Below, in pieces: positions 1-64,000 of a stretch of DNA of 64,000 nucleotides. Location: positions 124,001 through 188,000 of the forward strand of contig JAFMAD010000001.1 of assembly GCA_029785195.1 (NCBI GenBank), given 5' to 3'. Origin of the DNA: Nitrososphaerota archaeon. GTDB taxonomy: Archaea > Thermoproteota > Nitrososphaeria > Nitrososphaerales > Gagatemarchaeaceae. A program made the position numbers and the translations under genes. The stretch's first letter is position 1. Every line of letters begins with the position of its first letter. The notes below the pieces were generated by a model that worked only from the letters and a program-made list of their open reading frames with translations, was not told the DNA's origin and searched no databases.

Positions 1-130
1 CGCTCGCTCCAACCCTCCAGTCGCTTCGGATTTAAAACTAGGGCACTATTTGGACTCGGTTTAGGATTCTTTCAATTAGAGCGTCCTTGGTCTGTGATTC
101 CTGCATGACCGATCCCCCTTCGTGAGGGGC

Positions 131-1120
131 CTAGTCCGTCTCCTGGTCCCGACGTGCGCGTCGGCTTCGGGCCATCACTCCTCCCTGGCCCGCGCGTCCG
201 CCTGAGCGCCACGCCATGAATTCGGCGACGCCGTCAGGGAGCTTCTTCTTGGGTGCGAATCCGATGACGCGGGCTGACTTCGTCGTGTCGGCGTAGGAGT
301 GCCTGACGTCTCCTTCCCTGGGCGGGACGTGGGAGACCCCCGGGCCAGGTCTGCCGCCGGCTGAGACGAACATCTCAGCCAGGCTTGAGATGGACGTGGG
401 GGTGCCGGTCCCGACGTTGAGCGTTTCGCCCGCAGCGCGTTCCGAAGAAATCGCGAGCATGATGGCCTCCACGGCGTCGCTGACGTGGACGAAGTCCCTC
501 GTCTGCTTCCCGTCTCCATGCACCACCAGGGGGACCCCCCTCTCGACGCTGCCTGCGAACTCAGACATGACCCCACCGTGAGCGTCGTCCATCCTCGGCC
601 CGTACACGTTCATGAACCGCAGGACCACCGTCGGCAGGCCGTACGCCCGCTGGTATGCCTCGCAGTAAGCTTCGCAGGCTATCTTCGACGCGCCGTACGG
701 GGAGAGCGCCCTGACCGGCCCCGACTCCGAGAGAGGCGGCGGGGCGTCGCCGTAGACAGCGGCTGAGGACGCGAAGACCACGCGCCCGACCCCGCGCTTG
801 GCGCATCCCCCGAGGAGGCGGAGGGTCCTGGTGACGTTCACTTCGTGCGTCAGCTCCGGATCCCTGAGGGAGCCGGGGACGCCCACCTTGGCAGCGAGGT
901 GCACCACCACTGAGCCTGGGGCCAGCTTCGAGAGAGCTGGCTCCGCCGCGAAGTCCCCCTCCAAGAACTCGAACCTCCCCTTTCCGAAGCAGCTCGCGAG
1001 GTTCTCCCTGCGCCCGGACGAGAGGTCGTCCACCGCCACCACTTCGTGCCCTTCGGCTGCCAGCCTGTCGACGAGGTGGCTCCCCATGAACCCGGCCCCG
1101 CCTGTGACCAATACCCTCAA
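131..1120 (-). CDS. NAD-dependent sugar epimerase/dehydratase (extended SDR, UDP-glucose 4-epimerase-like)
   Basis: An extended short-chain dehydrogenase/reductase that probably epimerises or dehydrates a nucleotide sugar for surface glycans. The Rossmann motif TGGAGFMG is at residues 6-13, acidic residues for the NAD ribose follow the second strand, and the catalytic Tyr-x3-Lys (YGASK) is at 142-146 after SSAAVYG. The start chosen is TTG at 1120, which puts the glycine motif at the usual distance from the N-terminus and has a GGGGGAGG ribosome site just upstream; the open frame extends to 1192, but that extension looks non-coding. The exact sugar substrate cannot be read from the sequence. 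Confidence 0.85.
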   Translation of the reverse strand: MRVLVTGGAGFMGSHLVDRLAAEGHEVVAVDDLSSGRRENLASCFGKGRFEFLEGDFAAEPALSKLAPGSVVVHLAAKVGVPGSLRDPELTHEVNVTRTLRLLGGCAKRGVGRVVFASSAAVYGDAPPPLSESGPVRALSPYGASKIACEAYCEAYQRAYGLPTVVLRFMNVYGPRMDDAHGGVMSEFAGSVERGVPLVVHGDGKQTRDFVHVSDAVEAIMLAISSERAAGETLNVGTGTPTSISSLAEMFVSAGGRPGPGVSHVPPREGDVRHSYADTTKSARVIGFAPKKKLPDGVAEFMAWRSGGRAGQGGVMARSRRARRDQETD

Positions 1121-1318
1121 CGGGAGTGCCTCCCCCGGCGTCGGTCTGGGCGTGGACAGCCCAGATGCGGCTGCGTGCGAGCGGGGAGGCACGCCGGAGG
1201 GCTGGAGCAGTCGCGGAGCGGCGTCGCTACCGGGAGGGCGGGGAGGCAGCCCAGCACTGAGCCCGCGATAGGACAGCCCCGCGCCTTCTGACAGCCCATC
1301 AGGGAACGGACCGCACCG

Positions 1319-2239
1319 CTACTTGCCGGCAGAGTCGGACTGTGATTGCTTTACCTGGTCCCGTAGGTTGGTGAGGAGTCCGGTGAACTCCATGGGGAAG
1401 ATGTACTTTGTCGAAGGTGACGCCCCGAGGGCCTTCAGGGTGTCCAGGTACTGGAGCACCATGGTCTTGGAGTCGATTCCCTTCGCGGCGCCGAATATCT
1501 GGCTGAGCGCCCCGGCGTACCCCTCTGCCCTCAGTATCTGGGCCTGCTTGTCCCCTTCGGCCCTCAGTATGTTGGACTTCTTCTCCCCTTCCGCCACGAG
1601 TATCGACGCCTCTCTCTTGCCGTCTGCCTCTGTGACCGTCGCCCTCCTCGTCCTCTCTGCGGACATCTGGCGGACCATCGCCTCTTGAACGTCTTTCGGA
1701 GGGGTGATCTCGCGTATCTCGACGTTGGTCACCTTGATCCCCCACCTCTCGGTGACTTCGTCAAGCTTCGTCCTTAGGACCTGGTTGATCTCCTCTCTCT
1801 TGGCCAGGAGCTCGTCCAGCGGAATGTCACCCACGACAGCCCTGAGGGTGGTGGTGGCTATGCCGATCGAGGCCCCCTCGAAGTTCTGCACCTGGACGAT
1901 GCTCTGGGTCGCCTCGGTCACCTTGTTGTATATCAGGAAGTCGATGTCGACTGGCGCGTTGTCTTTGGTGATGCACGTCTGGTGGGGGACCTCGAGGTAC
2001 CTCTCCCTGAGGTCTACCTTGCTCACCCGGTTGATGAACGGGAAGATGAAGATGACCCCCGGCCCCTTCGCCCCGATGAGCCTGCCGAGCCTGAACACCA
2101 CAAGGCGCTCGTACTCCCTGATTATCTTGATGGTCGACGCTATGAGCCCGATTATGACCAAGGCGACTATGACGTAGACCACATAGTCTATGATCGCTCC
2201 CGTGTTGACCGCAAGCGACGCGTTAGCAAGGAGGTTCAA
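1319..2239 (-). CDS. Stomatin/prohibitin-like SPFH (band 7) membrane protein
   Basis: Membrane scaffold protein of the slipin/stomatin type. One hydrophobic segment (about residues 15-40) is followed by the band 7 signature region (REYERLVVFRLGR, then GPGVIFIFPF) and a charged Ala/Glu-rich coiled-coil tail (AEGEKKSNILRAEGDKQA). The start is TTG at 2239, whose TTGA overlaps the stop of the upstream nfeD gene by four bases, so the two are probably translationally coupled. Pairing of a stomatin with NfeD is a conserved arrangement in which the protease cuts the stomatin C-terminus; that partnership here is inferred from context. Confidence 0.87.
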   Translation of the reverse strand: MNLLANASLAVNTGAIIDYVVYVIVALVIIGLIASTIKIIREYERLVVFRLGRLIGAKGPGVIFIFPFINRVSKVDLRERYLEVPHQTCITKDNAPVDIDFLIYNKVTEATQSIVQVQNFEGASIGIATTTLRAVVGDIPLDELLAKREEINQVLRTKLDEVTERWGIKVTNVEIREITPPKDVQEAMVRQMSAERTRRATVTEADGKREASILVAEGEKKSNILRAEGDKQAQILRAEGYAGALSQIFGAAKGIDSKTMVLQYLDTLKALGASPSTKYIFPMEFTGLLTNLRDQVKQSQSDSAGK

Positions 2240-3552
2240 GTAAGCGCCTTTTCTACGGTCAGGGTGTTCCCGCGAGCCGCTATAACTCTTACCTGGTCGC
2301 CACGCCTGAGGTCCTGGGCGGAGTACACCGTCCACTCCTCCGCCGCGACGTTGGCGATCCCCCTCCCCCCCGCCTTGAGGTCTGTCTCCATCGACCCCTG
2401 GCGGCCGACGAGGGCCGAAGGGTCGTTGACCTTAGGCCTCCTCCTCAGAGCGTCCCGGATGGACCTGAGGTAAAGGCTTGCTATGACGACGGCGGCGCCG
2501 ATCGCAACGAGGAGCCCATAGGTGATCTCCGGGACGCCAGAGAAGTTGGCGGCAGGGAGGTCCCCCGAGGTGGCCGGCGGGAACTGGTAGATCAGGAAGA
2601 AACCGAGTATGAAGATAGCGACCCCGATCACGGCGCTGATACCGTGCTGCGTCTTCACCTCGAGGAAGATAAATGCAGCACCGACCACCATGAGTATGAC
2701 CGCCAGCGGGGAAGCCCCGAAGACCCCGAGGCCGAAGAGGGCCACGGCGATCACAGCCACCCCCACCACCGACAGGATGATGGTCGGGTGGTAGACGTCG
2801 GCCAGGACGGCGAACACCCCCAGCAGGAAGAGGAGGCTCGACACGTCGGGGTTGCTGAAGACAGAGATGAGGGTCGACCTTATCCCAGGGGTGTTAATCG
2901 GCGCAGAAGCCGGGACGCCGAGGTCGGCCAGGGCGCCGGACACGGTGGAGGAGTTGATCACTCCGTTCACGACGTGGTACCGGAGCGCGGTGTCATAGGG
3001 GTAGGAGACGCCTTTGGTCACCATCAGGGCGGCGGCCGTCGCGTTCCTCCCTTGCGCCTGTGTGAGGGTAGTCATGTATGACGCGAAAGCGTTGATGTCC
3101 TTCGTCATGGTCGTGTTCTCCTCCCCCGCCGGGATCCCTGAGACTATGGGGGTCGCCGACCCTATCGTCGTCCCCGGTTCCATGTAGATTTCGTTGGACG
3201 ACTCCGCTATGTACGAGCCCGCTGAGAAGACGTAGGCCCCCTGCGGGGCGACGAGGGTGATGAAGTTTCCTCCCCACTGCTGGTACGCCTCGACGGAGGA
3301 GACCATCGACTCCATGCTCGCGCTGTCCCCCCCGTTCGTCTGCAGGACGAACACCATGTTGGCCGCGCAGGCGGACTCGGCGTTGTTCACCGTGGACGAA
3401 AGGAAGTCCGCTGCGCCTGGGTCTATCCCCGCGTTCAGCGAGGCGACGTAGTAACCGGTCTTCGTGGCGCACGACTGGGCGTGGACGGGGGCCAGCTGCA
3501 AGGCGAACGCTGCCAGGAGGGCGACCACGAGCAGCGCTCTGACGAGCTTCAA
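2236..3552 (-). CDS. nfeD: NfeD-type membrane serine protease (ClpP-class)
   Basis: Membrane-bound ClpP-fold protease with a C-terminal NfeD OB-fold. A signal peptide (residues 1-25, ending VHAQ), a ClpP-like domain with the nucleophile region VFSAGSYIA (Ser near 110) and a later conserved Lys (MTKDINA), four or so membrane helices, and the soluble tail ALVGRQGSMETDLK are visible in order. The start TTG at 3552 puts the signal peptide at the N-terminus; a TATA element centred at 3585 would give an almost leaderless mRNA. The longer open frame to 3696 runs through the divergent upp gene and is unlikely to be used. Confidence 0.82.
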   Translation of the reverse strand: MKLVRALLVVALLAAFALQLAPVHAQSCATKTGYYVASLNAGIDPGAADFLSSTVNNAESACAANMVFVLQTNGGDSASMESMVSSVEAYQQWGGNFITLVAPQGAYVFSAGSYIAESSNEIYMEPGTTIGSATPIVSGIPAGEENTTMTKDINAFASYMTTLTQAQGRNATAAALMVTKGVSYPYDTALRYHVVNGVINSSTVSGALADLGVPASAPINTPGIRSTLISVFSNPDVSSLLFLLGVFAVLADVYHPTIILSVVGVAVIAVALFGLGVFGASPLAVILMVVGAAFIFLEVKTQHGISAVIGVAIFILGFFLIYQFPPATSGDLPAANFSGVPEITYGLLVAIGAAVVIASLYLRSIRDALRRRPKVNDPSALVGRQGSMETDLKAGGRGIANVAAEEWTVYSAQDLRRGDQVRVIAARGNTLTVEKALT

Positions 3553-3581
3553 GAGCGATTCGTCCGCGCCGCGACTCTCAC

Positions 3582-3588
3582 ATAAATA
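3582..3588. promoter_or_regulatory. Shared TATA box between nfeD and upp
   Basis: The only AT-rich element in the 55-bp gap between the divergent starts is ATAAATA. It reads acceptably as a TATA box on both strands and lies 23 nt (upp) and 33 nt (nfeD) from the start codons, suggesting one bidirectional promoter core. Confidence 0.5.
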
Positions 3589-3607
3589 CTCTGGCGCCTC
3601 GGCTAAG

Positions 3608-4264
3608 GTGGTAGTCAAGGTGGAGCCGCAGGTGACGGTGGTGAGCCACCCGATGGTGGTGGAACAACTCACGCTCGCCCGCGACAGGCGGACCAACCAA
3701 GTCGCGTTCAGGAAGGCGATCTACAGGCTGGGCCGCCTCATGGCCTACGAGTTCCTAAGGACCCTCGACACCGAGGACACGGTGGTGGAGACCCCCCTCG
3801 GCCGCGCGAAAGGCGGGAAGGTGAAGGGGGACGACAAGATCGTGATCATCCTAGTCCTGAGGGCGGCAATCCCGTTCGTGGAAGGGATGTACAAGAACTT
3901 CCCCATGGCCAGGACCGGCGTCATCAGCGCCTGGAGGGGAGAGGCCCCTTCATTCCCCATCGAGGTGACGTACTCCAAGATACCTCAAATCAGGGCGGAC
4001 GACGTCGTCGTCATAGCGGACCCGATGCTCGCCACCGGGCACACCCTCCTGGAGGTGGCCAAGAGGGTGGAGAAGCAGGGGAGGCCCAAGAGGCTGGCGT
4101 TCTTCTCGGTCATCTCCACAATGACCGGAATCAACTATGTGGCGAAGTCGTTCCCCAAGGCCGAGTTCTACACGTGCGCCGTGGACCCCGTGCTGGACGG
4201 GCGCGGATACATCGTCCCCGGGCTCGGAGACGCGGGGGACAGGGCGTTCGGAGCCCCCCGCTGA
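3608..4264 (+). CDS. upp: Uracil phosphoribosyltransferase
   Basis: Converts uracil and PRPP to UMP in pyrimidine salvage. The family N-terminus (VTVVSHPMVVEQLTLARD), the central LRAAIPFVEGM segment and the PRPP loop DPMLATGHTL are all present, and the C-terminal DGRGYIVPGLGDAGDR uracil-binding region is intact; about 218 residues is normal length. GTG at 3608 is chosen because it sits near the predicted transcription start; GTG at 3620 is equally possible. Uridine phosphorylase and thymidine kinase lie 8 kb away, forming a consistent salvage set. Confidence 0.93.
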   Translation: MVVKVEPQVTVVSHPMVVEQLTLARDRRTNQVAFRKAIYRLGRLMAYEFLRTLDTEDTVVETPLGRAKGGKVKGDDKIVIILVLRAAIPFVEGMYKNFPMARTGVISAWRGEAPSFPIEVTYSKIPQIRADDVVVIADPMLATGHTLLEVAKRVEKQGRPKRLAFFSVISTMTGINYVAKSFPKAEFYTCAVDPVLDGRGYIVPGLGDAGDRAFGAPR

Positions 4265-4347
4265 GCTGCGCGCTTTCCGCCGTGGGCTCGAGGGCTCCCT
4301 CAGACGCTCGCAAAGACTCTAATCAGTCAGGGCCGCGGGCGGACGTG

Positions 4348-4788
4348 ATGCAGAGGCCAACCCCCGCGCTCGTCCTCAGGGTCGGCAGGCTGATGGCCGA
4401 GAACGTGTTCGTGACCTCGGCGGGGAAGAGCTACCTGTACGACCTCCACGCAGCCGCCGACGGCGATGGCCTGATAATGACCACCGAGGTGCTCGGGTAC
4501 AAAGAAAGCGGGTACGGGCAGCTCAGGGGCGGGACGGTCCGACTGGGAGAAGACGCCTATCTCCTCCCTTACTCCGGGTTCACATTCGCGTCCAATGACC
4601 TTCAGCGGTGCCCTGACGTGGGCCTGGACGATCACGTCTATTACCAGGGCCCCGTCGTCAGAGGGGTGGAGCTGGTCGTCGAAGGGGTAAGCCACGGAGC
4701 GCTCAGGTCTCGCACCGAGCGGCTGCTCCCCTTGGCGTTGGCGCGCCTCGCGCGGGTCGAGCAGAAGGCAGGGCCTCAGTCACGATGA
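4348..4788 (+). CDS. Hypothetical protein, 146 aa
   Basis: No family is recognised. The protein starts MQRPTPALVLRVGRLMAENVFVTSAGKSYLYDLHAAADGD (given here only as the key region, residues 1-40, rich in short strands) and continues with further probable beta-strands, without membrane segments or a signal peptide. Codon-position G+C looks like that of real genes in the window. ATG at 4348 is preceded in frame by GTG at 4345. It lies between upp and the DNA ligase gene, which runs the other way, so context gives no function. Confidence 0.6.
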   Translation: MQRPTPALVLRVGRLMAENVFVTSAGKSYLYDLHAAADGDGLIMTTEVLGYKESGYGQLRGGTVRLGEDAYLLPYSGFTFASNDLQRCPDVGLDDHVYYQGPVVRGVELVVEGVSHGALRSRTERLLPLALARLARVEQKAGPQSR

Positions 4789-4827
4789 CCCGCAGGACGA
4801 GGGGCAGCCAGGTTCAGGAGAGCCTCT

Positions 4828-6582
4828 TCATTCGACCCGCTTCACCTGGCGCCGGTACATCGCGACTATCTCGTCCACCGTAGTCGCGTCCTCGGGGCGC
4901 TTGTCGTCTCTGACCTTCCCCGTGAACTTGGGGAACCGGAGCGAGACGCCTGCCCCTTGCCTTATCCTCCCCATCGCTGCGGTGTGGATAGGCGACAGGG
5001 TGAGCTCCGCCGCGATTATCTCCACTACGAGGTGCGGCCTGAACCATACATCAGGGACCATGTTCGACTCGACCCCAGGCGGCCTGACGTGGCTGGCATA
5101 TGCTTCGAGGAGCCGCGGGAACCTCGCCAGGTTCTCGTCCGAGAACCCCGTCCCCACCTTGGCCACGCTTGTGTAGGCCCCGCTCTTGTCGTCATAGGCG
5201 CCCAGGAGGTACGTCCCGTAGGTCCCTGCCCTGCGCCCCTTCCCGTGGAAGGCGCCGATGACAACCAGGTCGAGTGTGTCTGTCAGCTCGCTCCTGTATT
5301 CCCGTTTGAGCTTGATCCACGCGAACTCCCTGGCGCCCGCCCTGTACGGGGACGCCGGGTCCTTCACCACCAGCCCTTCGCAGCCGTCTGTGATGGCGTC
5401 CTCCATGAACTTCTCCAGCTCGGCGGGGTCCGAGGAGGAGAGCGCTGGGACCGCCCTTGTCCGCGGCGTCTGCTCGACCACCTGCTCGAGCTTCTTCCTC
5501 CTGAGGGCGTAGGGCCTTGGCGTGAGGTCAGACGCCCCGGCCAGGAGGATGTCGAAGAAGTTCAGCGCCACCGGATAGTCCTTGACCGCCTGCTGGATGC
5601 CGTGCTTCCTCCTCCGGTGCATCAGCTCCTGGAAGGGGAGGTACTCCCCCGTGTCCTCGTTGATCGCCACCACCTCGGCCTCGAGTATCCCCTTCCTGAC
5701 ATTCACATGCTCCCTGACCAGGTCGGCGGCGTCCGGGTAGTGCGAGGTGATCACTTCGAGCCTGCGCGAAAATAGCTTGACGACGTCCCCGTCACGGTGG
5801 ATCTGGAGCCTCTCCCCGTCGAGCTTGTACTCTGCGGCCACGGCCTTCATCCCCATCTTCTCGACTATGGCCTGGGCGGAGCTCAGCCGCTCGGCGAGCA
5901 TCGGGCGGATGGGGACCCCTACCTCCACTTTCACCTCGTCGACTCCCTCCAAGCCCTTCGACGCCGCCGTCGCGACGACGAAGCCCAGGTCCGGGTGCAC
6001 GTTGTAGGCCCTCTCGACAGTGGACCTGGATTCCTTCCCCCCCAGGAAGGCGGCCGCCGCGGCGTCTAGGACGGTGTAGTCAGCTACTCCGAGCCTGAGC
6101 TCCCCGGTGACTGTCCTCATGATGTACTTCGCCTCGAGCGGGGTCGCGTCGTTCAGCAGCGATGCAAGCTCCCTGAGCTTCGCTTCCACCGACCCGGAGC
6201 CGCTCTGACGAGCCACCCTCAGCAAGGTGTCGTACACCCGCTTCAAGGTCAGCCCCTCGCTGAAGAGGGTCCCCTGGCTCCTCCTCTTCAGGAGCTCCTC
6301 GGCCGCGGTCCCGATGTCGCCGTGCTTCACATAGGTCGAGTAGACGACGTCCTGGCGCATCCCTGAGGCGGACACCAGAGCCCTCAGCGCGAGCTTCTCC
6401 GCAAGGCCCAGCTCCACCCCCTCGTAGTCAGGCTTCAGCTTCCCCTGGGTCATGTAGACGAGCGGGGCGAGCTCCTCGGAAGGAGCGGACTTCAGCAGGT
6501 CGGCGAGTATCCTGGTAAGCTCGTTTCTCCCTGATATGGCCTCGAGCTCGGCGTACTTCGAAGCCACTTCCGAGTAGTCCAA
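4828..6582 (-). CDS. lig: ATP-dependent DNA ligase
   Basis: Archaeal replicative DNA ligase that seals nicks, including between Okazaki fragments. The N-terminal DNA-binding domain fills roughly residues 1-210, the adenylation motif I KLDGER has its catalytic lysine at 253, and later nucleotidyltransferase motifs (EAEVVAIN, EGLVVKDP, WIKLKREY) and the OB-fold are intact. The 584-residue length is typical for archaeal ligase. The start ATG gives MDYSEVASKYAELEAISGRN, the normal N-terminus of the family. Confidence 0.97.
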   Translation of the reverse strand: MDYSEVASKYAELEAISGRNELTRILADLLKSAPSEELAPLVYMTQGKLKPDYEGVELGLAEKLALRALVSASGMRQDVVYSTYVKHGDIGTAAEELLKRRSQGTLFSEGLTLKRVYDTLLRVARQSGSGSVEAKLRELASLLNDATPLEAKYIMRTVTGELRLGVADYTVLDAAAAAFLGGKESRSTVERAYNVHPDLGFVVATAASKGLEGVDEVKVEVGVPIRPMLAERLSSAQAIVEKMGMKAVAAEYKLDGERLQIHRDGDVVKLFSRRLEVITSHYPDAADLVREHVNVRKGILEAEVVAINEDTGEYLPFQELMHRRRKHGIQQAVKDYPVALNFFDILLAGASDLTPRPYALRRKKLEQVVEQTPRTRAVPALSSSDPAELEKFMEDAITDGCEGLVVKDPASPYRAGAREFAWIKLKREYRSELTDTLDLVVIGAFHGKGRRAGTYGTYLLGAYDDKSGAYTSVAKVGTGFSDENLARFPRLLEAYASHVRPPGVESNMVPDVWFRPHLVVEIIAAELTLSPIHTAAMGRIRQGAGVSLRFPKFTGKVRDDKRPEDATTVDEIVAMYRRQVKRVE

Positions 6583-6864
6583 GCGTGGGGTTCGGGGGCC
6601 CCGGACTAATCTCCCTATCGGTCAGGGTTCCTCCTAGCAGGCGGGCGGGGGAGGGGAGAAGGTCAGGCTCGCGAGGCTCCTATCCCCTCCTTCTGCGCCG
6701 AGAGTGAAGGACCCCTCTCCCAGAGCACCGAAGGTCGACGCCGCTTGTAAGTCAGCAGAGCTCGCCTGCGGCCCGGGCCCTCCGAGGGGCGCCCAGGGCC
6801 TGGCGGAGGACCTCCTGGAGAAGAAAGGCTTAATTGGCGTGCAGGGTGGTCGAGCTCGAGCATC

Positions 6865-7206
6865 ATGGGCGGAGTGAAGAAGAAGTCTCTGGCATCGATG
6901 GAAAAGTCGCAGGACTCGGAAGAGACGGCCCAGGGGGATACGGCGCAGACGAAGGGGAAGAAGACGAAGGAGAAGTCAGCGCCCCAGCAGAAGAAGCAGC
7001 TATCATTCCTCCCGCCCAAGATGAGCGACTCCGACCTGCTGAAGAGCCTCGCGCCGCTGAAGGCGGTCACTGTGTTCACCGCCGCGAGGGCGCTCGGGGT
7101 GAACGCGTCGGTGGCCACGATGGTGCTCAGAGAGCTCGAGGCCAAGGGCTCGCTCAAGAGGGTCGGCGGATTCAGCGGCCACGGCGTCTGGTCGACGCAC
7201 GCCTGA
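6865..7206 (+). CDS. rps25e: Ribosomal protein S25e
   Basis: Small-subunit ribosomal protein found in eukaryotes and some archaea. A basic Lys/Gln-rich N-terminal tail (residues 1-48) precedes a winged-helix domain (residues 50-113) with the family segments LKAVTVFTAARALGVNASVATMVLREL (positions about 66-92) and LEAKGSLKRVG. The ATG at 6865 lies about 34 nt downstream of a TATA-like CTTAATT centred near 6831. The opposite-strand open frame over the same region is a shadow. Confidence 0.87.
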   Translation: MGGVKKKSLASMEKSQDSEETAQGDTAQTKGKKTKEKSAPQQKKQLSFLPPKMSDSDLLKSLAPLKAVTVFTAARALGVNASVATMVLRELEAKGSLKRVGGFSGHGVWSTHA

Positions 7207-7605
7207 CTACGCAGGCGGCTTCAGGCTGACGACGTCCCCGGACTTTAACGAATCGAACAGCTCCAACCGCGATTCTACCTTACCTATCGGGTTCAGCGGC
7301 CTGTCGCTCTTCGCCTCGCCCAGGAACACGCAGATCAGCCCCCCCGACGGGAGGAAAGCGACCTCCCCCCTCCCGAACTTCATCCTAGGCTTCTCCACCC
7401 CTATCCTCAGCTGTGTGAACAGGCAGAGCATGGCCTGCTGGAGGGTGACCCTGCTGGAAAGCGGGAGCGCCCTGACGACCGAGTTCACAGTGATAGGGGC
7501 CAGGTGCCTGTAGAGAGACACGGTCGCGTCCCCCTTGCCGACCACCGACGCCACGCACTCGAGCTTGGAGACCGAACCGGCGGAAGGAGCGTCGACGTCC
7601 ATCAT
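7207..7605 (-). CDS. Cyclophilin-like fold protein (TM1367/PF04126 type)
   Basis: A 132-residue protein resembling the small archaeal/bacterial cyclophilin-like family typified by TM1367. Supporting signatures are GRGEVAFLPSGGLICVFLGE, then RPLNPIGKV and a closing SLKSGDVVSL, in the family order. The biochemical role of this family is unclear; peptidyl-prolyl isomerase activity should not be assumed. ATG at 7605 (with a second ATG at 7602) is chosen; the open frame reaches 7992 but that part is the mirror of rpoK. Confidence 0.66.
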   Translation of the reverse strand: MMDVDAPSAGSVSKLECVASVVGKGDATVSLYRHLAPITVNSVVRALPLSSRVTLQQAMLCLFTQLRIGVEKPRMKFGRGEVAFLPSGGLICVFLGEAKSDRPLNPIGKVESRLELFDSLKSGDVVSLKPPA

Positions 7606-7711
7606 GACCGCCTGAGCGGAGGGGGTAAATCTGTCTTCGGCGCCGAAGGTGTTGGTCGGGAAAGACTTATGTTCCGACCGAAAAGGGCGTGAGCAACTCC
7701 TGGTCCAATAG

Positions 7712-7999
7712 ATGCCCCAAGCAAAGACTGTGAAGAAGGCGAAGCAGCCCCCCATGTCAGGCTTCGTCGTGAAGGTGGGCCCGCCGAAGCTGACGCGCTT
7801 CGAGAGGGCGAGGATAGTCGGAGCGAGGTCGCTCCAGCTGGCGATGGGCGCCCCTGCCTTCGTCCCCCTTGACGTGTACCGGGGCCCGATACAGACGGCG
7901 ATGCTAGAACTGGAAGCGGACGCACTCCCGATTTCGATAAGGAGGTCCCTCCCCAACGGGACCACGCAGGACATACCAATCGCAGCGCTCACGAAGTAA
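7712..7999 (+). CDS. rpoK: DNA-directed RNA polymerase subunit K (Rpo6/RpoK)
   Basis: Archaeal homologue of eukaryotic Rpb6, which helps assemble and stabilise RNA polymerase around the clamp. The family signature LTRFERARIVGARSLQLAMG is at residues 30-49, followed by GAPAFV and the C-terminal SIRRSLPNG segment. The 95-residue length is a little longer than the minimal form because of a Lys-rich N-terminal tail. A TATA-like CTTATGTT near 7665-7672 lies upstream. The 2-hydroxyacid dehydrogenase gene starts 11 nt after the stop, so the two are probably co-transcribed. Confidence 0.94.
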   Translation: MPQAKTVKKAKQPPMSGFVVKVGPPKLTRFERARIVGARSLQLAMGAPAFVPLDVYRGPIQTAMLELEADALPISIRRSLPNGTTQDIPIAALTK

Positions 8000-8010
8000 C
8001 GGGACAGACG

Positions 8011-8928
8011 TTGTCAGACCACGTCGCAGTCTACTCTACCGAGGCCCTCCCCCCTAAGGCCCTGGAGGAGCTCGAGGGGTTCGAAGTCTTGGAGGGCCAG
8101 GCAGACGACGACGCCCTCGCGCGCTGCCAAGCTCTGATATGCTGGCCCCACCGGGTCCCGCCTGGACTGATCGGGAGGATGAAGGGGCTGAGGATGGTAC
8201 AGGCGATGTCCGCCGGGGTCGACTCGTTCGATTTCTCGTCTCTCCCCCCAGGGGTGCGCCTCTTCTCGAACGCAGGCGCGTTCACCGAGTCGGTGGGAGA
8301 ACACGCCTGGGGGCTCCTTCTAGGCGTGGCCAAGGGCGTCCACATCAGGAACAAGCGGTCGACCCCCCGCAGGCTCAGGGGGAAGACATTGCTGGTCGTG
8401 GGCGCCGGGGCGATAGGGTCTGAGACAGCCAGGTTGGGGAAGTCCTTGGGGATGAGGACCATCGGGGTGTCCAGGTCGTTCAGAAGGCCGGAGGCGTTCG
8501 ACGAGACCGCCCCCCTGTCGTCTCTGGGGGACAAGGCGAAGGAGGCCGACGCCATCGTGATGGCCCTGCCTCTGACGAAGAGCACCAGGGGGGTCGTCAC
8601 CTACGACCTGCTCATGACCACCAAGGAGTCGGTGATCATAGTCAACGTAGGGAGGGGGGACAGCGTGAACGAGGAGGGGCTCCTGCGCTGGCTGCGGGAG
8701 CGCCCGGAGAGCCGCTTCGCCACCGATGTGTTCTGGACGAAGGGGGGGCGCGAGTCGTTCGACACAGCCGCCTGGGAGCTCCCTAACTTCGCAGGCACCC
8801 TCCACAACTCTGGGGGACCCCTGGGTGAAGACCTGTCTGAGTTGAAGGCGGCCGCGGCCGCGAACGTGAAGAGGTTCTTCGAGACAGGGAGCGCGCGGAA
8901 TCTGGTCGACCCGTCCGAGTACATCTGA
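8011..8928 (+). CDS. D-2-hydroxyacid dehydrogenase family protein
   Basis: NAD(P)-dependent dehydrogenase of the phosphoglycerate/glyoxylate reductase superfamily. The nucleotide-binding motif VVGAGAIGSETARLG is near residues 129-143, the catalytic Arg is in VNVGRGDSVNE, and the active-site His lies in GTLHNSGG near the C-terminus. At 305 residues it has the compact size of the GhrA-like branch. The start is TTG at 8011, 11 nt after rpoK. The substrate, probably a small 2-keto acid, cannot be assigned. Confidence 0.85.
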   Translation: MSDHVAVYSTEALPPKALEELEGFEVLEGQADDDALARCQALICWPHRVPPGLIGRMKGLRMVQAMSAGVDSFDFSSLPPGVRLFSNAGAFTESVGEHAWGLLLGVAKGVHIRNKRSTPRRLRGKTLLVVGAGAIGSETARLGKSLGMRTIGVSRSFRRPEAFDETAPLSSLGDKAKEADAIVMALPLTKSTRGVVTYDLLMTTKESVIIVNVGRGDSVNEEGLLRWLRERPESRFATDVFWTKGGRESFDTAAWELPNFAGTLHNSGGPLGEDLSELKAAAAANVKRFFETGSARNLVDPSEYI

Positions 8929-8945
8929 CCCGCCCACCCATGTGG

Positions 8946-8953
8946 TTATATAC
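8946..8953 (+). promoter_or_regulatory. TATA box of alba
   Basis: TTATATAC in a GC-rich spacer, centred about 40 nt before the alba ATG. It predicts transcription starting near 8976 with a short leader containing an AAGGTC-like ribosome site. Confidence 0.6.
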
Positions 8954-8988
8954 GCGACCGGGGGGCCGTCGCGAGCAAGGTCAGTCAA

Positions 8989-9354
8989 ATGCCAAAGAAG
9001 AGATCCGACACAAACTCGTCAGAGGGACAAAGGCCAGCAGAACGGGCCACAGCACCAGCGGCGCCCAGCGCGCCAGCCCAGAGGTCAGCACCTACAAACC
9101 ACATATTCGTGGGCCAGAAGCCTGTGATGAACTACGCCATGAGCGCGCTCATCCAGCTCGCCTCTGCCGGCGAAGTGGTGGTGAAGGCCAGAGGGATGGC
9201 GATCAGCAGGGCGGTAGACGTCGCTGAAATCGTCACAAAGCGCCTGGGGAACGGCCAGTTCAAGGTCAAGGACATCGGCATCAGCACCGAGGTCGTTGGC
9301 GAAGGGCCAGAGACCAGGAACATCTCCTCGATCGAAATAGTCGTCGGCAAGTGA
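8989..9354 (+). CDS. albA: DNA/RNA-binding chromatin protein Alba
   Basis: Alba coats DNA as dimers and also binds RNA. The core begins at NHIFVGQKPVMNYAMSALIQ (residues 37-56), with the lysine that is acetylated in relatives in the QKPVMNY segment, and continues through KARGMAISRAVDVAEI to the C-terminal ISSIEIVVGK. The first 36 residues are an unusual Ala/Pro/Ser/Arg-rich disordered tail not found in the shortest homologues. The gene has its own TATA box and a T-rich stretch downstream. Confidence 0.95.
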   Translation: MPKKRSDTNSSEGQRPAERATAPAAPSAPAQRSAPTNHIFVGQKPVMNYAMSALIQLASAGEVVVKARGMAISRAVDVAEIVTKRLGNGQFKVKDIGISTEVVGEGPETRNISSIEIVVGK

Positions 9355-9420
9355 AGGGGACAGCGAACCAACAAACCAACCGTTGGGCAATATGAAACAG
9401 CGTGAGCTGTGGATCCGCCT

Positions 9421-9446
9421 CCTTGTTTCGTTCTTCTTTTTCTCAT
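9421..9446 (+). terminator. T-rich candidate terminator after alba, in a 273-bp convergent gap
   Basis: The alba-GIY-YIG gap (9355-9627) contains no convincing gene. About 70 nt after the alba stop there is a run rich in T (TTGTTTCGTTCTTCTTTTTC), the kind of sequence at which archaeal polymerase stops. A GC-rich hairpin with CCCTGG and CCAGGG arms lies near 9519-9541 and could serve the opposite-strand gene. Confidence 0.45.
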
Positions 9447-9627
9447 TCCCTTCGGCGCTGCGCCTGCAGTGACACGACACATGGCCCGGGTCCTTGGGAA
9501 TGTCGCGTATCTTCCCCGCGTCCCTGGTGGCACGCCGCCAGGGGTCGGGGGCCATCGACCGGGGCGGAACGAGCCGCGGATACGGAAGCACCCCCGCCGC
9601 CTGGGCTGCTCCCCGCTCTGGCGCAGG

Positions 9628-9942
9628 TCAGTCGTCCTGTCCGGGCCGGGGGAGGGCGAGGCCGGTCCTTCCGCTCGACCTGGAACACAGGAGGAGCTTT
9701 TCGCTCTTGCGCATCCTCTTGATCTCCGCCTCGCGCTTGAGCGCCGCGGAGAGGCCCGGCGACTCCTCCGCGTACGCGAGTGCGACAGGGACCCTCGACC
9801 GGGTGTACTTGGAGGCTCTGCCGGCGTTGTGCAGAGCGACGCGCTTCTGCAGGTCGACGGTGTATCCCGTGTAGAGCGAACCGTCGGAACAGGAGAGGAC
9901 GTACACCCAGTATCTGCGCACGCCGGGGCGGAGGTCTGGCAT
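9628..9942 (-). CDS. GIY-YIG nuclease-superfamily protein (UPF0213/YhbQ-like)
   Basis: A small stand-alone GIY-YIG domain. The WVYVLSCSDGSLYTGYTVDL segment (residues 12-31) carries the two strands of the motif as YVL and YTG, followed by the conserved Arg in LQKRVALHNAG, the Glu-containing helix and AALKREAEIKRM. Proteins of this class are usually about 80-100 residues; this one is 104. The cellular role (DNA repair or RNA processing) is unknown for most members. Confidence 0.85.
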   Translation of the reverse strand: MPDLRPGVRRYWVYVLSCSDGSLYTGYTVDLQKRVALHNAGRASKYTRSRVPVALAYAEESPGLSAALKREAEIKRMRKSEKLLLCSRSSGRTGLALPRPGQDD

Positions 9943-10007
9943 GATTAGAAGTATGCCGGGACCGCTGCAGCGACGGTCGCGGAGAGTCAGGAGACAAGGG
10001 CGCGGGA

Positions 10008-10229
10008 GTGAAGGCTGCTCCGCCGATGTCGGCGTGCTGTCCCCGGTCGAAGGTCTGTCATCCGGCGCGACCCGCCTGGAGACAGATGGGGGGCGACCCG
10101 TGTTTCGTGTTCGAAGGGGATGGAGGCGCGCCAGCGCCCTCCGAACCGGAAGTGCAAGGCCCTGACGCGGACCCGAGCGCCGGCCGCATTCGACGCGAGA
10201 AAATCCTCGTCTTGGGGATAATCTTATAA
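10008..10229 (+). CDS. Small Cys-containing hypothetical protein, 73 aa
   Basis: Possible small protein starting at GTG 10008 (or ATG 10026). The middle contains CCPRSKVCHPARPAWRQMGG followed by DPCFVFEGDGG, so four cysteines and a histidine could bind a metal. The C-terminal third is low complexity. It ends 16 nt before lysA. No family is recognised; an overlapping frame from 9941 is also open, so this call is tentative. Confidence 0.38.
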   Translation: MKAAPPMSACCPRSKVCHPARPAWRQMGGDPCFVFEGDGGAPAPSEPEVQGPDADPSAGRIRREKILVLGIIL

Positions 10230-10245
10230 GAGAAAATTCTCGGCC

Positions 10246-10274
10246 GTGTCGACTAACAAAAAGTTGGTCGACAC
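10246..10274. promoter_or_regulatory. 12-bp-stem hairpin over the lysA start
   Basis: Arms GTGTCGACTAAC (10246-10257) and GTTGGTCGACAC (10263-10274) flank a five-A loop. At RNA level all 12 pairs form, one being U-G. The first codon GTG is the first base triplet of the stem. A TATA element (CTTATAAG, centred near 10226) puts transcription start near 10250, so it could be a DNA operator at the start site or an RNA hairpin. Confidence 0.6.
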
Positions 10275-11583
10275 TCGCACGCAGCCCGTATCACGCACGG
10301 GTGAAGCGGCGCCGAGGTTTTCCGACGCGGATCTATACAGCCTAGCAGAGAAGCACGGCACACCGTACTTCCTGATAGACGAGGCGACACTGAGAAGGAA
10401 GGTGTCAGAGATGGAAGAAGGGTTCAGCGAGTACAAGGGAGCTTTCCGTGTCGCGTACTCGGTGAAGGCGAACTTCAATCCGTCGGTCATCAGGGCGTTC
10501 ACAAGCGAAGGGATCCTCTTCGACCTGACAGCGCCGAGCGAGCTTGTCTTCGTGCTGAAGGCAGGGGGGTCGTCGGAGAACGTGATGTACACCAGCATCA
10601 CGGAGACCGCGGCCGAGTACGAGCAGGTGATCAGGCTGGGCGTGCGCAAGGTGGTGGTGGCGAGCTACAACGGGTTGGTCAACCTCACCGAGGCGGCCGC
10701 CAGGGCCAACGTCAAGGTCAAGGCGATGATCAGGGTCAACCCCGAGGTCCACGTCCACGCCGAGCTGCGCGGGTCGATGGGGCACGGCAAGTTCGGGCTG
10801 CAGTTCAACGGCGGGAGCCCAGACAGCGCCCTCTACGTCTTGAAGAGGATACTCGGGACGCCGGCGCTCGAGTTCGAGGGGTTCCACTTCCACCTCGGTA
10901 GCCAGATTGAGGACCCCGCGTGCTACGCCGAAGCGATAGAGAAGCTGGAGGCGTTCATACTAGAGGCGCGGAGGCAGCTCGGAGACTTCCACGTGGGCAC
11001 CCTCGACATCGGGGGTGGACTCCCGGTCCCCTACGGGAAGAAGGTCCCGACGCCCAAAGAGATCGGGGGCAAGATAGCGGAACAGCTGAACAGCCTCGTG
11101 GAGAGCATAGGCGACAGGTTCACGCTGGTGGCCGAGAGCGGCAGGTACCTGACCGCGGAGTCAACAGTCCTCGTGACCCGAGTGGTGAACGTCAAGAGCT
11201 TCGGGGAGGCGAAGTACATCTATGTGGACGCCGGGTACAACGTGCTGCTCGACTCGGCGCTCCTGCGCCATGAATACCCGGTGGAGGTGGTCCCAGGAGG
11301 GAGGCCCTCCCCCCAGAAGGTCGCCCTCGTAGGCAGGCTGTGCGACCCGCTGGACGTCTTCCCCATATCGAGCAGGTCGAAGCTCGGGGGAGCGGCGGTG
11401 GGGAAGCTCGTCTTGTTCAGGGAGGTCGGCGCCTATTCGCTGGTGATGAACATGCCATTCCACAGCCAGCCCAGGCCCCCGGTGGTCATGCGGAGCGGCG
11501 ATGGGTCCTACGCCCTGGCTAGGAAGGGACAAGACGTGGAGCGGCTCTTCGCCGACGAAGGCGGAGACTGCCTCCCCAGCTGA
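10246..11583 (+). CDS. lysA: Diaminopimelate decarboxylase
   Basis: PLP enzyme of fold type III that makes L-lysine from meso-diaminopimelate. The PLP lysine is K74 in YSVKANFN, and the family elements HGKFGLQ, FHFHLGSQI, DIGGGLPVPYG, AESGRYL and the LCDPLDV cysteine of the second active-site half are all present; 445 residues is normal. Start options are GTG 10246 (inside a hairpin) and TTG 10264; the latter fits better with the predicted transcription start. Other lysine-pathway genes are not in the window. A related decarboxylase specificity is possible but less likely. Confidence 0.9.
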   Translation: MSTNKKLVDTRTQPVSRTGEAAPRFSDADLYSLAEKHGTPYFLIDEATLRRKVSEMEEGFSEYKGAFRVAYSVKANFNPSVIRAFTSEGILFDLTAPSELVFVLKAGGSSENVMYTSITETAAEYEQVIRLGVRKVVVASYNGLVNLTEAAARANVKVKAMIRVNPEVHVHAELRGSMGHGKFGLQFNGGSPDSALYVLKRILGTPALEFEGFHFHLGSQIEDPACYAEAIEKLEAFILEARRQLGDFHVGTLDIGGGLPVPYGKKVPTPKEIGGKIAEQLNSLVESIGDRFTLVAESGRYLTAESTVLVTRVVNVKSFGEAKYIYVDAGYNVLLDSALLRHEYPVEVVPGGRPSPQKVALVGRLCDPLDVFPISSRSKLGGAAVGKLVLFREVGAYSLVMNMPFHSQPRPPVVMRSGDGSYALARKGQDVERLFADEGGDCLPS

Positions 11584-11670
11584 CCCGCCTGCGCCCTTCG
11601 GAGCCGGCGCTGGACCGCGACACTCCGCGTCTGGGAAACGATAAATCGGCACAGGATGGAAGGCGCGAGA

Positions 11671-12252
11671 GTGACCCTCGAAGTAATCATCGGCCCCATG
11701 TTCTCCGGGAAGACGTCGGAGTTGATCAGGCTCGTCGAGCGGGAGGTCTACGCCAAGAAGAAGGGAGCCATATTCAAGATAGACTTCGACAGGAGGTACA
11801 GCGAGAAGCAGGTGGTGACGCACAACGGGCTCCGCTACGACGCCTATTCGGTCTCGTCGACGGACGACGGGGTCAGGAGGATCGAGGCCGTGGCCGAGAC
11901 AGAAAGCCTCGACGCCATAGGGGTTGACGAGGTGAACTTCTTCCCTCGATCTGTCGTGGGCGTGCTCGACAGGATCGCGGCCTCGAGGAGGGTGATAGCC
12001 AGCGGGCTGAACCTCGACTTCAAAGCCGAGCCGTTCCCCACCACCATGGAGCTGGCGGCCAGGGCTGACAGGGTGATGTACCTGAGCGCCGTCTGCGTCG
12101 TCTGCGGCCAGGAGGCGACAAGGACGCAGCGCCTGATAGCGGGGAAGGCGGCGCCGAAAGACTCGCCGCTGATAGTCGTGGGAGGGAAGGAGATGTACGA
12201 ACCGCGGTGCAGGGCGTGCTACGAGCCGCCGAGGGAGGGGAGGGACCGTTGA
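11671..12252 (+). CDS. tdk: Thymidine kinase
   Basis: Phosphorylates thymidine to dTMP in salvage. The P-loop GPMFSGKTSE is at the N-terminus, a DEVNFF Walker B-like segment follows, and the zinc site is formed by CVVCGQ and a later CRACYE pair. A GATAAATC TATA box centred at 11643 predicts transcription at about 11670, supporting GTG 11671 as a leaderless start; ATG 11656 in the same frame is the alternative. Uridine phosphorylase follows after 40 nt. Confidence 0.93.
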   Translation: MTLEVIIGPMFSGKTSELIRLVEREVYAKKKGAIFKIDFDRRYSEKQVVTHNGLRYDAYSVSSTDDGVRRIEAVAETESLDAIGVDEVNFFPRSVVGVLDRIAASRRVIASGLNLDFKAEPFPTTMELAARADRVMYLSAVCVVCGQEATRTQRLIAGKAAPKDSPLIVVGGKEMYEPRCRACYEPPREGRDR

Positions 12253-12292
12253 TATCATCGCTGCGCGGCCCCGATGGACGGAAGGCATAGAG

Positions 12293-13063
12293 ATGGCTCA
12301 CGAGCCGAAGGACGACTCGGGGAGGCCGTACCACATCAGGCTGTCGAAGGCCGACGTCGGGCGGGTGGCCCTCCTCCCGGGGGACCCAGGGAGGGTCCCT
12401 CTGATCGCCGAGAGGCTCGAAGGGGCGAAGCAGCTCAGCTCGAACCGGGAGTACGTAGCCTACGGCGGCGAAGCAGGAGGGGAGGAGGTGGTGGTCGTCA
12501 GCACTGGGATAGGAGGGCCTTCGGCCGCGATAGCTGTGGAGGAGCTCGCCAGGCTCGGGGTCGAGGTGATGATACGCGTCGGGACCTGCGGGTCCATCCA
12601 GCGCTCGGTCGGCGTGGGATCCCTCGTGATCGCCGACGCCGCCGTCCGGATGGATGGGACCACGTCCCAGTACGCGCCTCCTGGCTACCCGGCGGCGGCG
12701 ACCCCGGGGGTTGCGCTTGCGCTCGCTGAGGCGGCGGCCTCCCTCAGAAAGAGCGCGTCCGTCGGGATGGCGGCTTCGACCGACTCCTTCTACGCGGGGC
12801 AGGGGAGGGCGTCATTCGGCGGATACATCCCGAGAGACAAGGCCCACATCGTCGAGGACCTCGCCGCGGCCAGGGTCCTCTGCTTCGAGATGGAGGCGTC
12901 GACGCTGTTCACGCTCGGGAGGCTGTTCGGGTTGAAGACGGGGGCGATCTTCGCGGTCGTGGCGAACAGGGTGACGAACGAGCTGAACGCGCACGCTGGG
13001 GTGGACGACGCCATCGACGTCGCGGTCGAAGCTGTGAAGAACCTCAAGCGCCACTCTGTCTGA
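12293..13063 (+). CDS. udp: Uridine phosphorylase (PNP/UDP family)
   Basis: Reversibly splits uridine into uracil and ribose 1-phosphate, feeding the upp reaction. Family elements in order: VALLPGDPGRV near residue 25, STGIGGPSAAIA, the phosphate/ribose region RVGTCGSIQ, the CFEMEASTLF segment with the ribose-binding Glu-Met-Glu, and the C-terminal ANRVTNEL. Length 256 matches nucleoside phosphorylase I proteins. It follows tdk closely and its end overlaps the end of the convergent apgM gene by 20 bp. Confidence 0.9.
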   Translation: MAHEPKDDSGRPYHIRLSKADVGRVALLPGDPGRVPLIAERLEGAKQLSSNREYVAYGGEAGGEEVVVVSTGIGGPSAAIAVEELARLGVEVMIRVGTCGSIQRSVGVGSLVIADAAVRMDGTTSQYAPPGYPAAATPGVALALAEAAASLRKSASVGMAASTDSFYAGQGRASFGGYIPRDKAHIVEDLAAARVLCFEMEASTLFTLGRLFGLKTGAIFAVVANRVTNELNAHAGVDDAIDVAVEAVKNLKRHSV

Positions 13064-14288
13064 CCGGCTCTCCTGCGACCAGGCCGAGGACGTCCTTCCC
13101 CATGCGATGCCCGAGGGAGCCGCCCTTGGCGGACGCCTCTGTGAAGCGCTTCCCGTCCCCCTCCTCGCCCGTGACCAGGAGCGGGACCGGGTCCGCCGAG
13201 TGCATCTTGAGCGTGCACGGGGTCGCGTGGTCGCAGGAGACACCGATCCTAGTACCTTCGAGAGCCCCGCGGACCGTCGAGAAGAAGTCCCTGTCTATGG
13301 CCTCGATGCTCCGCTTCTTCCCCCGGGCGTCCCCGTCGTGGCCGAACTCGTCTGGGCCCTTGATGTGCACATACACCACCGTCCCGTCCCTAAGCTCGGA
13401 GGCGAACTTGGCAGCCTTCTCCTTGATGTCGCGCCTGTCCTTGATCTCGACCATCTTCATCCCGAGCAGCCTCGCTATCCCGACCTCGGCGGGGAACTCG
13501 ACGAGCGCCGTCCCCTTCAGGCCGTGCCTCTCCTCGAAGGACGGGAGGACAGGGAGGTGGTCCCCGGCGTCGCGGACGAGGACACAGTTGGCAGGGAGCT
13601 TCCCTGCGGCGACCCTCTCCCTGTTGGTCTCGCTCTTCTCGAGGACCCTCGCCGCCTTCGCGGTGAACTCGTTCACCAGCTCCGCCGCCAGGGATGCGGC
13701 TTCTTCCTTGGACTCGGGGGAGGACCGAATGATCTCGTCCGAGGCGGACACCGCCTTCGCCGCGCCGAACCCCCCGACGCGGACGTAGGCAGGGTCGGTG
13801 TTGGTGATGGCCGCCGACAGGGGGCGTCGGGCGCGTATCACAAGCACCCCCCTGTACGACACAGTGGTCTTGAACCGGCAGGTCGCGCCCTTCAGCGAGA
13901 CCTTCTCTATGTCCTCGGCCAGCCGCTCCCCTTCCTCAGGGGTGAGGTCCCTCCCCGCCCTCCTGTCCACTATCACCCTCCCCCTCGCGGAGGCGAAGTT
14001 AGCCCGGAGGGCCAGGTCGCCGTCGCGCACCTCTAGCCCAGCCCCGACGGCCTCGACCACCCCTCTCCCCGGGTATCCCTTGTCGAAGGAGTAGCCGAGC
14101 ATGTTGAACACAGCGATGTCCGACTCCGGGGCGATCCCCTTCCCGACGGTGGTGACAGTCCCGAGCCTCGACCTCGCCGCGATCCTGTCCAGGTGTGGGG
14201 TGTAAGCAGCCTCCAAGGGGGTGGTGTAGTTTAGCTCCGGGACGGGCCTGTCTGCGCACCCGTCGAGGAGGACGTAGCCGACCTTCAT
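13044..14288 (-). CDS. apgM: 2,3-bisphosphoglycerate-independent phosphoglycerate mutase, archaeal type
   Basis: Interconverts 3- and 2-phosphoglycerate in glycolysis and gluconeogenesis. The alkaline-phosphatase-fold metal sites are visible: MKVGYVLLDGCADRP at the start, GKGIAPESDIAVFN with the phosphorylated Ser, HIKGPDEFGHDGD, and the CDHATPCTLKMHSADPVP region near the end. The 414-residue length fits the archaeal ApgM family, not the longer bacterial GpmI. ATG 14288 is the natural start. Confidence 0.95.
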   Translation of the reverse strand: MKVGYVLLDGCADRPVPELNYTTPLEAAYTPHLDRIAARSRLGTVTTVGKGIAPESDIAVFNMLGYSFDKGYPGRGVVEAVGAGLEVRDGDLALRANFASARGRVIVDRRAGRDLTPEEGERLAEDIEKVSLKGATCRFKTTVSYRGVLVIRARRPLSAAITNTDPAYVRVGGFGAAKAVSASDEIIRSSPESKEEAASLAAELVNEFTAKAARVLEKSETNRERVAAGKLPANCVLVRDAGDHLPVLPSFEERHGLKGTALVEFPAEVGIARLLGMKMVEIKDRRDIKEKAAKFASELRDGTVVYVHIKGPDEFGHDGDARGKKRSIEAIDRDFFSTVRGALEGTRIGVSCDHATPCTLKMHSADPVPLLVTGEEGDGKRFTEASAKGGSLGHRMGKDVLGLVAGEPVRQSGA

Positions 14289-14377
14289 GCCTGCAGAGAG
14301 GGTCCCGGGTCTGGGATTTCATCCTTTCGCGGGGGCGCACCCAAACTCTAATACCGACCCACCTGCGCGGAGGGCCC

Positions 14378-15412
14378 ATGGTGGAGATTCGCAAGGACTA
14401 CTTCACCGAGAAGCTCTCGATAACGCTCCCCGACAGGGGGCTGAAGCCGGGGCAGGTGATCCCGCAGAAGGCGGAGAAGTGCAACTACTGCGCTGGGAAC
14501 GAGGATATGACCCCGCCTGCCGACCTCGTCCTGGTAAAGCGGGGGGACACCCTGCTGAAGCAGACTGACTCGGAAGGGGACGTGGTGAAGAACTGGTCCG
14601 TCAGGATCTTCCCAGCGAAGAGCCCGCTGGTCACCCCCGGGGCGCCCCCCTCCTATGGTGAGCCCCCACACTACAGCGAACCCGCCTCTGGATACCACTA
14701 CGTGCTTGTGGCGACACCTAAGCACGACGAGCCGTTCTCGAGGATAGACATCGAGCAGTGGACCAACATCCTCGCCTCGCTGCAGGACAAGGTCCGCTGG
14801 CTCTACTCGCAGAAGGGGGTCAGCTACGTCCTCGTCTATATCGACAGCGAGAAGGAAGGGACCCCCACGGCGGTGCACCCGAGCATCCAGATGGTGACCA
14901 CCCCCCGCGTCCCCCCCGCTGTGGAGGCGGAGGCCGAGACGGTGCAGGCGTCCCTCAACGACCTGGGGGTCTGCCCCATGTGCCAGGTCGTCGCCGCCGA
15001 GACAGGGGGGCCAAGGCAGATTCTCGCGACCGACTTCTTCCTCGCCTTCGCTCCATGGGTCTCGACGCATCCCTTCGAATACTGGGTCTACCCGAAGCGG
15101 CACATGACGAGCCTGCTGAAGCTGTCGCAGAAGGAGATGATGGACCTGGCGCTCATGCTCAGATCCACCCTCGGGGGCCTGTCCAAGGCGCTCGACTCGC
15201 CTAGCTTCACCATGGTCTTCCACAGCTCCTCTGAGAAGAAGACGACGAAGCAGATACACTGGCATATCGAGGTCTTCCCCAAGAGGGAGCGCTGGACAGG
15301 CCTCGAGCTCGGCGGCGGCATCTACGCCTCCGAGGTCTCGCCTGAAGCGGCTGCTCAGGTCCTGGGCGCGAGCTCGAGGAAGGAGCTCGCGCAGCTGGTC
15401 GGGATAAGATAG
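14378..15412 (+). CDS. Galactose-1-phosphate uridylyltransferase-like protein (HIT superfamily)
   Basis: GalT-like nucleotidyl transferase, 344 residues. It has two Cys pairs (CNYCAGNEDMTPP near residue 32 and CPMCQ near 206) suited to zinc binding, the HPSIQ segment, a second HPFEYWVYPKRH segment and the C-terminal IHWHIEVFPK His-x-His motif. ATG 14378 has an AGGGCCC-type site and a TATA box (CTAATACC, centred at 14350), so it may be leaderless. It faces sugar isomerase and nucleotidyltransferase genes, supporting a role in sugar-nucleotide metabolism; galactose specificity is not proven. Confidence 0.8.
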   Translation: MVEIRKDYFTEKLSITLPDRGLKPGQVIPQKAEKCNYCAGNEDMTPPADLVLVKRGDTLLKQTDSEGDVVKNWSVRIFPAKSPLVTPGAPPSYGEPPHYSEPASGYHYVLVATPKHDEPFSRIDIEQWTNILASLQDKVRWLYSQKGVSYVLVYIDSEKEGTPTAVHPSIQMVTTPRVPPAVEAEAETVQASLNDLGVCPMCQVVAAETGGPRQILATDFFLAFAPWVSTHPFEYWVYPKRHMTSLLKLSQKEMMDLALMLRSTLGGLSKALDSPSFTMVFHSSSEKKTTKQIHWHIEVFPKRERWTGLELGGGIYASEVSPEAAAQVLGASSRKELAQLVGIR

Positions 15413-15421
15413 GCGCGCGGC

Positions 15422-16483
15422 TCAGGTCGAGCCCAGCCTGTGCCTGAGTGACGTCAGGAGCCTGGTGGGGAGGGGATCGACCCCTCTGGCCACGGCCATG
15501 TAATAGGAGGCCATGTCGAGCCTGTAGGCCAGGGAGACGAGCTCCGTCAGGGGAGGGCCCCTCTCGCCTTCGGCCGTCAGCACCGCCGCCACCTTCCTTC
15601 GTAGGGCGGAGGCGAACAGGCCGAGCCCCGCAGCTAGCGCCCTGTCGTCGGCGGAGCAGTTCAGTATGAGCGGTGAGAACGCCGGGTGTGGGGTCTCCCA
15701 CGTCTCCACGTCGTTGTGCAGCGCCTCGGGGGCCTCCTCGAAGAAGGCGTTCTGTTTCGCGTTCTCGTTCACGGCGTTGCAGAACCTCACCCCCACCCCC
15801 CGGGTCACCCTCGTCCCGTAGACCTTGGGGGTCCGCTTCCAGAGCCCGAGGGCGAGCGCCTTCGAAGCGTTCAGCGGAGGGGAGACCTCCGCCCTCGCGC
15901 CTGCCCAGACGCGTCCGAGGGAAGCCAGGGCGTCCCGCACTTCCCCGTCCGCTGAAAGCCCGAAGGCCGCGTTGACGACCCCGACGCAGGCGAACAGCAT
16001 GAAAGGGAGCATGTAGCGCGGGGCCTTCGCATCCGGGACCGGGATGTGCGCCATCCCTGCGCCCTCCACCACCTCTCTCAGCCTCCCTCCGCTCGAGACC
16101 CCGACCACATCCGCGCCGTTGGCCAGCGCCGCCTTCGTCATCTGTATGGTCTCGGCGGTCCCTCCCGAGGCGCTGCACGCTATCGCCAGCGTCCCCTTCA
16201 TGTCCATGGGCGGGACGGATCCCTTGTAGACCGCCGTCTCTGGTCCCCCCCTTGCCGCGAGCCAGCTGGAGATTATGTCCCCCGCGGACGCGGACCCCCC
16301 CATGCCGAGGACGGCCAGCCTCCGGTGCGCGCCCCTAGGTTTGTAGGCGTCGGAGGAGTATCCCCTGGCGGCGAGGTCTGGCCACTCCGCGTAGGATGAA
16401 TACACGTCTGACCTGTCCACCCGCGACAGGAGCGAGGGGACGAACGGGTCCCGCATGATTCTCGCATCGCCCTCCCGCTTCAA
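15422..16483 (-). CDS. Bifunctional phosphoglucose/phosphomannose isomerase
   Basis: Archaeal SIS-domain isomerase that interconverts fructose 6-phosphate with glucose 6-phosphate or mannose 6-phosphate. The first SIS domain shows GMGGSASAGDI and CSASGGTAETIQM, and the catalytic block NENAKQNAFFEEAPEALHND contains the Glu and His of this family. Length 353 is typical. The start TTG 16483 lies three bases after the stop of the nucleotidyltransferase upstream, so it belongs to a three-gene sugar operon reading leftward. Confidence 0.92.
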   Translation of the reverse strand: MKREGDARIMRDPFVPSLLSRVDRSDVYSSYAEWPDLAARGYSSDAYKPRGAHRRLAVLGMGGSASAGDIISSWLAARGGPETAVYKGSVPPMDMKGTLAIACSASGGTAETIQMTKAALANGADVVGVSSGGRLREVVEGAGMAHIPVPDAKAPRYMLPFMLFACVGVVNAAFGLSADGEVRDALASLGRVWAGARAEVSPPLNASKALALGLWKRTPKVYGTRVTRGVGVRFCNAVNENAKQNAFFEEAPEALHNDVETWETPHPAFSPLILNCSADDRALAAGLGLFASALRRKVAAVLTAEGERGPPLTELVSLAYRLDMASYYMAVARGVDPLPTRLLTSLRHRLGST

Positions 16484-16486
16484 AGA

Positions 16487-17758
16487 TTAAGGTTTCTCCG
16501 GCTCGGAGGCTGGCCCAGGCTGGCCGATCCTCCCCTTCAGTGCGCCGGCCTTGCGGCGCTCCTGTGCGGTGGAGGCGAATGCCTGTCGGACGAGCGCCTC
16601 TTCGCTCTTCCCCAGGCTGAGCCCCCGCCGTTCCATCATGCGCCGCTGGGTCTCGAGGACAGACTCGAGCTCGAGTTCGACCATCCTCCCCGTCTGGCCG
16701 TCGTAGTACGCGAAGCTCGGGACGTCGGCGGCCGCGAGCCCGGACACGTGCGAGCCCGTCCCCACGAACCTCCCCGCGTATACGAGCGAGCCGATGGAGA
16801 GCTTCGCCATGTCCCCCACCGCCGGCCCCAGCTTCATCATGCCGCTGTCCAGCTTCTCGCCCCCGACTACGGGCCTGACGTTGCCGTAGGTGTTCTTCAG
16901 GTTGCTGAAAGTGCACCCTGCTCCCAGGTTCACCCAGGACCCGACGTAGGAGTCGCCGACGTACCCGAAGTGGGCCTTGTTGGTGAAGGGCATCAGGATG
17001 GAGCTCTCCACCTGCCCGCCTACCCTGCACCCCTCGAAGATCGAAGTCCCCCCTCCTATCAGGGCCGAGTAGAGCTTCGCCCTGGGCCCGACGTAGCACG
17101 GTCCCATCAACCTGCTGAAGCTCTCCACCGAGGCGCCCCTGTCTATGACGATCGGCCCCAGCCTGGCGTCGAGGGTGACGTTCCCCTCGAGCTCCGCCCC
17201 CTCGGCCAACATCACGTTGGAGAGGGGGCCCCTGACGACGACGTCGCTAGGAAGCCTGATGGGCTCGTCGAAGCGCCTCGCCTGCCCCGCGATGGCCAAC
17301 CCGTTGCTCTCAACCAGGTCCCAGTACCCGGCGAAGAGAGGGTCGGAGGGCGGGGCGACCCGTCTGACCTTCTTCGCTATGCTGGCGACGACGCTCTTGG
17401 TGACGACTCCCGGCTTGAACCAGGCGCTGTCCAGCCTCGCGGCGACGAGCTCCCCTCCCGAGACGGCAGCGAACGGCTCGGACGTGGAGGCCGGGGAGAG
17501 GAGTCCCTGGGTCGGCCTCGCCCTCGCGTTCACGAAGAAGGCCGGCCCGTAGACCTTGTCGTTGTACAGGCCGTGCGTCGCCTCCTTCGAGACAGCCCCA
17601 AGCTCGGGCCGCCCCCAGAGAGAGATGTCCTTGGCGTCAGGGACCCTCTCCACGAGCGCCTCGAGGAGCGTCTTGGTCCCCCAGCGGAGGAGGCTCGTGT
17701 GCCTGAGGCGTACGAGGGGCCCGAACCCCTCGAGGCCCTCGTCTTCGAAGACGACTAG
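16487..17758 (-). CDS. GlmU-like sugar nucleotidyltransferase/left-handed beta-helix protein
   Basis: Resembles the putative sugar-nucleotidyltransferase family with a short N-terminal NTP-transferase-like domain and a C-terminal left-handed beta-helix (NVTLDARLGPIVIDRG, CYVGPRAKLYSALIGGG, NLGAGCTFSNLKNTYG). The first canonical start is GTG 17653, but the conserved N-terminal strand LVVFEDEGLEGFGPLVRLRH is encoded upstream, to 17758, where no ATG, GTG or TTG occurs before the in-frame stop at 17809. The coordinates given cover this coding extent. CTA at 17758 overlaps the previous gene's TAG with the same geometry as the ATGA junctions elsewhere. Confidence 0.82.
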   Translation of the reverse strand, partial: LVVFEDEGLEGFGPLVRLRHTSLLRWGTKTLLEALVERVPDAKDISLWGRPELGAVSKEATHGLYNDKVYGPAFFVNARARPTQGLLSPASTSEPFAAVSGGELVAARLDSAWFKPGVVTKSVVASIAKKVRRVAPPSDPLFAGYWDLVESNGLAIAGQARRFDEPIRLPSDVVVRGPLSNVMLAEGAELEGNVTLDARLGPIVIDRGASVESFSRLMGPCYVGPRAKLYSALIGGGTSIFEGCRVGGQVESSILMPFTNKAHFGYVGDSYVGSWVNLGAGCTFSNLKNTYGNVRPVVGGEKLDSGMMKLGPAVGDMAKLSIGSLVYAGRFVGTGSHVSGLAAADVPSFAYYDGQTGRMVELELESVLETQRRMMERRGLSLGKSEEALVRQAFASTAQERRKAGALKGRIGQPGPASEPEKP

Positions 17759-18465
17759 CTTCGTCCCGCGCGATCGCCTTCCTTGAGGCTCGTGGTGTAG
17801 AGCTCGTTAGCGTCCCTGAACGACTTCCTGTCCCCTATGTCCATGAAGGTGCCGTCAACCTTCACTGCGTAGAGCCTCGCCCCCGCCGCCTTGGCCTCCT
17901 TGAACGCGTCGTTCATTTCATAGACCCTCCCCTGCGTGATGAACCTGAGGAAGCTCCTTTCCATGATGTAGCACCCCACGTTGATGTACCCCGAGATGGT
18001 GGGCTTCTCCTTCCACTCGGTGAGCCGTCCCTCCCTGTCCGTCTCCATGAACCCGTACTTCAGCTCGGTGCTGTATTTCATCAGCACCATCGTGGCGGTC
18101 GCCTTCTTCCTCGCGTGGAAGTCCAGCGCATCCCTCAGGTCGAAGTCAAGGAGCTGGTCCCCGTAGATGCAGACGAACCTCCCCTTGATCTTCCCCTCCG
18201 CCGCCTTCAGCTGCCCTGCAGTCCCGAGGGGGCGCGGGGACGTGGCGTATGTTATGTTCATCCCCCAGTCCTCACCCGAGCCGAAGTACTCCTGGAGCAT
18301 CTTCCCCAGATACCCTGTCGAGACCACGACGTCGTCGACCCCCCACTTCTTCAGCCATTCGAGGATGTGTTCCATGATGGGCTTGGGTCCCACCGGGAGC
18401 ATCGGCTTGGGGAGAAGGAAGGTGTAGGGCCTCAGCCTAGTCCCCAGCCCCCCCGCGAGCACCAC
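17755..18465 (-). CDS. Sugar-1-phosphate nucleotidyltransferase (glucose-1-phosphate thymidylyl/cytidylyl type)
   Basis: Makes an NDP-sugar from a sugar 1-phosphate and NTP. The signature GGLGTRLRPYTFLLPKPMLPVG is intact near the N-terminus (key residues: GGLGTRL and the KPM lysine), followed by YGDQLLDFDL for metal binding and NVGCYIMERSFL. GTG 18465 is the first canonical start but clips the first strand; CTG 18474 would give the usual MQAVVLAGG N-terminus. A TATA element (GTATAAAG) near 18527-18535 lies upstream. It heads the operon with the GlmU-like and isomerase genes. Confidence 0.88.
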   Translation of the reverse strand: MVLAGGLGTRLRPYTFLLPKPMLPVGPKPIMEHILEWLKKWGVDDVVVSTGYLGKMLQEYFGSGEDWGMNITYATSPRPLGTAGQLKAAEGKIKGRFVCIYGDQLLDFDLRDALDFHARKKATATMVLMKYSTELKYGFMETDREGRLTEWKEKPTISGYINVGCYIMERSFLRFITQGRVYEMNDAFKEAKAAGARLYAVKVDGTFMDIGDRKSFRDANELYTTSLKEGDRAGRS

Positions 18466-18586
18466 GGCCTGCAGCTTGTTCTCTTTCAGTCAGAACGCCC
18501 TTGGGAGGAGCCTGGAGACTCCGTTCTTTATACGCTTGGCTGAGGGCGACCTCTGGTGCCCATCCCGGTCCATCCCCGGGAGCAGG

Positions 18587-19333
18587 TCAGCGGGGGGTCG
18601 CTGCCAGCACCCCTCCCGAGAAGGACCCGGGAGAGACCTCGGGAGCTAGCTGGGCGACTTCGGCGGCGTAGGCCTCGTCGGCCCCAGAGAGTATGCAAGG
18701 GTCCACTACGAGCCCCTTCACCCCCAACTTCACCGCCCGGTCGATGTCCGCCCTGGTGAGCTTCTTCTGGGTCCGGAGCAGAACGGGCTTCGTAGAGAGG
18801 GCGGCGACCACCCCCAAGGTTGCGTAATCGAGGACGCTGAAGGGCGCCCCCTGGGCCTGGTGCGGGACGGTGGCGACGTCGATCGCCTCTATCCCCTCCA
18901 TCTGCGACAGCTGCCTGACCTGCTCGAGGATGTACCCCGTGCCGACGGCGCTGATCTTCTTCACCCTCGAGTCGGACAGGATGAAGGTGGGCATCTGGTG
19001 GGCGTACATCTCCACGAAGCTGAAGGCGCTGGACATTATCCTCTCCCAGTACTCCTCGGTGAGGAGCCTGGCGCCGCCGACGAAGATGCCGCAGGGGACG
19101 GACACGGTCGAGATCACGTCGTTGATGTAGACGTCGTGGAGGTCGTAGCTCCCAAAGTGGTTCGGGTGCGAGCTGTCCTCCCCCTCTATGTTTAGCATCA
19201 CGGCGTCGGCCCCGCCTTCCACCGCCCTGACGGCTATGGAGGTGCTGTTCTTGGGGAGGCTTGCGACGGTCGCGTATGGCTTCCCCTGAGGGGCCAGCTC
19301 CAGCGGCCTGCGCACCATGCCTACGGGCTCCAT
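18587..19333 (-). CDS. TIM-barrel-like protein of unknown function
   Basis: A 248-residue cytosolic protein with alternating hydrophobic strands and helices of a beta/alpha barrel. Visible strand ends include AVEGGADAVMLNIEGE, VSVPCGIFVGG, IEAIDVATVPH, KPVLLRT and VKLGVKGLVVDP, the last with a phosphate-site look. No family name is certain. ATG 19333 is chosen since a TATA-like TTCTAAGC near 19358 is about 25 nt away; GTG 19339 is in frame. It stands alone between the nucleotidyltransferase and the prenyltransferase genes. Confidence 0.65.
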   Translation of the reverse strand: MEPVGMVRRPLELAPQGKPYATVASLPKNSTSIAVRAVEGGADAVMLNIEGEDSSHPNHFGSYDLHDVYINDVISTVSVPCGIFVGGARLLTEEYWERIMSSAFSFVEMYAHQMPTFILSDSRVKKISAVGTGYILEQVRQLSQMEGIEAIDVATVPHQAQGAPFSVLDYATLGVVAALSTKPVLLRTQKKLTRADIDRAVKLGVKGLVVDPCILSGADEAYAAEVAQLAPEVSPGSFSGGVLAATPR

Positions 19334-19428
19334 CCGCACCGTCAGCAGACCCCTCCGGCGCTTAGAAGGCGGTGCTCAAATGTGCGCAACAAAATGATGC
19401 GCCTGCGTTTACAAGGCGCCCAGGGAGC

Positions 19429-20316
19429 CTAGGCCGCGATCCAGAACGTCACGCCGAGGACAAGGAAGATTATCGTCAGGTAAGGGCTCGTCAGCTTGAA
19501 CAGCGTCCAGGCGGTCTTCCTGCTCTGGTTGAGCGCGAGCCTCCCGCTGTAGACGAGGACGACGCCCCCCAGGACGACCGCGGTGAGAGTATAGAAGATG
19601 CTCACGCTCGGGGTGAAGAGGAATATGGCGACCGAGAAGACGGTGAGGAGCGCGCTGGTCCCCGCTATGCAGATGGACGCGACCTTGTCCCCGAACACGA
19701 CGGGGAGCATCGGGACCTTCGCCGCCTCGTAATCGCTCCTGTTGAAGATGGCGAGGCTCCAGATGTGGGTCGGGATCCAGACTATCACGAGGGCGGACAT
19801 GTACAGCGCCAGTGGTGTGACGGCCCCGGAGACCGCGGTGTAGCCGACCAGGACGGGCATCCCTCCGGAGATGCCTCCGAGGATGATGTTCAGCCAACTC
19901 CGCCGCTTGAGGAGGAGGGAGTAGACTACTATGTTGTCGACCAAGCCCAGGACCATGAAGGCGGCCGATATCTCGTTGATCAGAAGGAGGGGGACCAGGA
20001 CCGAGAGGAACGCCATGACCAAGCCGAAGACGAGGGCGCTGCGGGGCCGGATCCTCCCCGCCGGGAGCTCTCTCTTCATCGTCCTCTTCATCTTCCCGTC
20101 GATGTCCCTGTCGTGATAGTTTGTCAGCACCTCCGCCGATGCGCTCCCGAGGACGAGGGCGAGGACCCCGGTGAGAAAGAGTCCGACGGTGAGGGAGGCG
20201 CCCGGGGTCGCCTTGTAGGCGACGAGCATGGCGATGGCGCCTGTGAAGACGAGGAGGCCCCATATGCGCGGCTTCGTCAGCCTCCAGTAGGCCTCAAGGC
20301 TCGCCTTAAGCTCCAC
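19429..20316 (-). CDS. ctaB: Protoheme IX farnesyltransferase (heme O synthase), UbiA family
   Basis: Integral membrane prenyltransferase adding a farnesyl group to heme b to form heme O for heme-copper oxidases. The first Asp-rich site is NYHDRDIDGKMKRT, followed by LPAGRI; the second half has WIPTHIWSLAIF and the DYEAAKVPMLPVV segment typical of CtaB. About eight or nine hydrophobic helices are seen in 295 residues. GTG 20316 lies 26 nt from a TATA box (TTTTATCC) and may be leaderless. The heme operon at 47-55 kb would supply its substrate. Confidence 0.85.
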   Translation of the reverse strand: MELKASLEAYWRLTKPRIWGLLVFTGAIAMLVAYKATPGASLTVGLFLTGVLALVLGSASAEVLTNYHDRDIDGKMKRTMKRELPAGRIRPRSALVFGLVMAFLSVLVPLLLINEISAAFMVLGLVDNIVVYSLLLKRRSWLNIILGGISGGMPVLVGYTAVSGAVTPLALYMSALVIVWIPTHIWSLAIFNRSDYEAAKVPMLPVVFGDKVASICIAGTSALLTVFSVAIFLFTPSVSIFYTLTAVVLGGVVLVYSGRLALNQSRKTAWTLFKLTSPYLTIIFLVLGVTFWIAA

Positions 20317-20445
20317 ATGAAGAGCTGAGCGCGGCGTGGATAAAACGTTAGCGTTTCGCCGGAGCCGGAGGCGAGCCGCTGCTCGAGGCGCCTCTCGCGA
20401 CGGCGGGAGCCCCCCCGCGGATGAGCTATCCGCCTGGTTGCGCGG

Positions 20446-20664
20446 TCACCGCCGAGGGCGCCCTACGGCCTCGCCTCTTGCCTTCGTTTCCTTCCTCATC
20501 TCCTCGGCGTCCTTCCCCTTCTTCAGCGTGATCTGCCCTTCGGATACGTAAAGCACTATCTCGTCCCCTTCATCCCAGTCGAACCCCTCCACGATGGGCC
20601 GCGGGAGGGTCACCCTCAGGCTGTTCCCCGTCTTGCCTAAGAGGACGCGGAAGACCACCGGCAC
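20446..20664 (-). CDS. AbrB/MazE-type swapped-hairpin DNA-binding protein
   Basis: A 72-residue protein with an N-terminal SpoVT/AbrB-like domain: VFRVLLGKTGNSLRVTLPRP is followed by GFDWDEGDEIVLYVSEGQITL, then a charged tail. Such proteins are dimeric transcription regulators or antitoxins. No toxin gene is adjacent, so a regulator is more likely. The GTG start lies 26 nt from the TATA sequence GTTTTTATC at about 20691, suggesting a leaderless message. Confidence 0.8.
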   Translation of the reverse strand: MPVVFRVLLGKTGNSLRVTLPRPIVEGFDWDEGDEIVLYVSEGQITLKKGKDAEEMRKETKARGEAVGRPRR

Positions 20665-20741
20665 AGCTGACGCTGGTTATTACGGCGATAAAAACGTGGG
20701 TTTGTCAACTTCCAGGACACCATGAGTCAATTCGGTTCGCT

Positions 20742-20763
20742 CGCAGACGATATATCGTCTGCG
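20742..20763. promoter_or_regulatory. Perfect 22-bp palindrome containing a TATA box
   Basis: The arm CGCAGACGATA and its exact inverse meet at the centre (20752/20753), so GATATATC forms the core. The TATA centre lies about 30 nt before GTG 20783 of the Hsp20-like gene. A palindrome this long is very unlikely by chance in a 64-kb window and suggests an operator superimposed on the promoter. Confidence 0.7.
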
Positions 20764-20782
20764 TAATTACACACGTGTTAAC

Positions 20783-21203
20783 GTGGCTTCCCAGGCGCCG
20801 GCCTCAGCAGCCTTGCCAAGGCAGTTCAGATGGGACGACCTGGGCATCGACTTGTTCGACATGGAAAGGGAGGGCGAAGGCGTCGGGAGGTGACAGGGAC
20901 CCCCTCGAGGACATACTCGGGGAGATGGCGAGGGTCGCCCGTGGGCGCGAAGGCGGGAAGAAGGCGGAGGAGGAAGCCGACCCCGGAGAGCTGATCGAAG
21001 GGGCGGACGAGGTCTCCTTCGTCCTGATGGCGCCCGGGCACACCCGGGTCGACATCGACGTCAAAGCCGAGGACGACAGGCTCCGGGTCGAGTCGTACGA
21101 CTTCAAGATAGTCAAGCTCTTGAGGTGCGTCGTGGACCCTTCGACCGCCAAGACCACCTTCGTTAACGGCGTTCTGAGTGTCAGGGTCGCGAAGAGAGCT
21201 TAA
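20783..21203 (+). CDS. Hsp20/alpha-crystallin-like protein with an apparent frameshift
   Basis: The C-terminal frame encodes an Hsp20-like beta-sandwich (DEVSFVLMAPGHTRVDIDV, then LRVESYDF, and NGVLSVRVAKRA at the end). The N-terminal part of that frame is nonsense. Another frame starting at GTG 20783, four bases past the predicted transcription start, gives RQFRWDDLGIDLFDMEREG, which looks like a small heat-shock N-terminus, and stops at TGA 20891-20893. Joining the two needs a +1 shift near 20885-20892. It could be a sequencing error, a broken gene, recoding, or a second protein starting at ATG 20925. Confidence 0.65.
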
Positions 21204-21248
21204 GCCAGCGGGGGCGGGATTTAATTACATCCGCTCGGCCGTCGAGGC

Positions 21249-21743
21249 GTGACACTCGACGACAATAGGCGCGCGCTCTCCGCCGCTGAAGGGTTCGACG
21301 GCATCTTCGAGATGGTGAAGGCCGCGACGGAGCGGTCCCTGCAGAAGCACAGGGCGGGGCTCACCCTGGTGCTGGGGGACATCCCCAACTCCGTGGGCGC
21401 ATACCACGAGATGGGGTCGAACGCCATCGTCATGAACCGGAACATCCTCAGGATCGTGGAGAACGCCACCAGGTCCAGGACCAAGCGTAACTCCTACGTG
21501 TTCATGGTCCTCCTCCACGAGTACCTCCACAGCCTCGGCTACACCAGCGACGAGGAGGTCAGGAATCTAGGCGAAACGATCAGCGGAGACTACTTCGGGA
21601 AGGGCCACCTGGCGGCGGAGATGGCTGTCAGGCCCCTCGACCAGTTCTTCCCTGAGCTCGGGGCGCTTTCGGTCTTCAGGGACAAGGGGGAGTACCAGAC
21701 GGTAAGGCGCTTCGACTCTTCAAGCACCCCCTACATCGCCTGA
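21249..21743 (+). CDS. Putative zinc metallopeptidase, HExxH-containing, 164 aa
   Basis: Small cytosolic protein with the motif LLHEYLHSLGY near residue 98, which fits a zincin HExxH-x-x-G-type site, and with a downstream acidic segment (DEEVRNLGETISGDYFG). No signal peptide or membrane helix is seen. No named family is certain. The start GTG 21249 is the first in frame after the TTTAATTAC sequence. It is followed after 92 nt by the ABC permease. Confidence 0.66.
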   Translation: MTLDDNRRALSAAEGFDGIFEMVKAATERSLQKHRAGLTLVLGDIPNSVGAYHEMGSNAIVMNRNILRIVENATRSRTKRNSYVFMVLLHEYLHSLGYTSDEEVRNLGETISGDYFGKGHLAAEMAVRPLDQFFPELGALSVFRDKGEYQTVRRFDSSSTPYIA

Positions 21744-21835
21744 CCCGAGAACGTGTAAATACGCCAGCCGGTCGCGCCGCCCCCCGAGGGCCTATAGCAA
21801 CACTTGAGTTTGGCCTGGTCGCCCTGGACATACTT

Positions 21836-23377
21836 GTGTCCTGGGTGAGGATGATTCTCGCCCTTGGGCTGAGCATCGTCTTCGCCCTCTTCGTAGGGAT
21901 CCTGGCCGCGAGGAACAGGAGGGCGGAGAGCGTCATACTACCGCTGCTCGACATCTTCCAGTCGATCCCCGTGCTAGGCTTCTTCCCTTTCGTCATAGCG
22001 GCGGTGTACGGGGCGTTCCCGGACTTCGTGGGCGCGAACCTCGCGGTCATCATCCTGATCTTCACGAGCATGTCGTGGAACATCGCCTTCGGGGTCTATG
22101 AGGCGGTGAAAGCCATCCCCCAGGACTACATCGACCTGCTGGACGTCTCCCGGGCGGGGCCGTGGGAGAGGGTCAAGAGCCTCTACATCCCCGCTTCGAT
22201 GAGCCGCATCGCGTACAACACGCAGATCTCCTGGGCGGTGGGGCTATTCTTCCTAGTCGCGAGCGAGATTATAAGCCTCGGGACGAAGAACGTCCCGATA
22301 CAGTACGGGATAGGCGTGGCGGTCGAGAGCTTCACGGGCCCCCCGTTCGAGTTCGGCAACTACGCCCTGCTCGTGGCTGGGATAATCGTCGCGGTGGTGG
22401 CGTGGAGGTTCCTCTTCCTGCGGGAGTTCGCGCTCTGGTCGGAGAGGTTCAAGATGATGGAAGAGCCGAGGGAGACGCACAAGGACCCCATCATGCGGGC
22501 ATACTCCTGGATCAACTCCAGGGGGGTCTCCAAGCTCTTCCTGCTGACCCAGGGGAGAGGGGTGACACGGTTCACGTCCGCCATCTCCCGCTTCGGGAGG
22601 GGACTGAAGTACGCGCTCGCGATCTTCGGGGGGGTCCTCCTGCTCCTGATACTCACCGCCGCGGCGTCGTCCGGGCCGCTGCAGCTCGGAGCTCTGCCAT
22701 CCTTCGGGTCGATTGCTTCGACCGAAGCGGAGGTCCTCGTGGCCCTTGCGTACTCCTTCGTCAGGGTTTGGTACGTCGTCGCCATCTGCGTGGGGATCGG
22801 GCTCCCCATGGGGGTCGTGATCTCGCTCAACTTCAAGCTGTACGACACGGTGTCCCCACTCCTCGAGGTCATCTCCTCGATACCGGCGCCCATCCTCCTC
22901 CCCCTCATCGTCCTGATCCCACTGGTCGGGACCAACCCGGAGGCGGTGGCCGGGATAGTGATATTCCTCTCAGTGTTCTGGTACATCGTCTTCAACGTCA
23001 TGGCCGGGGTGAGGACGCTCCCAGCCGACATGAAGGACCTCCCCCGCGCGTTCAAGGTGGGAAGGGCTGCGTCATGGAGGGACGTCTACGTCCCGAGCGC
23101 CCTCACAGCGCTGGTGACCGGGGCCATAACCGCGGTCGGGGGGGCGTGGAACGCCCTTATCATCGCCGAGTACTTCCAGCCAGACCCCACGAAGCCTGCG
23201 ATCACCCAAGTGGGGATAGGGATTGGCAAGACCATCACCGTAGCCACGGAGCAGGGGAACCTCGAGCTGCTCTTCCTCGCCGTGGTCTCGATGACCGTCC
23301 TCATAGTGGTATTCAACCTGACGGTGTGGAGAAGGCTGTACCACAGGGTCACGAAGAAGTACACCTACAACAGGTAG
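21836..23377 (+). CDS. Duplicated ABC transporter permease (COG4986, NitT/TauT-type anion family)
   Basis: Two BindingProt-dependent permease domains in one 513-residue chain. The EAA loops are seen twice: VYEAVKAIPQDYIDLLDVSR in the first half and the TLPADMKDLPRAFKVGRAAS segment in the second. About 11-12 helices are expected. GTG 21836 may be late, because the hydrophobic sequence continues upstream in frame (LEFGLVALDILVSWV) without a canonical start; CTG 21815 or 21824 are possible. The ATPase and the AAA-associated protein are at 25.6-26.9 kb. No substrate-binding protein is encoded nearby. Confidence 0.9.
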   Translation: MSWVRMILALGLSIVFALFVGILAARNRRAESVILPLLDIFQSIPVLGFFPFVIAAVYGAFPDFVGANLAVIILIFTSMSWNIAFGVYEAVKAIPQDYIDLLDVSRAGPWERVKSLYIPASMSRIAYNTQISWAVGLFFLVASEIISLGTKNVPIQYGIGVAVESFTGPPFEFGNYALLVAGIIVAVVAWRFLFLREFALWSERFKMMEEPRETHKDPIMRAYSWINSRGVSKLFLLTQGRGVTRFTSAISRFGRGLKYALAIFGGVLLLLILTAAASSGPLQLGALPSFGSIASTEAEVLVALAYSFVRVWYVVAICVGIGLPMGVVISLNFKLYDTVSPLLEVISSIPAPILLPLIVLIPLVGTNPEAVAGIVIFLSVFWYIVFNVMAGVRTLPADMKDLPRAFKVGRAASWRDVYVPSALTALVTGAITAVGGAWNALIIAEYFQPDPTKPAITQVGIGIGKTITVATEQGNLELLFLAVVSMTVLIVVFNLTVWRRLYHRVTKKYTYNR

Positions 23378-23477
23378 CGCGGAAGCACCCTGACGGGAAA
23401 GGCGCGGCTCCGCCGCATCTCCGCGGGGACCTCTGGTCGGATGCCGGCGAGAGGTCCGGCGTCCCCGAGAGAGCCTG

Positions 23478-24953
23478 TCAGCGGGACTGGCGCTGATCCC
23501 TCTTCCTCTTGCTCAGCCCCACGGCGGCGATGGCGACACCCCCGCCGAGGATCGAGCCTCCCAACATATAGTTGAAGCCGCTCGCAAGGTAGGAGGAGGT
23601 GTCCTGGGGGTACAGCGCGAAGGATCCGGAGCCGTTCGAGTGGTCTGCGTCGTGTGAGTAGGCCGCTGTAATCACCGCCACCCCGCCCGCCGAGGGGTCG
23701 AAGCCCACCTGGCAGGTCAGCGTTACCCCCTGGCCGTCCCCGCCCTGCCGAGAGCACTGGTCGGCGGACTGGCTCGCTTCGGAGAAGGACCCCGCCTGCC
23801 CCGGCGAGACCGTCCAGGACACCGTCCCATTCAGCCCCAGGCCGTTGGCGTCTGTGACGGTCGCGGTGCAAGGCTCACTCTGCCCGGTCTGTGGGTAGGG
23901 GTCGTTGCACTCCACGGAGACGAACACCGTTGGAGACGTCGATTGGCCCACGAACAGCGTGTAGGTCTGCGAGCTGGAGGCGTGGTAGGCGTCCCCGGAG
24001 TAGGCTGCGGTGATGTTCTGGATCGCGGAGGCTCCGGAGCCCGTGTCCGCCGCGTAGGTCGCGGTGCAGGTCACCTCCGCTGGGCTCCCCTGGATCCACT
24101 GCTGCTGGGTCGGCGCGCATCTTTCGTCGGTGAAGCTCCCTCCGCTGTCGCTGCTGGTCCAGCTGACGCTCCCCTGGAGGACCCCCAAGTCCGCCGAGTA
24201 GACGTTGTCCGTGCAGTGGTAGCTGTCGTCGGCGGCCGCCCTGCAGATGAGCGACGACGCGGTCGGGACCAGGCCGGCTGTCGCGGTGGCCCCGGTCTCG
24301 GTGCTGGTGGAGGTCTCGGTGGTCGTCTGGGTCGAGGTCACGCTTGTGGTCGCGGTCACGGTGGTAGCCGAAGTCACCGTCAAGACCTCCGTCGTGGTCG
24401 TCGTGGGCGGCGAGGTAACAGTCTCCGTGGACGTCGAAGTGGATCCTACCGTGGACGTGACAGTGCTCGTGGCCGTGGTGGTAGCTGTGGTCGTGCTCGT
24501 GGCGGTCTCGGTCCTAGTCACGGTCCTCGTGGCGGTCTCGGTGGTCGTGGTGGTGCTAGCCGGGAGCGTGGTAGTCGTGGTGAGCGTCGTCGTGTTCGTG
24601 AACGTCGTGGATGACGTCGATACCTCCGTCGTCGTGCTCCCCACGGTGACGGTGGTCGTCACCGTCTCCGCGATGGAGGGTCCCGAGCCTCCGGCGTTGG
24701 ACGGGGGGGAGAGCGTGGGCGAGGTCTGGGTCTGCGAGGTCGAAGCAGAAGCCTGCGAACTTGAAGTCCCTTGGGCGTAGGTCGTCGTCTCCGTCCTCAC
24801 CAGCGTCCTCGTGGACACGGAATGCGAGTAAGGCCCCTGAGTGAAGCCCGAGGCGGCCGACCCTGCGTACGGGGCCACCACCCCCCCAACTATCACCACC
24901 ACCGTCAGGACGTTCACCCCGATGATGACCTGGGTGGGGACGATCAGCCTCAT
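23478..24953 (-). CDS. Thr/Ser-rich surface protein with Ig-like domains and C-terminal anchor
   Basis: A 491-residue exported protein. An N-terminal hydrophobic segment (residues 8-28) is followed by a Thr/Ser-rich mucin-like stretch (about 45-235, many TTT and TST runs), then two or more Cys-containing Ig-like repeats (each with a SVSWT or TVSWT strand and a C-x-A-T or TCQV strand), and a C-terminal membrane helix with the basic stop KRKRDQ. The Thr-rich part is probably O-glycosylated. ATG 24953 overlaps the upstream stop as ATGA, coupling it to the four-helix membrane protein. Confidence 0.82.
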   Translation of the reverse strand: MRLIVPTQVIIGVNVLTVVVIVGGVVAPYAGSAASGFTQGPYSHSVSTRTLVRTETTTYAQGTSSSQASASTSQTQTSPTLSPPSNAGGSGPSIAETVTTTVTVGSTTTEVSTSSTTFTNTTTLTTTTTLPASTTTTTETATRTVTRTETATSTTTATTTATSTVTSTVGSTSTSTETVTSPPTTTTTEVLTVTSATTVTATTSVTSTQTTTETSTSTETGATATAGLVPTASSLICRAAADDSYHCTDNVYSADLGVLQGSVSWTSSDSGGSFTDERCAPTQQQWIQGSPAEVTCTATYAADTGSGASAIQNITAAYSGDAYHASSSQTYTLFVGQSTSPTVFVSVECNDPYPQTGQSEPCTATVTDANGLGLNGTVSWTVSPGQAGSFSEASQSADQCSRQGGDGQGVTLTCQVGFDPSAGGVAVITAAYSHDADHSNGSGSFALYPQDTSSYLASGFNYMLGGSILGGGVAIAAVGLSKRKRDQRQSR

Positions 24954-25414
24954 CTCGTCCCCCTCCTCGCCTCCCAGGTCTCGGTCGCGAGCAGGGTCGC
25001 TATCAAGACGTTGACGATCATCCCCGCCGCCGCGATCCCTGGGGCGAACGTGGTTGCGAGCCCGCTCCACACCATCCCGACGATGGAGACTATCATCCCG
25101 ACGTAGACGCCTTTGACCCAGTGGGTCTCCGACCAGAGGAGCGTAGCTGAAATCACATAGACGCACCCGAGGAGCATGTTGACCACCCCGAACGCGCCGA
25201 AGAGCGCGCCAGACGGAGGGTTCCCAGAGGAGAGGCTCACCAAGAGCGTCCCTTCGAGGGAGGCAGGGCTCATGTAGAGGGCGACGCCGATGGACACCGA
25301 GAAGACAGCCGCCACTCCGCAGACCAGGGCGGCGACGACGGTAGGCCCTTTGAATAGGAAACTGTTGCTGACGTTCGCCCTACTCGCTTCGTCGCCGTGC
25401 GCTTCTTCTCCCAT
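24950..25414 (-). CDS. Four-helix integral membrane protein of unknown function
   Basis: A 154-residue protein with four hydrophobic segments (starting near residues 26, 69, 100 and 127) and a short acidic N-terminal tail. No family is recognised. It is coupled by an ATGA overlap to the Thr-rich surface protein and both read against the flanking ABC transporter genes, which suggests a separate envelope unit inserted between transporter parts. Confidence 0.75.
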   Translation of the reverse strand: MGEEAHGDEASRANVSNSFLFKGPTVVAALVCGVAAVFSVSIGVALYMSPASLEGTLLVSLSSGNPPSGALFGAFGVVNMLLGCVYVISATLLWSETHWVKGVYVGMIVSIVGMVWSGLATTFAPGIAAAGMIVNVLIATLLATETWEARRGTR

Positions 25415-25582
25415 TCAGTGACTTTTCCTAAGTCCGGGCCCAGTCCGTGCGATAGATATGCGTTGCTTCATGACGGCCGACTGACCCAGCGCCCCGGAAG
25501 CCCGGGGGCCGCGGCGAGGCATTTCGGGGACGTCCCTCGCTTTCGATAAGCGTATAACCGAACCACGTCGGGTGTCGCTGAA

Positions 25583-26368
25583 TTGGCGCAGGGTCAGACG
25601 CAGCTCGCGCGGGGGGACACGGTGGTCACGGTGGACCACGTCAGCCTCGACTACAGGAAGGAGAAGGAGCCCCTCCCCGTCCTCGTCGACGTGTCCCTGC
25701 GGGCGGGGAAGGACGAGCTCGTCGCCGTCACGGGGCCGTCGGGGTGCGGGAAGTCGACCCTTCTCAGGATAGTCGCGGGGCTAGTAAGACCTACAGCAGG
25801 GACGGTGAAGGTCCTCGACTCGGAGGTCGAGGGACCGAGGGACGACATAGCAATGGTCTTCCAGAACTTCGTCCTGCTCCCCTGGCGGACAGCGCTCGAG
25901 AACGTCATGTTCGGGCTGGGGTCGCGCAAGGACATGTCGGAGGAACAGAAGGCCGAGAAGTCGAGGGCGGCCCTCGACGTGGCGGGGCTGTCCGGCTTCG
26001 AGAACGTCTACCCGGGGGAGCTATCGGGGGGGATGAAGCAGAGGGTGGGGGTCGCAAGGGCCCTGGCCACGGAGCCAAGGGTGATGCTCCTGGACGAGCC
26101 GTTCAGCTCCCTCGACGACCTTACCGCCGAGCGCCTCAGGAAGGAGACGTACACCCTCCTGATCAACCCACAGAGCTCGGTCCAGTCCGTAATCCTCGTG
26201 AGCCACAACGTCGAAGAGATCATCGAGCTTGCAGACAAGGTGGTGGTCCTCTCAGGGAGGCCCGCCCACGTCGCGGGCGAGCTGGAGGTCTCCCTCCCCA
26301 GGCCCAGGAACAAGAAGTCGGACGAGTTCTTCCGATGGGTCGACAAGGTGTACACCCTCCTATCATGA
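25583..26368 (+). CDS. ABC transporter ATP-binding protein (NitT/TauT family, COG1116)
   Basis: Energises the duplicated permease. Walker A GPSGCGKST is near residue 52, the Q-loop is VFQNFVLLPW, the signature is LSGGMKQRVGVARAL and Walker B is VMLLDEPFSSLD, with the H-loop in LVSHNVEE. The TTG 25583 start lies one base past the transcription start predicted from the TATA sequence GTATAACC centred at 25556, so the message is probably leaderless. The product is 261 residues, normal for the family. Confidence 0.95.
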   Translation: MAQGQTQLARGDTVVTVDHVSLDYRKEKEPLPVLVDVSLRAGKDELVAVTGPSGCGKSTLLRIVAGLVRPTAGTVKVLDSEVEGPRDDIAMVFQNFVLLPWRTALENVMFGLGSRKDMSEEQKAEKSRAALDVAGLSGFENVYPGELSGGMKQRVGVARALATEPRVMLLDEPFSSLDDLTAERLRKETYTLLINPQSSVQSVILVSHNVEEIIELADKVVVLSGRPAHVAGELEVSLPRPRNKKSDEFFRWVDKVYTLLS

Positions 26369-26421
26369 GCCGCCATGTTCACCTTAAATCACAGGCCGCG
26401 ACGCTGAGGGGGCCGGTGTAG

Positions 26422-26943
26422 TTGCCAGAAACAACGAGGCCCCTCCCGACAGCCCTCATGATGCCAGGGAACGTCAGGGCCGGGCAGGTCATCAGCTTGG
26501 TCGAGATCACGGGGAGCATCGGGGGGAAGGTCGACGTCCCGAAGCTGGCGGACGAGCTGGGCGCGGACATAGCGGTCCTCCTGCCCATCCTGGACGCCGC
26601 CGAGATGCTCGGTCTTGTGAGGACAGAGAAGGGGGACGTGGTCCTCACCGAGCTAGGGCTGAAGTTCCAGAAGACGACGAGGAACAAGGTGAGGATGCTG
26701 AAGGAAAGGCTGGCGACCATAGAGCCTTTCCGCACGGCCCTGGAGCTGGCTTCGAAGGAAAGGGTCATCACGTCCCAGGAGGTAGCCGACTCCCTGTCTG
26801 AAATCGGGTTGAGGTGGCACTTCAAGCCGGACCTCAACGAGGCGCTCATCAGGACCCTCCTCATCCACTGGGCGATCTACGCCGACCTGCTGGGGTACGA
26901 CGGCAAGACCGGGAAGTTCAGGAAGGCTCAGCCCAGGCCGTAG
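26422..26943 (+). CDS. AAA-associated domain protein linked to ABC transporters (COG4754/PF09821)
   Basis: A 173-residue protein resembling the domain found next to, or fused behind, the ATPase of duplicated-permease transporters. Characteristic pieces are VRAGQVISLVEITGSIGGKVDVPKLADELGADI (positions 19-51), LTELGLKF and the C-terminal LLIHWAIYADLLGYDGKTGKF. The first half has a winged-helix look. TTG 26422 is exactly 26 nt from the centre of CTTAAATC, so it has its own leaderless promoter. Function is unknown; control of the ATPase is a reasonable inference. Confidence 0.85.
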   Translation: MPETTRPLPTALMMPGNVRAGQVISLVEITGSIGGKVDVPKLADELGADIAVLLPILDAAEMLGLVRTEKGDVVLTELGLKFQKTTRNKVRMLKERLATIEPFRTALELASKERVITSQEVADSLSEIGLRWHFKPDLNEALIRTLLIHWAIYADLLGYDGKTGKFRKAQPRP

Positions 26944-28454
26944 GAGTACGCCAGCGCGCCGTCTACCACCGTCGCGAGGGGCTTCACCCTCCTGACGAGC
27001 GCCGGGTGCATCCCTGCCACCGCCGTGTCCAAGATGGTCAGGTCAGCTGGGCCTCCCTCTGAGAGTGAATAGTCGTCGTTGCCGTTCGACGCTGCGTTCG
27101 AGGTGTACATCCCCAGGGCCTCGTCCAGACCGACAGACTCCTCGGGGACGATCCCGCCCCTGGTCATGGCTGACCACACCCCCAGCACGGGGCTGAGGGA
27201 CTCCACCGGACAGTCGGAGCCCCCCGAGGCGACGAGCCCCTCCCTGAGCATCGAGCGGAACGGGTAGAGGTCCCTGAGCCTGTCCTCGCCAAGCCTGTCG
27301 ACGGCCCACGTGTCCGAAGTGACGAAGCACGGTTGGACCGCGGCCCTGATGCCGTGCTTCGCCATCTTTGAGCGGAGGTCCCGCGGGAGGAGTCCCGCGT
27401 GCTCTATCCTGTGCCGCCTGGGGTTGCCGGCCCCGGTCACCCTGGAGAGCGCCTCGATCGTCTGCTCGACCGCCCTGTCTCCGATTGCGTGGACGATGGC
27501 CTGATACCCCGCCGAGTCGACCTCCTCCACCAGGTCGGCGAGCTCCTCGTCCCTGTACTTCAAGAGCCCGGAGTTCGAAGGGTCGTCGGCGTACGGCTCC
27601 CGCAGCGCAGCGGTCCTCCCCCCCAACGACCCGTCAGTGAATATCTTCACGCCGTTTATCCTCGCCCTCGGCCCCGACAGCTTAGACCTGAGCCTCCGTT
27701 CCTCCACGAACCTGAGCGACTCGGGAGGGATGTAGACCCTGTGCCTCAGCGCAAGCCGTCCTCCTGACGCCAGGATCGAGATCGCCTCGAGCTCCTCGCG
27801 GAAGCCTTCCGGGGACACTATTGTGTGGAACGCCGTGAGCCCCAGGCGGGCCCCCTCGGTCTCGACAGACTGGAGGTCGGCCGCGAGCGTCTCTGCCGTC
27901 CTCGGGATCGCCCTGTAGACCTCTGTGAGGGCGTCTTCCTTCACGATCCCAGTGAGCTCCCCCGCCTGGTCCCTCTCGAAGAGGGGGCCCGTCCTCGACC
28001 CGAGGCCGAGGAGGCGTATGGCGGCGCTGTTGACTAGCGCGATGTGGCCGCAGATCCTGGACACCACGACAGGGTTGTCCGGCGAGATGGCGTCTATGTC
28101 CGCCTTGGTGGGCATCCTCCTGTCAGGGAAGGCCTCCTGGTCCCACCCCATCCCCACCACCCACTCCCCCCGGCTCGCCCTGAGCACCCCCGCCTGGACC
28201 CGCAGGCGGAGCGCGACGGGGTTGCTCGTCCCGCGGAGGTCGACGTTCCTCTTCAGCCACCCGTACTCGAAGGGGTGGCAGTGGGTGTCTATCAGCCCCT
28301 GTAGGAGCGTCCCTCCGTTGGCGTCGACCACCGTCGTATCGGACGGGACGTCCGGCTCCCCTCCGTGGTAGACCCTCGCGATGCGCCCCCCTTCGCAGTA
28401 TACCCCCCCTGTCGAGGAGCCAAGGTAAGAGCAGTTCTTCACGAGGAGGCCCAT
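26928..28454 (-). CDS. Amidohydrolase family 3 protein (YtcJ-like metal-dependent hydrolase)
   Basis: A 508-residue TIM-barrel hydrolase. The first metal site is GLIDTHCHPFEYG, later His residues occur in VHAIGDRAV and RIEHAGLL, and the final Asp is in VASGGSDCPVESLSP. The flanking small beta-domain strands (DANGGTLLQG and GGPADLTILD) are present. The real substrate of this family is usually unknown. ATG 28454 shares one base with the cofC stop (TGATG), so it is the fourth gene of the F420 operon, though a role in F420 synthesis is not established. Confidence 0.88.
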   Translation of the reverse strand: MGLLVKNCSYLGSSTGGVYCEGGRIARVYHGGEPDVPSDTTVVDANGGTLLQGLIDTHCHPFEYGWLKRNVDLRGTSNPVALRLRVQAGVLRASRGEWVVGMGWDQEAFPDRRMPTKADIDAISPDNPVVVSRICGHIALVNSAAIRLLGLGSRTGPLFERDQAGELTGIVKEDALTEVYRAIPRTAETLAADLQSVETEGARLGLTAFHTIVSPEGFREELEAISILASGGRLALRHRVYIPPESLRFVEERRLRSKLSGPRARINGVKIFTDGSLGGRTAALREPYADDPSNSGLLKYRDEELADLVEEVDSAGYQAIVHAIGDRAVEQTIEALSRVTGAGNPRRHRIEHAGLLPRDLRSKMAKHGIRAAVQPCFVTSDTWAVDRLGEDRLRDLYPFRSMLREGLVASGGSDCPVESLSPVLGVWSAMTRGGIVPEESVGLDEALGMYTSNAASNGNDDYSLSEGGPADLTILDTAVAGMHPALVRRVKPLATVVDGALAYSYGLG

Positions 28455-29083
28455 CAGAGGACCACCGTCCGCGAGTAGCGCGCCGCCCGACCAGCCGAAG
28501 GGGACGCGGCCAGCCTCCTGAGGTCGTCGGGGGAGTCGATGTCGAGCATTACCCCCGGCCTCGCGCTGACAGCGGCTGACAGCCCCGCGCTCGCCGCGGA
28601 GGCCAAGTGGTTCCAGAAGCTGTCGCGGTCGTAGCTCAGCCGCAACCCCGCCTCGGCCGAGAAGATGAGGGAGTTAGTGCCGTCGAAGGCCATCGAAGGA
28701 GAGAGAACCACCTCAGCCCCTCTGTCCGCGAGGGAGACGACCGCTTCGACGTCCGCTGACGAGAGGAGAGGGAGGTCAGCGGGGAGGACCAAGACTCGCC
28801 CGGCCCGGCTCGCCATGACCCCGGCCTCCACAGCGTGGTTCACCCCGGAGTCCCCTTCCTCCTGGACGCCTTTAGCCCTGTGCCGAGCAGCCAGCTCGAG
28901 GACCGCGCGGTCTGAGGACACCACAAAGCAACTCTCCGAGAGCCCCGCCCCTGCGACCGCTGCGAGGACGTCTTCGAGCATCAGCATCCCGAGCTCCTTC
29001 CTCTGGGCCGCGGAGAGGACGGCGGACAGCCTGGACTTCACCCCGGTCGACTTCACCGGTATCACCACGGCCAGCCTTGTCAT
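28454..29083 (-). CDS. cofC: 2-phospho-L-lactate guanylyltransferase (F420 biosynthesis)
   Basis: Activates 2-phospholactate (or phosphoenolpyruvate in some organisms) with GTP for coenzyme F420 synthesis. The N-terminus AVVIPVKSTGVKSRLS carries the nucleotide-binding loop, and LVLPADLPLLSSADV holds the metal-binding aspartates. 209 residues is normal. ATG 29083 overlaps the cofD stop as ATGA. Confidence 0.9.
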   Translation of the reverse strand: MTRLAVVIPVKSTGVKSRLSAVLSAAQRKELGMLMLEDVLAAVAGAGLSESCFVVSSDRAVLELAARHRAKGVQEEGDSGVNHAVEAGVMASRAGRVLVLPADLPLLSSADVEAVVSLADRGAEVVLSPSMAFDGTNSLIFSAEAGLRLSYDRDSFWNHLASAASAGLSAAVSARPGVMLDIDSPDDLRRLAASPSAGRAARYSRTVVL

Positions 29084-29991
29084 GCAGAGAGCACCTCCCG
29101 GGCGACCCTCGCCTCGCCGGCCCCCCCTTCCATCATGGTGCCAGTGGCGACGCAGCCGAGCCCCATCTCTCTGATCTCCCTCGCCATCCTGGCGTCCTTG
29201 TCTGAGATCACGATCGCGTCTGCGAAGCCCGAATACATCTTCGCCACCCCGAGGGAGCTGGGGTGGACCTCTACGGCCTCCATCAGCTTCCCCGCCGGCC
29301 CGCTGTAAGGCGAGTTCCCGACCATGGGTGAGAGGGCGACCACCCTCCGAGCGGACTTCAACAGCCTGATGAACCCAGGGATGGCGAGCGACGGCCCGAC
29401 GCTTGTGACCGGGTTCGCGGGGCAGACCACTACGACGTCCGCCTCTCCGATCGCCTCCTTCACCCTGGCCGTCGGTCGCGCCTTCCCCGAGCCCCGATAT
29501 TCGACCCCCAGGGCGCGGGGGCGGCCCTTCTCCCTGACCCAGAACTCCTGCAGGTTGAGTTCCCCCTCCGGGGTGCGGATGACAGTCTGGACCGGCTCGT
29601 CGCACGCCGGGAGGACGGCGGACCCGGTCCCGAGCTTCTCCGCGATCGCCTCCGTCGCCCCGGTGAGGGTGAGCCCTTCTCTGAGCAGCTGGGTCCGTGC
29701 GAGGCAGGTCGCGAGGTCCCTGTCCCCGAGCCTGAACCACGTGTCAGTCCCGGCCCGGCCCAAAAGGTCGAGCATGTGGAACGTATCCCCCCTTATCCCC
29801 CACCCCTTCGTGCGGTCCGCTATCCCGGCGAGGGTGTAGCAGGCTATGTCGACGTCAGGGCAGACGTAGACCCCGTATATCCAGGCGTTGTCCCCGACGT
29901 TGGCCACGACGGTCAGTTCGGCCCCGATCGCCTTGAGCCCGCGTAGCAGCTTGGCCGAGCCGGTCCCCCCCGCCAGAGCTGCCACCTTCAT
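29080..29991 (-). CDS. cofD: 2-phospho-L-lactate transferase (F420 biosynthesis)
   Basis: Transfers the activated phospho-lactyl moiety to the deazaflavin Fo. The N-terminus LAGGTGSAKLLRGL, the ANVGDNAWIYGVYVCPDVD block and the later CPANPVTSVGPSLAIPG and SPMVGNSPYSGPAGK segments identify CofD. Length 303 is typical. It starts four bases after cofE and overlaps cofC. Confidence 0.95.
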   Translation of the reverse strand: MKVAALAGGTGSAKLLRGLKAIGAELTVVANVGDNAWIYGVYVCPDVDIACYTLAGIADRTKGWGIRGDTFHMLDLLGRAGTDTWFRLGDRDLATCLARTQLLREGLTLTGATEAIAEKLGTGSAVLPACDEPVQTVIRTPEGELNLQEFWVREKGRPRALGVEYRGSGKARPTARVKEAIGEADVVVVCPANPVTSVGPSLAIPGFIRLLKSARRVVALSPMVGNSPYSGPAGKLMEAVEVHPSSLGVAKMYSGFADAIVISDKDARMAREIREMGLGCVATGTMMEGGAGEARVAREVLSA

Positions 29992-29995
29992 GCGC

Positions 29996-30745
29996 TCACC
30001 TGAACAGGTCCCTCTCCCTGGGCATGACTATTGGCTTCACCCCTGCTTCCCCCCTGGCGTAGCCCACCCCCCTGACGACAGCCACAGGGATCCCCCCGAG
30101 CTTCCCGATTGCGAGCTCGGCGGCCCCCGCTATCTCGTCGACCACGGCTGGCTGGGTCACCCTCAGCCTGTAGCCGAACCTGTCGCGCTTCCCCGCGTAG
30201 CTCAGGAGGGGGTCGATCCCCGAGCACCCTATGGCGACGTCAGTCTGGCCCAGCCTCCAGGGGCGCCCGAAGGTGTCGCTCACGACCACCGCGACCTCAG
30301 CCCCCGACGCCTTCTCGAGGGCGACCCTAATCTCCCTGGCGCTCCTGTCCGGGTCTTCAGGGAGGAGGGCCACGACCCCCCTCCCCACGTTCGACTGGTC
30401 GATCCCGGAATTGGCGCAGACCAGACCGTGCCTGGTCTGGGTGATGATCACCCCGTGCCCCGCCCGGACGACCCTCACCGACTCCTTCAGTATCAGCTCG
30501 ACGAGGCGCTCGTCCTTCCCCATCGACCTTGCGAGCTTCTTCGCCCTGGCTGTGGGGGCGACCCCGGAGAGGGTGACGAGGCGCCCCTCTGCCTTGGAGA
30601 CCACCTTCTGCTTCACAACGACCACGTCTCCGTCCTTCAGCCGGAGCCTGTTCTTCCTCATCGCAGAGGAGATGAGACCCCCGAGGTCGTCCCCCGGCTT
30701 GACCTCCGGGATGCCCGTGACCGGGATCACTTCTATGTTTGCCAC
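29996..30745 (-). CDS. cofE: Coenzyme F420:L-glutamate ligase
   Basis: Adds glutamate residues to F420-0 using GTP. The family start VIPVTGIPEVKPGDDL, the VVVKQKVVSKAEGR lysine-rich segment, CANSGIDQSN and VVVSDTFGRPWRLGQTDVAIG are present. 249 residues matches archaeal single-domain CofE. GTG 30745 lies about six bases past the transcription start predicted from a TATA box at 30774-30780. No Fo synthase (CofG/CofH) gene is in the window. Confidence 0.94.
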   Translation of the reverse strand: MANIEVIPVTGIPEVKPGDDLGGLISSAMRKNRLRLKDGDVVVVKQKVVSKAEGRLVTLSGVAPTARAKKLARSMGKDERLVELILKESVRVVRAGHGVIITQTRHGLVCANSGIDQSNVGRGVVALLPEDPDRSAREIRVALEKASGAEVAVVVSDTFGRPWRLGQTDVAIGCSGIDPLLSYAGKRDRFGYRLRVTQPAVVDEIAGAAELAIGKLGGIPVAVVRGVGYARGEAGVKPIVMPRERDLFR

Positions 30746-30773
30746 TTTGCCGGGCGGCGCTTCTGGCGGGTGC

Positions 30774-30806
30774 GATAAAGGCTGCGCCCGAGGGAGGGAA
30801 TTTAAG
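30774..30806. promoter_or_regulatory. Divergent promoters of the cofE operon and mrp
   Basis: CTTTATC (minus strand, 30774-30780) lies about 32 nt before cofE GTG, and AATTTAAG (plus strand, 30799-30806) lies about 28 nt before mrp TTG. The two TATA elements are back to back with only 18 bases between them, and no ribosome site precedes either start, predicting leaderless messages. Confidence 0.6.
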
Positions 30807-30830
30807 GGCCCGGCGTGGGATTCCTCCGGA

Positions 30831-31886
30831 TTGGTCACAAAGGAAGACGTCCTCAAAGCGCTCGCCGCGGTCAAAGACCCAGAGCTAGGGAGGGACGTGG
30901 TGTCCCTGCACATGATCGACGGCGTAGAGGTCGCCGGGGACGCGGTCACGTTCACCCTCAACCTCACCACCCCCGCGTGCCCCCTCAGGTCGAGGCTCGA
31001 GGAAGCTGCCAGGGCCGCCGTCGGGGAGATCCCGGGCGTGGGGAGGGTCGAGATGAAGACGGGGTCGAGCGTCTACGCGACCAGGGATTACGCTGAAGCT
31101 GAGGTGCTCAAGGGGGTGAAGAACATCATCGCTGTCGCCAGCGGGAAGGGGGGGGTCGGGAAGTCCACGGTGGCGGTCAACCTCGCGTGCGCCCTGGCAG
31201 CTTCTGGGGCCAGGGTAGGGATACTCGACGCGGACGTCTACGGCCCCAACGTCCCCCTCATGATGGGGGTGAGGTCTGCGCCGGCGGTCAGGGACGAGAG
31301 GATCATCCCTCCCGTAGCCCACGGCGTCAAGGTCGCCTCCCTCGGGTTCTTCTATAGCGAAGAGACACCTGTGATCTGGAGGGGGCCCCTCGTCGCCGGC
31401 GCCGTGAGGCAGCTCCTCACGCAGGTAGAGTGGGGGGAACTCGACTACCTCGTCTGCGACCTCCCTCCCGGGACGGGAGACGCCAGCCTCACCCTCGCGC
31501 AGACAGTCCCCCTCGGAGGGATACTGATAGTCACCACCCCGCAGGACGCGGCGCTGAGCATAGCCGCGAAGGCCCTGGCCATGTTCAAGCGTCTCGACGC
31601 GCCGATACTCGGGGTAGTCGAGAACATGAGCTACTTCGTCTGCCCCCACTGCGGCGGACGGACTGACATATTCTCGAGCGGGGGCGGGAGGAAGATCGCG
31701 GCAGAGAGGGGGGTCGATTATCTGGGCGAGATACCCCTGGCCGTCGCGGTGAGGGAGCAGAGCGACGAGGGGGAGCCTATCGTGGCATCAGACCCTGATT
31801 CGCCGGAGGCCGTCGTCTACAAGGAGCTCGCGTTCAAAGTGGCCGGGATGCTGAGCATCGTGGCATACTCCAAGATGAAGAGATGA
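30831..31886 (+). CDS. mrp: Mrp/NBP35-type iron-sulfur cluster carrier ATPase
   Basis: Scaffold ATPase that delivers Fe-S clusters. An N-terminal MIP18 (DUF59) domain occupies residues 3-85, the deviant Walker A VASGKGGVGKST is at 102-113, switch segments LDADVYGPN and CDLPPGTGD follow, and the cluster-binding CPHC is near residue 270. TTG 30831 gives MVTKEDVLKALAAV, as in relatives. The longer frame upstream mirrors cofE and is not used. A 33-codon basic reading frame overlaps the end. Confidence 0.93.
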   Translation: MVTKEDVLKALAAVKDPELGRDVVSLHMIDGVEVAGDAVTFTLNLTTPACPLRSRLEEAARAAVGEIPGVGRVEMKTGSSVYATRDYAEAEVLKGVKNIIAVASGKGGVGKSTVAVNLACALAASGARVGILDADVYGPNVPLMMGVRSAPAVRDERIIPPVAHGVKVASLGFFYSEETPVIWRGPLVAGAVRQLLTQVEWGELDYLVCDLPPGTGDASLTLAQTVPLGGILIVTTPQDAALSIAAKALAMFKRLDAPILGVVENMSYFVCPHCGGRTDIFSSGGGRKIAAERGVDYLGEIPLAVAVREQSDEGEPIVASDPDSPEAVVYKELAFKVAGMLSIVAYSKMKR

Positions 31887-31984
31887 CCCGCTCTCAAGAG
31901 GAGCTCCTGGCTTCGTCGGACGGGAAGAAGAAGGCGAGGAGGAGGCGGCGGGGCCCCTATCGCAAGTCCTGGTCTCGCGGCTGA
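31883..31984 (+). CDS. 33-aa highly basic microprotein
   Basis: ATG 31883 overlaps the mrp stop as ATGA, like true gene pairs elsewhere in the window. The peptide begins MTRSQEELLASSDG and ends in KKKARRRRRGPYRKSWSRG, so the second half is Lys/Arg-rich and could contact nucleic acid. No family is recognised. Chance open frames of this size are common, so the coupling and composition are the only support. Confidence 0.4.
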   Translation: MTRSQEELLASSDGKKKARRRRRGPYRKSWSRG

Positions 31985-31987
31985 AGC

Positions 31988-32359
31988 TCAGCGGACGGCG
32001 ATGGCCTCTATCTCGACCCTCGCGCCCTTGGGGAGCGCCCCCACTTGGACGGTCGACCGGGCGGGGAACGGGGGGGAGAAGTGCCTGCCATACTCCTCGT
32101 TCATCTGGGCGAACTCCGACAGGTCTACCATGAAGACGGTCGTCTTAGCCACGTCACCAAGGCCGAGCCCCGCGGCGTCTAGGACTCCGCTGAGGTTCAA
32201 GATAGCCCGCCTCGTCTGGGCGACGACCCCCTCCTCGAGCTTGCCGGTCGATGGATCCGCTCCGACCTGGCCCGAGCAGTAGACCGCGCCTCCGTCGACC
32301 CCCTGGGAGTACGGCCCTATGGGCTCCGGCGCGCCCTTCGACCTTACCTCTGACTTCAT
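31988..32359 (-). CDS. ridA: RidA family enamine/imine deaminase
   Basis: Removes reactive 2-aminoacrylate-type intermediates. Family segments GAPEPIGPYSQG, VYCSGQVGADP, LNLSGVLDAAG and the active-site arginine region PARSTVQVGALPKGARVEIEAIA are complete. ATG 32359 gives 123 residues and lies 26 nt from a TATA sequence (GATTTATCC, near 32382-32390), so it is leaderless by prediction; the open frame to 32404 is an extension. Confidence 0.93.
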   Translation of the reverse strand: MKSEVRSKGAPEPIGPYSQGVDGGAVYCSGQVGADPSTGKLEEGVVAQTRRAILNLSGVLDAAGLGLGDVAKTTVFMVDLSEFAQMNEEYGRHFSPPFPARSTVQVGALPKGARVEIEAIAVR

Positions 32360-32400
32360 GACGCAGGTCGCCCCGACGGAGGATAAATCGGTTTTGAAGG

Positions 32401-32790
32401 TCACAGGGCGCGCAGGAGGATGGGGTAGATCTCTTCCTCCGAGTCGTACTCGACGAACTCCTTCCCGTCCATGTGAACGAGCATCCCGGATATGACCTTC
32501 CCCTTCTTGGTGACGAGTATGATGCGCTTCCCTGCCTTGTGAGCCGCCATGATCTCCATCCCCACCCCTACGCTCGGGTCGGTGACGTCGGCGACTAGGA
32601 CGTCCGACGCTTCGGCCGCTTCCATGTCGCGCCTGAAGATGTTGACGGGGGACCCGTCCCTCTTCTCGATCGGGCCGAGGACCCAGGGGGACGTTATCGA
32701 GTGCCCCGCGTCGGCGATGGCCCTCGCCATATCCTTGGCCCTCTGGAGCTCCCTGTTGGCGATCATCGGGACGGAAAGATAGACTTTCAT
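32401..32790 (-). CDS. Nucleoside 2-deoxyribosyltransferase-like protein (DNPH1-like)
   Basis: A 129-residue Rossmann-like protein. VYLSVPMIANRELQRAKDM opens the fold, RRDMEAAEASDVLVADVTDPSVGVGMEIMAA carries the Asp and Glu expected of the active site (positions about 53-83), and the end is a short beta hairpin. It may hydrolyse deoxynucleoside monophosphates or act on another nucleotide. ATG 32790 is 27 nt from a GGATAAAC TATA sequence. Confidence 0.78.
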   Translation of the reverse strand: MKVYLSVPMIANRELQRAKDMARAIADAGHSITSPWVLGPIEKRDGSPVNIFRRDMEAAEASDVLVADVTDPSVGVGMEIMAAHKAGKRIILVTKKGKVISGMLVHMDGKEFVEYDSEEEIYPILLRAL

Positions 32791-32823
32791 GGCGTCGCGG
32801 GGGTCAGGGGCCCGGGTTTATCC

Positions 32824-33009
32824 CTATCTGACCAGCGGAGACTTCGCCTGCTGCTTCGCCTTCATGTGGTCGCACTTCACCGGGGCGTGGGCGTAGCAGA
32901 AGGTGCGGGAGCAAACGTGGCACGCATAGTAGTACCCCACGCCGAGCGTCCTGCCGCAGACCTCGCAGGTGGGAGCCGCCTGCTGTTCGGTGCTCGCGTA
33001 CACGCTCAT
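32824..33009 (-). CDS. Small zinc-finger protein (AN1-like), 61 aa
   Basis: Cysteine and histidine spacing CEVCGRTLG, CHVCSRTFCYAH and CDH would hold two zinc ions in an AN1-like or cross-brace arrangement. The gene starts at ATG 33009, about 30 nt after CTTAAAAGG; the frame is open to 33054 but the upstream part contains the promoter. The protein ends in a short basic tail. Its function is unknown. Confidence 0.7.
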   Translation of the reverse strand: MSVYASTEQQAAPTCEVCGRTLGVGYYYACHVCSRTFCYAHAPVKCDHMKAKQQAKSPLVR

Positions 33010-33130
33010 GCCACCGTTCCGACAGGGAACATACTTCCTTTTAAGAAAATGCATCTTAAACTTGCAAGATATGGCGGGAGCAGCGCGAAAGTGTATTTCA
33101 CTTATCCCCGTTGGCTTCGTGAAGAGTGCG

Positions 33131-33613
33131 TTAGCGCTTGTAACCTATCTTCCTGAGGAGGTCCCGCCTCTCCGCCCTGTCTTCCGGGCCCTCTTCCCCC
33201 TTCGGATACCCTCCGTCTATCACCCCGAGGACCCCCCTCCCCTTCCCCGAGTCTGCGACCACCACAGTGACAGGGTTGGCTGTGGCGCAGAAGACCTGGG
33301 CCACCTCCTCCACCTGCTTGACACGGTTGAGGACGTTGATGGGGAAGCTCCCAGAGAGGAAGACGACGAAGACATGCCCGGCGGCCACCCTGGAGGCGCA
33401 CTCCACGGCGAGCCTCACGCAGCCTGGGTCTGATCCGTCGGACCTGACCAGCGACTTCCCTGAGGCTTCGCAGAACGCAACCCCGAACCTGATTCCCGGC
33501 ATGGACGTGACCAGGGCCTCGTATATGTCCTCGACGGACTTTATGAAATGTGACTGGCCGAGTATGAGCTGGTGCCCCTCAGGGACCGACACCTCCACCC
33601 CCTCGAACTCCAC
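33131..33613 (-). CDS. Adenosine-specific kinase (PF04008 family)
   Basis: A 160-residue protein matching the small archaeal family named for adenosine binding. Diagnostic segments are ILGQSHFIKSVEDIYEAL, GIRFGVAFCEASG, LVRSDGSD, HVFVVFLSGSFPINVLN and the end VTVVVADSGKGRGVLGVIDG. GTG 33613 is preceded by GGAGGGGC. The name rests on structural work in relatives; the in vivo function is uncertain. It is divergent from the pilus operon. Confidence 0.85.
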   Translation of the reverse strand: MEFEGVEVSVPEGHQLILGQSHFIKSVEDIYEALVTSMPGIRFGVAFCEASGKSLVRSDGSDPGCVRLAVECASRVAAGHVFVVFLSGSFPINVLNRVKQVEEVAQVFCATANPVTVVVADSGKGRGVLGVIDGGYPKGEEGPEDRAERRDLLRKIGYKR

Positions 33614-33718
33614 GCCCCTCCGCCCGTCGGATGACCTCAAATCCTTTCGCCCGGGGAGCGAGAAGGGCTCGCCGGGGCCCGGGGGGCAGTTAAAAGCGCG
33701 CAGGGGCCTCACTGCTAG

Positions 33719-35377
33719 ATGTCTCGCGTCAGGGAGCTCTTCTGGAGGAGAGGGGAGGAGCCTGAAGGCGCGCGCCCTGCACAGGAGCAGGAGCCCCCAG
33801 AGGAGATATCAGGGGTCATTGACACATACAGGGTCCCGGCTGGGGGGAGGCCGGACTCGTCTGCCGAAGTTTTCGTGGTGGAACAGGAGGGGGCCGGGAG
33901 GTACCTCGTCCGGCTCCCAAAGCTGAGCGGAGAAGAGGCGAAGGCGCTCGACGTCCTCAGGGTGAACCTCCTGGATTCGATCCCTGCGGGCGCCTTCGGG
34001 AGCCCGAAGGAGGTGGTAGCGGACTACGTTTGGAGGACGGCCGAGGAGGGGGGTTTCGCGGCTGTGGCCCAGGAGTCCCACGACAAGCTCCTCTACTACC
34101 TGCTGCGGGACTTCACCGGGTTCTGGGAGGTCGACCCTCTCATGAACGACGACTATCTCGAGGAGATCTCCGTGAGCAGGTACGACAGGCCCGTCAGGGT
34201 GCTCCACAGGAACTTCAGCGAGCTCATGTTCATCGAAACGGACATCGTGTACCCCTCGGAAGACAGGCTGCAGGCGTTCATACGCCGCCTGGCCCAGCTC
34301 GGGGGGACGACAGTCTCCCTGGCCCAGCCCGCCCTGGAGGTGACGCTGCACGGCGCATCGGACAGGAGGGTCACGGCCACCCTTGGGGACGAGATCTCGC
34401 GGCCGGGGTCCACGTACGCCATAAGGAAGCAGAGAGAGAGGCCTATCACCCTCGCCCAGCTTGCGTCCCCAGAGAACGCGCGCTGGCCGGTCCTCGGCGC
34501 CGGGGGTGGCGCTGAGCTCCCCGCATCATACGAGGAGGTCCACGCCCACAAGACGCTCTCCGTGCTCATGGCGGCCTACTTCTGGCTCCTCCTCGAGAGG
34601 ACGACGAACGTACTGATCGCTGGGGAGACGAACTCGGGGAAGACGACCCTGATGAACGCCATCCTCGCCCTCGCCAACCCGAAGTTCAAGATAGTCACCG
34701 CGGAGGACGTCCTTGAGATCAGCCTCCCCGACCACCTCCACTGGCAGAGGCTGAAGACAAGGGCCTACAGGGCGGGGCTCTCCCCGGCCTCAGGGCGTTA
34801 CGAGTACGGCCTCCCTGACCTGCTGAAGCTCGCGCTCAGGTTCTCGCCGACCATCCTCAGCCTGGGGGAGATGCGCGGGGATGAGTCTGAGACCCTGGCT
34901 GCCGCAATCACCCTTGGATTCTCCACCATGGCCACCATCCACGCGGAGGACGCGGAGCGGTGCGTGCAGAGGCTCACAACCCCACCAATGAGATTCTCCG
35001 AAGGTCACGTGAGGGACCTCACCGCGATCGTCACCGTGCGGAAGATCGTCCTCCGGGACGGAAGGGTGGTCCGCAGGGTCGTGAGCGTCGACGAGCTCAA
35101 GCCTTCCGGCGCGTTCGAGCACGAGGTGGTGAACGTGTTCAGGTACGACCCGGCCACGGACTCCTTCGCGCCTACCACCCCGGCCGAGGTGCTCGACAGG
35201 TCGTACCGCCTCAACGAGATCGCCGAGAGCTTCGGGTGGACCCCGGCCGCCGTCCAGGCCGGCCTGGCGGTGAGGGCGGCCCGCATCTCGAAGCTGATCG
35301 CGGGCGGGGAGCTGGACCCCCGCGCTCTTTCGAAGATGGTCAAGGAGTTCTCGGTGCAGGAGACGAGGGGCGGCTGA
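33719..35377 (+). CDS. Archaeal type IV pilus assembly ATPase (GspE/VirB11 superfamily)
   Basis: Hexameric motor ATPase for pilus assembly, 552 residues. Walker A GETNSGKTTL is near residue 302, with FKIVTAEDVLE, the Walker B-like ILSLGEMRGDE and the His box ATIHAEDAER following; the N-terminal domain has the NDDYLEEISVSRYD arginine-finger region. ATG 33719 is 26 nt from a TATA box (GTTAAAAGC centred at 33693), so the operon message is likely leaderless. The membrane platform protein follows after two bases. Confidence 0.92.
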   Translation: MSRVRELFWRRGEEPEGARPAQEQEPPEEISGVIDTYRVPAGGRPDSSAEVFVVEQEGAGRYLVRLPKLSGEEAKALDVLRVNLLDSIPAGAFGSPKEVVADYVWRTAEEGGFAAVAQESHDKLLYYLLRDFTGFWEVDPLMNDDYLEEISVSRYDRPVRVLHRNFSELMFIETDIVYPSEDRLQAFIRRLAQLGGTTVSLAQPALEVTLHGASDRRVTATLGDEISRPGSTYAIRKQRERPITLAQLASPENARWPVLGAGGGAELPASYEEVHAHKTLSVLMAAYFWLLLERTTNVLIAGETNSGKTTLMNAILALANPKFKIVTAEDVLEISLPDHLHWQRLKTRAYRAGLSPASGRYEYGLPDLLKLALRFSPTILSLGEMRGDESETLAAAITLGFSTMATIHAEDAERCVQRLTTPPMRFSEGHVRDLTAIVTVRKIVLRDGRVVRRVVSVDELKPSGAFEHEVVNVFRYDPATDSFAPTTPAEVLDRSYRLNEIAESFGWTPAAVQAGLAVRAARISKLIAGGELDPRALSKMVKEFSVQETRGG

Positions 35378-35379
35378 GG

Positions 35380-37050
35380 GTGGTGAGGGGGTCCGCCGAT
35401 GGGCCAGCCGGGGGCGCCGGGAGCCCCGTCAGCAGGCTGGTGGTCTGGCGGTCTCGGAGGATCTCGACCCTCCTGAAGAGGTCAGGGCGCGTCGGGAACC
35501 CGGTCGCGATGGCGGGCGCGTCCCTGCACGCGACTGCGATGGTGGCGCTTGGGTCGGTCCCGATCGCGGTCCTGGCCGGGGCTCTCATCTCCCCCTGGCT
35601 CCTGCTGCTTTCCCTGGCCCCGCTCGTCCCGTTCCTCTCCCCGGAGGCAAGGCTCAGGGACGACGCCGCCAGGAGGCGCGAGGGGGTCGAGAGGGAGCTC
35701 CCCTTCTTCACTGTCCTAGTCGGGGTCCTTGGCGGCGCGGGGATCCCGCTCTACTCCATCATGAAAGGGGTGTCCTCAAGCGAAATCTTCCCTTCGATAG
35801 GGGAAGAGTCGCTGCTGGTGAAGAGGGACGTCGAGATATTCGGCATGAACCCCAACGACTCGCTGGAGAGGCTCGCGTCGCTGCACCCTTCGAAGAAGCT
35901 GGGCCGCTTCCTCCTTGGATACACCAGCAAGGCGAGGAGCGGCGGGGACGTCTCGGCCTACCTCACGGTCGAGAGCGGCTCGATGTTGAAGGAACTCGAG
36001 GGCGCCTGGGCGATGTACGTCGCCCGGGTCGGCATCATCGGGAGCATGATGATAACTGTGTTCGGCGTCGTCCCGCTCCTCCTGATGGTGGTAGGGGTCT
36101 TCTCCCCTGGCTTCTCCGTCGTCGGCCTGGTGTTCTTCACAGGGGTGGGGGTCCCCGTGTTCACCCTCGCACTCCTCTATATGGCAGGGAGGATGCAACC
36201 GTCCCCCGATGAGGCGCCGCACGGGAAGGCCGCGAAGAGCATGCTCGCGTCTCTCCCTTTCGCGGCCCTTGGCGTCGCCGCGGGAGCCGCCTGGGCCTCC
36301 GCCGCGGCTGTCCTTTTCGTCTTCTTCACCGCGTATGGGCTCTCCGTCAGGAAGCAGGTGTCAGAGACCAGGGAGCTGGAGGAGGGCCTCTCGAGCTTCC
36401 TGAAGGACATCCTGGAATACAAGAGGCAGGACTACGACCTTTCGAAGGCGGTGGTCGCGATGGAGGCGCACGGCGGCTACCCCCGCCCCTTCGCCGCCCT
36501 CCTCGCCAAGGTCGCCGCGAAGCTCAAGGCTGGCGTCCCTCTGGACGAGGCGAAGCCCGAGTGCAGGAGCGCCCTCGGGAGGCTCGCCTTTTTCCTCCTG
36601 GGAGAGATGAGCCGCTCGGGCGGAGGGAACGTCGACACCGTGTTCCAGGTATCCAGCTTCGCCGACAGGATGATCCAGATGCGGCGCGGCGCGACGGCGG
36701 AGATGAGGCCCTACCTCGTCCTCTCCTACGCGTCCCCTCTCCTCCTTGCGTTCGGGGTGACGTTCGTGGGCGCCATCCTCTCGTCGTTCAGCGCCAGGGT
36801 CGCCCCGGGGCTCGCCTCCGCCCGCCTCGGCGTCTTCCACGTGGGGTCTGTCCCGCCGGGCCTCTCGCAGGTCTCCGACCTGCTCATCGTGGTGTCGGCC
36901 GCCGCACTGGGGCTGATAGGCGCCAAGGTGACGGACCTCACAGTGAGGAACACATGGCGGGCGTCATTGAACGTCGCCCTCGCCGTCGCCGCGGTCCTCG
37001 TGCTCGCAGGCCCGGGCTCACATTCGCTCTCCGGGCTCCTGCTGCGCTGA
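35380..37050 (+). CDS. Pilus membrane platform protein (TadC/FlaJ/GspF family)
   Basis: A 556-residue integral membrane protein with two T2SSF domains, each with a cytoplasmic helical part (RREGVERELPFFTVLVG and LEEGLSSFLKDILEYKRQ) followed by helices. Residue pairs GDVSAYL and SGGGNVDTVF mark the two repeats. It receives force from the ATPase upstream. GTG 35380 or 35383, just after the ATPase stop, is the start; the frame open to 34960 overlaps the ATPase and is not used. Confidence 0.9.
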   Translation: MVRGSADGPAGGAGSPVSRLVVWRSRRISTLLKRSGRVGNPVAMAGASLHATAMVALGSVPIAVLAGALISPWLLLLSLAPLVPFLSPEARLRDDAARRREGVERELPFFTVLVGVLGGAGIPLYSIMKGVSSSEIFPSIGEESLLVKRDVEIFGMNPNDSLERLASLHPSKKLGRFLLGYTSKARSGGDVSAYLTVESGSMLKELEGAWAMYVARVGIIGSMMITVFGVVPLLLMVVGVFSPGFSVVGLVFFTGVGVPVFTLALLYMAGRMQPSPDEAPHGKAAKSMLASLPFAALGVAAGAAWASAAAVLFVFFTAYGLSVRKQVSETRELEEGLSSFLKDILEYKRQDYDLSKAVVAMEAHGGYPRPFAALLAKVAAKLKAGVPLDEAKPECRSALGRLAFFLLGEMSRSGGGNVDTVFQVSSFADRMIQMRRGATAEMRPYLVLSYASPLLLAFGVTFVGAILSSFSARVAPGLASARLGVFHVGSVPPGLSQVSDLLIVVSAAALGLIGAKVTDLTVRNTWRASLNVALAVAAVLVLAGPGSHSLSGLLLR

Positions 37051-37093
37051 CCGGAAGGCCGCGTGTTAAAAGCGCAGGGGACCCTGACGGGCG

Positions 37094-37639
37094 TTGAAAA
37101 TCACCAGACGAAGGAAAGCGATATCGCAGAGCCTCGACCTTTTCATCATCATAGCGGCCGTCCTCGGCGTCGGCGGCGTCGTGACGGCGTCGATCTACAA
37201 CCTCATCAACAGCGCCACAGCGAACTCCAGCATAACGGTGGTGGGGGTGTCCCTCAAGGCGGGGGCAGCCCCTGCGGACTCGCCGGTCGCCATCTCGGTC
37301 GCCCTCAAGAACAACGGAGGGACCCCCATATCGTGCTCCACGGCTACTTCTTGCCAGGTGGTCTTCGCCGGGACGAGCACGGGGAGCGGCGTGACCTGCT
37401 CCACCACCTGCCCGGTGACCTCGGGGGGGAACCTGTCGTGGTCCGTCCTCACATCGACGAGCGGCCCGCTGACTTTCCAGGCAGCGCCGTCTTCCACCCT
37501 CCCCGCGGGGGGCGAGACCTCGTTCGTCCTCAACGGTCCGCTGACAGTCACAGGGACGTTCTGGGGCCCGGGGACCCCCGTGACGATCAACGTCCTCTTC
37601 GGCTCAGCTTCCGCCCAAGTCACCGTGGTCTCTCAGTAG
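37094..37639 (+). CDS. Archaeal type IV pilin-like protein 1
   Basis: A 181-residue secreted subunit. A class III signal peptide MKITRRRKAISQSLDLFIII shows basic residues before a probable cleavage after Lys-Ala, followed by the hydrophobic assembly helix to about residue 35 and a beta-rich Ser/Thr/Gly domain with two Cys pairs. The TTG start is 26 nt from TGTTAAAAGC, so there is an internal promoter for the pilin genes. Confidence 0.75.
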   Translation: MKITRRRKAISQSLDLFIIIAAVLGVGGVVTASIYNLINSATANSSITVVGVSLKAGAAPADSPVAISVALKNNGGTPISCSTATSCQVVFAGTSTGSGVTCSTTCPVTSGGNLSWSVLTSTSGPLTFQAAPSSTLPAGGETSFVLNGPLTVTGTFWGPGTPVTINVLFGSASAQVTVVSQ

Positions 37640-37696
37640 GGGGCCGGCGCCACGGCCCTCCCCTCTATCTTTCGCCCCTGCTGCAAGCGGCGGGGG

Positions 37697-38131
37697 GTGA
37701 GCGAGCTCTACGCGTCCCTCCTCATGATAGGCGTCACGCTCTCCCTGGGGAGCCTGGTGGTCGCCGCTGCGACGAGCCAGTTCGGCCTGGCTTCCGACTC
37801 CGCTTCTGCCGAGGCCGCCCTAAGCGAGCGGACGGCCGGAGTGCAGGTGGCGCTCGTATATTCTGCCGTCATGCCTTCGACTGCCTGCCCTGACTACCAG
37901 GGGGCCCAGGAAGGGGAGAATCTGACGTTGGCGCTCTACGACTACGGGGCCGACGGGTTCACCCCGACGGGCTTCGTCGTCAACTCGACGGTCGTCACCG
38001 GGGGGTTCGGCGCCCTTGGGCCGGGCTCCCTCGCCGTGTTCGACGTCCCGCTCGGCGCCTGCGCCCACCCCTCGGGGGCGTCGGTGGCCGCCTTCGACGC
38101 CGCAGGGGACGAGGTGCAGTTTGAGACCTGA
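37697..38131 (+). CDS. Pilin-like protein 2
   Basis: A 144-residue protein beginning MSELYASLLMIGVTLSLGSLVVAAATSQF, whose N-terminal helix resembles a pilin core but without a clear basic class III leader. The rest is a beta-rich domain with two cysteines (TACPDYQ and GACAHPS). It ends inside the start of the next gene (overlap of 11 bases), which ties it to the pilin operon. The GTG start at 37697 is the only good one near the helix. Confidence 0.65.
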   Translation: MSELYASLLMIGVTLSLGSLVVAAATSQFGLASDSASAEAALSERTAGVQVALVYSAVMPSTACPDYQGAQEGENLTLALYDYGADGFTPTGFVVNSTVVTGGFGALGPGSLAVFDVPLGACAHPSGASVAAFDAAGDEVQFET

Positions 38132-38618
38132 GAGGAAGGGGGTCGCGGCGTATCTGGAGGTGTTCATCCTCATCGGGGTGGCGATGGGGGGAGCCGCCCT
38201 GGTCATGGAGGCCGCCCTCGGGTATTACGCGTCGTTGGACGGGCCCTCGGTGTCCATCGCGGGGGCGAGCATCAGGCAGGGGGCGGGCTCGGCCGTCGAG
38301 ACCCTCCTCGTCACCGACACTTCAGGGACAGGGCTGGGCGCCTTCGTGGTCTCGACGAGCGGCGCCCCGAGCTCCATGACCTACTGCTACTCGGTCTATG
38401 ACCCTGCCGACCAGGCTTTGCTCGCCTCAGCCTGCCCCGCCCCCGGCTCTGACCCTGCGTCGGTGGATGTGGGATACCCGCTGGGGGCAGGCGCCACAGC
38501 GCTCGTCGAGTTGGTCGTCGCGGGGGACGTCTTCACAATCGGCTCGAGCCACTTGGTGGCTGTGACGACGGCCGCGGGGTCGGGGGAGGGGGTCGAGGTG
38601 CGGGTCGTCCCCGCCTAG
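38121..38618 (+). CDS. Pilin-like protein 3
   Basis: Starts TTG 38121 inside the end of the previous gene. The leader RPERKG is followed by VAAYLEVFILIGVAMGGAALVM, a good class III signal and assembly helix, then a beta-rich domain with two cysteines about 20 residues apart. The product is 165 residues. Its role may be a minor or tip pilin. Confidence 0.68.
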   Translation: MRPERKGVAAYLEVFILIGVAMGGAALVMEAALGYYASLDGPSVSIAGASIRQGAGSAVETLLVTDTSGTGLGAFVVSTSGAPSSMTYCYSVYDPADQALLASACPAPGSDPASVDVGYPLGAGATALVELVVAGDVFTIGSSHLVAVTTAAGSGEGVEVRVVPA

Positions 38619-38630
38619 GAAGAGAGGGCT

Positions 38631-39956
38631 TTGGAGACCAGGAGAGGGCGCGCGGGGGTGGCTTCTGTGGTAGGGACCATCATATTCATCCTGGTCTTCA
38701 TGACGGCCCTGGGGGCGCTCGCCTACGCCTCGTCCCTCCAGACGCAGGCGTCGCAGGCGGAGCTGCAGGCCCAGGCAGTCGACGCGCAGAGGGCCGCCGA
38801 GTCGCTTACGTTCCGCACGGCCGCGGGGGGGCTCGAGGCAGTGAACGGGGGAGGGGCCACCGTGGTGGTCAACCACGTCATACTGAGGTACCCGAACGGG
38901 ACAGTCTACTCCTTCCCCGCTTCCGCGTCCATCCCTCCCGGCGGCGGCGTTCTGGTGGCACCCCTCATCCCCTCGGTCGCCTGCGCCCCTGGGACCGCCT
39001 CCTGCGCCTCGCGCTACGACCAGATCGTCTCTGGGAACCCTGAGGGGTCGTCCGTGGGCCTGCTCACGGGGCTGGGGAACGTCTTCTGGTACACCTACTC
39101 CGGGGCGCAGGCGGGATGGACCGAGGTGAGGTTCACGGCGTCAGGGACCTGGTCCGTCCCGTCCGGCGCCGGCTGGGCGTACGTGGTCTGCGTCGGCGGA
39201 GGGGGAGGGGGCGGAGGGAGCGGCGGTTCGACTGACGCCGGGGGGCCGTCCGGGAGCGGAGGGGGAGGGGGCGGCGGGGCCGGGAGCCTGGCCCAGGGGT
39301 TCGTCGACGTCCAGGGGGCGGGGTCGGTGACAGTCATCGTCGGCCAGGGAGGAGCAGGCGGGGCGGGGGGCGGCGCTACGACCGGGGGGGTCGCCGGAGG
39401 GGACGGCGGGGCGAGCTCCTTCGGTGAGTTCATCGCTTGCGGTGGAGGTCAGGGGGGCGGGGGGTCGCCGTACAACTACAACGGGGCCCCAGGAGCGTCA
39501 TGCGCGCCCAGCGGGGCGCCAGACGGGGGGAGCGGTGACGGGGTCCCGGGAGGGGCCCCCGGCGACTCGGGGGTGGCAGCGGACGCCTTGCAGTACACCG
39601 CCTACGGGGGCGGGGGAGGAGGCGGAGGGGACTTCTACACCCCGCCGGGGAGGGGGAGCCCTTCAGACTCCCTGAACCTCGGGACGACATACGTAGGGCT
39701 GCCTGGGGAGAGCGGCCTCTGCGCCTTCGGGGGCGGCGGGGGGTCTGCGTCCCCCTTCGGGGACGGCGGGACGGGGGGCGGAGGGGCTGCGACCTGCGGG
39801 ACTGGCGGACCCGGGGCGGGGGCGTCACAGAACACGGGCGCTGGCGGGGGCGGAGGGGGAGGGGCGTACTCCACCTCGACGGCGTGCGGTGGGAAGGTGG
39901 GCGAGCCCGGGGGGGAGGGCGGATCGGGGGTGGTGCTGGTGTACTACGAGGGGTGA
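38631..39956 (+). CDS. Pilin-like protein 4 with long Gly-rich adhesin-like domain
   Basis: A 441-residue protein. The N-terminus METRRGRAGVASVVGTIIFILVFM gives a basic leader and hydrophobic assembly helix; residues about 60-165 are a beta-rich domain. From about 165 the chain starts FTASGTWSVPSGAGWAYVVCVGGGGGGGG and continues to the C-terminus with repeated poly-Gly runs separated by short Ser/Ala/Tyr pieces, ending GSGVVLVYYEG. This last part matches the Gly-rich domain common in phage tail and surface adhesins. The TTG start is 12 nt after pilin 3. Confidence 0.78.
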   Translation: METRRGRAGVASVVGTIIFILVFMTALGALAYASSLQTQASQAELQAQAVDAQRAAESLTFRTAAGGLEAVNGGGATVVVNHVILRYPNGTVYSFPASASIPPGGGVLVAPLIPSVACAPGTASCASRYDQIVSGNPEGSSVGLLTGLGNVFWYTYSGAQAGWTEVRFTASGTWSVPSGAGWAYVVCVGGGGGGGGSGGSTDAGGPSGSGGGGGGGAGSLAQGFVDVQGAGSVTVIVGQGGAGGAGGGATTGGVAGGDGGASSFGEFIACGGGQGGGGSPYNYNGAPGASCAPSGAPDGGSGDGVPGGAPGDSGVAADALQYTAYGGGGGGGGDFYTPPGRGSPSDSLNLGTTYVGLPGESGLCAFGGGGGSASPFGDGGTGGGGAATCGTGGPGAGASQNTGAGGGGGGGAYSTSTACGGKVGEPGGEGGSGVVLVYYEG

Positions 39957-39959
39957 AGG

Positions 39960-41429
39960 CTACCTGGCAGCGGGGCCGACTTCGATGGACTCGGCGAAGA
40001 ACCTCCTCGTCGTCCCCGAAGCAGGCGAGTCGAAGGGGTCGACGCTCACGACCACTGGGAGGTTCCTGACGGCGTACCCCAGGAGGAGGCACATCCTGGG
40101 AGGGAGCGTCCTGACGATCGCCTTCACCGTGTCGGCGTCGGCCATCGACGCCTGGGCGACGAGCGCGAGGTCTGCGTCGTTGCTGAAGTTGTAGAGGAAT
40201 ATGTTGTCCACCTGGCGGTATATCTTCTGGTCGATGGCGTCGGGCTGGTTGGTCACGAAGACGGTGAAGACCCCGAAGTGCCGCATCCTGGTGATCAGGT
40301 CCTCCCAGTAGGTGTCCCTGAGGTAGAGGTGTGCCTCCTCTGCGAACAGGAATACGGGGGGTATCTTCCTCCTCTCCAGGAGCTCCACGAGCTTCGAGAG
40401 CATGAGCTCGACGACCATCTTCCTGTTCAGGGGGGAGACTCCGCTCAGAGACACCACGAGAGAACCGCCCGACCTGTTCAGGTTGAAGAAGTCCTGCAGG
40501 TCGAACTGTTGGTGGCTGGAGTCGGTGAAGAGGCCGCAGGAGGCAAGCGTGTGGTACCTGGCGAACAGGGCGTCCCTGACGAACTCGTTGCACCTCCACT
40601 GCTGGATCGCGGCCTCGAGGGACGCCAGGGAAAGCTCGTCCCTGTTGTCGAGCTGCTCCCAGATCTTCATGAACTCCCTCAGGGAGGTCCCGGGCATCTC
40701 GAGGGAGTGGGAGAGGAGGCTGGTGATCGGCCTCAGCCCCATGCTAGCCAGCGAGAACTTCAGCTCCCTTCCCGGCCTCATCACGCTGACCTTCCGCCCC
40801 TGCCCCGCGTCGGTGCCGTCGCTGAGCTGTCCGACCGCGGCGTACTCGTCGTTGAGGTCGAACACCACCGAGTAAGCGCCGTTCTCGAGGAGCCCCCTGA
40901 GGAGTATCTTCGCGAGGTGGGACTTCCCCGACTCCTTGCGGCCTGTGATGACCGTGATCCTCCCGTCCAGCGCCTCGGCGGGGACCCCGAAGGACGACTC
41001 GCCGTCCACTGTCCCCACCCTGATGTCCCTCACCCCCAGCGGTGGGACCGCCCCCGCGAGGTCCTCGACCAGCAGCCTGGTCACCGTGGAGCTCGTCCTG
41101 GAGGGCATCCAGTTCGCCCGCGGGGTCAGCCTCCCGTCAGAGATCGTCCCCCGCGCCTTGCAGAGCAATATCCTCATGTCGCGAATTATAGTGGAGATGG
41201 TGGCCATCTCGGTAGGGTCGGAAGTGATCCCGGGGGCTGATGCGGAGAGGACCTCTTCCCGGGCTATCTCCTCCTCGATCCCCTCCACATCGAGGTACCT
41301 CTCGTCGTAGACCTGGAGGACAAGGCTCCTCTGCGGCTCGGTGGCGACGAGGTAGTCCCCGACCCTCACCATCTCCCTCGGGGAGGCGATGACGAGTATG
41401 TCGTCCGACTCCTTCTTGAGTATCTTCAC
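39960..41429 (-). CDS. herA: HerA-family DNA translocase/helicase
   Basis: Hexameric FtsK-HerA ATPase working with NurA to resect DNA ends for recombination repair. The N-terminal HAS-barrel includes VRVGDYLVATEP, Walker A is ITGRKESGKSHL near residue 160, Walker B lies in PPVFLFAEEAHLYL, and the sensor region VFVTNQPDAID and ILLGYAV-like closing strand follow. GTG 41429 follows the nurA stop immediately. The gene lies end to end with the pilin operon, three bases away. Confidence 0.88.
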   Translation of the reverse strand: MKILKKESDDILVIASPREMVRVGDYLVATEPQRSLVLQVYDERYLDVEGIEEEIAREEVLSASAPGITSDPTEMATISTIIRDMRILLCKARGTISDGRLTPRANWMPSRTSSTVTRLLVEDLAGAVPPLGVRDIRVGTVDGESSFGVPAEALDGRITVITGRKESGKSHLAKILLRGLLENGAYSVVFDLNDEYAAVGQLSDGTDAGQGRKVSVMRPGRELKFSLASMGLRPITSLLSHSLEMPGTSLREFMKIWEQLDNRDELSLASLEAAIQQWRCNEFVRDALFARYHTLASCGLFTDSSHQQFDLQDFFNLNRSGGSLVVSLSGVSPLNRKMVVELMLSKLVELLERRKIPPVFLFAEEAHLYLRDTYWEDLITRMRHFGVFTVFVTNQPDAIDQKIYRQVDNIFLYNFSNDADLALVAQASMADADTVKAIVRTLPPRMCLLLGYAVRNLPVVVSVDPFDSPASGTTRRFFAESIEVGPAAR

Positions 41430-41430
41430 G

Positions 41431-42429
41431 CTACGCCCCTCCCTTGAAGCCCCCCAGAGCGATCTTCCGCAACGGGAAGGTGTGCAGCTGCTTCACCCGG
41501 AAGCGCTTTGCCACGTACGCCTTCAGGGCCTGGTCGTCCGCCCGAGAGAAGACAGAGAGGTGGTGAGCCACCTTGAGGGAGTCCGGGTATCCCGACGCGA
41601 AGGCGTCGTTCCAGAGTATCCGCCCGAGCGTGGCCTCGACTGGCTCCGAGCCCGCGACGTCTAGCCTGAAGACGAGGCCGTCGTTGGAGAACTTCGCCAG
41701 GACGGTGCTGCAGCTACCGCCGTCGAGGACGTGATAGGACGGGATGGGGGCGTTCGAAAGGGCGACCATGGCCTCCTCCGAGAGTATCAGGCTGCTCGAC
41801 TTCGAGAACCCCACCAAGGTCCGGCCCCCCCGTCCGCGCGCCAGGGCATGGGCGCCGAACCCCATCGGGTGCTTGAGCGAACCGTCTGCCATGACTATGG
41901 TCTCCCCCTCGCCCGCGGAGAGCGCCTCGACGACCCGCCTCTCGACGGTGTTCCTGATGAACCGCTCGGCGACGGCGTTGTCTGACAGCAGCAGTTCCAG
42001 CTCCGACGACGGGACGTGCGGGAGGAGCCCGCTCAGGCCGGAGGGGTTTGCGTAGACGAGTATCGGTCCCAGCCTGAAGAAACGGCGCAGCGCACCTTCG
42101 TAGGACACACCCACCGCGGTCCTGGCGGCATAGAGGGAGCCCTGCGAAGTCTCCCCCACCAGGACGCACGTCGAGTCGACTGACGCGATTGGCCGCCCTT
42201 CTTGGATAGGAATTATGCACCCAGGGACCAATGACGCGCCCGTCGACTCGAAGTACGGGTACTGCTCCCTCCCGTAGCTGCTGAAGACGAAGGTCCTCCC
42301 GGAGAGCTCGCGCTCCGCGTTCTCGGCGAGCTCGGCGAAGGCCTCTTCGAACTCCCTGGCCAGGGAGTCGAGGGTCGACAGCTGTCCGTCGTGCTTTGGG
42401 AAGGTTGCGATGGCCATCTTGCGCATCAT
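41431..42429 (-). CDS. nurA: NurA 5'-3' nuclease
   Basis: RNase H-fold nuclease partner of HerA. The metal-binding aspartates are in PIASVDSTCVLV and TIVMADGSLKHP, with a third acidic site in the LVFRLDVAGSEPVE region; 332 residues is normal. Start codons ATG 42429, 42426 and 42417 are possible. An AT-rich element and a 13-bp palindrome lie just upstream. Rad50/Mre11, the usual neighbours, are not in the window. Confidence 0.87.
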   Translation of the reverse strand: MMRKMAIATFPKHDGQLSTLDSLAREFEEAFAELAENAERELSGRTFVFSSYGREQYPYFESTGASLVPGCIIPIQEGRPIASVDSTCVLVGETSQGSLYAARTAVGVSYEGALRRFFRLGPILVYANPSGLSGLLPHVPSSELELLLSDNAVAERFIRNTVERRVVEALSAGEGETIVMADGSLKHPMGFGAHALARGRGGRTLVGFSKSSSLILSEEAMVALSNAPIPSYHVLDGGSCSTVLAKFSNDGLVFRLDVAGSEPVEATLGRILWNDAFASGYPDSLKVAHHLSVFSRADDQALKAYVAKRFRVKQLHTFPLRKIALGGFKGGA

Positions 42430-42432
42430 GGA

Positions 42433-42455
42433 CTATACAATATAGCCTAATTAAG
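42433..42455 (-). promoter_or_regulatory. nurA-herA promoter with small palindrome
   Basis: CTATACAATATAG (42433-42445) is a palindrome with arms CTATA/TATAG and lies directly against a TATA-like CTTAATTAGG (minus strand, 42446-42455), which would start transcription about at the nurA ATG. The palindrome therefore lies between TATA box and start, a usual place for a repressor site. Confidence 0.45.
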
Positions 42456-42561
42456 TATTGCGCAAGAGCAACATGCACAATAGGTCCGTCAGGAGCGTCC
42501 CCAGCCATCTCACCTGGTCCCGCGCCCGCCAGGCGGTCGGGGGGCGGTCGCTGATTCTTAT

Positions 42562-43014
42562 ATGGGCATCTTGGACAACAGGCGCAACAAGATACAATTG
42601 TCAGAGCCGGAGAGGCCGCCGAGCGTCACCGTCAAGATGAAGCGCGGGGCATGGGAGATAGAGATCACCGCGCAAGAGGACAGGGTGCAGCAGGCTGTGG
42701 AGAGCGTTTTGGCAGGGATGGCGTCCAAAGAGCAGGTGCTGGTGCAGCCGCAGGAACCTGGCCTGGACTCGCGGCGGCTGGGGTCGAGGGGGGTCATCGT
42801 CGAGCTCTGGAAGGAAGGCTGGTTCGCGTCCTCGCGGTCCCTCGCCGAGGTGCACGAGGAGATGAGCAGGAGGGGGTACCACTACGACAGGACCGCGGTC
42901 TCCCATACGCTGGTGGACCTCGTCAGGGAGGGGTCGCTGTCGAGGGAGGGGAGCATACGCAACTATCGCTACGTGCAGAAGTACCCGTTCAAGGGGCGGC
43001 CCGGAACTTCTTAG
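42562..43014 (+). CDS. Winged-helix protein with small N-terminal beta domain, family A
   Basis: No named family. Residues about 20-50 contain VTVKMKRGAWEIEITAQEDR and an amphipathic helix; residues 70-145 form a winged-helix domain (WFASSRSLAEVHEEMSRRGY, then VSHTLVDLVREGSLSREG and YRYVQKYPF). ATG 42562 overlaps a TATA-like CTTATATG, so TTG 42598 may be the real start. The end overlaps the end of the convergent family-B gene by 26 bp. A putative transcription regulator. Confidence 0.65.
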   Translation: MGILDNRRNKIQLSEPERPPSVTVKMKRGAWEIEITAQEDRVQQAVESVLAGMASKEQVLVQPQEPGLDSRRLGSRGVIVELWKEGWFASSRSLAEVHEEMSRRGYHYDRTAVSHTLVDLVREGSLSREGSIRNYRYVQKYPFKGRPGTS

Positions 43015-43501
43015 ACAACTGCTCCGCGAGCCTGCTCGCCCCGACGGTCGTTATCCTATACTTCCCCCCTTGGTCGGAGTCGACCCGCTCGACGTTCGCC
43101 GACTTCGTCAGCTCGCTTAGCCTCGAGCTGATCGTCTTGGCGTAGAGCCCAGTCGCAGCTTCGATGTCCGCGACCCCCATGGCGTCGGCGGCTGACTGGC
43201 CGCTGAGGGCTGCTATCTTGGCAGCCACCAGCTGGAGCGTTATCACGTCCCTGTCGCTCAGCTTCTTGTCCTGGACCCAGACCCGCGGCCCCTCCGGGGT
43301 CACCCTGACGAACTCCCTGAACATCTGGACGAGGTCGTTGAGGGAGTGGTTCACGCTTATCGCGCGCGCAAGGTCCATGTTCGGCACCTCCTTCGACACC
43401 CATTCGTGAAGCGAGCGCATGACCACCTCCGGAGAACCGGACAGGTCGACCCTCGACTCCCCGTAGCTGACGGAGACCCTTAGCTCCCTTTCGCTGGACA
43501 T
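42989..43501 (-). CDS. Winged-helix protein with small N-terminal beta domain, family B
   Basis: A 170-residue protein. The N-terminus RELRVSVSYGESRVDLSGSP plus a helix resembles that of the neighbour at 42562, and the C-terminal half is winged-helix (MGVADIEAATGLYAKTISSR, then LTKSANVERV and KYRITTVGASRLAEQL). No named family. An upstream TTAAAATCAG (43541-43550) offers a TATA box about 44 nt away. It probably binds DNA. Confidence 0.68.
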   Translation of the reverse strand: MSSERELRVSVSYGESRVDLSGSPEVVMRSLHEWVSKEVPNMDLARAISVNHSLNDLVQMFREFVRVTPEGPRVWVQDKKLSDRDVITLQLVAAKIAALSGQSAADAMGVADIEAATGLYAKTISSRLSELTKSANVERVDSDQGGKYRITTVGASRLAEQLSKKFRAAP

Positions 43502-43697
43502 GTATGCAGATTGCTCCTGCGCAGCGGGTTTCTTGTCAGGTTAAAATCAGTTGCCTTGGTCCGGGAGCCAGTGGCGGAGGACATCCCACGCGTCGCCCCG
43601 GGAGGCCATGGGGCGGACCGCCCCTGAACCCTCAGCGCGGCGTGCCGCGACCCCTGGAAGCCGCGCAGGGGACCCCTACGCTCTCGCGTCCCGGCCG

Positions 43698-44444
43698 CTA
43701 CTTTGCGTAGACCGAGGGGTCCCTGACCCCGGCGTCCCTGAAGGCGAGCTTGCGCCTCCCGCAGTTCGAGCAGACCCCGCAGTGCACAGGGAGCCTCCTC
43801 CCCTCCACGTCTCTGAACCCATACCCGGCGTAGCAGCTGTAGGTGTATTCCCAAGGGACGCCGAGCTTCGTTCCCAGCTTGACCACCTTGTCCTTGTCAT
43901 AGGTTATCAGCGGCGCCGATATCTCGTATCCGCCGTGATGGGTAGCCTGCTCGGCGAGGCGGTTCATCTCTGCGAGGAACTCGGGGGTGTTGTCCTTCAT
44001 GGGGACGGGGGTCTCCCTGCGGATGCCGATGTAGACGTTGTATCGTTCCCCCTTGGATATGTAGAAAGACTCGGCGTGAGAGAGCCCTACGAGGAGGAGG
44101 AGGGCGTTCCTGCACGGGTCCCACCACTTGAGGATGCGCTCCCGCGCCTTCTCCGGGTCCCACAGGTCTTCGTGCCTCGTCTCGGCTATCTCCTTCTCTG
44201 GATGGGTCAGCACGGAGGTGCTGATGTCGCCGAGCCACCTCAGGTCTATCTTCTTCAACGGGAAGCCGAGGTCCTTCGACACCTGTTCGATGCAGAACTC
44301 CTCGTACCGGTACGTGCGCTGCCTGTAGTCGGCGAAGACCAGCAGCATGTTCTTCGGCCGCATCTCTTTGGCCACGTGGTAGGCGGTGGTCACTGAGTCG
44401 ACCCCTCCCGAGATCATCATGACCGCGCTCCGTTGCCCGTCCAT
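43698..44444 (-). CDS. queC: 7-cyano-7-deazaguanine (preQ0) synthase
   Basis: Makes preQ0 from 7-carboxy-7-deazaguanine with ATP and ammonia; in archaea preQ0 leads to archaeosine in tRNA. The PP-loop SGGVDS is at residues 12-17, and the zinc cysteines are in SCYAGYG and HCGVCSNCGRR near the C-terminus. 248 residues is slightly long for the family. ATG 44444 is one base after the queT stop. The other genes queD, queE and tgtA are not in the window. Confidence 0.9.
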   Translation of the reverse strand: MDGQRSAVMMISGGVDSVTTAYHVAKEMRPKNMLLVFADYRQRTYRYEEFCIEQVSKDLGFPLKKIDLRWLGDISTSVLTHPEKEIAETRHEDLWDPEKARERILKWWDPCRNALLLLVGLSHAESFYISKGERYNVYIGIRRETPVPMKDNTPEFLAEMNRLAEQATHHGGYEISAPLITYDKDKVVKLGTKLGVPWEYTYSCYAGYGFRDVEGRRLPVHCGVCSNCGRRKLAFRDAGVRDPSVYAK

Positions 44445-44445
44445 C

Positions 44446-44934
44446 CTAGGACCCGAACCTCCGTTGGACCACCCCGAGCCTAGCGACCGCTTTGTACAGC
44501 ATATAGCCGAGCACCGCTGTCGCCGCAAATATCCCTATCGTAACCTGAGGGAACTCCACCACGAGCGGGAGGCCGAAGGCGTAGTTCAGCGCGTAGCTCA
44601 CCGTCACCCCCAGCGCGACAGAGTAGAGCGTCAGCCCGAGGAACACGCTCCTCTTCCTCAGCTTCCATATGACCCACGAGAACACCAGCGACGGGATCAC
44701 GTTGATGAGGTCGATAGGCCCCAGGGGGTCTCCCAGGGCAGGCTGGTTCGCGATGAAGACGCCCAGCGCCTGCCCCGCCACAGCAGGCCAGCCGATCAGC
44801 GGTATCAGGCCTGTCAGGACGTTCGCGACGCGCAGGTTGACAGCCCCATAGCTGATGGGGCTGAAGAGGAACGAGAGCGCGACGTACATCGCGGCGTACA
44901 CCGCCGCCGTTGCCACCAATACGGTTCGTTTCAC
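44446..44934 (-). CDS. queT: QueT-family queuosine-precursor transporter
   Basis: A 162-residue membrane protein with five or six hydrophobic segments. The VALSFLFSPISYGAVNLRVANVL region and GPIDLINVIPSLVFSWV fit QueT (COG4708), an ECF-type substrate subunit for 7-deazaguanine precursors. GTG 44934 has a GGGGGAG ribosome site nine bases upstream. The operon with queC supports import of a precursor that QueC or later enzymes can use. The ECF energising proteins are not nearby. Confidence 0.85.
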   Translation of the reverse strand: MKRTVLVATAAVYAAMYVALSFLFSPISYGAVNLRVANVLTGLIPLIGWPAVAGQALGVFIANQPALGDPLGPIDLINVIPSLVFSWVIWKLRKRSVFLGLTLYSVALGVTVSYALNYAFGLPLVVEFPQVTIGIFAATAVLGYMLYKAVARLGVVQRRFGS

Positions 44935-44995
44935 TGGTATTCTCCCCCAACGCCGTGATTTGTAAGGCGGATCGGGTCGAGGTAACTCACCCGCC
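44935..44995 (-). promoter_or_regulatory. Candidate structured 5' leader of queT-queC
   Basis: If transcription begins at the TATA sequence GCTAAATAGG (45019-45028), a leader of about 60 nt results. It contains GGCGG and CCGCC arms enclosing a smaller GGT/ACC hairpin, then an unpaired TTACAAATCA segment and the ribosome site. This could be a regulatory leader, but it does not match a preQ1 riboswitch that I can confirm. Confidence 0.3.
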
Positions 44996-45029
44996 GAACG
45001 CGCACGCCCGGGGCGCCTATTTAGCTCTA

Positions 45030-45600
45030 GGAGGGACGCAGCTCCAGGGTGGGGGATGGGGTCATCGCGGCGCGGCGACCGACTGGGCGCCGCACTGGGC
45101 GGCATCGAGTCTGGCCCTGCTCCACCTGGCGAGCTTCAGGGGTCTACTTCGGCAGTCTCTTCCGGCTAGGATGAGTGACAACTGCGCCCCCTCCGCCGCA
45201 GCGGCTACGGGTGAGTCGGCAGGCGCGCACCTGGGCCGAAGACGAGGGACTAACTGACGTACACCATCGACCCCCCCACGGGGGACTCAAGTCACAGCCG
45301 CGTACGAGGAGCGCCAGAGCGACTATGCCGCAGATGTGGTCACCGTTGGATCGCTGTTGACGGCCGACGAGGCTCCCTCCGCGCGGCCGAGCACTGGTTT
45401 CGGGAGCTAGCTGTCTCGTTGGACCGCGGGGGGATGTCCCCGGCCTGCAGCTCTGGAGCGCGCGACTCTAGGCATCGGGATGAGAGGACCGTGGGTCCCT
45501 TCGCTGCGCAATCGAGAGCGACGTCGGGGCCGCCCCAGACCGAGGATTGCGCCGCGAGCCATGAAGACCCGGCCGGAGGCGGGGCGGAGCCCTAACACTC
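45030..45600. other. 570-bp gene-free intergenic region between queT and the radical SAM gene
   Basis: No frame here has coding character, and the divergent genes need less than 80 bp each for promoters. The stretch is GC-rich with several short inverted repeats (for example CCCCCC-ACG-GGGG near 45271-45284) and lacks a recognisable RNase P, SRP or tRNA consensus. It may hold an unrecognised structured RNA or decayed sequence. Confidence 0.5.
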
Positions 45601-45641
45601 GTTAAATAGCCTGCGTATGCACGGTCTAACCTGCGTCAGAC

Positions 45642-46727
45642 ATGAACTTCGCCGAGAAGCCTGTCCTTGTCTTCTGGGAGACGACCAAGGCGTGCCCTCT
45701 GTCATGCGTCCATTGCAGGGCGTCAGCCATCCTGGGGCCGGTCCCCGGAGAGCTGACCACCGAGGAGGGATTGAGGGTCATTGACCAGGTCAGGTCCATG
45801 GGGAACCCGCCCCCTGTCCTCGTCTTCACCGGGGGGGACCCCCTAATGCGGGCCGACCTCCCCGAGCTCGTCGCCCACGCCAAGGGGGTCGGGGTCCCCT
45901 TCGCCGTCTCCCCGGCCGTGAGCGGCAACCTCACCGACGGTTACCTCGCGAGGCTCCGCGACGCCGGGGTGTCGTCCATCTCAATCAGCCTCGACGGCGC
46001 GCGCCCGGAGACTCACGACTCGATAAGAAGGGTCGCCGGGACTTTCGACCGGACCATCGAGAGGATCAGGACGGCGATGGACATCGGGGTAAGCGTCCAG
46101 GTCAACACCGCGATAATGAAGGCCAACCTCAACGAGCTCCCGGAGATGCTCGCCCTCATCAAGGGACTGGGGGTGAAGATATGGGAGCTGTTCTTCCTGA
46201 TACAGGTAGGCAGGGGGTCCGAAGTCGTCGACCTTACCCCCGCGGAGTACGAGAGCGCCTGCAACTTCGCCTACGACGCCTCGCGGCGCGGGGTCGTCGT
46301 AAGGTGCGTCGAGGCTCCCTTCATACGCAGGGTGGCGAGCACCCGGCGCTCGGCGGACGACTACTGGCAGGAAGAGACGTACCTCGCCATGAAGAGAGGC
46401 CTGGGGGGAGCGGAGGGGGGGCTGTCTCCTTCGACCCTGGGGCCGAAAGGGACCCTCGACGGGGACGGGATCGTCTTCGTCGGCCACGACGGGACAATCT
46501 ATCCGGGGGGGCTGCTCCCGGTCCCGCTGGGGAACGTAGCGAAGGACGACCTGGCAACCGTCTATAGGACCGACCCGCTCTTGAAGAAGATAAGGGGGAG
46601 GGCCTTTTCCGGGCCGTGCGGGAGCTGCGGCTACTCCGGGGTCTGCGGTGGGAGCAGGGCGAGGGCCTACGCGAGGTCAGGGGACCCTCTCGGCTCAGAC
46701 CCCGCTTGTGTATTCTCCCAGGCATAG
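45642..46727 (+). CDS. Radical SAM/SPASM protein (NirJ/AhbD/TIGR04053-like)
   Basis: The Fe-S and SAM site CPLSCVHC is near residues 18-25, GGDPLMR follows as the SAM amino-group motif, and a SPASM-type C-terminus carries CGSCGYSGVCGGSRARAYA and a final SDPACVF cysteine. 361 residues suits the heme-modifying branch that includes NirJ and AhbD. ATG 45642 lies 11 nt after the start predicted from GTTAAATAGC. Its place next to the heme operon suggests tetrapyrrole or related chemistry; the exact reaction is unknown. Confidence 0.85.
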   Translation: MNFAEKPVLVFWETTKACPLSCVHCRASAILGPVPGELTTEEGLRVIDQVRSMGNPPPVLVFTGGDPLMRADLPELVAHAKGVGVPFAVSPAVSGNLTDGYLARLRDAGVSSISISLDGARPETHDSIRRVAGTFDRTIERIRTAMDIGVSVQVNTAIMKANLNELPEMLALIKGLGVKIWELFFLIQVGRGSEVVDLTPAEYESACNFAYDASRRGVVVRCVEAPFIRRVASTRRSADDYWQEETYLAMKRGLGGAEGGLSPSTLGPKGTLDGDGIVFVGHDGTIYPGGLLPVPLGNVAKDDLATVYRTDPLLKKIRGRAFSGPCGSCGYSGVCGGSRARAYARSGDPLGSDPACVFSQA

Positions 46728-46743
46728 CCTCCGGTGCGAGCGA

Positions 46744-47229
46744 ATGTCCCTGCTCTTCATCCTGGTCCTCTGGGTGCACCTCTTCTCCGCGGTGGTGCTC
46801 GTCGGCGGGTCCTTCTTCATCTGGGTCGTCGTCTGGCCCGCTTCGTTCACGATAGCCGAGGACGAGGCTGAGCGGACCCGCATGGTAGGCAGGATCGCAA
46901 AGCGCTTCGCCTACCTGACCCACGGCTCCGTGGCCGCACTCTTCCTGAGCGGGGCGTACCTCGCGTGGCCCTACGTGGTGGCGCCTGGCCTCGTCCTCTC
47001 GACGCTGAGGGGAGAGGTCCTCCTCGCCAAGGTGGCCGTAGTGGTGCTGACAATATCACTGATGTACGCGAACAACATCTACCACGGCCGGAAGATCATG
47101 CGCCTCGCCGCCCAGGGGCGCCTCGACGACGTGAAGAGGGTGAGGAAGCTGACCCATGCTGCGTCGTACGTCACGCTCGGCCTCCTCGTCGTGATCACGC
47201 TGCTGGGCGCCACACTGGTGGGACTGTAG
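46744..47229 (+). CDS. CopD/HemJ-like four-helix membrane protein
   Basis: A 161-residue membrane protein with four hydrophobic helices; the first helix has LWVHLFSAVVLVGG with a histidine suited to heme contact, and helix 2 carries LTHGSVAALFLSGAYL. LLAKVAVVVLTI and KLTHAASYVTLGLLVV complete it. The layout resembles CopD-domain proteins and also the protoporphyrinogen oxidase HemJ. It starts 14 nt after the radical SAM gene. A part in heme synthesis is suggested by position only. Confidence 0.7.
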   Translation: MSLLFILVLWVHLFSAVVLVGGSFFIWVVVWPASFTIAEDEAERTRMVGRIAKRFAYLTHGSVAALFLSGAYLAWPYVVAPGLVLSTLRGEVLLAKVAVVVLTISLMYANNIYHGRKIMRLAAQGRLDDVKRVRKLTHAASYVTLGLLVVITLLGATLVGL

Positions 47230-47298
47230 CGGAAGGCTCGGCGGGCCGCGCTGCGGCCGTCGTCCGGCTCCGCCCCCCTCCGGCATGGGGCGCCCCGG

Positions 47299-48198
47299 CT
47301 ACGCGAACCCTCTGTCGGCTGCCAGCGAGTAAAGGCACCTTACGAGCTCTTCCGAGTCGTTGAGGGATTCGCACCTCCTGAAGGTGACCCCCCGCTTGTC
47401 GGCCCAGGACTTTGCCTCGAAGTCGAGGTCGTAGAGCACTTCGAGATGGTCAGAGACGAAGCCGACCTGGGCCACCAGGAAGGCCCTCTTCCCCCGACCG
47501 TATAGCTCCTCCAGATGTTCGAGGATGTCCGGGCCCATCCAGGGCTCTGACGTGTGCCCGGCGCTCTGGAAGCTGAAGGTCCACTCGCTCTTCCCGAGCT
47601 CCTGGGCTATCAGCCTCGAAGTCTCTAGGAGCTGAGCCTTGTAAGGGTCCCCTGACTCGAGTATCCTCTCAGGGAGGCTGTGGGCCGAGAATATCAGCGC
47701 GTATCCCGGAGGGAGGCCTGCTTCGGCCCGCCTCACCCTTCCGGCCCACGCCTTGATGAACAGCGGGTTGGTGTGCCACGACCTCACGAACTCCAGCCTC
47801 ATCTTGCGCGGGGCGGCGGCGTTGGCGTCCTCCACCGCCTTGATGTAAGAACCGACGCTCATCCCCGAGTAATGCGGCGCGAGGGCGACCGCGAGCAGCT
47901 CGTCGGCCTCCTTTGAGACGCTCGACACCACTTCAGAGATGAAAGGCGGGGAGTGCTTCATCGCGGAGAAGACCTTCGTGTCGGACCCACCCTCCCGGAT
48001 CTTCTCCTGCAGGGCCGCACGGGCCCTCTCCGTTATCTCCATCAGGGGGGAAGTGCCTCCGATTGCATTGTACCTTTCGATGAGGCCGTCCACCTCTTCC
48101 TTCGTGGGCTTCCTCCCTCCACGGATGTGTGTGTAGTAGGCCTCGACGTCCCCGAGGGTCCTCGGGGTCCCGTAAGCCATCAGGAGGACGGCTTTCAT
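47299..48198 (-). CDS. hemH: Ferrochelatase (probably coproporphyrin ferrochelatase, CpfC)
   Basis: Inserts iron into a porphyrin. LLMAYGTPRTLGDVEAYYTHIRGG opens the protein, the metal-site His is in FSAHSLPERI, and the Glu of the second site is in FVSDHLEVLYDLD; 299 residues fits the soluble type of Firmicutes and Actinobacteria. ATG 48198 overlaps the hemE stop as ATGA. With HemQ in the same operon, the substrate is likely coproporphyrin III. This is the last gene of the eight-gene operon. Confidence 0.93.
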   Translation of the reverse strand: MKAVLLMAYGTPRTLGDVEAYYTHIRGGRKPTKEEVDGLIERYNAIGGTSPLMEITERARAALQEKIREGGSDTKVFSAMKHSPPFISEVVSSVSKEADELLAVALAPHYSGMSVGSYIKAVEDANAAAPRKMRLEFVRSWHTNPLFIKAWAGRVRRAEAGLPPGYALIFSAHSLPERILESGDPYKAQLLETSRLIAQELGKSEWTFSFQSAGHTSEPWMGPDILEHLEELYGRGKRAFLVAQVGFVSDHLEVLYDLDFEAKSWADKRGVTFRRCESLNDSEELVRCLYSLAADRGFA

Positions 48199-49232
48199 CT
48201 TCGTATCCGCGTCTTCTCGTGGACGTAGTTAACCAGTTCCCTCAGGTTCTCTGGGTCAGTCCCAGGGAGGACACCGTGCCCTAGGCTGAAGATGTGGCCC
48301 CTGCGCCCGCGAGCCCTCCAGAGTATCCCGGAGGCGGCTTCATTCATGGCGGCTCCCCCCACCTGAGCGAGCACAGGGTCCAGGTTCCCCTGCGCGGATA
48401 CGCCGTCCCCGCACCTCCTCCATACTTCGTCGAGCGGGACCCGCCAGTCCACGCTCAGGACTTCAGGCCCCGCCTCATGGAACTTCTCCAGCAGCGGGTA
48501 CGAGTCCGCGCAGAAGTGGATCTTGGGGACTCCCTGCACCGAACGGAAGACCTCCTTGGTGTATGGGAGGACGTGCGTTTCATAGTCTGAAGCCGAAAGG
48601 CACCCGACCCAGCTGTCGAAGAGCTGGACCGCGTCGACCCCGTACCTCACCTGCATCTGGAGGAAGGTGATGACGGTCTCGGTCAGCCTGGTCATGAGCG
48701 CGCGCCAGAGCTCCGGGTCGGAGCACATGACTCTCCTGGTCGTGCGCAGGTCCCGGCTAGGGCCTCCTTCCAGCAGATAAGCGGCCAGAGTGAACGGCGC
48801 CCCCGAGAAGCCGATGAGGGGGACCGAACCGTCGAGCCTCTCTATGGTCCCCTGAATCACCTCTCCCAGGTATGCCATGTCGGCAGAAGGGTCGAGCCTT
48901 CGGAGGGCCGCGACATCGGCGAGCGCGCTGATAGGCTTCAGTATCACCGGCCCGACGTTCTCCCTGATCTCGAGGGGCACCCCGATTGCTTCCATCGGGA
49001 GCATTATGTCTGCATAGAGTATCGCGGCGTCGACCCCCAGCTCTTCGACCGCGCTCTCCACTAGCAACGGGGCGGTCTTTGGGTCCTTCGCCACTTCGAG
49101 GACGCCCCGTCCCCCCTTGAGCTTCATGTAGCTTGGAAGGAAGCGGCCTGCCTGCCTCATGAACCAGACCGGCGTGTATTCCGTCTCCTTCCCTAGGCAG
49201 GCGTCGATGAAGACAGACGTGGACGCCGTCAG
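48195..49232 (-). CDS. hemE: Uroporphyrinogen III decarboxylase
   Basis: Converts uroporphyrinogen III to coproporphyrinogen III. MRQAGRFLPSY is the catalytic N-terminal motif, and YADIMLPMEAIG, GFSGAPFTLAAY, FDSWVG, SVDWRVPLDE and GNLDPVL follow in family order. The usual N-terminus (VFIDACLGKETEYTPVWF) precedes the first ATG at 49160 and has no ATG, GTG or TTG; a CTG at 49232 overlaps the hemL stop as CTGA, exactly like the other junctions of this operon, so it is taken as the start (345 residues). Confidence 0.93.
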   Translation of the reverse strand: MTASTSVFIDACLGKETEYTPVWFMRQAGRFLPSYMKLKGGRGVLEVAKDPKTAPLLVESAVEELGVDAAILYADIMLPMEAIGVPLEIRENVGPVILKPISALADVAALRRLDPSADMAYLGEVIQGTIERLDGSVPLIGFSGAPFTLAAYLLEGGPSRDLRTTRRVMCSDPELWRALMTRLTETVITFLQMQVRYGVDAVQLFDSWVGCLSASDYETHVLPYTKEVFRSVQGVPKIHFCADSYPLLEKFHEAGPEVLSVDWRVPLDEVWRRCGDGVSAQGNLDPVLAQVGGAAMNEAASGILWRARGRRGHIFSLGHGVLPGTDPENLRELVNYVHEKTRIRR

Positions 49233-50521
49233 TCTCCCGCCCCCTTGAAGGCGCGTCCGGCGGCGGCGACGGTCGCGTCGACGTCTTCGTCGGAGTGGGC
49301 GGTCGAGAGGAAGATGGTCTCGAAGGGGGATGGTGGGAGGTACGCCCCCGCTTCCAGCATCATCTTGTGGAACCGTGGGTACGCCCTGTGACTCGACGCC
49401 TTCGCGGTCGAATAGTCCCTCACCTTTCCAGGGCCGAAGAAGAGCCCGACCATCGAGCCCACCCGGTTCACCGTGACGTCGACGCCTGCAGAGTCGGCCC
49501 CCTCGACTATCCCTTCCTCGAGGCGGGCGGAGGCGCCCTCAAGGCGGCGGTATGCGGCCCCGTCAAGCTTGGAGATGGTCGCGAGCCCGGCGGCCATCGC
49601 GACAGGGTTGCCTGAGAGGGTCCCCGCCTGGTATACGGGCCCCTCGGGGGAGACCAGGCGCATGACCTCGGCCCTTCCTCCATAAGCCCCTACGGGGAAG
49701 CCCCCGCCGATTACCTTCCCAAGGCAGGTTATGTCCGGTCGGACGCCGTAGAGGCCCTGGGCGCCCCCTGGGGAGACCCTGAAACCTGTTATCACTTCGT
49801 CGAAGATAAGAAGGGCCCCGTGCTCGGTGCAGAGTTTCCTCAGCCTTTCCAGGAAGCCGGGCTCGGGGAGGACGACCCCCATGTTCCCTGCGACAGGCTC
49901 GACTATAGCGGCCGCGAGTTCGCTGCCGCGGTCGCGGAAGGCCTCCTCGAGGGCGCCCTCGTCGTTGTACGGGAGTGTTAACGCAGCGGACGCCTCTGCT
50001 GGGACGCCGGCGGAAGACGGAAGGTCCTGGGTCGCGAGGCCGGACCCCGCCCGTGTGAGGAACGGGTCCGCGTGGCCGTGATAGCAGCCGTCGAACTTCA
50101 GGAACTTGGCCCTGCTGGTGTACCCCCTGGCCAGTCTCAGGGCGGACATGGCGGCCTCCGTCCCTGAGTTCACGAACCTCACCCTCTCCACGCTGGGAAT
50201 CGAAGAGCAGATGCGCCTGGCGAGCTCGAGCTCAGGGACGGTGGGGGCGCCGAAGCTCGTCCCCCTCCTGACTTCGCCGATGACCGCGTCCACCACTTCT
50301 CTGTCGCAGTGGCCGAGTATCAGCGGCCCCCAGGAGCAGACGTAGTCCACGTAGCGGTTCCCGTCGGCGTCCCAGATGTTTGCCCCTTCCCCTCGAGCGA
50401 TGAACAACGGGGTGCCTCCGACGAAAGAAAAGGACCGCACCGGGCTGCTCACGCCGCCGACCATCACCCTGCTCGCCTCCCTGAAGAGCCGGGCTGATTC
50501 GCTCGTGTCCATGGCTGCCAC
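49229..50521 (-). CDS. hemL: Glutamate-1-semialdehyde 2,1-aminomutase
   Basis: PLP enzyme forming 5-aminolevulinate. VMVGGVSSPVRSF at the start, NSGTEAAMSALRLAR, YHGHAD, LLIFDEVITGFR and the PLP-lysine segment CLGKVIGGGFPVGAYGG are complete; the product is about 430 residues. GTG 50521 shares a base with the hemQ stop (TAGTG); ATG 50512 is three codons later. The hemE CTG overlaps its stop. Confidence 0.95.
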   Translation of the reverse strand: MAAMDTSESARLFREASRVMVGGVSSPVRSFSFVGGTPLFIARGEGANIWDADGNRYVDYVCSWGPLILGHCDREVVDAVIGEVRRGTSFGAPTVPELELARRICSSIPSVERVRFVNSGTEAAMSALRLARGYTSRAKFLKFDGCYHGHADPFLTRAGSGLATQDLPSSAGVPAEASAALTLPYNDEGALEEAFRDRGSELAAAIVEPVAGNMGVVLPEPGFLERLRKLCTEHGALLIFDEVITGFRVSPGGAQGLYGVRPDITCLGKVIGGGFPVGAYGGRAEVMRLVSPEGPVYQAGTLSGNPVAMAAGLATISKLDGAAYRRLEGASARLEEGIVEGADSAGVDVTVNRVGSMVGLFFGPGKVRDYSTAKASSHRAYPRFHKMMLEAGAYLPPSPFETIFLSTAHSDEDVDATVAAAGRAFKGAGD

Positions 50522-51213
50522 TACCCGAGGAGAGCGAGCATGGTGGAGGGGTCCATGCGCCTGCAGGTGAAGATCGGCGTCTCGAGCTCGGTGTACATGC
50601 TCGCCTCCGAGCCCCTCAGCTCCTCCACCAGGGCCAGGAACCGAGCCGGGTCGTCGCCTTCGAAGGCGAGGACGAACTCCTGGTCGTCGAGGCCGAAGGA
50701 GTATCCGGTGTGGATCTTTATGTCCGGGTAGCTGTGGCCGACCTTGAAGTGCTCGGCCATCATCCTTTGACGGTCGACGAACGGGAGCCTGTACCATTCC
50801 CGCTTCTTGATGAACGGGTAGACGAAGATGTACTTCGCGTTCGTCCAGCCGCTCCCGCCTTCCCCCTCCTGGCCAGGGTGGGTGTGGGAGCCGAGGTATT
50901 TGGAGCGCCTCGTCATGGCGAGATACGAATACGGCACGTCGAGGTACCTGCCGACGCCTGTCGCGAGGAGGCTCGACAGAGCCGACTGGAACGCCTCGAG
51001 CTTCGGAGACTCCATGAGTATCATGAAGTCCACGTCCCCCCTGAACCCGACGAGAGAGAAGCAAGACGGGTTGAGCCCGGTGTCAGCCAGGACTCGCAGG
51101 AACTCCCTACGGTGGGCCTCCTTGGAGCCCTCCTCCAGGGACCTCCACTCCCTCGCCGTCTTGAAGAAAGTGTACTTGTAGAACATGACCTCGACCGGTC
51201 CCTCAGGTGCCAC
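50521..51213 (-). CDS. hemQ: Coproheme decarboxylase (HemQ/ChdC, chlorite-dismutase family)
   Basis: Turns coproheme into heme b by two oxidative decarboxylations. YIFVYPFIKKREWYRLPF contains the tyrosine that becomes a radical in relatives, MAEHFKVGHSY supplies the proximal histidine, and YSFGLDDQEFVLAFEGDDP and YTELETPIFTC are typical of the HemQ branch. GTG 51213 overlaps the hemB stop (TAGTG), giving 230 residues. The longer open frame to 51333 mirrors hemB. Confidence 0.9.
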   Translation of the reverse strand: MAPEGPVEVMFYKYTFFKTAREWRSLEEGSKEAHRREFLRVLADTGLNPSCFSLVGFRGDVDFMILMESPKLEAFQSALSSLLATGVGRYLDVPYSYLAMTRRSKYLGSHTHPGQEGEGGSGWTNAKYIFVYPFIKKREWYRLPFVDRQRMMAEHFKVGHSYPDIKIHTGYSFGLDDQEFVLAFEGDDPARFLALVEELRGSEASMYTELETPIFTCRRMDPSTMLALLG

Positions 51214-52196
51214 TAGCGGGACCCCCCCAGCCAGGAGGCCGCTTCTTCTGCGAAGTACGTGATGATGAGGTCGGCCCCCGCCCGCTTTATCGACGTGAGC
51301 ACTTCCATCGCAGCTGCCTTCTCGTCGATCCACCCCTTCGAACCGGCCGCCTTCACCATCGCGTACTCTCCGCTCACGTTGTAGGCAGCTATGGGGACGT
51401 CGAACCTCTCCCTCGCCCTCGATATCACGTCCAGGTAAGGGAGGGCAGGCTTCACCATCACCAGGTCCGCCCCCTCGCCGACGTCAGCCTCGATCTCCCG
51501 GAGGGCCTCCCTCGCGTTCCCCGGGGGCATCTGATACCCTCTCCTGTCGCCGAACGACGGGGCTGAGCATGCCGCTTCCCTGAACGGCCCGTAGAAGGAC
51601 GAGGCGAACTTCGCCGAGTATCCCATGACGAGAGTCCTCTGGAGGCGGCTCTCGTCCAGGGCTTCTCTCAGCGCCCTGACCTGGAAGTCCATCATCGCGC
51701 TCGGCGCGACGACGTCTGCGCCCGCCTTCGCGTATGCCACCGCCGCCTTCCCGAGGAGGGGGAGGGTCTCGTCGTTGTCCACCTGACCCCCCCGGACCAC
51801 CCCGCAATGGCCATGCGACGTGTACTCGCAAAGGCAGACGTCCGCCATCACTATCATGGAAGGGACGGCCCGCTTGATTTCGCGTATGGCGGAGGGGACG
51901 ATCCCGTCCTCGGCGTACGCCTGGGTGCCCGTCTCGTCCTTGGTCTCAGGGATCCCAAAGAGGAGCACGGCCCGGACCCCGGCGTCGGACAGGCGCGCCG
52001 AATAGGCGCCGACCTCGTCCACGGAGTACCTGCTGACCCCAGGGAGCGAGGCGACGGGCTCCACCAGGCCCCTCCCGTAGCGGACGAAGATGGGAGCTAT
52101 CAGGTCAGAGGGGTCGACTGTCGTCTCGCTCATGATGGAGCGGACGGCCTCGGTCCCCCGAAGCCGCCTCAGGCGCAGCGCGCTGGGGGGCGTCAC
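51213..52196 (-). CDS. hemB: Porphobilinogen synthase (5-aminolevulinate dehydratase)
   Basis: Condenses two 5-aminolevulinates to porphobilinogen. The zinc site ADVCLCEYTSHGHCG has the Cys residues of the zinc-dependent class, the two Schiff-base lysines lie in MGYSAKFASSFYGPF and LVMVKPALPYLD, and IAAYNVSGEYAM follows. 327 residues is normal. GTG 52196 overlaps the hemD stop as GTGA. Confidence 0.96.
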   Translation of the reverse strand: MTPPSALRLRRLRGTEAVRSIMSETTVDPSDLIAPIFVRYGRGLVEPVASLPGVSRYSVDEVGAYSARLSDAGVRAVLLFGIPETKDETGTQAYAEDGIVPSAIREIKRAVPSMIVMADVCLCEYTSHGHCGVVRGGQVDNDETLPLLGKAAVAYAKAGADVVAPSAMMDFQVRALREALDESRLQRTLVMGYSAKFASSFYGPFREAACSAPSFGDRRGYQMPPGNAREALREIEADVGEGADLVMVKPALPYLDVISRARERFDVPIAAYNVSGEYAMVKAAGSKGWIDEKAAAMEVLTSIKRAGADLIITYFAEEAASWLGGSR

Positions 52197-52942
52197 CCCC
52201 CACCCCCGCTCAGCTTTGCTAGCTCCTCTATGACTGCGTCGAGGGTGTAGATGGAGGGGGTCAGCGTGTTTTCGAAGCCGTGCTCCTTGGCCGCAGCCTC
52301 GGTCACCGGGCCGACGCACAGCGCCCTCGCGCGCCTGAGCTTCCGCAGGTCTTCTCGTGGGAGGGCGGCGCAGAGCCCCCTCACCGCGGAAGGGCTTGCG
52401 AACACTATGAAGCTCGCGTCCGTTATGCCAGGAGGGGTCCGGATCCCTGGGGGGGTCGTCGAGTAGATCGCCGCCGCGTCCACCGTGAAGCCGCGCTCTT
52501 CCAGGCGGCTCGCCAGACTCCCGTCAGCGATGTCGGCGTGCAGGAGGAGGACCGAGCGGCCGGCGTCGGAGGGGAGTTCGTCTGCCAGGGTGCTCGTCCG
52601 ATATGAAGAGGGGACGAACTTCGCGACCAGCCCCGCGGCCGCCAGGGCGGAGGATGTCTTCGGGCCCACGACGGCGATGGCGGGTTTCCCCGCCCATGGC
52701 AGGCGCAGGCCCAGGCGTGTCGCCCGCTGGACGAAGAATCTCACTCCAGTCGCTGACGTGAACAACAGCCAGTCGTACGAACCGATCCTGCGGAGCGGCG
52801 CGTCGACCCTTGACCAATCCGAAGGCGGGGAGAAGGCGATTGTGTCCACCGCCACAGGGGAGAGGCCGATCCCTTTCAGCCTTGAAGAAAGCTCGGCGTT
52901 CCCCTCCTTTGAGCGTGTGAGGACAACCGTCTTCGAGTTCAA
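52193..52942 (-). CDS. hemD: Uroporphyrinogen III synthase
   Basis: Closes and flips the linear tetrapyrrole to uroporphyrinogen III. The sequence is divergent, as usual for HemD, but the two-domain layout is present: TVVLTRSKEGNAELSSRL, WLLFTSATGVRFFVQRA, AVVGPKTSSALAAAG, then YSTTPPG, IVFASPSAVRGL and CVGPVTEAAAKEHG. TTG 52942 overlaps the hemC stop as TTGA and has a GGAGGG ribosome site just before it. 249 residues. Confidence 0.88.
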   Translation of the reverse strand: MNSKTVVLTRSKEGNAELSSRLKGIGLSPVAVDTIAFSPPSDWSRVDAPLRRIGSYDWLLFTSATGVRFFVQRATRLGLRLPWAGKPAIAVVGPKTSSALAAAGLVAKFVPSSYRTSTLADELPSDAGRSVLLLHADIADGSLASRLEERGFTVDAAAIYSTTPPGIRTPPGITDASFIVFASPSAVRGLCAALPREDLRKLRRARALCVGPVTEAAAKEHGFENTLTPSIYTLDAVIEELAKLSGGGG

Positions 52943-53865
52943 ACCCTCCGCGCTCCTCCCGCTAACAGCTTCGATCCGCCGAGTTCGAGCATCTCCTTGC
53001 CGAGCCGCGCCCCCAGCCCAGCCATCTCTGTGGAGGTGGCGCCGCGCCTGATAACATCGGTCCCGTCGGGAGAGGCGATCACCCCGGTGAGCGTGACGGA
53101 CCTCCCGTTGTAGGCGGCGAAAGCCCCGACGGGGACGTCGCAGTCGGCACCTACCGCCCTGGCGAACTCCCGCTCGCACTCTGTCGCGGCCATGGTCTTC
53201 GCGTCGCTTATCTTAGAGACCAGCCTGATCACCTCGTCGTTCTTCCTCAGCGTCTCCACCGCCAGGGCACCCTGCCCCGCTGCCGGGACCAACTGGTCGG
53301 TCGGGAACCTTTCGGCTGCTTTGGTTCCGATAGAAAGGCGGTCCAATCCCGCCGCCGCAAGGACCACCCCGTGAATCCCAAGCTCGGTCATCTTGCGCAC
53401 CCTCGTTTCGACGTTGCCATGGAGGTCGACGAGGCGCAGGTCCCGCCGCATGTTGAGCAGCTGCGCCTTCCGCCTTACGCTGCTCGTCCCTATGGTTGCG
53501 CCCGTCGGCAGGGCCCCGAGCCTCCGGTCCCCTGCGGACACAAGCGCGTCCCTCGGGTCGCCTCTGGGGGGGGCGGCGGCGATCGTGAGCCCTCCGTCCA
53601 GGTCCACCGACAGGTCCTTCATGCTGTGGACGGCGAGGTCAAGGCTCCCTTCCAGGAGCATCGCCTCGATATCCTTGGTGAAGACGCCCTTGCCGTCTGA
53701 CTCACCTCTCCGCTCCGGAGGGACGGCGTCGCCGCGCGTCCTCACCGGGACCACCTCGAACTCGACCCCCTGCGAGGCGCCTTCGAGTAGGCCCTTGACG
53801 ATGGCGGTCTGGGCGAGAGCGAGGGGACTCCCTCGGGTCCCGATCCGGAGCTTCCTGGAGGTCAA
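52939..53865 (-). CDS. hemC: Hydroxymethylbilane synthase (porphobilinogen deaminase)
   Basis: Polymerises four porphobilinogens. RIGTRGSPLALAQT opens the protein, AVHSMKDLSVDLDGGL, TIGTSSVRRKAQLL and DLHGNVETRVRK follow, and the dipyrromethane cofactor cysteine is in GADCDVPVGAFA. 308 residues is normal. The TTG start overlaps the hemA stop as TTGA. Confidence 0.96.
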   Translation of the reverse strand: MTSRKLRIGTRGSPLALAQTAIVKGLLEGASQGVEFEVVPVRTRGDAVPPERRGESDGKGVFTKDIEAMLLEGSLDLAVHSMKDLSVDLDGGLTIAAAPPRGDPRDALVSAGDRRLGALPTGATIGTSSVRRKAQLLNMRRDLRLVDLHGNVETRVRKMTELGIHGVVLAAAGLDRLSIGTKAAERFPTDQLVPAAGQGALAVETLRKNDEVIRLVSKISDAKTMAATECEREFARAVGADCDVPVGAFAAYNGRSVTLTGVIASPDGTDVIRRGATSTEMAGLGARLGKEMLELGGSKLLAGGARRV

Positions 53866-55112
53866 CTTGCCACTTCCGAAGGGAATATCTCTTCGAGCAG
53901 CCTCAGCTTCTTCTGCTGGCCTTCTGGGGTCGAGTCCCCTTTCACGAACTCCGCGTGGGGAGCCATGAGCCTGCTCACGATCCTCCTGCTCATCGCCTCG
54001 ACCACCTTCCTCTCCCTTTCCGACAGCCTCGGGAGGCGCCGCAGCGCGGACGAGGTCTCGTTCGACCTGACCACTTCAGCCCATCTGTAGATCGAGGCAA
54101 GGGCAGGGTTCAGCCTGGTGGCCGTGAGCCACGCGTTGAACCGAAAAGCCTCTGCGTCCACGGCCCTTCGGACGGTGGCGAGCTTCGCTGCGCCTTCAGA
54201 CCGGCCGGCCATCGAGGCGACGTCGTCGAGGTTCAGGAGCTCGACCGAGCTCAGCGCCTTCACCCCCGGGTCGACGTTCCTGGGGAAACCGAGGTCAAGC
54301 ACCACCCTCCTCCCTCTGTCCGGGACATCGCCCACTGATAAGACGTAGCCAGGACGTCTGGTCGCGCAGATGACAAGCTCGCACTTGGCGATGACGCTCC
54401 GGAGGGACCTCCGGGGGACCCGGACGGAGTTGGGGAAGTGCTTGCTCCCCCCTCGGCGGGCGGTGAGCAGGTGTATCTTCGCGCCGTTCAGCCGGCGCGC
54501 CGCGAGCTTCGCTGTCTCCCCGGTCCCGGCGACTAGGACGTTCGAGGGGTCTCCCCCCAGCCGCTCCAGGGCGAGCCCTAGGGCGACGTCGCTGAGAGAC
54601 CCCCCCTCGGTCGCCATGGCGTACTTCCTGCGGACCCGGACGGCGGAGGTATATGCGGCGTCGAAGAGCGGCGCCAGGACCGATTTAGCGCTCCCTGAGG
54701 CCCTCCCCTGGATGCCCGCCGCCCTGACCTGCCGGAGGATCTGGCCCTCTCCCAGGGCGACCGAGTCTAGCCCCGTCGCGACGCCGAACAGGTGGGATAT
54801 GGCGTCGAGCCCCTCTCTGATGTAAAACCCCTCCGCGCTCTGGTAGCCGAGCGCTCTGACTACTGCTTCGACCGTGCCTTCCCCCGCGACAGCGGTGTAG
54901 AGCTCGACCCTGTTGCATGTCTCCAGGACAGAGTATTCGCGCACCCCTCCGGCCGAGGCGACGTCTTGGACATTCCTGACCCGCTCGGCGAAATTCTCTC
55001 TGAATGAGATGTCGGCTGTCTTGTACGAAGTCCCCACGAGGATGATCCTCGGTACGGAGCCGGCCCGAGGGGGTGAGCCGCGCCTGACCCCGGCTTCCGG
55101 TAGTAGCGCCAA
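53862..55112 (-). CDS. hemA: Glutamyl-tRNA reductase
   Basis: First committed enzyme of the C5 route, reducing glutamyl-tRNA to glutamate 1-semialdehyde with NADPH. ILVGTSYKTADISFREN is the N-terminal block, the catalytic Cys is in VLETCNRVELY, VATGLDSVALGEGQIL and the NADPH-binding VLVAGTGETAKLAA follow, and the dimerisation helices close the chain. TTG 55112 is chosen as the first start after the transcription start predicted from the TATA box at 55144-55151; the ATG at about 55140 would lie upstream of it. Confidence 0.95.
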   Translation of the reverse strand: MALLPEAGVRRGSPPRAGSVPRIILVGTSYKTADISFRENFAERVRNVQDVASAGGVREYSVLETCNRVELYTAVAGEGTVEAVVRALGYQSAEGFYIREGLDAISHLFGVATGLDSVALGEGQILRQVRAAGIQGRASGSAKSVLAPLFDAAYTSAVRVRRKYAMATEGGSLSDVALGLALERLGGDPSNVLVAGTGETAKLAARRLNGAKIHLLTARRGGSKHFPNSVRVPRRSLRSVIAKCELVICATRRPGYVLSVGDVPDRGRRVVLDLGFPRNVDPGVKALSSVELLNLDDVASMAGRSEGAAKLATVRRAVDAEAFRFNAWLTATRLNPALASIYRWAEVVRSNETSSALRRLPRLSERERKVVEAMSRRIVSRLMAPHAEFVKGDSTPEGQQKKLRLLEEIFPSEVAS

Positions 55113-55143
55113 AATGTGGAATCGGCCGAGGGACCAGACCATT

Positions 55144-55151
55144 GTATTTAA
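55144..55151 (-). promoter_or_regulatory. TATA box of the heme operon
   Basis: TTAAATAC on the minus strand, the only AT-rich element upstream of hemA. It predicts transcription starting near 55122, ten bases before TTG 55112. No other promoter-like element is seen within the eight tightly packed genes. Confidence 0.55.
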
Positions 55152-55320
55152 CGTTTGATAGGACTGGCTCAGGACGCGAAGCCGGCCCCCTCCGCCGTAG
55201 GCGGACGAGCTCACAGGACATCCGGGACCCGCAGGGTGCCGCGTGGGCGCGGACAGGCCGGACCAAAGGAGGCGCGGCGTAGGACGCGTCCGAGGGGGGA
55301 CTTCCGTGCGCGGCCCGGGA

Positions 55321-56721
55321 CTATCCGACCGAGACCAAGGACGAGTAGACGTGGCCGTACCCGTAGTAGTCGGAGAGCCCGCGTCCGTCGGACCAGAGGG
55401 CGACGAACCCTGAGCTCCCGACCTGTTCCACGGACGTGAAGTCGCCGTGCCAGGTCATGGGCGTGGACGGGAACCCGGGTTCGCTGCTCAGCAGCGTCGG
55501 CCCCTCCAGTTTGAGGGTGGAGGTCTGATAGGCGGAGAAGTACGCGTCCCAGGCGCCTGTGGAGTTCCCCATCCACGTCACGGCCACGAACTTCCCGCCT
55601 GACGCCAGGGCGGGGGCTTGCACCATCCCTGCGGCAGAGGACGCGACAGGGACTGGTGGGGACCACGACGATTTCCCTGGCTCGAGCCAAGTCAGCAACA
55701 GCGAGTGTCCGTCGTCCGCGGCGTAAGCGACGTAGGGGGTCCCGTCGGCTGCGACAGCCAGCGCGGGGCCGGGGGCGAAGGAGTCATTCCCCCCGACATA
55801 CATCTCGGTCGGGACCGTGTAGTTTGCGACCGTCGACCAGGCTAGCCTCCCCGCCTGCGAGCCTCGGGCCAGGGGCGCGTAGAGGACGCTGATGCTCGAG
55901 TTCCCGGGGGTCGGGTCGGAGTACCCGTAGGCTGAGACGGCGAGTGTCCCGTTGGGGAGGAGCGCGGCGCCTGTTATCCAGCCGTATCGCGTCGGGAAGT
56001 AGTTCGAAGAGGGCCGGGAGAGCGTCATGTTGGGCCTCATTGTCGCCCAGTAGAGGGCGTATGAACTGTCCCAGGCGATGTTCACCGCGCCTCCCTTCGA
56101 CGCCAAGATCCAGGGGCTGTTGAAGCCTATCCCGACTGAGACCGCGCTCTGGGTGAAGTTGAACTGGTCGGAGCTCCCTTCCACCCCCTTGGCCACCATG
56201 ATGGAGGTCGCGAACCCGCCGTCCTGGTAGCAGGCGTATGCGACGTAGACGAGCGTCCCGTTCGGGGCCACAGCGGTCGAAGGGTCGAAGCAGCTGTAGC
56301 TCAAAGGGTCGGTGGAGTTGCTCACGTCCACGGGCGGGGAGTAGCTCTCCCCTCCGTCTGTGGAGGCGGAGAACAGGATCTGAGTCCTGAAGTCCTGGCT
56401 CGAGCTCGGGTCTACCTGCGGAGAGGATGTGGAGTACCCGATCCACGAAACGTAGACCTGCCCGCCGGACCCCACGGCTGCGCTAGGCTGGACCCCCTGC
56501 ACGGGCCCCTGCGCGTACGCCCAAGGGAGCGACGTCCCAGAGGGGAGGGCGTCGACCTGCACGTCCGGTCCCGCTGCCACGCCTGACGCGCGGGGGTGGA
56601 GGTAAAGAGCGGCGACGTATCCGCCCACCGTCAGGACCACGACCAGTGCTGCGGCGGCCCCCAGGACTAGCCTGCGGTTCAGCTGCGGGCCACCCTGGTC
56701 AGGCCTGACGGAGTGCGGCAC
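55321..56721 (-). CDS. Membrane-anchored exported BNR/sialidase-like beta-propeller protein
   Basis: A 466-residue exported protein. An N-terminal anchor (RRLVLGAAAALVVVLTVGGYVAALYL, key hydrophobic residues 17-41) leads into a beta-propeller with Asp-box-like repeats (SASTDGGESYSPP and similar), WMGNSTGAWDAYF and the ending LWSDGRGLSDYYG. Many Asn-x-Ser/Thr sites suggest N-glycosylation. Enzyme activity cannot be assumed, as many BNR proteins only bind ligands. The GTG start may be late or early by a few codons. Confidence 0.78.
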   Translation of the reverse strand: MPHSVRPDQGGPQLNRRLVLGAAAALVVVLTVGGYVAALYLHPRASGVAAGPDVQVDALPSGTSLPWAYAQGPVQGVQPSAAVGSGGQVYVSWIGYSTSSPQVDPSSSQDFRTQILFSASTDGGESYSPPVDVSNSTDPLSYSCFDPSTAVAPNGTLVYVAYACYQDGGFATSIMVAKGVEGSSDQFNFTQSAVSVGIGFNSPWILASKGGAVNIAWDSSYALYWATMRPNMTLSRPSSNYFPTRYGWITGAALLPNGTLAVSAYGYSDPTPGNSSISVLYAPLARGSQAGRLAWSTVANYTVPTEMYVGGNDSFAPGPALAVAADGTPYVAYAADDGHSLLLTWLEPGKSSWSPPVPVASSAAGMVQAPALASGGKFVAVTWMGNSTGAWDAYFSAYQTSTLKLEGPTLLSSEPGFPSTPMTWHGDFTSVEQVGSSGFVALWSDGRGLSDYYGYGHVYSSLVSVG

Positions 56722-56796
56722 ATGGCGGGTGTCGCTCCCACGGCTGGGCCACTGGAGCGAGTCATGAGCGGGGGCCAGCGACTTCGGATGGCATGC

Positions 56797-57318
56797 TCAA
56801 GCGAGGGGCATCACATCTGCGACGGGCTCGGGCGCAGGCTCCTTGTACCCGGACCCCCCGGGGACACCCCTCACCGTCGGGGCGGTGCTCGCCGACGTGT
56901 AGACGTATTCCCCGTCCTCCCCCTTGAAGCGCCGCAGCTTCGTGGCCTTCGCCAGCCTCAGCAACGCGACCGCCACAGACTGCTTCGGGTAGTTCAGCCC
57001 GTAGGATTGAAGGGCCTCCCTGACGTCGGAGAGCTTCCTCCTCTCGCGCCCCCAGGGCCCTGCGAAGAACCTGGCGATCACGTCGGCCAGCGAGTCCCCC
57101 TTCTCCAGCGACACGACCGGGAGCAGCGACTGGCCCTCTCCCGTGGGCTCATCGACCCCGACCTCGAGCGGCGGGTCCTGCGCCGTGGGCCGCTCCCTTG
57201 CCTGGACGGGGAGCTTCGCGGCCAGCTCCGGGACCAGCTCCAGCGCCTCTCTGAGGTGCTCCGGATCGGCCTCGACCTCCGCTTCGGCCTGGCCTATCTT
57301 CACCCTTATCTTCGTCAT
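56797..57318 (-). CDS. Winged-helix protein with small N-terminal beta domain, family C
   Basis: A 173-residue protein with the N-terminus MTKIRVKIGQAEAEVEADPE followed by a helix (LREALELVPELAAKLP), a linker, and a C-terminal winged-helix-like domain (DSLADVIARFFAGPWGRERR, then LSDVREALQSYGLNYPKQSV and YVYTSA). The layout matches the proteins at 42562 and 42989. ATG 57318 is about 33 nt from CTTAAAAG. No named family; a DNA-binding role is inferred. Confidence 0.66.
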   Translation of the reverse strand: MTKIRVKIGQAEAEVEADPEHLREALELVPELAAKLPVQARERPTAQDPPLEVGVDEPTGEGQSLLPVVSLEKGDSLADVIARFFAGPWGRERRKLSDVREALQSYGLNYPKQSVAVALLRLAKATKLRRFKGEDGEYVYTSASTAPTVRGVPGGSGYKEPAPEPVADVMPLA

Positions 57319-57356
57319 AGGATCAGGCGAGATAGCGCCCGGCTCGTCTTTTAAGC

Positions 57357-57866
57357 TTAGACAGGGAGCCGAAAATCTTCCTTCACCGTCGCCAGGACAA
57401 GGTGGGAGTTGGTCCTCTCGACGAAGGGCATCGCGAGGAGCCCTTTGGTGAAGCGGCTCAGCTCCTCCCTGTCCCTGCACTTGGAGACTATTATCGCGTC
57501 TATCTCTCCAGTCACGTCGTAGACAGCGCAGACAGTCGGGAGCCTCGCTATCTCCCTCTCCATCTCCAGCAGCTTCCCCTTCGAGACGCTGATCTCGGTG
57601 ACCACAGTCAACTCGTACCCCAACTTCTGGAAGTCGAGGACCGCGGCGAAGCCCTTCAGGACGCCGCTCTTCCTGAGCCGCTCCAGGCGCGCCGTCACCG
57701 TCGAAGTGGACACGCCCAAGCTCTCGCCCACCTCCCGCGCGGAAGCCCTGCCGTCCACGAGGAGCGTCCTGACTATCCTCAGGTCGAGCGGGTCGACAGT
57801 TCGTCCAGGGCGGGGGGGCCTCTGACCCCCTTCGTCAGATAGAACGTCTATTTTTTGCCTTTTCAA
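57357..57866 (-). CDS. Lrp/AsnC-family transcription regulator
   Basis: DNA-binding feast/famine regulator. A helix-turn-helix occupies residues 25-75 (LDLRIVRTLLVDGRASAREVGESLGVSTSTVTARLERL, positions 28-65), and the ligand-binding RAM domain follows (VVTEISVSKG, VCAVYDVTGEIDAI, VERTNSHLVLATV). TTG 57866 is the start. It is divergent from glutamine synthetase, so regulation of glutamine or nitrogen metabolism is a strong inference. Confidence 0.9.
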   Translation of the reverse strand: MKRQKIDVLSDEGGQRPPRPGRTVDPLDLRIVRTLLVDGRASAREVGESLGVSTSTVTARLERLRKSGVLKGFAAVLDFQKLGYELTVVTEISVSKGKLLEMEREIARLPTVCAVYDVTGEIDAIIVSKCRDREELSRFTKGLLAMPFVERTNSHLVLATVKEDFRLPV

Positions 57867-57910
57867 TTGGACGACTGTTGTCCGAAGTCAGGGCTCATGT
57901 TATATATTTT
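57867..57910. promoter_or_regulatory. Lrp-glnA shared TATA box and candidate operator
   Basis: TATATATT within 57899-57910 is symmetrical and lies 26 nt before glnA TTG 57930 and about 38 nt from the regulator start. Between it and the regulator gene, TTGGAC (57867-57872) and GTCCGAA (57880-57886) form an imperfect inverted repeat that could bind the Lrp protein. Confidence 0.55.
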
Positions 57911-57929
57911 GCGGCGCAGTCCGGTCAGT

Positions 57930-59390
57930 TTGACGTTCCAAGTGACTGCTGACGGAGGGTTCGCGAGGCGGTCCTACGCCCGCGAGGAGGTGCTCGGGCT
58001 GCTGCGCAAGGAAGGGGTGAAGTTCGTCGACCTCCAGTTCACAGACGTCCCAGGGAGGCTGAGGCACGTGACAATCCCCGCTGAGATGATGAACGAAGGG
58101 ATGTTCAGCGACGGCGTCGCCAAGCTTGACGGGTCGTCCGTGAAGGGGTTCGTAGACATCAACGAGTCAGACATGCTCTTGGTCCCAGACCCCTCGACCT
58201 ACGGGGTCTTCCCCTGGACCGAGGGGGAGCTCAAGACCGCGCGTCTCATCTGCGACGTGCGGGCAGGGTACGGGAGGGGGAGGTTCGGGAGGGACCCTAG
58301 GCACGTCGCCCAGGTCGCCGAGCAGAAGATCCGCGAGGCTGGGTTCACCGACTCGCTCTGGGGCCCCGAGGTCGAGTTCTTCGTCTTCGACGCCGTGACT
58401 TGGGAGACCAACAACCCGTTCTCATCTGGGTTCAAGATATCTTCGAGGGAGTCAGCCATGGAGTCGAGGGGGACGAACTTCCCGATCAGGTTCAAGGACG
58501 GATACTATCCCGCCGAGCCGGTGGACACCCTCGGCGACTATCGGGGGACGTGCGTCAACTACCTGCGGGACGGGTTCGGGATACTCAGTAACGCGCACCA
58601 TCACGAGGTCGCGACGGCGGGGCAGTGCGAGATCGACATCTACAGGGACGAGCTCGTCACCATGGCCGACAGCACGATGACCTACAAGTTCGTGACCAAG
58701 AACGTGGCCAGCAGGATGGGGATGATAGCCACGACTATGCCGAAGCCGATATTCGGGGACAACGCGGTGGGGATGCACGTCCACTCGAGCCTCTGGAAAG
58801 GGGGGAAGAACGCATTCTACGACCCGTCCGACGACTACGCCGAGCTGAGCCAGACCGCAAGGTACTACATCGGAGGCATCATGGCCCACAGCAGGGCGCT
58901 CTGCGCCATCGTCGACCCGACGACCAACTCCTACCACAGGCTGGTACCAGGGTACGAGGCCCCGGTCTACATAGCGTGGAGCAAGATGAACAGGTCGGCC
59001 AACGTCAGGATCCCGGCCTACGAGAAGGGCTCGGAGGGGGCGAAGAGGATAGAGTTCAGGACCCCCGACCCCTCCTGCAACCCCTACCTAGCCTTCGCGG
59101 CGATCACGGCGGCCGGCCTGGACGGGATAAGGAGCAAAATCGACCCGGGAGACCCGGTCGACGAGGACATCTACAAGCTCACCCCTGAGAAGCGGAGGGC
59201 GCTCAAGGTGGGGGAGCTCCCTGGGAGCCTGAAGGAGGCGGTGGAGAGCGTCTGGAGCGACTCCGCCTTCCTGGACGGGATCTTCCCGAAAGACTTAGTC
59301 GAGGTGATGACCGAGCTCGAGATGGAAGCGTACCGCAGCGTGGCCGCGCGGCCGCACCCCTACGAGTTCAACCTCTACTTCGATTTGTAA
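57930..59390 (+). CDS. glnA: Glutamine synthetase (type I)
   Basis: Assimilates ammonia into glutamine. The beta-grasp N-terminus has FVDLQFTDVPGRLRHVTIP, the substrate and metal site is LWGPEVEFFVFD, NAHHHEVATAGQCEID is the glutamate/metal helix, the ATP region includes AVGMHVHSSLW, and RIEFRTPDPSCNPYLAFAA follows. The adenylylation tyrosine region of bacterial enzymes is not evident. TTG 57930 is exactly at the predicted transcription start; GTG 57942 is the alternative. 486 residues. Confidence 0.96.
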   Translation: MTFQVTADGGFARRSYAREEVLGLLRKEGVKFVDLQFTDVPGRLRHVTIPAEMMNEGMFSDGVAKLDGSSVKGFVDINESDMLLVPDPSTYGVFPWTEGELKTARLICDVRAGYGRGRFGRDPRHVAQVAEQKIREAGFTDSLWGPEVEFFVFDAVTWETNNPFSSGFKISSRESAMESRGTNFPIRFKDGYYPAEPVDTLGDYRGTCVNYLRDGFGILSNAHHHEVATAGQCEIDIYRDELVTMADSTMTYKFVTKNVASRMGMIATTMPKPIFGDNAVGMHVHSSLWKGGKNAFYDPSDDYAELSQTARYYIGGIMAHSRALCAIVDPTTNSYHRLVPGYEAPVYIAWSKMNRSANVRIPAYEKGSEGAKRIEFRTPDPSCNPYLAFAAITAAGLDGIRSKIDPGDPVDEDIYKLTPEKRRALKVGELPGSLKEAVESVWSDSAFLDGIFPKDLVEVMTELEMEAYRSVAARPHPYEFNLYFDL

Positions 59391-59451
59391 AAAGTTAGCT
59401 TCAAGATATCGGGGCCCAGGTACCGCAGTCCCGAACGTACTATGACCCCGG

Positions 59452-59877
59452 ATGAAGGTCTCCTACAGAGACGCGTACGAATGGAGAAAGCTGCACGGAG
59501 GGGAGGTGATCTCCCAGATCCAGCCCTTCCTCAAGAGGGTAGGAAGGCGGGGGTCCGCCAGGAGTGTCGATAACGCCACCACAGGGATGGTGGTCTTCTG
59601 TAGCTACCTCAAGATGCTGCCGCAAGAAGCAGTCCAAAGCATGTCCGCCCGAGGCATCTATTCAATCCTGGACGGGTATGTGGACTGGATGGTGAACGAG
59701 TGCAAGTTCGCCCCGAACTCCTCTTCCCCAAGAACGGGTCGCTGTAACATCATCCTGGGGCGGAATGGAGGCTGCGTCAGCTCAGTGCGGGAGTGCAAGG
59801 CCGCTTCCGCCCCTCTTAGAAGGGCCACTTGGGTCTCTTCTCTGGCCGAACGCTATTTTCTGGTCCGTAAGGGCTAG
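59452..59877 (+). CDS. Tyrosine-recombinase-like N-terminal remnant
   Basis: The first 90 residues resemble a SAM-like core-binding domain of integrases: YEWRKLHGGEVISQIQPFLKR, then DNATTGMVVFCSYLKMLPQEAV and ILDGYVDWMVNECKFAPNS. The next part resembles nothing known and the catalytic R-H-R-Y domain is absent, so the gene appears truncated or frameshifted near 59730. Its base composition is lower in G+C than its neighbours. A family assignment is tentative. Confidence 0.45.
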   Translation: MKVSYRDAYEWRKLHGGEVISQIQPFLKRVGRRGSARSVDNATTGMVVFCSYLKMLPQEAVQSMSARGIYSILDGYVDWMVNECKFAPNSSSPRTGRCNIILGRNGGCVSSVRECKAASAPLRRATWVSSLAERYFLVRKG

Positions 59878-60213
59878 GCTCAGGTTCCTTCCTGCCATGG
59901 GCCCGCTTGGCCTCTCCAAACGCGCTCCTCGAGGCGATCCCGGCGAAGGACCCCGGCTCTACCCTCGCATACTCTCTGCTCTCCATCTCGCCGGTAAAGC
60001 ACTTCCCGGCAGAGGTGGCAAGCCTGACGACCCTGGCGAGTTCCGGTACAGCGACGACGCCGCACGACCCGAGTATATGCCCGAGCGGCACCTGTTGCAG
60101 TAGTAATCGCCATCGTCAATTGGGTTTGCAACAGCTACCACCGCATCGACAGCGTGATCAACAGCGGTCATCACAAAAATTCGCTCGGTCCCATGGGTCA
60201 GTCGGGGGCAGCT
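59878..60213 (-). other. Degenerate coding-like region with three overlapping partial frames
   Basis: On the minus strand three frames each look plausible for part of the stretch: MMTAVDHAVDAVVAVANPID with YYCNRC (from 60174), CHLCREVLYRRDGEQRVC, and CGVVAVPELARVVRLATSAG. No single frame covers them, suggesting a small zinc-ribbon-type gene broken by frameshifts. Nothing else is recognised here. Confidence 0.35.
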
Positions 60214-60636
60214 TTAGGACGACCGCAGTCTCCTTGCGAGGTCTTCCACCCTTCTCTCGATCTCGTCTCTGATCCTCTTTACTTCGGGGAGCTGTTTCCC
60301 CTTGGGATCCTCCAGGTTCCAGTCGACTAGCTTCTTCTGCATCTTCGCGAGCATCGGCCTCGGGCAGACCTCCTCGACGGAGCACCCCATGGTGACGACG
60401 ATATCTGCCTGCTCGATCATCTCCGTTGTGAGCAACTTCGGCTTCTTGAATGACAAGTCGAACCCCTTTTCTCCCATCGCCTTGACCACCGCAGGGTTGA
60501 CCGAAGCCGCGGGGACGGTCCCGGCGCTCTCGGCCTTAAGCCCCTTCCCTCGCGCGAACGCCTCGGCCATCTGGCTTCGCCCGGCGTTCTCGACGCAGAC
60601 GAACAGCAGTCGGGGCTGCTTTGAATCCCTGCTCAT
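60214..60636 (-). CDS. arsC: Arsenate reductase (low-molecular-weight phosphatase fold)
   Basis: Reduces arsenate to arsenite. The P-loop CVENAGRSQ begins at Cys14, followed by ESAGTVPA and [15 protein letters not shown] with the two further cysteines that shuttle electrons to thioredoxin. 140 residues is normal. ATG 60636 overlaps the acr3 stop as ATGA, so the two are one operon. Confidence 0.92.
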
Positions 60637-61796
60637 CTCGAGTCCGCCTCCGATCGTGCCTCCAGCCCGGCGTCTCCTCGGCCGGCGAGTCTGCCCGCCC
60701 CGAGGGGAGACAGCTTGTCGCGTGTGACCGGAGCGTTGGCGAAGTACCTCTTCTGGAGCCAGAATGCGACGTTCACTAGGCTTATCATCACCGGCACCTC
60801 GATCAACGGCCCGATTACTGTCGCGAAGGCCTCCGCCGAAGCGAGACCAAAGACCGAAACCGCGACCGCGATGGCGAGTTCGAAGTTGTTGCTGGCAGCC
60901 GTGAATGCGAGCGTTGTGGTCCTTGGGTAGTCCAGCTTCGAGTAGGCACCTAGGGCAAACGAGGCGAAGAACATGATGACGAAGTAGATGAGCAACGGGA
61001 CGGCCACCAGGAGGACGTCGTACGGGATGGTCACAATCACCGCGCCTTTGAGGGAGAACATGACGACGATGGTGAAGAGCAAGGCCACGAGGGACGTAGG
61101 GGCAAGCTTGGGGACCAGCGTCTTCTCATACCACTCCCTCCCCTTCCACTTCAGGAAGTAGAACCTGGTGGCCATGCCTCCAAAGAACGGGATGCCCAGG
61201 TAGATCGCGACGGACTGGGCGGCGGCGAGAAGCGAGATGTCCACGACCGTCCCCTCCCCCTCGATCCACACGCTGGCGAGCGTGATGTAGAAGTAGGCCA
61301 AGACGCTGTAGAACACTATCTGGAAGACTGAGTTGAGCGCGACGAGGATTGCGGCCCATTCGCTGTCTCCCTGGGCGAGCCCGTTCCAGACTATCACCAT
61401 GGCGATGCACCTTGCGATACCGATGAGGATCAGTCCGTTCCTCAAGCCCGGATAGCCCGCGAGAAACACCCACGCCAGCGCGAACATCAGTAGCGGCCCC
61501 ACCAGCCAGTTCAGGACCAGGGAGGCGGAAAGCATCTTCTTGGACCCCCTTTCGCCCACTATCCTCCCGAGATCCTCATACCTGACTCGGGCCAGAGGGG
61601 GATACATCATCCAGATGAGCCCTATGGCTATCGGGATCGACGTCGTCCCAACGCTGAGCGAGTTCAGCGCGTCTGAAAGGCCGGGAAAAGCATAACCCGC
61701 CCCCACACCTGCGGCCATGGCCAGGAATATCCAAAGGGTCAGGAACCTGTTGAGAAACGACAGACGACCTCTTGGGCTCTCGCTCGACACCGGCAT
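60633..61796 (-). CDS. acr3: Arsenite efflux transporter Acr3
   Basis: Ten-helix membrane transporter that exports arsenite. The conserved segments are [12 protein letters not shown] in helix 1, [19 protein letters not shown] with the essential cysteine, and [22 protein letters not shown] with the family's TAASNN motif. The 387 residues include a Lys/Arg/Gly-rich C-terminal tail. It follows arsR by three bases and overlaps arsC. Confidence 0.94.
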
Positions 61797-61799
61797 CCA

Positions 61800-62186
61800 C
61801 TACGAAGCGAAACTTCTGAGCAGGTCCAGCAGCGGAGACTCCTTTACCTCGTAGAAGACCCATCTTCCGTTCTTGCTCCTCGTGAGCAGGTCTGCCTGCT
61901 CGAGGACGCCGAGGTGGTGCGATATGGTCGGCTGGGGCATCCCGAGCGCAGCCTCCAATTCGCAGACGCACATAGCCCTCTTCGACAGGAGCAGCAAGAT
62001 CTTCATCCTGTTCGACTCGCCGACAGCACCGAACAGCCTCTCCGCCTGACGGAGCTTTGCCGCGGACTCGGGGGTCGTCAGTTTCTCGGCCTCGGCCTTC
62101 GCCTCCCTGATGTCAGACGGCTGGCATAACTTGAGCTGGATCAGCCGTTGGACGGATGCGTCCTGCTCCTTCATCTCGCCTGTCAC
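61800..62186 (-). CDS. arsR: ArsR-family metalloregulator
   Basis: Winged-helix repressor. The metal motif MCVCELEAAL gives CVC in the DNA-binding region, followed by PQPTISHHLGVLEQADLLTRSKNGRWVFYEV (helix-turn-helix and wing, positions about 84-115). It should release DNA on binding arsenite. GTG 62186 is 24 nt from the TATA sequence TTATAGAT, predicting a leaderless message; ATG 62174 is also possible. It is the first gene of arsR-acr3-arsC. Confidence 0.92.
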   Translation of the reverse strand: MTGEMKEQDASVQRLIQLKLCQPSDIREAKAEAEKLTTPESAAKLRQAERLFGAVGESNRMKILLLLSKRAMCVCELEAALGMPQPTISHHLGVLEQADLLTRSKNGRWVFYEVKESPLLDLLRSFAS

Positions 62187-62189
62187 ACG

Positions 62190-62212
62190 TATCCATCTAT
62201 ATCAATCTATAA
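62190..62212 (-). promoter_or_regulatory. ars operon promoter with ATCTATA direct repeats
   Basis: Two ATCTATA units (plus strand 62195-62201 and 62205-62211) spaced ten bases apart overlap the TATA element of arsR. This AT-rich stretch stands out in GC-rich DNA and is the likely ArsR operator. Confidence 0.5.
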
Positions 62213-62276
62213 TAACTAACTCTCAGGGCTGGGAATCGCCTTCGCGCAATAAATAGCCCGTTCAGGTCCAAGTCAG

Positions 62277-62468
62277 GTGAGTGCTGGGATGAGGCGCTTC
62301 TTCTGCGACAAGGCGGCTTCCGCTGCATGCCAGGAGCGCGACCGTGCCGGCTGCAAGGGACACGGGACTCGCCATGGCAACCACCGCCACTTTGCCAGGT
62401 CAGCTTTCGTCTTTCAGGTCCTCCGGAGGGCATGGCCCAACCCTGCGACCAGGGTGCCATCGACTTGA
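62277..62468 (+). CDS. Small Cys/His-rich protein, 63 aa
   Basis: GTG 62277 sits exactly at the transcription start predicted from AATAAATAG centred near 62251, so a real leaderless gene is likely. The N-terminal half reads MSAGMRRFFCDKAASAACQE and then has Cys and His residues spaced as C-x-GHG-x2-HG-x-H-x-H, suited to binding a metal. It is divergent from arsR. No family is recognised. Confidence 0.42.
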   Translation: MSAGMRRFFCDKAASAACQERDRAGCKGHGTRHGNHRHFARSAFVFQVLRRAWPNPATRVPST

Positions 62469-62480
62469 GAGGAGAGTGAC

Positions 62481-62789
62481 ATGGTTACAACACCCAGCGG
62501 GCTCGTCCCCGACTGGATATGGCAGTCCTACGGACACCGCTGCCCGTTCATGTCCATGGGGTACAGGATGGGTCGCTCTCGCTTCTCTGAATTGGATGCC
62601 GGAGTTCGCGCTCCTCCTGGCCTGCCTTGTCACCGCGCTCTTCCTTCTCTTCACCGCGCTCTTGGCCGCCCCAGTAGAGGGACGCAAGTGGCAAGGTTCA
62701 TGGTGCGGACGCGTTCCGAGCAGGTCGATGTAGGGTCCGGGCTGCTGATGTGTGGATTAGCGGTCCAGCTGGTCGCCAAGCAGAAATGA
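62481..62789 (+). CDS. FmdE-like N-terminal fragment with an aberrant tail
   Basis: ATG 62481 has a GGAGAG ribosome site. The first 35 residues contain GLVPDWIWQSYGHRCPFMSMGYRMG, where GHRCP and GYRMG match the start of FmdE-like proteins. After this, the expected domain is absent: the frame becomes non-family sequence, while a neighbouring frame encodes a hydrophobic helix (FALLLACLVTALFLLFTALL) from about 62600. A frameshift or truncation is likely, so this is probably a broken gene. Confidence 0.4.
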   Translation: MVTTPSGLVPDWIWQSYGHRCPFMSMGYRMGRSRFSELDAGVRAPPGLPCHRALPSLHRALGRPSRGTQVARFMVRTRSEQVDVGSGLLMCGLAVQLVAKQK

Positions 62790-62809
62790 CTCTGACCACA
62801 TGAAATTGG

Positions 62810-63079
62810 TCAGCAGCAGGGGTTGCCTGCTCGAGAAGTCTCCAAACTGATGCGGGTTCGCAGGCCCTCATCAAGCTCCCCGGGCTGCGGGAACTGGTTC
62901 GTCTTTGCCTTCGAATATATCACGTTGCCGTCCCGAACGACATCGAACTGTCCATTGGCGCCAGGCTTGAGCTTGATGACGAAATCGTCGTCGTGGGCGT
63001 GCCCTTCCATGATGGCGCTGGCCAGCTCCAAAGCTCTGGGAAGATAGCAGCTTACGCAGAACTCGAATTGGTACTCCAT
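62810..63079 (-). CDS. SelW/Rdx-family thioredoxin-like protein
   Basis: An 89-residue redox protein. The strand and Cys motif EYQFEFCVSCYLPRALELA matches the Cys-x2-Cys of the selenoprotein W-like family, with cysteine in place of selenocysteine; GQFDVVRDGNVIYSKAKTNQFPQPGEL is the matching second half. ATG 63079 is 26 nt from the TATA sequence CAATAAATAC centred at 63105. The C-terminal GNPCC adds two cysteines. Probably involved in thiol redox or metal stress. Confidence 0.82.
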   Translation of the reverse strand: MEYQFEFCVSCYLPRALELASAIMEGHAHDDDFVIKLKPGANGQFDVVRDGNVIYSKAKTNQFPQPGELDEGLRTRISLETSRAGNPCC

Positions 63080-63312
63080 GGGGTGACAATATTGCGGGGC
63101 GTATTTATTGACTCCTGACGATGACGGGGACATAAACACCCGAACCTGGAATGAATGCTCCTGCAGTCGGAGGAGTCCCCTACTGCCCTTCTTTCTTGGA
63201 GGTCCAGCAGCCGTGGATTCGAGCGCCGTGGCCTGGTCGATCCATAGGAACAAGTTCGCCCTTTGCGTCTGCGCCTAAGCGCCGCTCTGCCGCAGGAGGA
63301 CGGCCCTGACCT

Positions 63313-63633
63313 TCAGGACGGCTCCCCCTTGATCGCCCGCCTGAGCATCTCTCTTGAAGGGGAGCCGGACAATCTTCCCCCTGCTCTGTAGAGCCTGCAT
63401 ACCAGGCCGAAGTCGCTGGGCTGCCTCGCTGCTACGTCGACGTCGACGCCGTCGACCCTGACCGTGGGCGACCCTGGGAACCTCAGCCTCTGGGCGTCCT
63501 TCTCCGAATCTACTTTGACGAGTTCGATTCGAACATCCAGGCCTTCTTGCTCCACAACCTCCTGGATGTCCTCCAGGGTCGTCTTGTAGCTCGGGCAACC
63601 CTCAAAATACATGAGCTCCACCTTCCTAGCCAT
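63313..63633 (-). CDS. Thioredoxin-fold protein (DF family), 106 aa
   Basis: Small thioredoxin-like protein. The motif region YFEGCPSYKTTLEDIQ contains one cysteine in the usual CxxC position followed by Pro-Ser-Tyr, so it is a monothiol type; FPGSPTVRVDGVDVD provides the cis-Pro strand and DFGLVCRLYRAGGRLSGSPS the ending. Relatives are often near mercury or arsenic genes. It starts one base after the padR stop. Confidence 0.78.
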   Translation of the reverse strand: MARKVELMYFEGCPSYKTTLEDIQEVVEQEGLDVRIELVKVDSEKDAQRLRFPGSPTVRVDGVDVDVAARQPSDFGLVCRLYRAGGRLSGSPSREMLRRAIKGEPS

Positions 63634-63634
63634 G

Positions 63635-63994
63635 TCACCGCCAGATCTCCCTGAGCTGCGTGACCCCCTCCACCCACTGGTCCCTGAACCTGCTGTAGTC
63701 CTTCAGCGCCTCCTTCCCCTTCCCGGTGATCCTATACGGCCTCCTCGCCTTCTCTCCCTTCGCCTCGCTCGCCGTCTGCTCGATGTACCCCTTCTCTTCG
63801 AGCCAGGTGAGGGTCGGATAGATCGCGGAAGGTCCCGGCCTCCACATCCCCCTCGTGCGCTGGAATATCTCCTCCATCATCTCGAAGCCGTGCATCGGTC
63901 TTTCGGAGAGGAGGCGGAGGATGTAGGGCTTGAGCATCCCCTGGGGGACCACGCTCACCCTGAAGGGGCCGCACCTGCACCATCCTCCAGGCAC
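63635..63994 (-). CDS. PadR-family transcription regulator (start near window edge)
   Basis: Winged-helix regulator. The core LKPYILRLLSERPMHGFEMM, then RPGPSAIYPTLTWLEEKGYI and the basic KARRPYRITGKGKEAL wing identify PadR. The N-terminus begins only six bases from the window end, so the true start may lie beyond it; the frame shows an unusual CRCGPF segment before the core. It is coupled to the thioredoxin-like gene and may control it. Confidence 0.88.
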   Translation of the reverse strand: MPGGWCRCGPFRVSVVPQGMLKPYILRLLSERPMHGFEMMEEIFQRTRGMWRPGPSAIYPTLTWLEEKGYIEQTASEAKGEKARRPYRITGKGKEALKDYSRFRDQWVEGVTQLREIWR

Positions 63995-64000
63995 TGCCTT

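Follow-up and report, generated by a model that had tools for sequence, protein, structure and literature searches.

The window, that is, the whole 64,000-nucleotide stretch of Nitrososphaerota DNA analysed here, carries a type IV pilus operon with the gene order T2SSE-T2SSF-pil1-pil2-pil3-pil4, whose four pilin-like genes end with pil4. The genes of this operon, the parts of pil4 and the neighbouring gene pair are as follows.

33719..35377, + strand: T2SSE/PilB-type assembly ATPase (PF00437), in conserved synteny
35370..37050, + strand: T2SSF/TadC-type platform protein (PF00482), start uncertain
37094..37639, + strand: pil1, small pilin-like protein, recognised by its RRRKAISQSLDLFII leader/helix in the sequence and by conserved position
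37697..38131, + strand: pil2, small pilin-like protein, recognised by sequence and conserved position
38130..38618, + strand: pil3, small pilin-like protein, start uncertain, recognised by sequence and conserved position
38631..39956, + strand: pil4, modular pilin-like gene, TTG start, stop included, 441 aa, no internal stops
38631..38657, + strand: predicted prepilin leader METRRGRAG of Pil4, cleavage expected after G9 (sequence; weak Pilin_N, PF07790, matches at the same place in relatives)
38658..38795, + strand: pilin alpha-helix, residues 10-55 (AF2 helix 11-55; invariant G/A/V positions)
38796..39095, + strand: beta-rich pilin module, residues 56-155, with conserved C118/C125 (AF2 strands 59-154; Foldseek match 8fk7), common to class I and class II proteins
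39120..39953, + strand: class I C-terminal module, TNF-like/glycine-rich (Gly_rich_2, PF21722), residues 164-441, with 39% Gly and six invariant Cys
39960-42429, - strand: HerA (DUF87) and NurA pair, convergent to the pilus operon, a neighbourhood kept in most same-genus genomes

Pil4 has the leader, helix, beta domain and T4P operon expected of an archaeal type IV pilin. Its leader and helix read RGRAG/VASVVGTIIF, a class III-type leader followed by a long helix, and a Foldseek search with the structural model of the window protein matched the archaeal T4P pilin 8fk7 of Pyrobaculum calidifontis (E 0.02, prob 1.00). Sequence searches with the pilin against the PDB gave chance hits only, and no Pfam pilin family matched the N-terminal part above its cut-off; Pilin_N (PF07790) was found below cut-off in four relatives (L024, L046, L031 and L040; E 0.006-0.2) and gave no match in the window protein. 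By architecture Pil4 is a modular pilin, in which a pilin module carries a grafted domain that is not specific to pilus biology. Its orthologues share 60-83% identity over their full length.

The pilus operon, including T2SSE, T2SSF and the three further pilin-like genes, is kept across same-genus genomes. In the window the end of herA lies 3-4 bp past pil4, and no chaperone gene was seen in the operon. In two class II species the gap between pil4 and herA holds methyltransferase-like and membrane-protein ORFs (L040:9107-9922 (-), L037:4847-5629 (-)). A prophage origin of the locus was considered and rejected. No prepilin peptidase was found in the source MAG of pil4 (1.6 Mb, 78% complete), and the family is present in 19 of the 31 genomes of the genus. 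On several contigs of this MAG, six loci with seven T2SSE-type ATPase matches between them suggest that the organism has several type IV filament systems.

The original prediction described Pil4 as a pilin joined to a phage-tail-type Gly-rich adhesin domain, and this architecture has been borne out by profile, fold and viral relatives. The FTASGTWSVPSGAGWAYVV block begins at residue 168, and Gly makes up 108 of the 278 residues (38.8%) between positions 164 and 441. The similarity to Gly_rich families expected of such a domain was recovered: the PF21722 score of the domain is 32-35 bits, above the curated cut-off of 24.3 bits, over profile positions 7-225 of 226, and the family was matched by all nine homologous Gly-rich domains (9/9). 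No Pfam family matched any of seven controls, consisting of three full shuffles, three shuffles in which Gly positions were kept and the reversed domain. PHROG matches of the domain include ‘tail fiber assembly’ phrog_863 (E 6e-14), and one Trp, several Phe, an SxFG motif, a terminal VxVYY and six Cys are invariant across nine species. The Gly-rich part of Pil4 is more than composition. PF21722 is rare within the phylum, being found above its cut-off in one of 398 sampled genomes, which is Pil4's own; two weak hits elsewhere in the phylum were Rossmann-type dehydrogenases with a GGGG loop and were taken as chance.

Viral relatives of the domain were reached through profiles. A tblastn search of the Gly-rich domain against phage records returned nothing, because the low-complexity filter probably masks the domain, and no relative was found when viral contigs were scanned with the domain of the window alone. 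Scanning the same contigs with the archaeal alignment led to one locus (L047), from which 43 loci were then reached. L047 holds two tandem tail-fibre-like paralogues, and the one that was tested lies above the PF21722 cut-off. Profiles built from archaeal domains only and from viral domains only align at 98.1% probability (E 9e-14), which falls to 0.4-0.5% when either side is reversed.

The viral homologue was modelled with confidence (pLDDT 81, pTM 0.81) and has the fold of a TNF-like plus glycine-rich (TG) domain. Among solved structures it is matched best by the tail fibre of cyanophage Pam3 (7ypx, TM 0.70, E 5e-8), followed by the tail tip of phage Bxb1 and then by the TG domains of ALK/LTK; among predicted viral structures Gp38 of Synechococcus phage syn9 ranks first. 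The model of the window protein has a mean pLDDT of 46, with most of residues 278-423 below 50 and the Gly-rich loops unresolved, and at this low confidence its strand order is the same as that of the TG fold. Its Foldseek matches to Bxb1 (E 1e-5) and Pam3 (E 4e-4) are not independent evidence, since 9 of the 13 rows of its alignment were viral. Taken over profiles and folds, the comparison indicates homology between the C-terminal domain of Pil4 and the domains with which phage tail fibres of the Pam3 gp24 type bind receptors. The label “phage-tail-type” was therefore correct, the best solved matches being the Pam3 tail fibre and the Bxb1 tail tip, and the type can be narrowed to the TG domains of Pam3 gp24 and Bxb1 as closest solved relatives; S16-type gp38 is absent among the 50 structural matches listed. 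In Pam3 gp24 a TNF-like sandwich continues into six Gly-rich loops with 39% Gly, the stem is conserved, and the distal tip, which varies, is the presumed site of receptor binding; TG fibres of this kind in phages are trimers that form with the aid of a chaperone (PMC9608196). By homology, a polyglycine-II lattice is likely in the Pil4 domain.

In same-genus genomes, either of two modules forms the C-terminal end of the operon's last pilin. Class I is the Gly-rich module, found in nine full-length copies and two fragments. Class II is a module of about 165 residues from ten genomes, with the motif QSTSST-FV-V-GLSF-G ... FCGG and several conserved Cys (L037:5686-6180, L038:8147-8644, L041:6079-6588 and others), and it matched no family above chance in Pfam or PHROG. 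Class II proteins are 29-41% identical to the window protein overall and 42-61% over the pilin part, and the pilin parts of the two classes are homologous. The classes are mutually exclusive per genome with one apparent exception, G018, in which fragments of both occur (L029 and L030); this case was set aside as a probably mixed MAG, because each fragment, beside its own HerA, sits with a different lineage. The exchange of a whole C-terminal module at the same locus in sister species goes beyond the original prediction.

A tree of T2SSE, T2SSF, HerA and NurA does not place class I in one clade and needs two to three changes between the modules; a single class I clade is rejected on this flanking-gene tree (p-AU 4e-40). 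Class II is probably the older module, since it reaches deep branches, and class I was probably gained once in a crown clade, inside which class II is present twice. L040 is one of the class II loci. Every other gene at L040 is closest to the class I species L036 (67-91% identity), whereas its pilin part is closer to the class II species L039 than to L036 (61% versus 50%), and the pilin-part tree groups it with class II species at a support of 90/94, which is not strong. This disagreement between the pilin part and its own flanks suggests whole-gene replacement by recombination. Because related species hold different domains at the same spot, the presumed sticky end of the pilus appears to have been swapped between lineages.

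Within class I the picture is one of constraint. The dN/dS ratio is 0.17-0.26 in the Gly-rich domain and 0.13-0.28 in the pilin module's beta part, which shows purifying selection, and no positive selection was found in Pil4. Entropy is 0.90 outside and 0.41 inside the Gly runs, in the range of the pilin part. The expectation that the loops vary fast among strains did not hold: between species the Gly-rich domain varies only moderately, with few indels, and hypervariable loops were rejected on the dN/dS of about 0.2 and on an entropy within the pilin-part range. A shufflon was likewise rejected. No C-terminal cassettes or tyrosine recombinase were seen at the pil4 locus, herA abuts pil4, and the ORFs in the gaps of L040 and L037 are unrelated.

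Several known systems resemble Pil4 in part. Modular pilins are an established bacterial class, and the survey that describes them covered bacteria (PMC8179133). PilB and PilC of Streptococcus sanguinis are, like Pil4, minor pilins with a non-pilin domain grafted C-terminally and a presumed tip position (PMC8179133), whereas Pil4 belongs to an archaeal operon, carries a TG domain in place of a vWA or lectin domain and has alternatives at one locus across sister species. The domains of Pam3 gp24 and of the mycobacteriophage Bxb1 tail tip share with Pil4 the TNF-like plus glycine-rich fold and the order of strands and Gly loops, and Pam3 is also about 39% Gly; they differ in sitting on a phage tail, with Pam3 trimeric and dependent on a chaperone, while the Pil4 domain sits on a pilin and has six conserved Cys and longer Gly-rich inserts. 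In the polyglycine-II sandwich of gp38 from Salmonella phage S16 and PP01, Gly-rich motifs hold binding loops as they may in Pil4 (PMC12892980), but gp38 was not among the 50 matches listed and the Pil4 loops are not hypervariable. PilV of IncI plasmids also joins a constant N-terminal pilin part to alternative C-terminal specificity modules (PMC9045228). In PilV, however, a recombinase switches the modules within one cell at DNA inversion sites, whereas each genome here has one pil4 module, changed between species, and the locus showed neither cassettes nor a recombinase. The TG supradomain of ALK/LTK is of the same fold class, but it belongs to animal receptor kinases and the similarity is remote and structural only.

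We consider the domain assignment and the phylogeny solid, and from them we infer function. Our preferred explanation, which we think probable, is that Pil4 is a modular minor pilin, probably located at the pilus tip, that displays an adhesin of the phage-fibre type and is exchanged between species. A prepilin peptidase would cleave the leader at RGRAG/VAS, and the N-terminal pilin module and helix would admit Pil4 to the filament. The TG strands would build a sandwich of the TNF-like type, and Gly-rich stretches in pairs would extend from it as a stiff stem whose distal loops are the likely binding surface. The bulk of Pil4 and the place of its gene at the end of the operon make a capping position on the filament most likely, and the protein may sit there as a trimer; the same argument from bulk to tip position has been made for PilB (PMC8179133), and the minor pilin CofB offers a precedent for a trimer at the tip (PMC10191384). 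A filament capped in this way could bind a cell or mineral surface as its putative ligand. Since either the TG domain or an unrelated module is found on a homologous pilin part, tip specificity would change by replacement of the module or of the whole gene. More tentatively, and with somewhat less than even confidence, we suggest that a receptor-binding domain of a tailed virus was captured into an archaeal pilus and that it is now one of at least two tip alleles that can replace each other and have moved between species by recombination. If so, the pili and the viruses of these archaea would share one stock of binding modules.

Three other readings of the data need to be weighed. The Gly-rich part might be suspected of being a linker of low complexity or a composition artefact, given its 38.8% Gly and the pLDDT below 50 over most of residues 278-423, but its position-specific matches vanish on shuffling or reversal, and the Trp, Cys, Phe and strand motifs are invariant over nine species under purifying selection. 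The shuffled and reversed controls rule out an artefact of composition, and because profile, fold and viral relatives all support a domain, the part is not merely a disordered linker; we regard this reading as very improbable. A non-tip or structural subunit, whose module stiffens, glycosylates or shields the pilus shaft or anchors it in the S-layer with no specific receptor binding, would fit the purifying selection throughout (dN/dS of about 0.2) and the eight invariant Cys, and system-specific minor pilins can sit along the shaft (PMC10191384). Such a role is nevertheless unlikely, given that a module of 278 residues is large for packing into a helix, that the relatives with solved structures are receptor-binding tips and that a swap for an unrelated module at the same place fits a change of specificity better.

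The pilus might instead serve species-specific exchange of DNA or exchange between cells, as do the Ups pili of Sulfolobus, with the swapped module setting the mating partner and not a surface to be bound. The HerA-NurA end-resection genes that adjoin the operon convergently in most same-genus genomes would suit this purpose, as would the whole-gene exchange in L040 and the example of the PilV tips of IncI plasmids, which choose conjugation recipients (PMC9045228). HerA-NurA lie on the opposite strand, however, and may be a mere neighbour, and we hold a mating pilus to be rather improbable. An adhesive tip that is exchanged between species is thus the reading we retain for Pil4.

To our knowledge, little is known about archaeal pilus-tip adhesins. 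In a census of archaeal T4P, adhesins are treated as proteins in their own right, and the word “fusion” is absent from the text (PMC4858521). The open-access literature yielded no modular pilin from archaea that carries a phage-fibre domain; modular pilins are known in bacteria, and an archaeal pilin with such a domain looks new. With Pil4 the concept of modular pilins reaches from bacteria into archaea, with a specific adhesin fold whose structure is understood, and the same binding domains would seem to serve archaeal pili and phage tail fibres alike. Close relatives that differ in class at this one locus provide a natural experiment on the specificity of archaeal pilus tips.

Other grafted parts also occur. 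A Flg_new_2 domain, instead or in addition, is found at the pil4 position of a distant same-genus locus and of one same-family locus. Same-family pilin-like proteins with large grafted parts carry Flg_new_2 (L024, L046) or repeats of about 900 residues (L025), and L028 holds a 2011-codon repeat ORF with a pilin-like N-terminus.

Follow-up and report, generated by a model that had tools for sequence, protein, structure and literature searches.

A widespread archaeal coproporphyrin-route heme operon lacking a known oxidase, and a candidate oxygen-independent gene pair beside it

How is coproporphyrinogen III oxidised in archaea that carry a coproporphyrin-route heme operon and none of the known oxidases? 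The question is raised by a 64,000-nucleotide stretch of DNA (the window) from a soil archaeon of the Nitrososphaeria (Thaumarchaeota). A sequence-only reading had proposed that eight heme genes run here in the order hemA-C-D-B-Q-L-E-H; profiles and coordinates bear this out for all eight genes, on the minus strand from 47299 to 55214, with each enzyme backed by profiles. Two neighbouring genes that it had named as the only adjacent oxidase candidates also lie where it placed them; both are on the plus strand.

45642-46727, plus strand: TIGR04053 radical SAM/SPASM protein, AhbD-like (TIGR04053, 439.3 bits against a cut-off of 395)
46744-47229, plus strand: CopD-like four-helix membrane protein (PF05425, 35.1 bits against 32.1)
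47299-48198, minus strand: hemH/cpfC, ferrochelatase (PF00762, 268.2 bits)
48195-49232, minus strand: hemE, uroporphyrinogen decarboxylase (TIGR01464, 328.1 bits against 302.95)
49229-50512, minus strand: hemL, glutamate-1-semialdehyde aminomutase (TIGR00713, 587.7 bits against 527.3)
50521-51213, minus strand: hemQ/chdC, coproheme decarboxylase (PF06778, 177.1 bits, 2.4e-52)
51213-52196, minus strand: hemB, porphobilinogen synthase (PF00490, 479.1 bits; start a chosen candidate)
52193-52942, minus strand: hemD, uroporphyrinogen-III synthase (PF02602, 174.4 bits; start a chosen candidate)
52939-53865, minus strand: hemC, hydroxymethylbilane synthase (TIGR00212, 299.6 bits against a cut-off of 164)
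53862-55214, minus strand, start open between 55037 and 55214: hemA, glutamyl-tRNA reductase (GlutR_N, Shikimate_DH and GlutR_dimer domains)

Adjacent genes overlap by 1-4 bases (hemA stop 53862, hemC start 53865; hemC stop 52939, hemD start 52942; hemD stop 52193, hemB start 52196; hemB stop and hemQ start both at 51213; hemL stop 49229, hemE start 49232; hemE stop 48195, hemH ATG 48198). The one exception is an 8-base gap between the hemQ stop at 50521 and the hemL ATG at 50512. Start codons other than those of hemH and hemL are picks among candidates: hemE likely starts at the CTG that overlaps the hemL stop, and hemA, which scores slightly below the TIGR01035 cut-off (205.0 against 209.55 bits), could start at GTG 55214, ATG 55142, TTG 55112 or GTG 55037.

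The kinds of enzyme encoded point to the coproporphyrin route. HemE exceeds the TIGR01464 cut-off, the closest solved relatives of HemQ are coproheme decarboxylases, and HemH is, among its solved relatives, nearest to ferrochelatases of the coproporphyrin type. HemQ conserves a Tyr, which we take to be the catalytic residue of ChdC/HemQ, the presumed proximal His, and the distal His. The remaining member of such a route, CgoX or CgoN, was not found in the host assembly, which is 78% complete. Judged by these families, the operon very probably makes heme b through coproporphyrin, and the proposal of such an operon in an archaeon is upheld by the enzyme-family profiles. HemE, HemH and HemQ match in kind those of the HemE-CgoX-CpfC-ChdC pathway of Firmicutes and Actinobacteria and are here gathered in one operon; the differences are the archaeal host, the gene order hemACDBQLEH, the oxidase that was not found, and a Phe in HemQ at a position that is Trp in 6 of the 7 actinobacterial and firmicute rows sampled. 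Trees cover chosen rows only (63 HemQ and 42 HemH).

The operon had been thought unusual for an archaeal window, an expectation that its distribution contradicts. It is widespread among the host's kin: all eight genes stand in the same order at 43 of 80 HemQ loci, and at least six of them are present at 58. Loci with the full operon are mostly from Nitrososphaerota and Thermoplasmatota.

With an assembly that is 78% complete, genes missing from the host count for little by themselves, and the claim is carried by its relatives. The search covered 61 genomes (the host and 60 relatives), 32 of them with a completeness of 90% or more and a contamination of 5% or less. In agreement with the claimed absence of CgoX/HemY, no TIGR00562 match exceeds the cut-off in any of the 61, the 78% complete host included. 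Weaker matches (E<=0.001) occur in 31 genomes, the host among them; nearly all span 30-75 positions at the FAD-binding start, and the strongest reaches 63.3 bits (G043). HemJ (PF03653) and CgoN/YtpQ (PF07285) match in 0 of 61. HemN_C (PF06969) has no match in the host and occurs in six genomes at E<=0.001, once over the cut-off (G060). HemJ proper, CgoN and HemN were thus rejected as replacements in the host, where none is over its cut-off. HemG (PF12724), likewise without a match in the host, occurs in nine genomes; with seven over the cut-off and the host not among them, it was rejected as a general replacement. It could serve in G016, G027 and G033, in which it exceeds the cut-off alongside HemQ and HemH. 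Genome-wide, then, CgoX, HemG and HemJ are below cut-off or absent in the host, and a CgoX elsewhere in its 78% complete assembly, which would have told against the sequence-only reading, was sought and not found.

For a protoporphyrin route of the kind that uses HemN together with HemG, HemJ or HemY, none of these enzymes is over its cut-off in the host. AhbC and AhbD were not seen in the 78% complete assembly, which holds a single TIGR04053-like gene (E<=1e-20), below the AhbD and AhbC cut-offs. Clustering of flanking frames, viewed for families present in at least four loci, yielded mostly shadow frames, together with a divergent hemD and cases of local synteny, and no additional oxidase candidate. 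Within the limits of these searches, the known oxidases acting between HemE and HemH are absent.

What, then, do the two neighbours do? The radical SAM protein belongs to TIGR04053 by its score and by its cysteines, the CxxxCxxC motif and four C-terminal Cys being invariant in nine sequences. Its second-best model is AhbD (TIGR04545, 259.7 bits), which makes AhbD of the siroheme route its nearest named family. It differs in falling below the AhbD cut-off of 500, in the lack of an AhbC seen in the host, and in having CGGS where an AhbD-like protein (G039) has CGGC, which counts against an AhbD-like role. In Haloferax larsenii, whose TIGR04053 protein scores 501.6, and in Halobaculum, such genes adjoin genes for halocyanin, cbb3-type oxidase and multicopper oxidase, a gene order resembling the surroundings described for the H. 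volcanii ahbD gene HVO_2144 (PMC5746218). According to that paper, deletion of HVO_2144 strongly slows anaerobic growth only, with full recovery on added heme in DMSO respiration and partial recovery in denitrification, and loss of PitA (ChdC) slows aerobic growth. H. volcanii has an aerobic ChdC and an anaerobic radical SAM enzyme in one cell, the arrangement proposed here for the host; unlike the host, which has hemE and hemH, it is reported in that paper to have no uroD (hemE), cgoX or cpfC found. A review also describes the coproporphyrin route as ending in AhbD in some organisms and in HemQ in others (PMC7242693, section 18). We consider it fairly probable, from this family likeness, that the TIGR04053 protein is an oxygen-independent coproheme decarboxylase acting like AhbD; backing up HemQ is more likely its role than being the missing oxidase. 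Some assignments need qualification: the L337 protein scores 387.6, slightly below the cut-off of 395; the genes of G064, G071, G073, G075 and G090 were identified solely through tblastn with the window protein; and those of G075 and of the second locus of G033 contain internal stops. The name TIGR04053 appears in none of the papers searched, which were those under CC0, CC BY and CC BY-SA licences.

The CopD-like protein has four predicted helices, with a His in helix 1 and a Lys in helix 3 that align with HemJ; in 13 CopD-like sequences His12 and Lys96 are invariant. The CopD-like and HemJ profiles align (hhalign) over their length with the His and Lys in register, at a probability of 83.0%, or 61.9% with other settings, and 17% identity; the score of 33.5 compares with a maximum of 27.2 among 100 local shuffles and with 12.0 on reversal. 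A Rhizobium HemJ, in turn, exceeds the Pfam CopD cut-off, a match that the HemJ/PgdH2 protoporphyrinogen oxidases thus share with the CopD-like protein along with the aligned His/Lys pair. These results indicate remote homology with the pair in register, and the protein appears to be a remote relative of HemJ. It differs from HemJ/PgdH2 in that PF03653 (UPF0093, HemJ) matches neither it nor anything else in the 61 genomes, and in that the other HemJ invariants (Arg25, His30, Glu47, Arg118, Asn121 and Glu122) are not evidently common to the two. Neither the HemJ nor the CopD-like profile finds a solved chain at E<=1. HemJ likely uses plastoquinone (PMC7133116). By analogy, the CopD-like protein may be a coproporphyrinogen oxidase that passes electrons to quinone, a role we regard as plausible but short of probable.

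The three genes at the host locus, a radical SAM-copD pair convergent with hemH, are linked elsewhere too, and the pair recurs in related archaea. We examined 32 strong CopD-like genes (above 150 bits) from two sets (19 and 13). A TIGR04053-type gene adjoins 23 of them, in tandem, convergent or divergent layout; hemH adjoins as well in seven, and nine have no adjoining radical SAM gene. Tight radical SAM-copD-hemH operons occur in Thermoplasmata (L332, L337, L338 and L340), and in the genome of L338 no hemH is seen at L215, the locus of the main operon. At L219/L342 the radical SAM and CopD-like genes both lie between hemE and hemH. Over the 61 genomes, 14 have both a radical SAM gene and a strong CopD-like gene, with the remaining counts at 5, 3 and 39 (Fisher 2.5e-7, relatedness ignored). 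In the host and in G008 there is one more CopD-like gene, near which neither heme nor radical SAM genes were found.

On balance, we lean towards a coproporphyrin operon whose last three steps can also run independently of oxygen, through the set of radical SAM, copD and hemH, with CopD the candidate oxidase. HemA, L, B, C and D would produce uroporphyrinogen III, and HemE would convert it to coproporphyrinogen III. The CopD-like membrane protein would then oxidise this to coproporphyrin III, giving electrons to a quinone as is presumed for HemJ, and HemH would insert iron. Without oxygen, the TIGR04053 enzyme would decarboxylate coproheme in the manner of AhbD. With oxygen, HemQ would perform this last step using peroxide, and oxidation of coproporphyrinogen may be non-enzymatic or the work of an enzyme yet to be recognised. 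More tentatively, the three genes may be a portable oxygen-free cassette of two archaeal phyla, and the CopD-like proteins a new HemJ-related class of coproporphyrinogen III oxidase.

Several alternatives must be weighed. There may be no dedicated oxidase, coproporphyrinogen III being oxidised spontaneously under the aerobic conditions of the cell or by a flavoprotein of low specificity, with the CopD-like and radical SAM proteins doing something else. Half of the 24 genomes with HemQ and HemH (the host included) lack a strong CopD-like gene, so CopD was rejected as a universal oxidase; ten, among them the near-complete G004, G023 and G025, lack over-cut-off TIGR04053 and CgoX as well. The pair is therefore dispensable, and another oxidase or autoxidation must serve in such genomes. 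The CgoN paper (PMC10965808) reports autoxidation in air, and the need of HemQ for peroxide implies that these cells probably live with oxygen. However, CgoX is kept in 7 of 50 further genomes (one copy with internal stops), which suggests that the step is worth an enzyme, and the linkage of radical SAM, copD and hemH would be left unexplained. We judge this explanation unlikely. An either-CgoX-or-CopD pattern was sought in the further genomes and not seen: two of the seven with CgoX also have a strong CopD-like gene, so the two are not mutually exclusive.

It is also unlikely, to a similar degree, that the CopD-like protein serves the radical SAM enzyme as its membrane partner, for electron supply, heme hand-over or export, rather than being an oxidase. 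Its more frequent neighbour is the radical SAM gene rather than hemH, and of the 42 genomes in which no TIGR04053 gene exceeds the cut-off, only 3 carry a strong CopD-like gene. Against this stand the seven loci in which hemH joins the pair and the His/Lys pattern common to CopD-like proteins and HemJ. In addition, no annotated CopD lies beside the viewed TIGR04053 genes of Thermus, Deinococcus and haloarchaea, and no relative of the window's CopD-like protein turns up on plasmids at E<=1e-5.

Very unlikely is a CgoX in the unassembled part of the host genome: the 78% completeness allows for it, and a CgoX gene adjoins hemA in Ca. Gagatemarchaeum stordalenia (L181), but the over-cut-off count of zero holds for all 61 genomes, the 32 of high completeness and low contamination included, and tblastn with the L181 protein finds none in the window. 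That the radical SAM protein is itself the missing oxidase is hardly credible and was rejected: adjacency alone speaks for it, and against it stand a nearest named family that decarboxylates coproheme, the haloarchaeal ahbD-like neighbourhood, coexistence with true CgoX at L181 and L258, and that it was not found in the complete genome G004 and other operon-bearing relatives. As oxidase candidates, the neighbours singled out at the start thus part ways, with the CopD-like protein the better one, if not a general answer, and the radical SAM protein set aside.

The operon bears on an older puzzle. In Storbeck 2010 (PMC3004389), Thermoplasma and Picrophilus have hemE and hemH without hemF/N or hemG/Y, and their heme route is called unclear; hemE and hemH with no known oxidase found are likewise what the host shows. 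The solved protein TA0507 (3dtz; Thermoplasma acidophilum by its tag) resembles HemQ. The heme gene set of ammonia-oxidising archaea is said in PMC4010524 to still need characterising, and none of the CC0, CC BY or CC BY-SA papers searched joins 'ammonia-oxidizing archaea' with 'coproheme'.

The operon points to two genes with directly testable biochemistry, those for the TIGR04053 radical SAM and CopD-like proteins. If the latter is the oxidase, members of a membrane family named after copper resistance would gain a function. That the operon is conserved in both Nitrososphaerota and Thermoplasmatota suggests that the coproporphyrin route belongs to the established heme pathways of archaea as well as of bacteria.

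The heme operon of this Nitrososphaerota contig is real and widely conserved in archaea; it encodes, with good support, a variant of the coproporphyrin route that lacks the known oxidases. The operon and its surroundings in the window are as follows.

47299-55214, minus strand: heme operon hemA-C-D-B-Q-L-E-H
45642-46727, plus strand: radical SAM gene, assigned to TIGR04053 by profile search
46744-47229, plus strand: CopD-like membrane gene
55321-56721, upstream of hemA: 466-aa protein, putatively exported judging from its start, with no match in Pfam or NCBIfam and a counterpart (76% identity) in the relative G008
39960-42429: adjacent gene pair, by eye resembling genes for an ATPase of HerA type and a nuclease of NurA type

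The eight reading frames, their order and their strand are as the sequence-only reading described them. HemA, C, D, B, L, E and H were assigned by Pfam and NCBIfam (HemA slightly below the NCBIfam cut-off) and HemQ by PF06778. Adjacent genes share 1-4 bases, except hemQ and hemL, which have 8 bases between them. No ATG, GTG or TTG lies at the onset of hemE homology; the gene probably starts at a CTG that overlaps the stop codon of hemL (CTGA, 49232-49229).

Compared with solved structures, HemQ was closest to coproheme decarboxylases, with scores of up to 114.7 bits, versus 28-61 bits for entries named only chlorite dismutase (61 being TA0507). Its alignment retains a Tyr, a proximal-type His and a distal-type His, which we equate with residues Tyr135, His158 and His118 in the enzyme from Corynebacterium. 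HemH scored 190-231 bits against one ferrochelatase group, several members of which are named coproporphyrin III ferrochelatase, versus 75-92 bits against mitochondrial ferrochelatases; one further coproporphyrin III entry scored 90.5. Profile searches for HemN, HemJ, HemG and HemY found none over cut-off in the host assembly (1.6 Mb, 70 contigs, 78% complete), which argues against the protoporphyrin route. Haloarchaea offer hints of coproporphyrin-route parts too: on a Halorussus vallis plasmid (L320, 3989-6417) hemH adjoins a gene annotated hemG, protoporphyrinogen oxidase, to be taken together with the haloarchaeal ChdC PitA. Another haloarchaeal plasmid protein, of the 'chlorite dismutase family' (L318, 1324-2028), has Ile at the HemQ catalytic-Tyr position, in a very divergent row whose alignment may be wrong there.

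Scanning the HemQ alignment against named genomes gave 139 relatives, of which the best 80 were retained. Among these 80, the nearest is from an archaeon (84% identity), the third-nearest is from Ca. Gagatemarchaeum stordalenia (67%), and many other top relatives are titled Thaumarchaeota, Nitrososphaerales or Nitrososphaerota; on this basis we assign the window to Nitrososphaeria, near Gagatemarchaeaceae. The operon had been thought unusual in archaea, but among its kin it is not: all eight genes stand on one strand in the same order at 43 of these best 80 of 139 loci, and at least six stand in order at 58. Of the 43, 19 are labelled Thermoplasmatota, 13 are labelled Nitrososphaerota and 2 Methanobacteriota, while 9 have no phylum label. 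The other 22 comprise one out-of-order actinobacterial locus, 12 Chloroflexota or Nitrospirota loci with Q or Q-E-H only, and nine with fewer than six genes, several stopping at a contig end. One locus (L180) has A-Q-E-H only within 20 kb. Within the same taxonomic order, 24 of 32 HemQ loci combine hemQ with at least part of the operon; at the other eight (families f2, f3, f8 and f10; L042-L048 and L050) no hemE or hemH was found near hemQ and no ferrochelatase genome-wide, and the HemQ alignment lacks the distal His.

Trees were built from chosen rows of HemQ (63) and HemH (42), as the sequence-only reading had proposed. In the HemQ tree, nearly all archaeal operon members form a group that also takes in Chloroflexota and a single actinobacterial row, while the remaining actinobacterial rows and the firmicute rows stand apart; L061 (genome G052) falls outside. 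Support for several deep joins of this tree is weak, and it brings long branches together. Nitrososphaeria operons contain two kinds of ferrochelatase, the second of which (L182, L184, L195 and L198) groups with the Thermoplasmata kind (support 88/88); at L195 this hemH is reversed. An exchange across the archaeal-bacterial divide is likely, in either direction.

The reported absence of coproporphyrinogen oxidase (CgoX, TIGR00562) is borne out: none of 61 genomes (the 78% complete host and 60 relatives) has a match over cut-off, and sub-cut-off matches in 31 are nearly all limited to the FAD-binding start. HemJ and CgoN likewise exceed cut-off in none of the 61. CgoX is over cut-off in 7 of 50 further genomes reached through HemQ loci, one copy having internal stops, and adjoins the operon at L181 and L258; thus the archaeal operon can use CgoX and usually does not. 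In genome G075 a CgoX gene (L262) is interrupted by three internal stops and a TIGR04053 gene (L336) is fragmented, through either decay or assembly error.

Both neighbours had been named as candidates for the missing step. For the radical SAM gene our best reading is an oxygen-independent coproheme decarboxylase instead of the oxidase. Genome G039, from the same taxonomic order, has an Ahb-type cluster with AhbC-like and AhbD-like genes next to hemD, hemC, hemL and hemA; its AhbD-like protein, included among the TIGR04053 matches of the 61-genome count, reaches 440.8 bits with the AhbD model and 399.1 with TIGR04053, so the two families are close. TIGR04053 genes adjoin halocyanin, cbb3-type oxidase (NorB-like by our reading) and multicopper oxidase genes on haloarchaeal plasmids. 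On Thermus plasmids the genes nearby are either those of nitrite reductase and a cbb3-type oxidase or that of a multicopper oxidase, and in Deinococcus ficus they are cobA and a nitrite/sulfite reductase gene. According to PMC5746218, the surroundings of Haloferax volcanii ahbD include nirK, norB and blue copper genes, and deletion of ahbD strongly slows anaerobic growth only; added heme restores growth fully with DMSO and partially with nitrate.

Four helices are predicted for the CopD-like protein; helix 1 contains His12 and helix 3 Lys96, both residues being invariant across 13 sequences. A profile built from seven plasmid-borne HemJ-type genes (named plasmids) aligns along the length of the protein, indicating remote homology. 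Two of the seven directly follow hemE (Sphingomonas, Sphingopyxis) and are annotated only 'CopD family protein', and a Rhizobium HemJ exceeds the Pfam CopD cut-off; the family borders are therefore soft. A second host copy (L325, C44:76400-88900, 6009-6488) has no radical SAM or heme gene in the 12.5 kb viewed, and likewise L326 of G008. In G052, a strongly divergent CopD-type protein (25% identity; L061, 4948-5442) lies between a TIGR04053 gene and hemA.

Counted at >150 bits, CopD-like genes number 32 (19 in the 61 genomes, 13 in the 50). A TIGR04053-type gene directly adjoins 23; among the other nine, one lies 2.9 kb from such a gene on a short contig. These radical SAM neighbours exceed the TIGR04053 cut-off in the 61-genome set; in the 50-genome set five scored 387.6-421.3 bits, one just below cut-off, and five were seen by tblastn only. 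Seven CopD-like genes also adjoin hemH (host, G008, G068, G076, G079, G083, G098). Four of these form a tight rSAM-copD-hemH operon (G068, G076, G079, G098), and G083 has the pair between hemE and hemH; Pfam confirms hemH in all five. The cassette hemH of G068, G076 and G098 differs in kind from that of the main operon.

HemQ and HemH occur together in 24 genomes, ten of which, including G004 (100% complete, one contig), have neither a strong CopD-like nor an over-cut-off TIGR04053 gene; the pair is therefore an extra, and oxidation there would fall either to another agent or to oxygen alone. Across the 61 genomes, relatedness ignored, HemH co-occurs mildly with CopD (12/14/5/30, p 0.007) and radical SAM (13/13/6/29, p 0.007). 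PMC10640624 reports genes for A1-type heme-copper oxidase and cytochrome bd in some Gagatemarchaeaceae genomes, so high- and low-oxygen life are both plausible. We propose roles for both neighbours, retaining the CopD-like protein, by association and remote homology, as a candidate for the missing oxidase beside the operon. If it is the oxidase, rSAM-copD-hemH would make up the last three steps.
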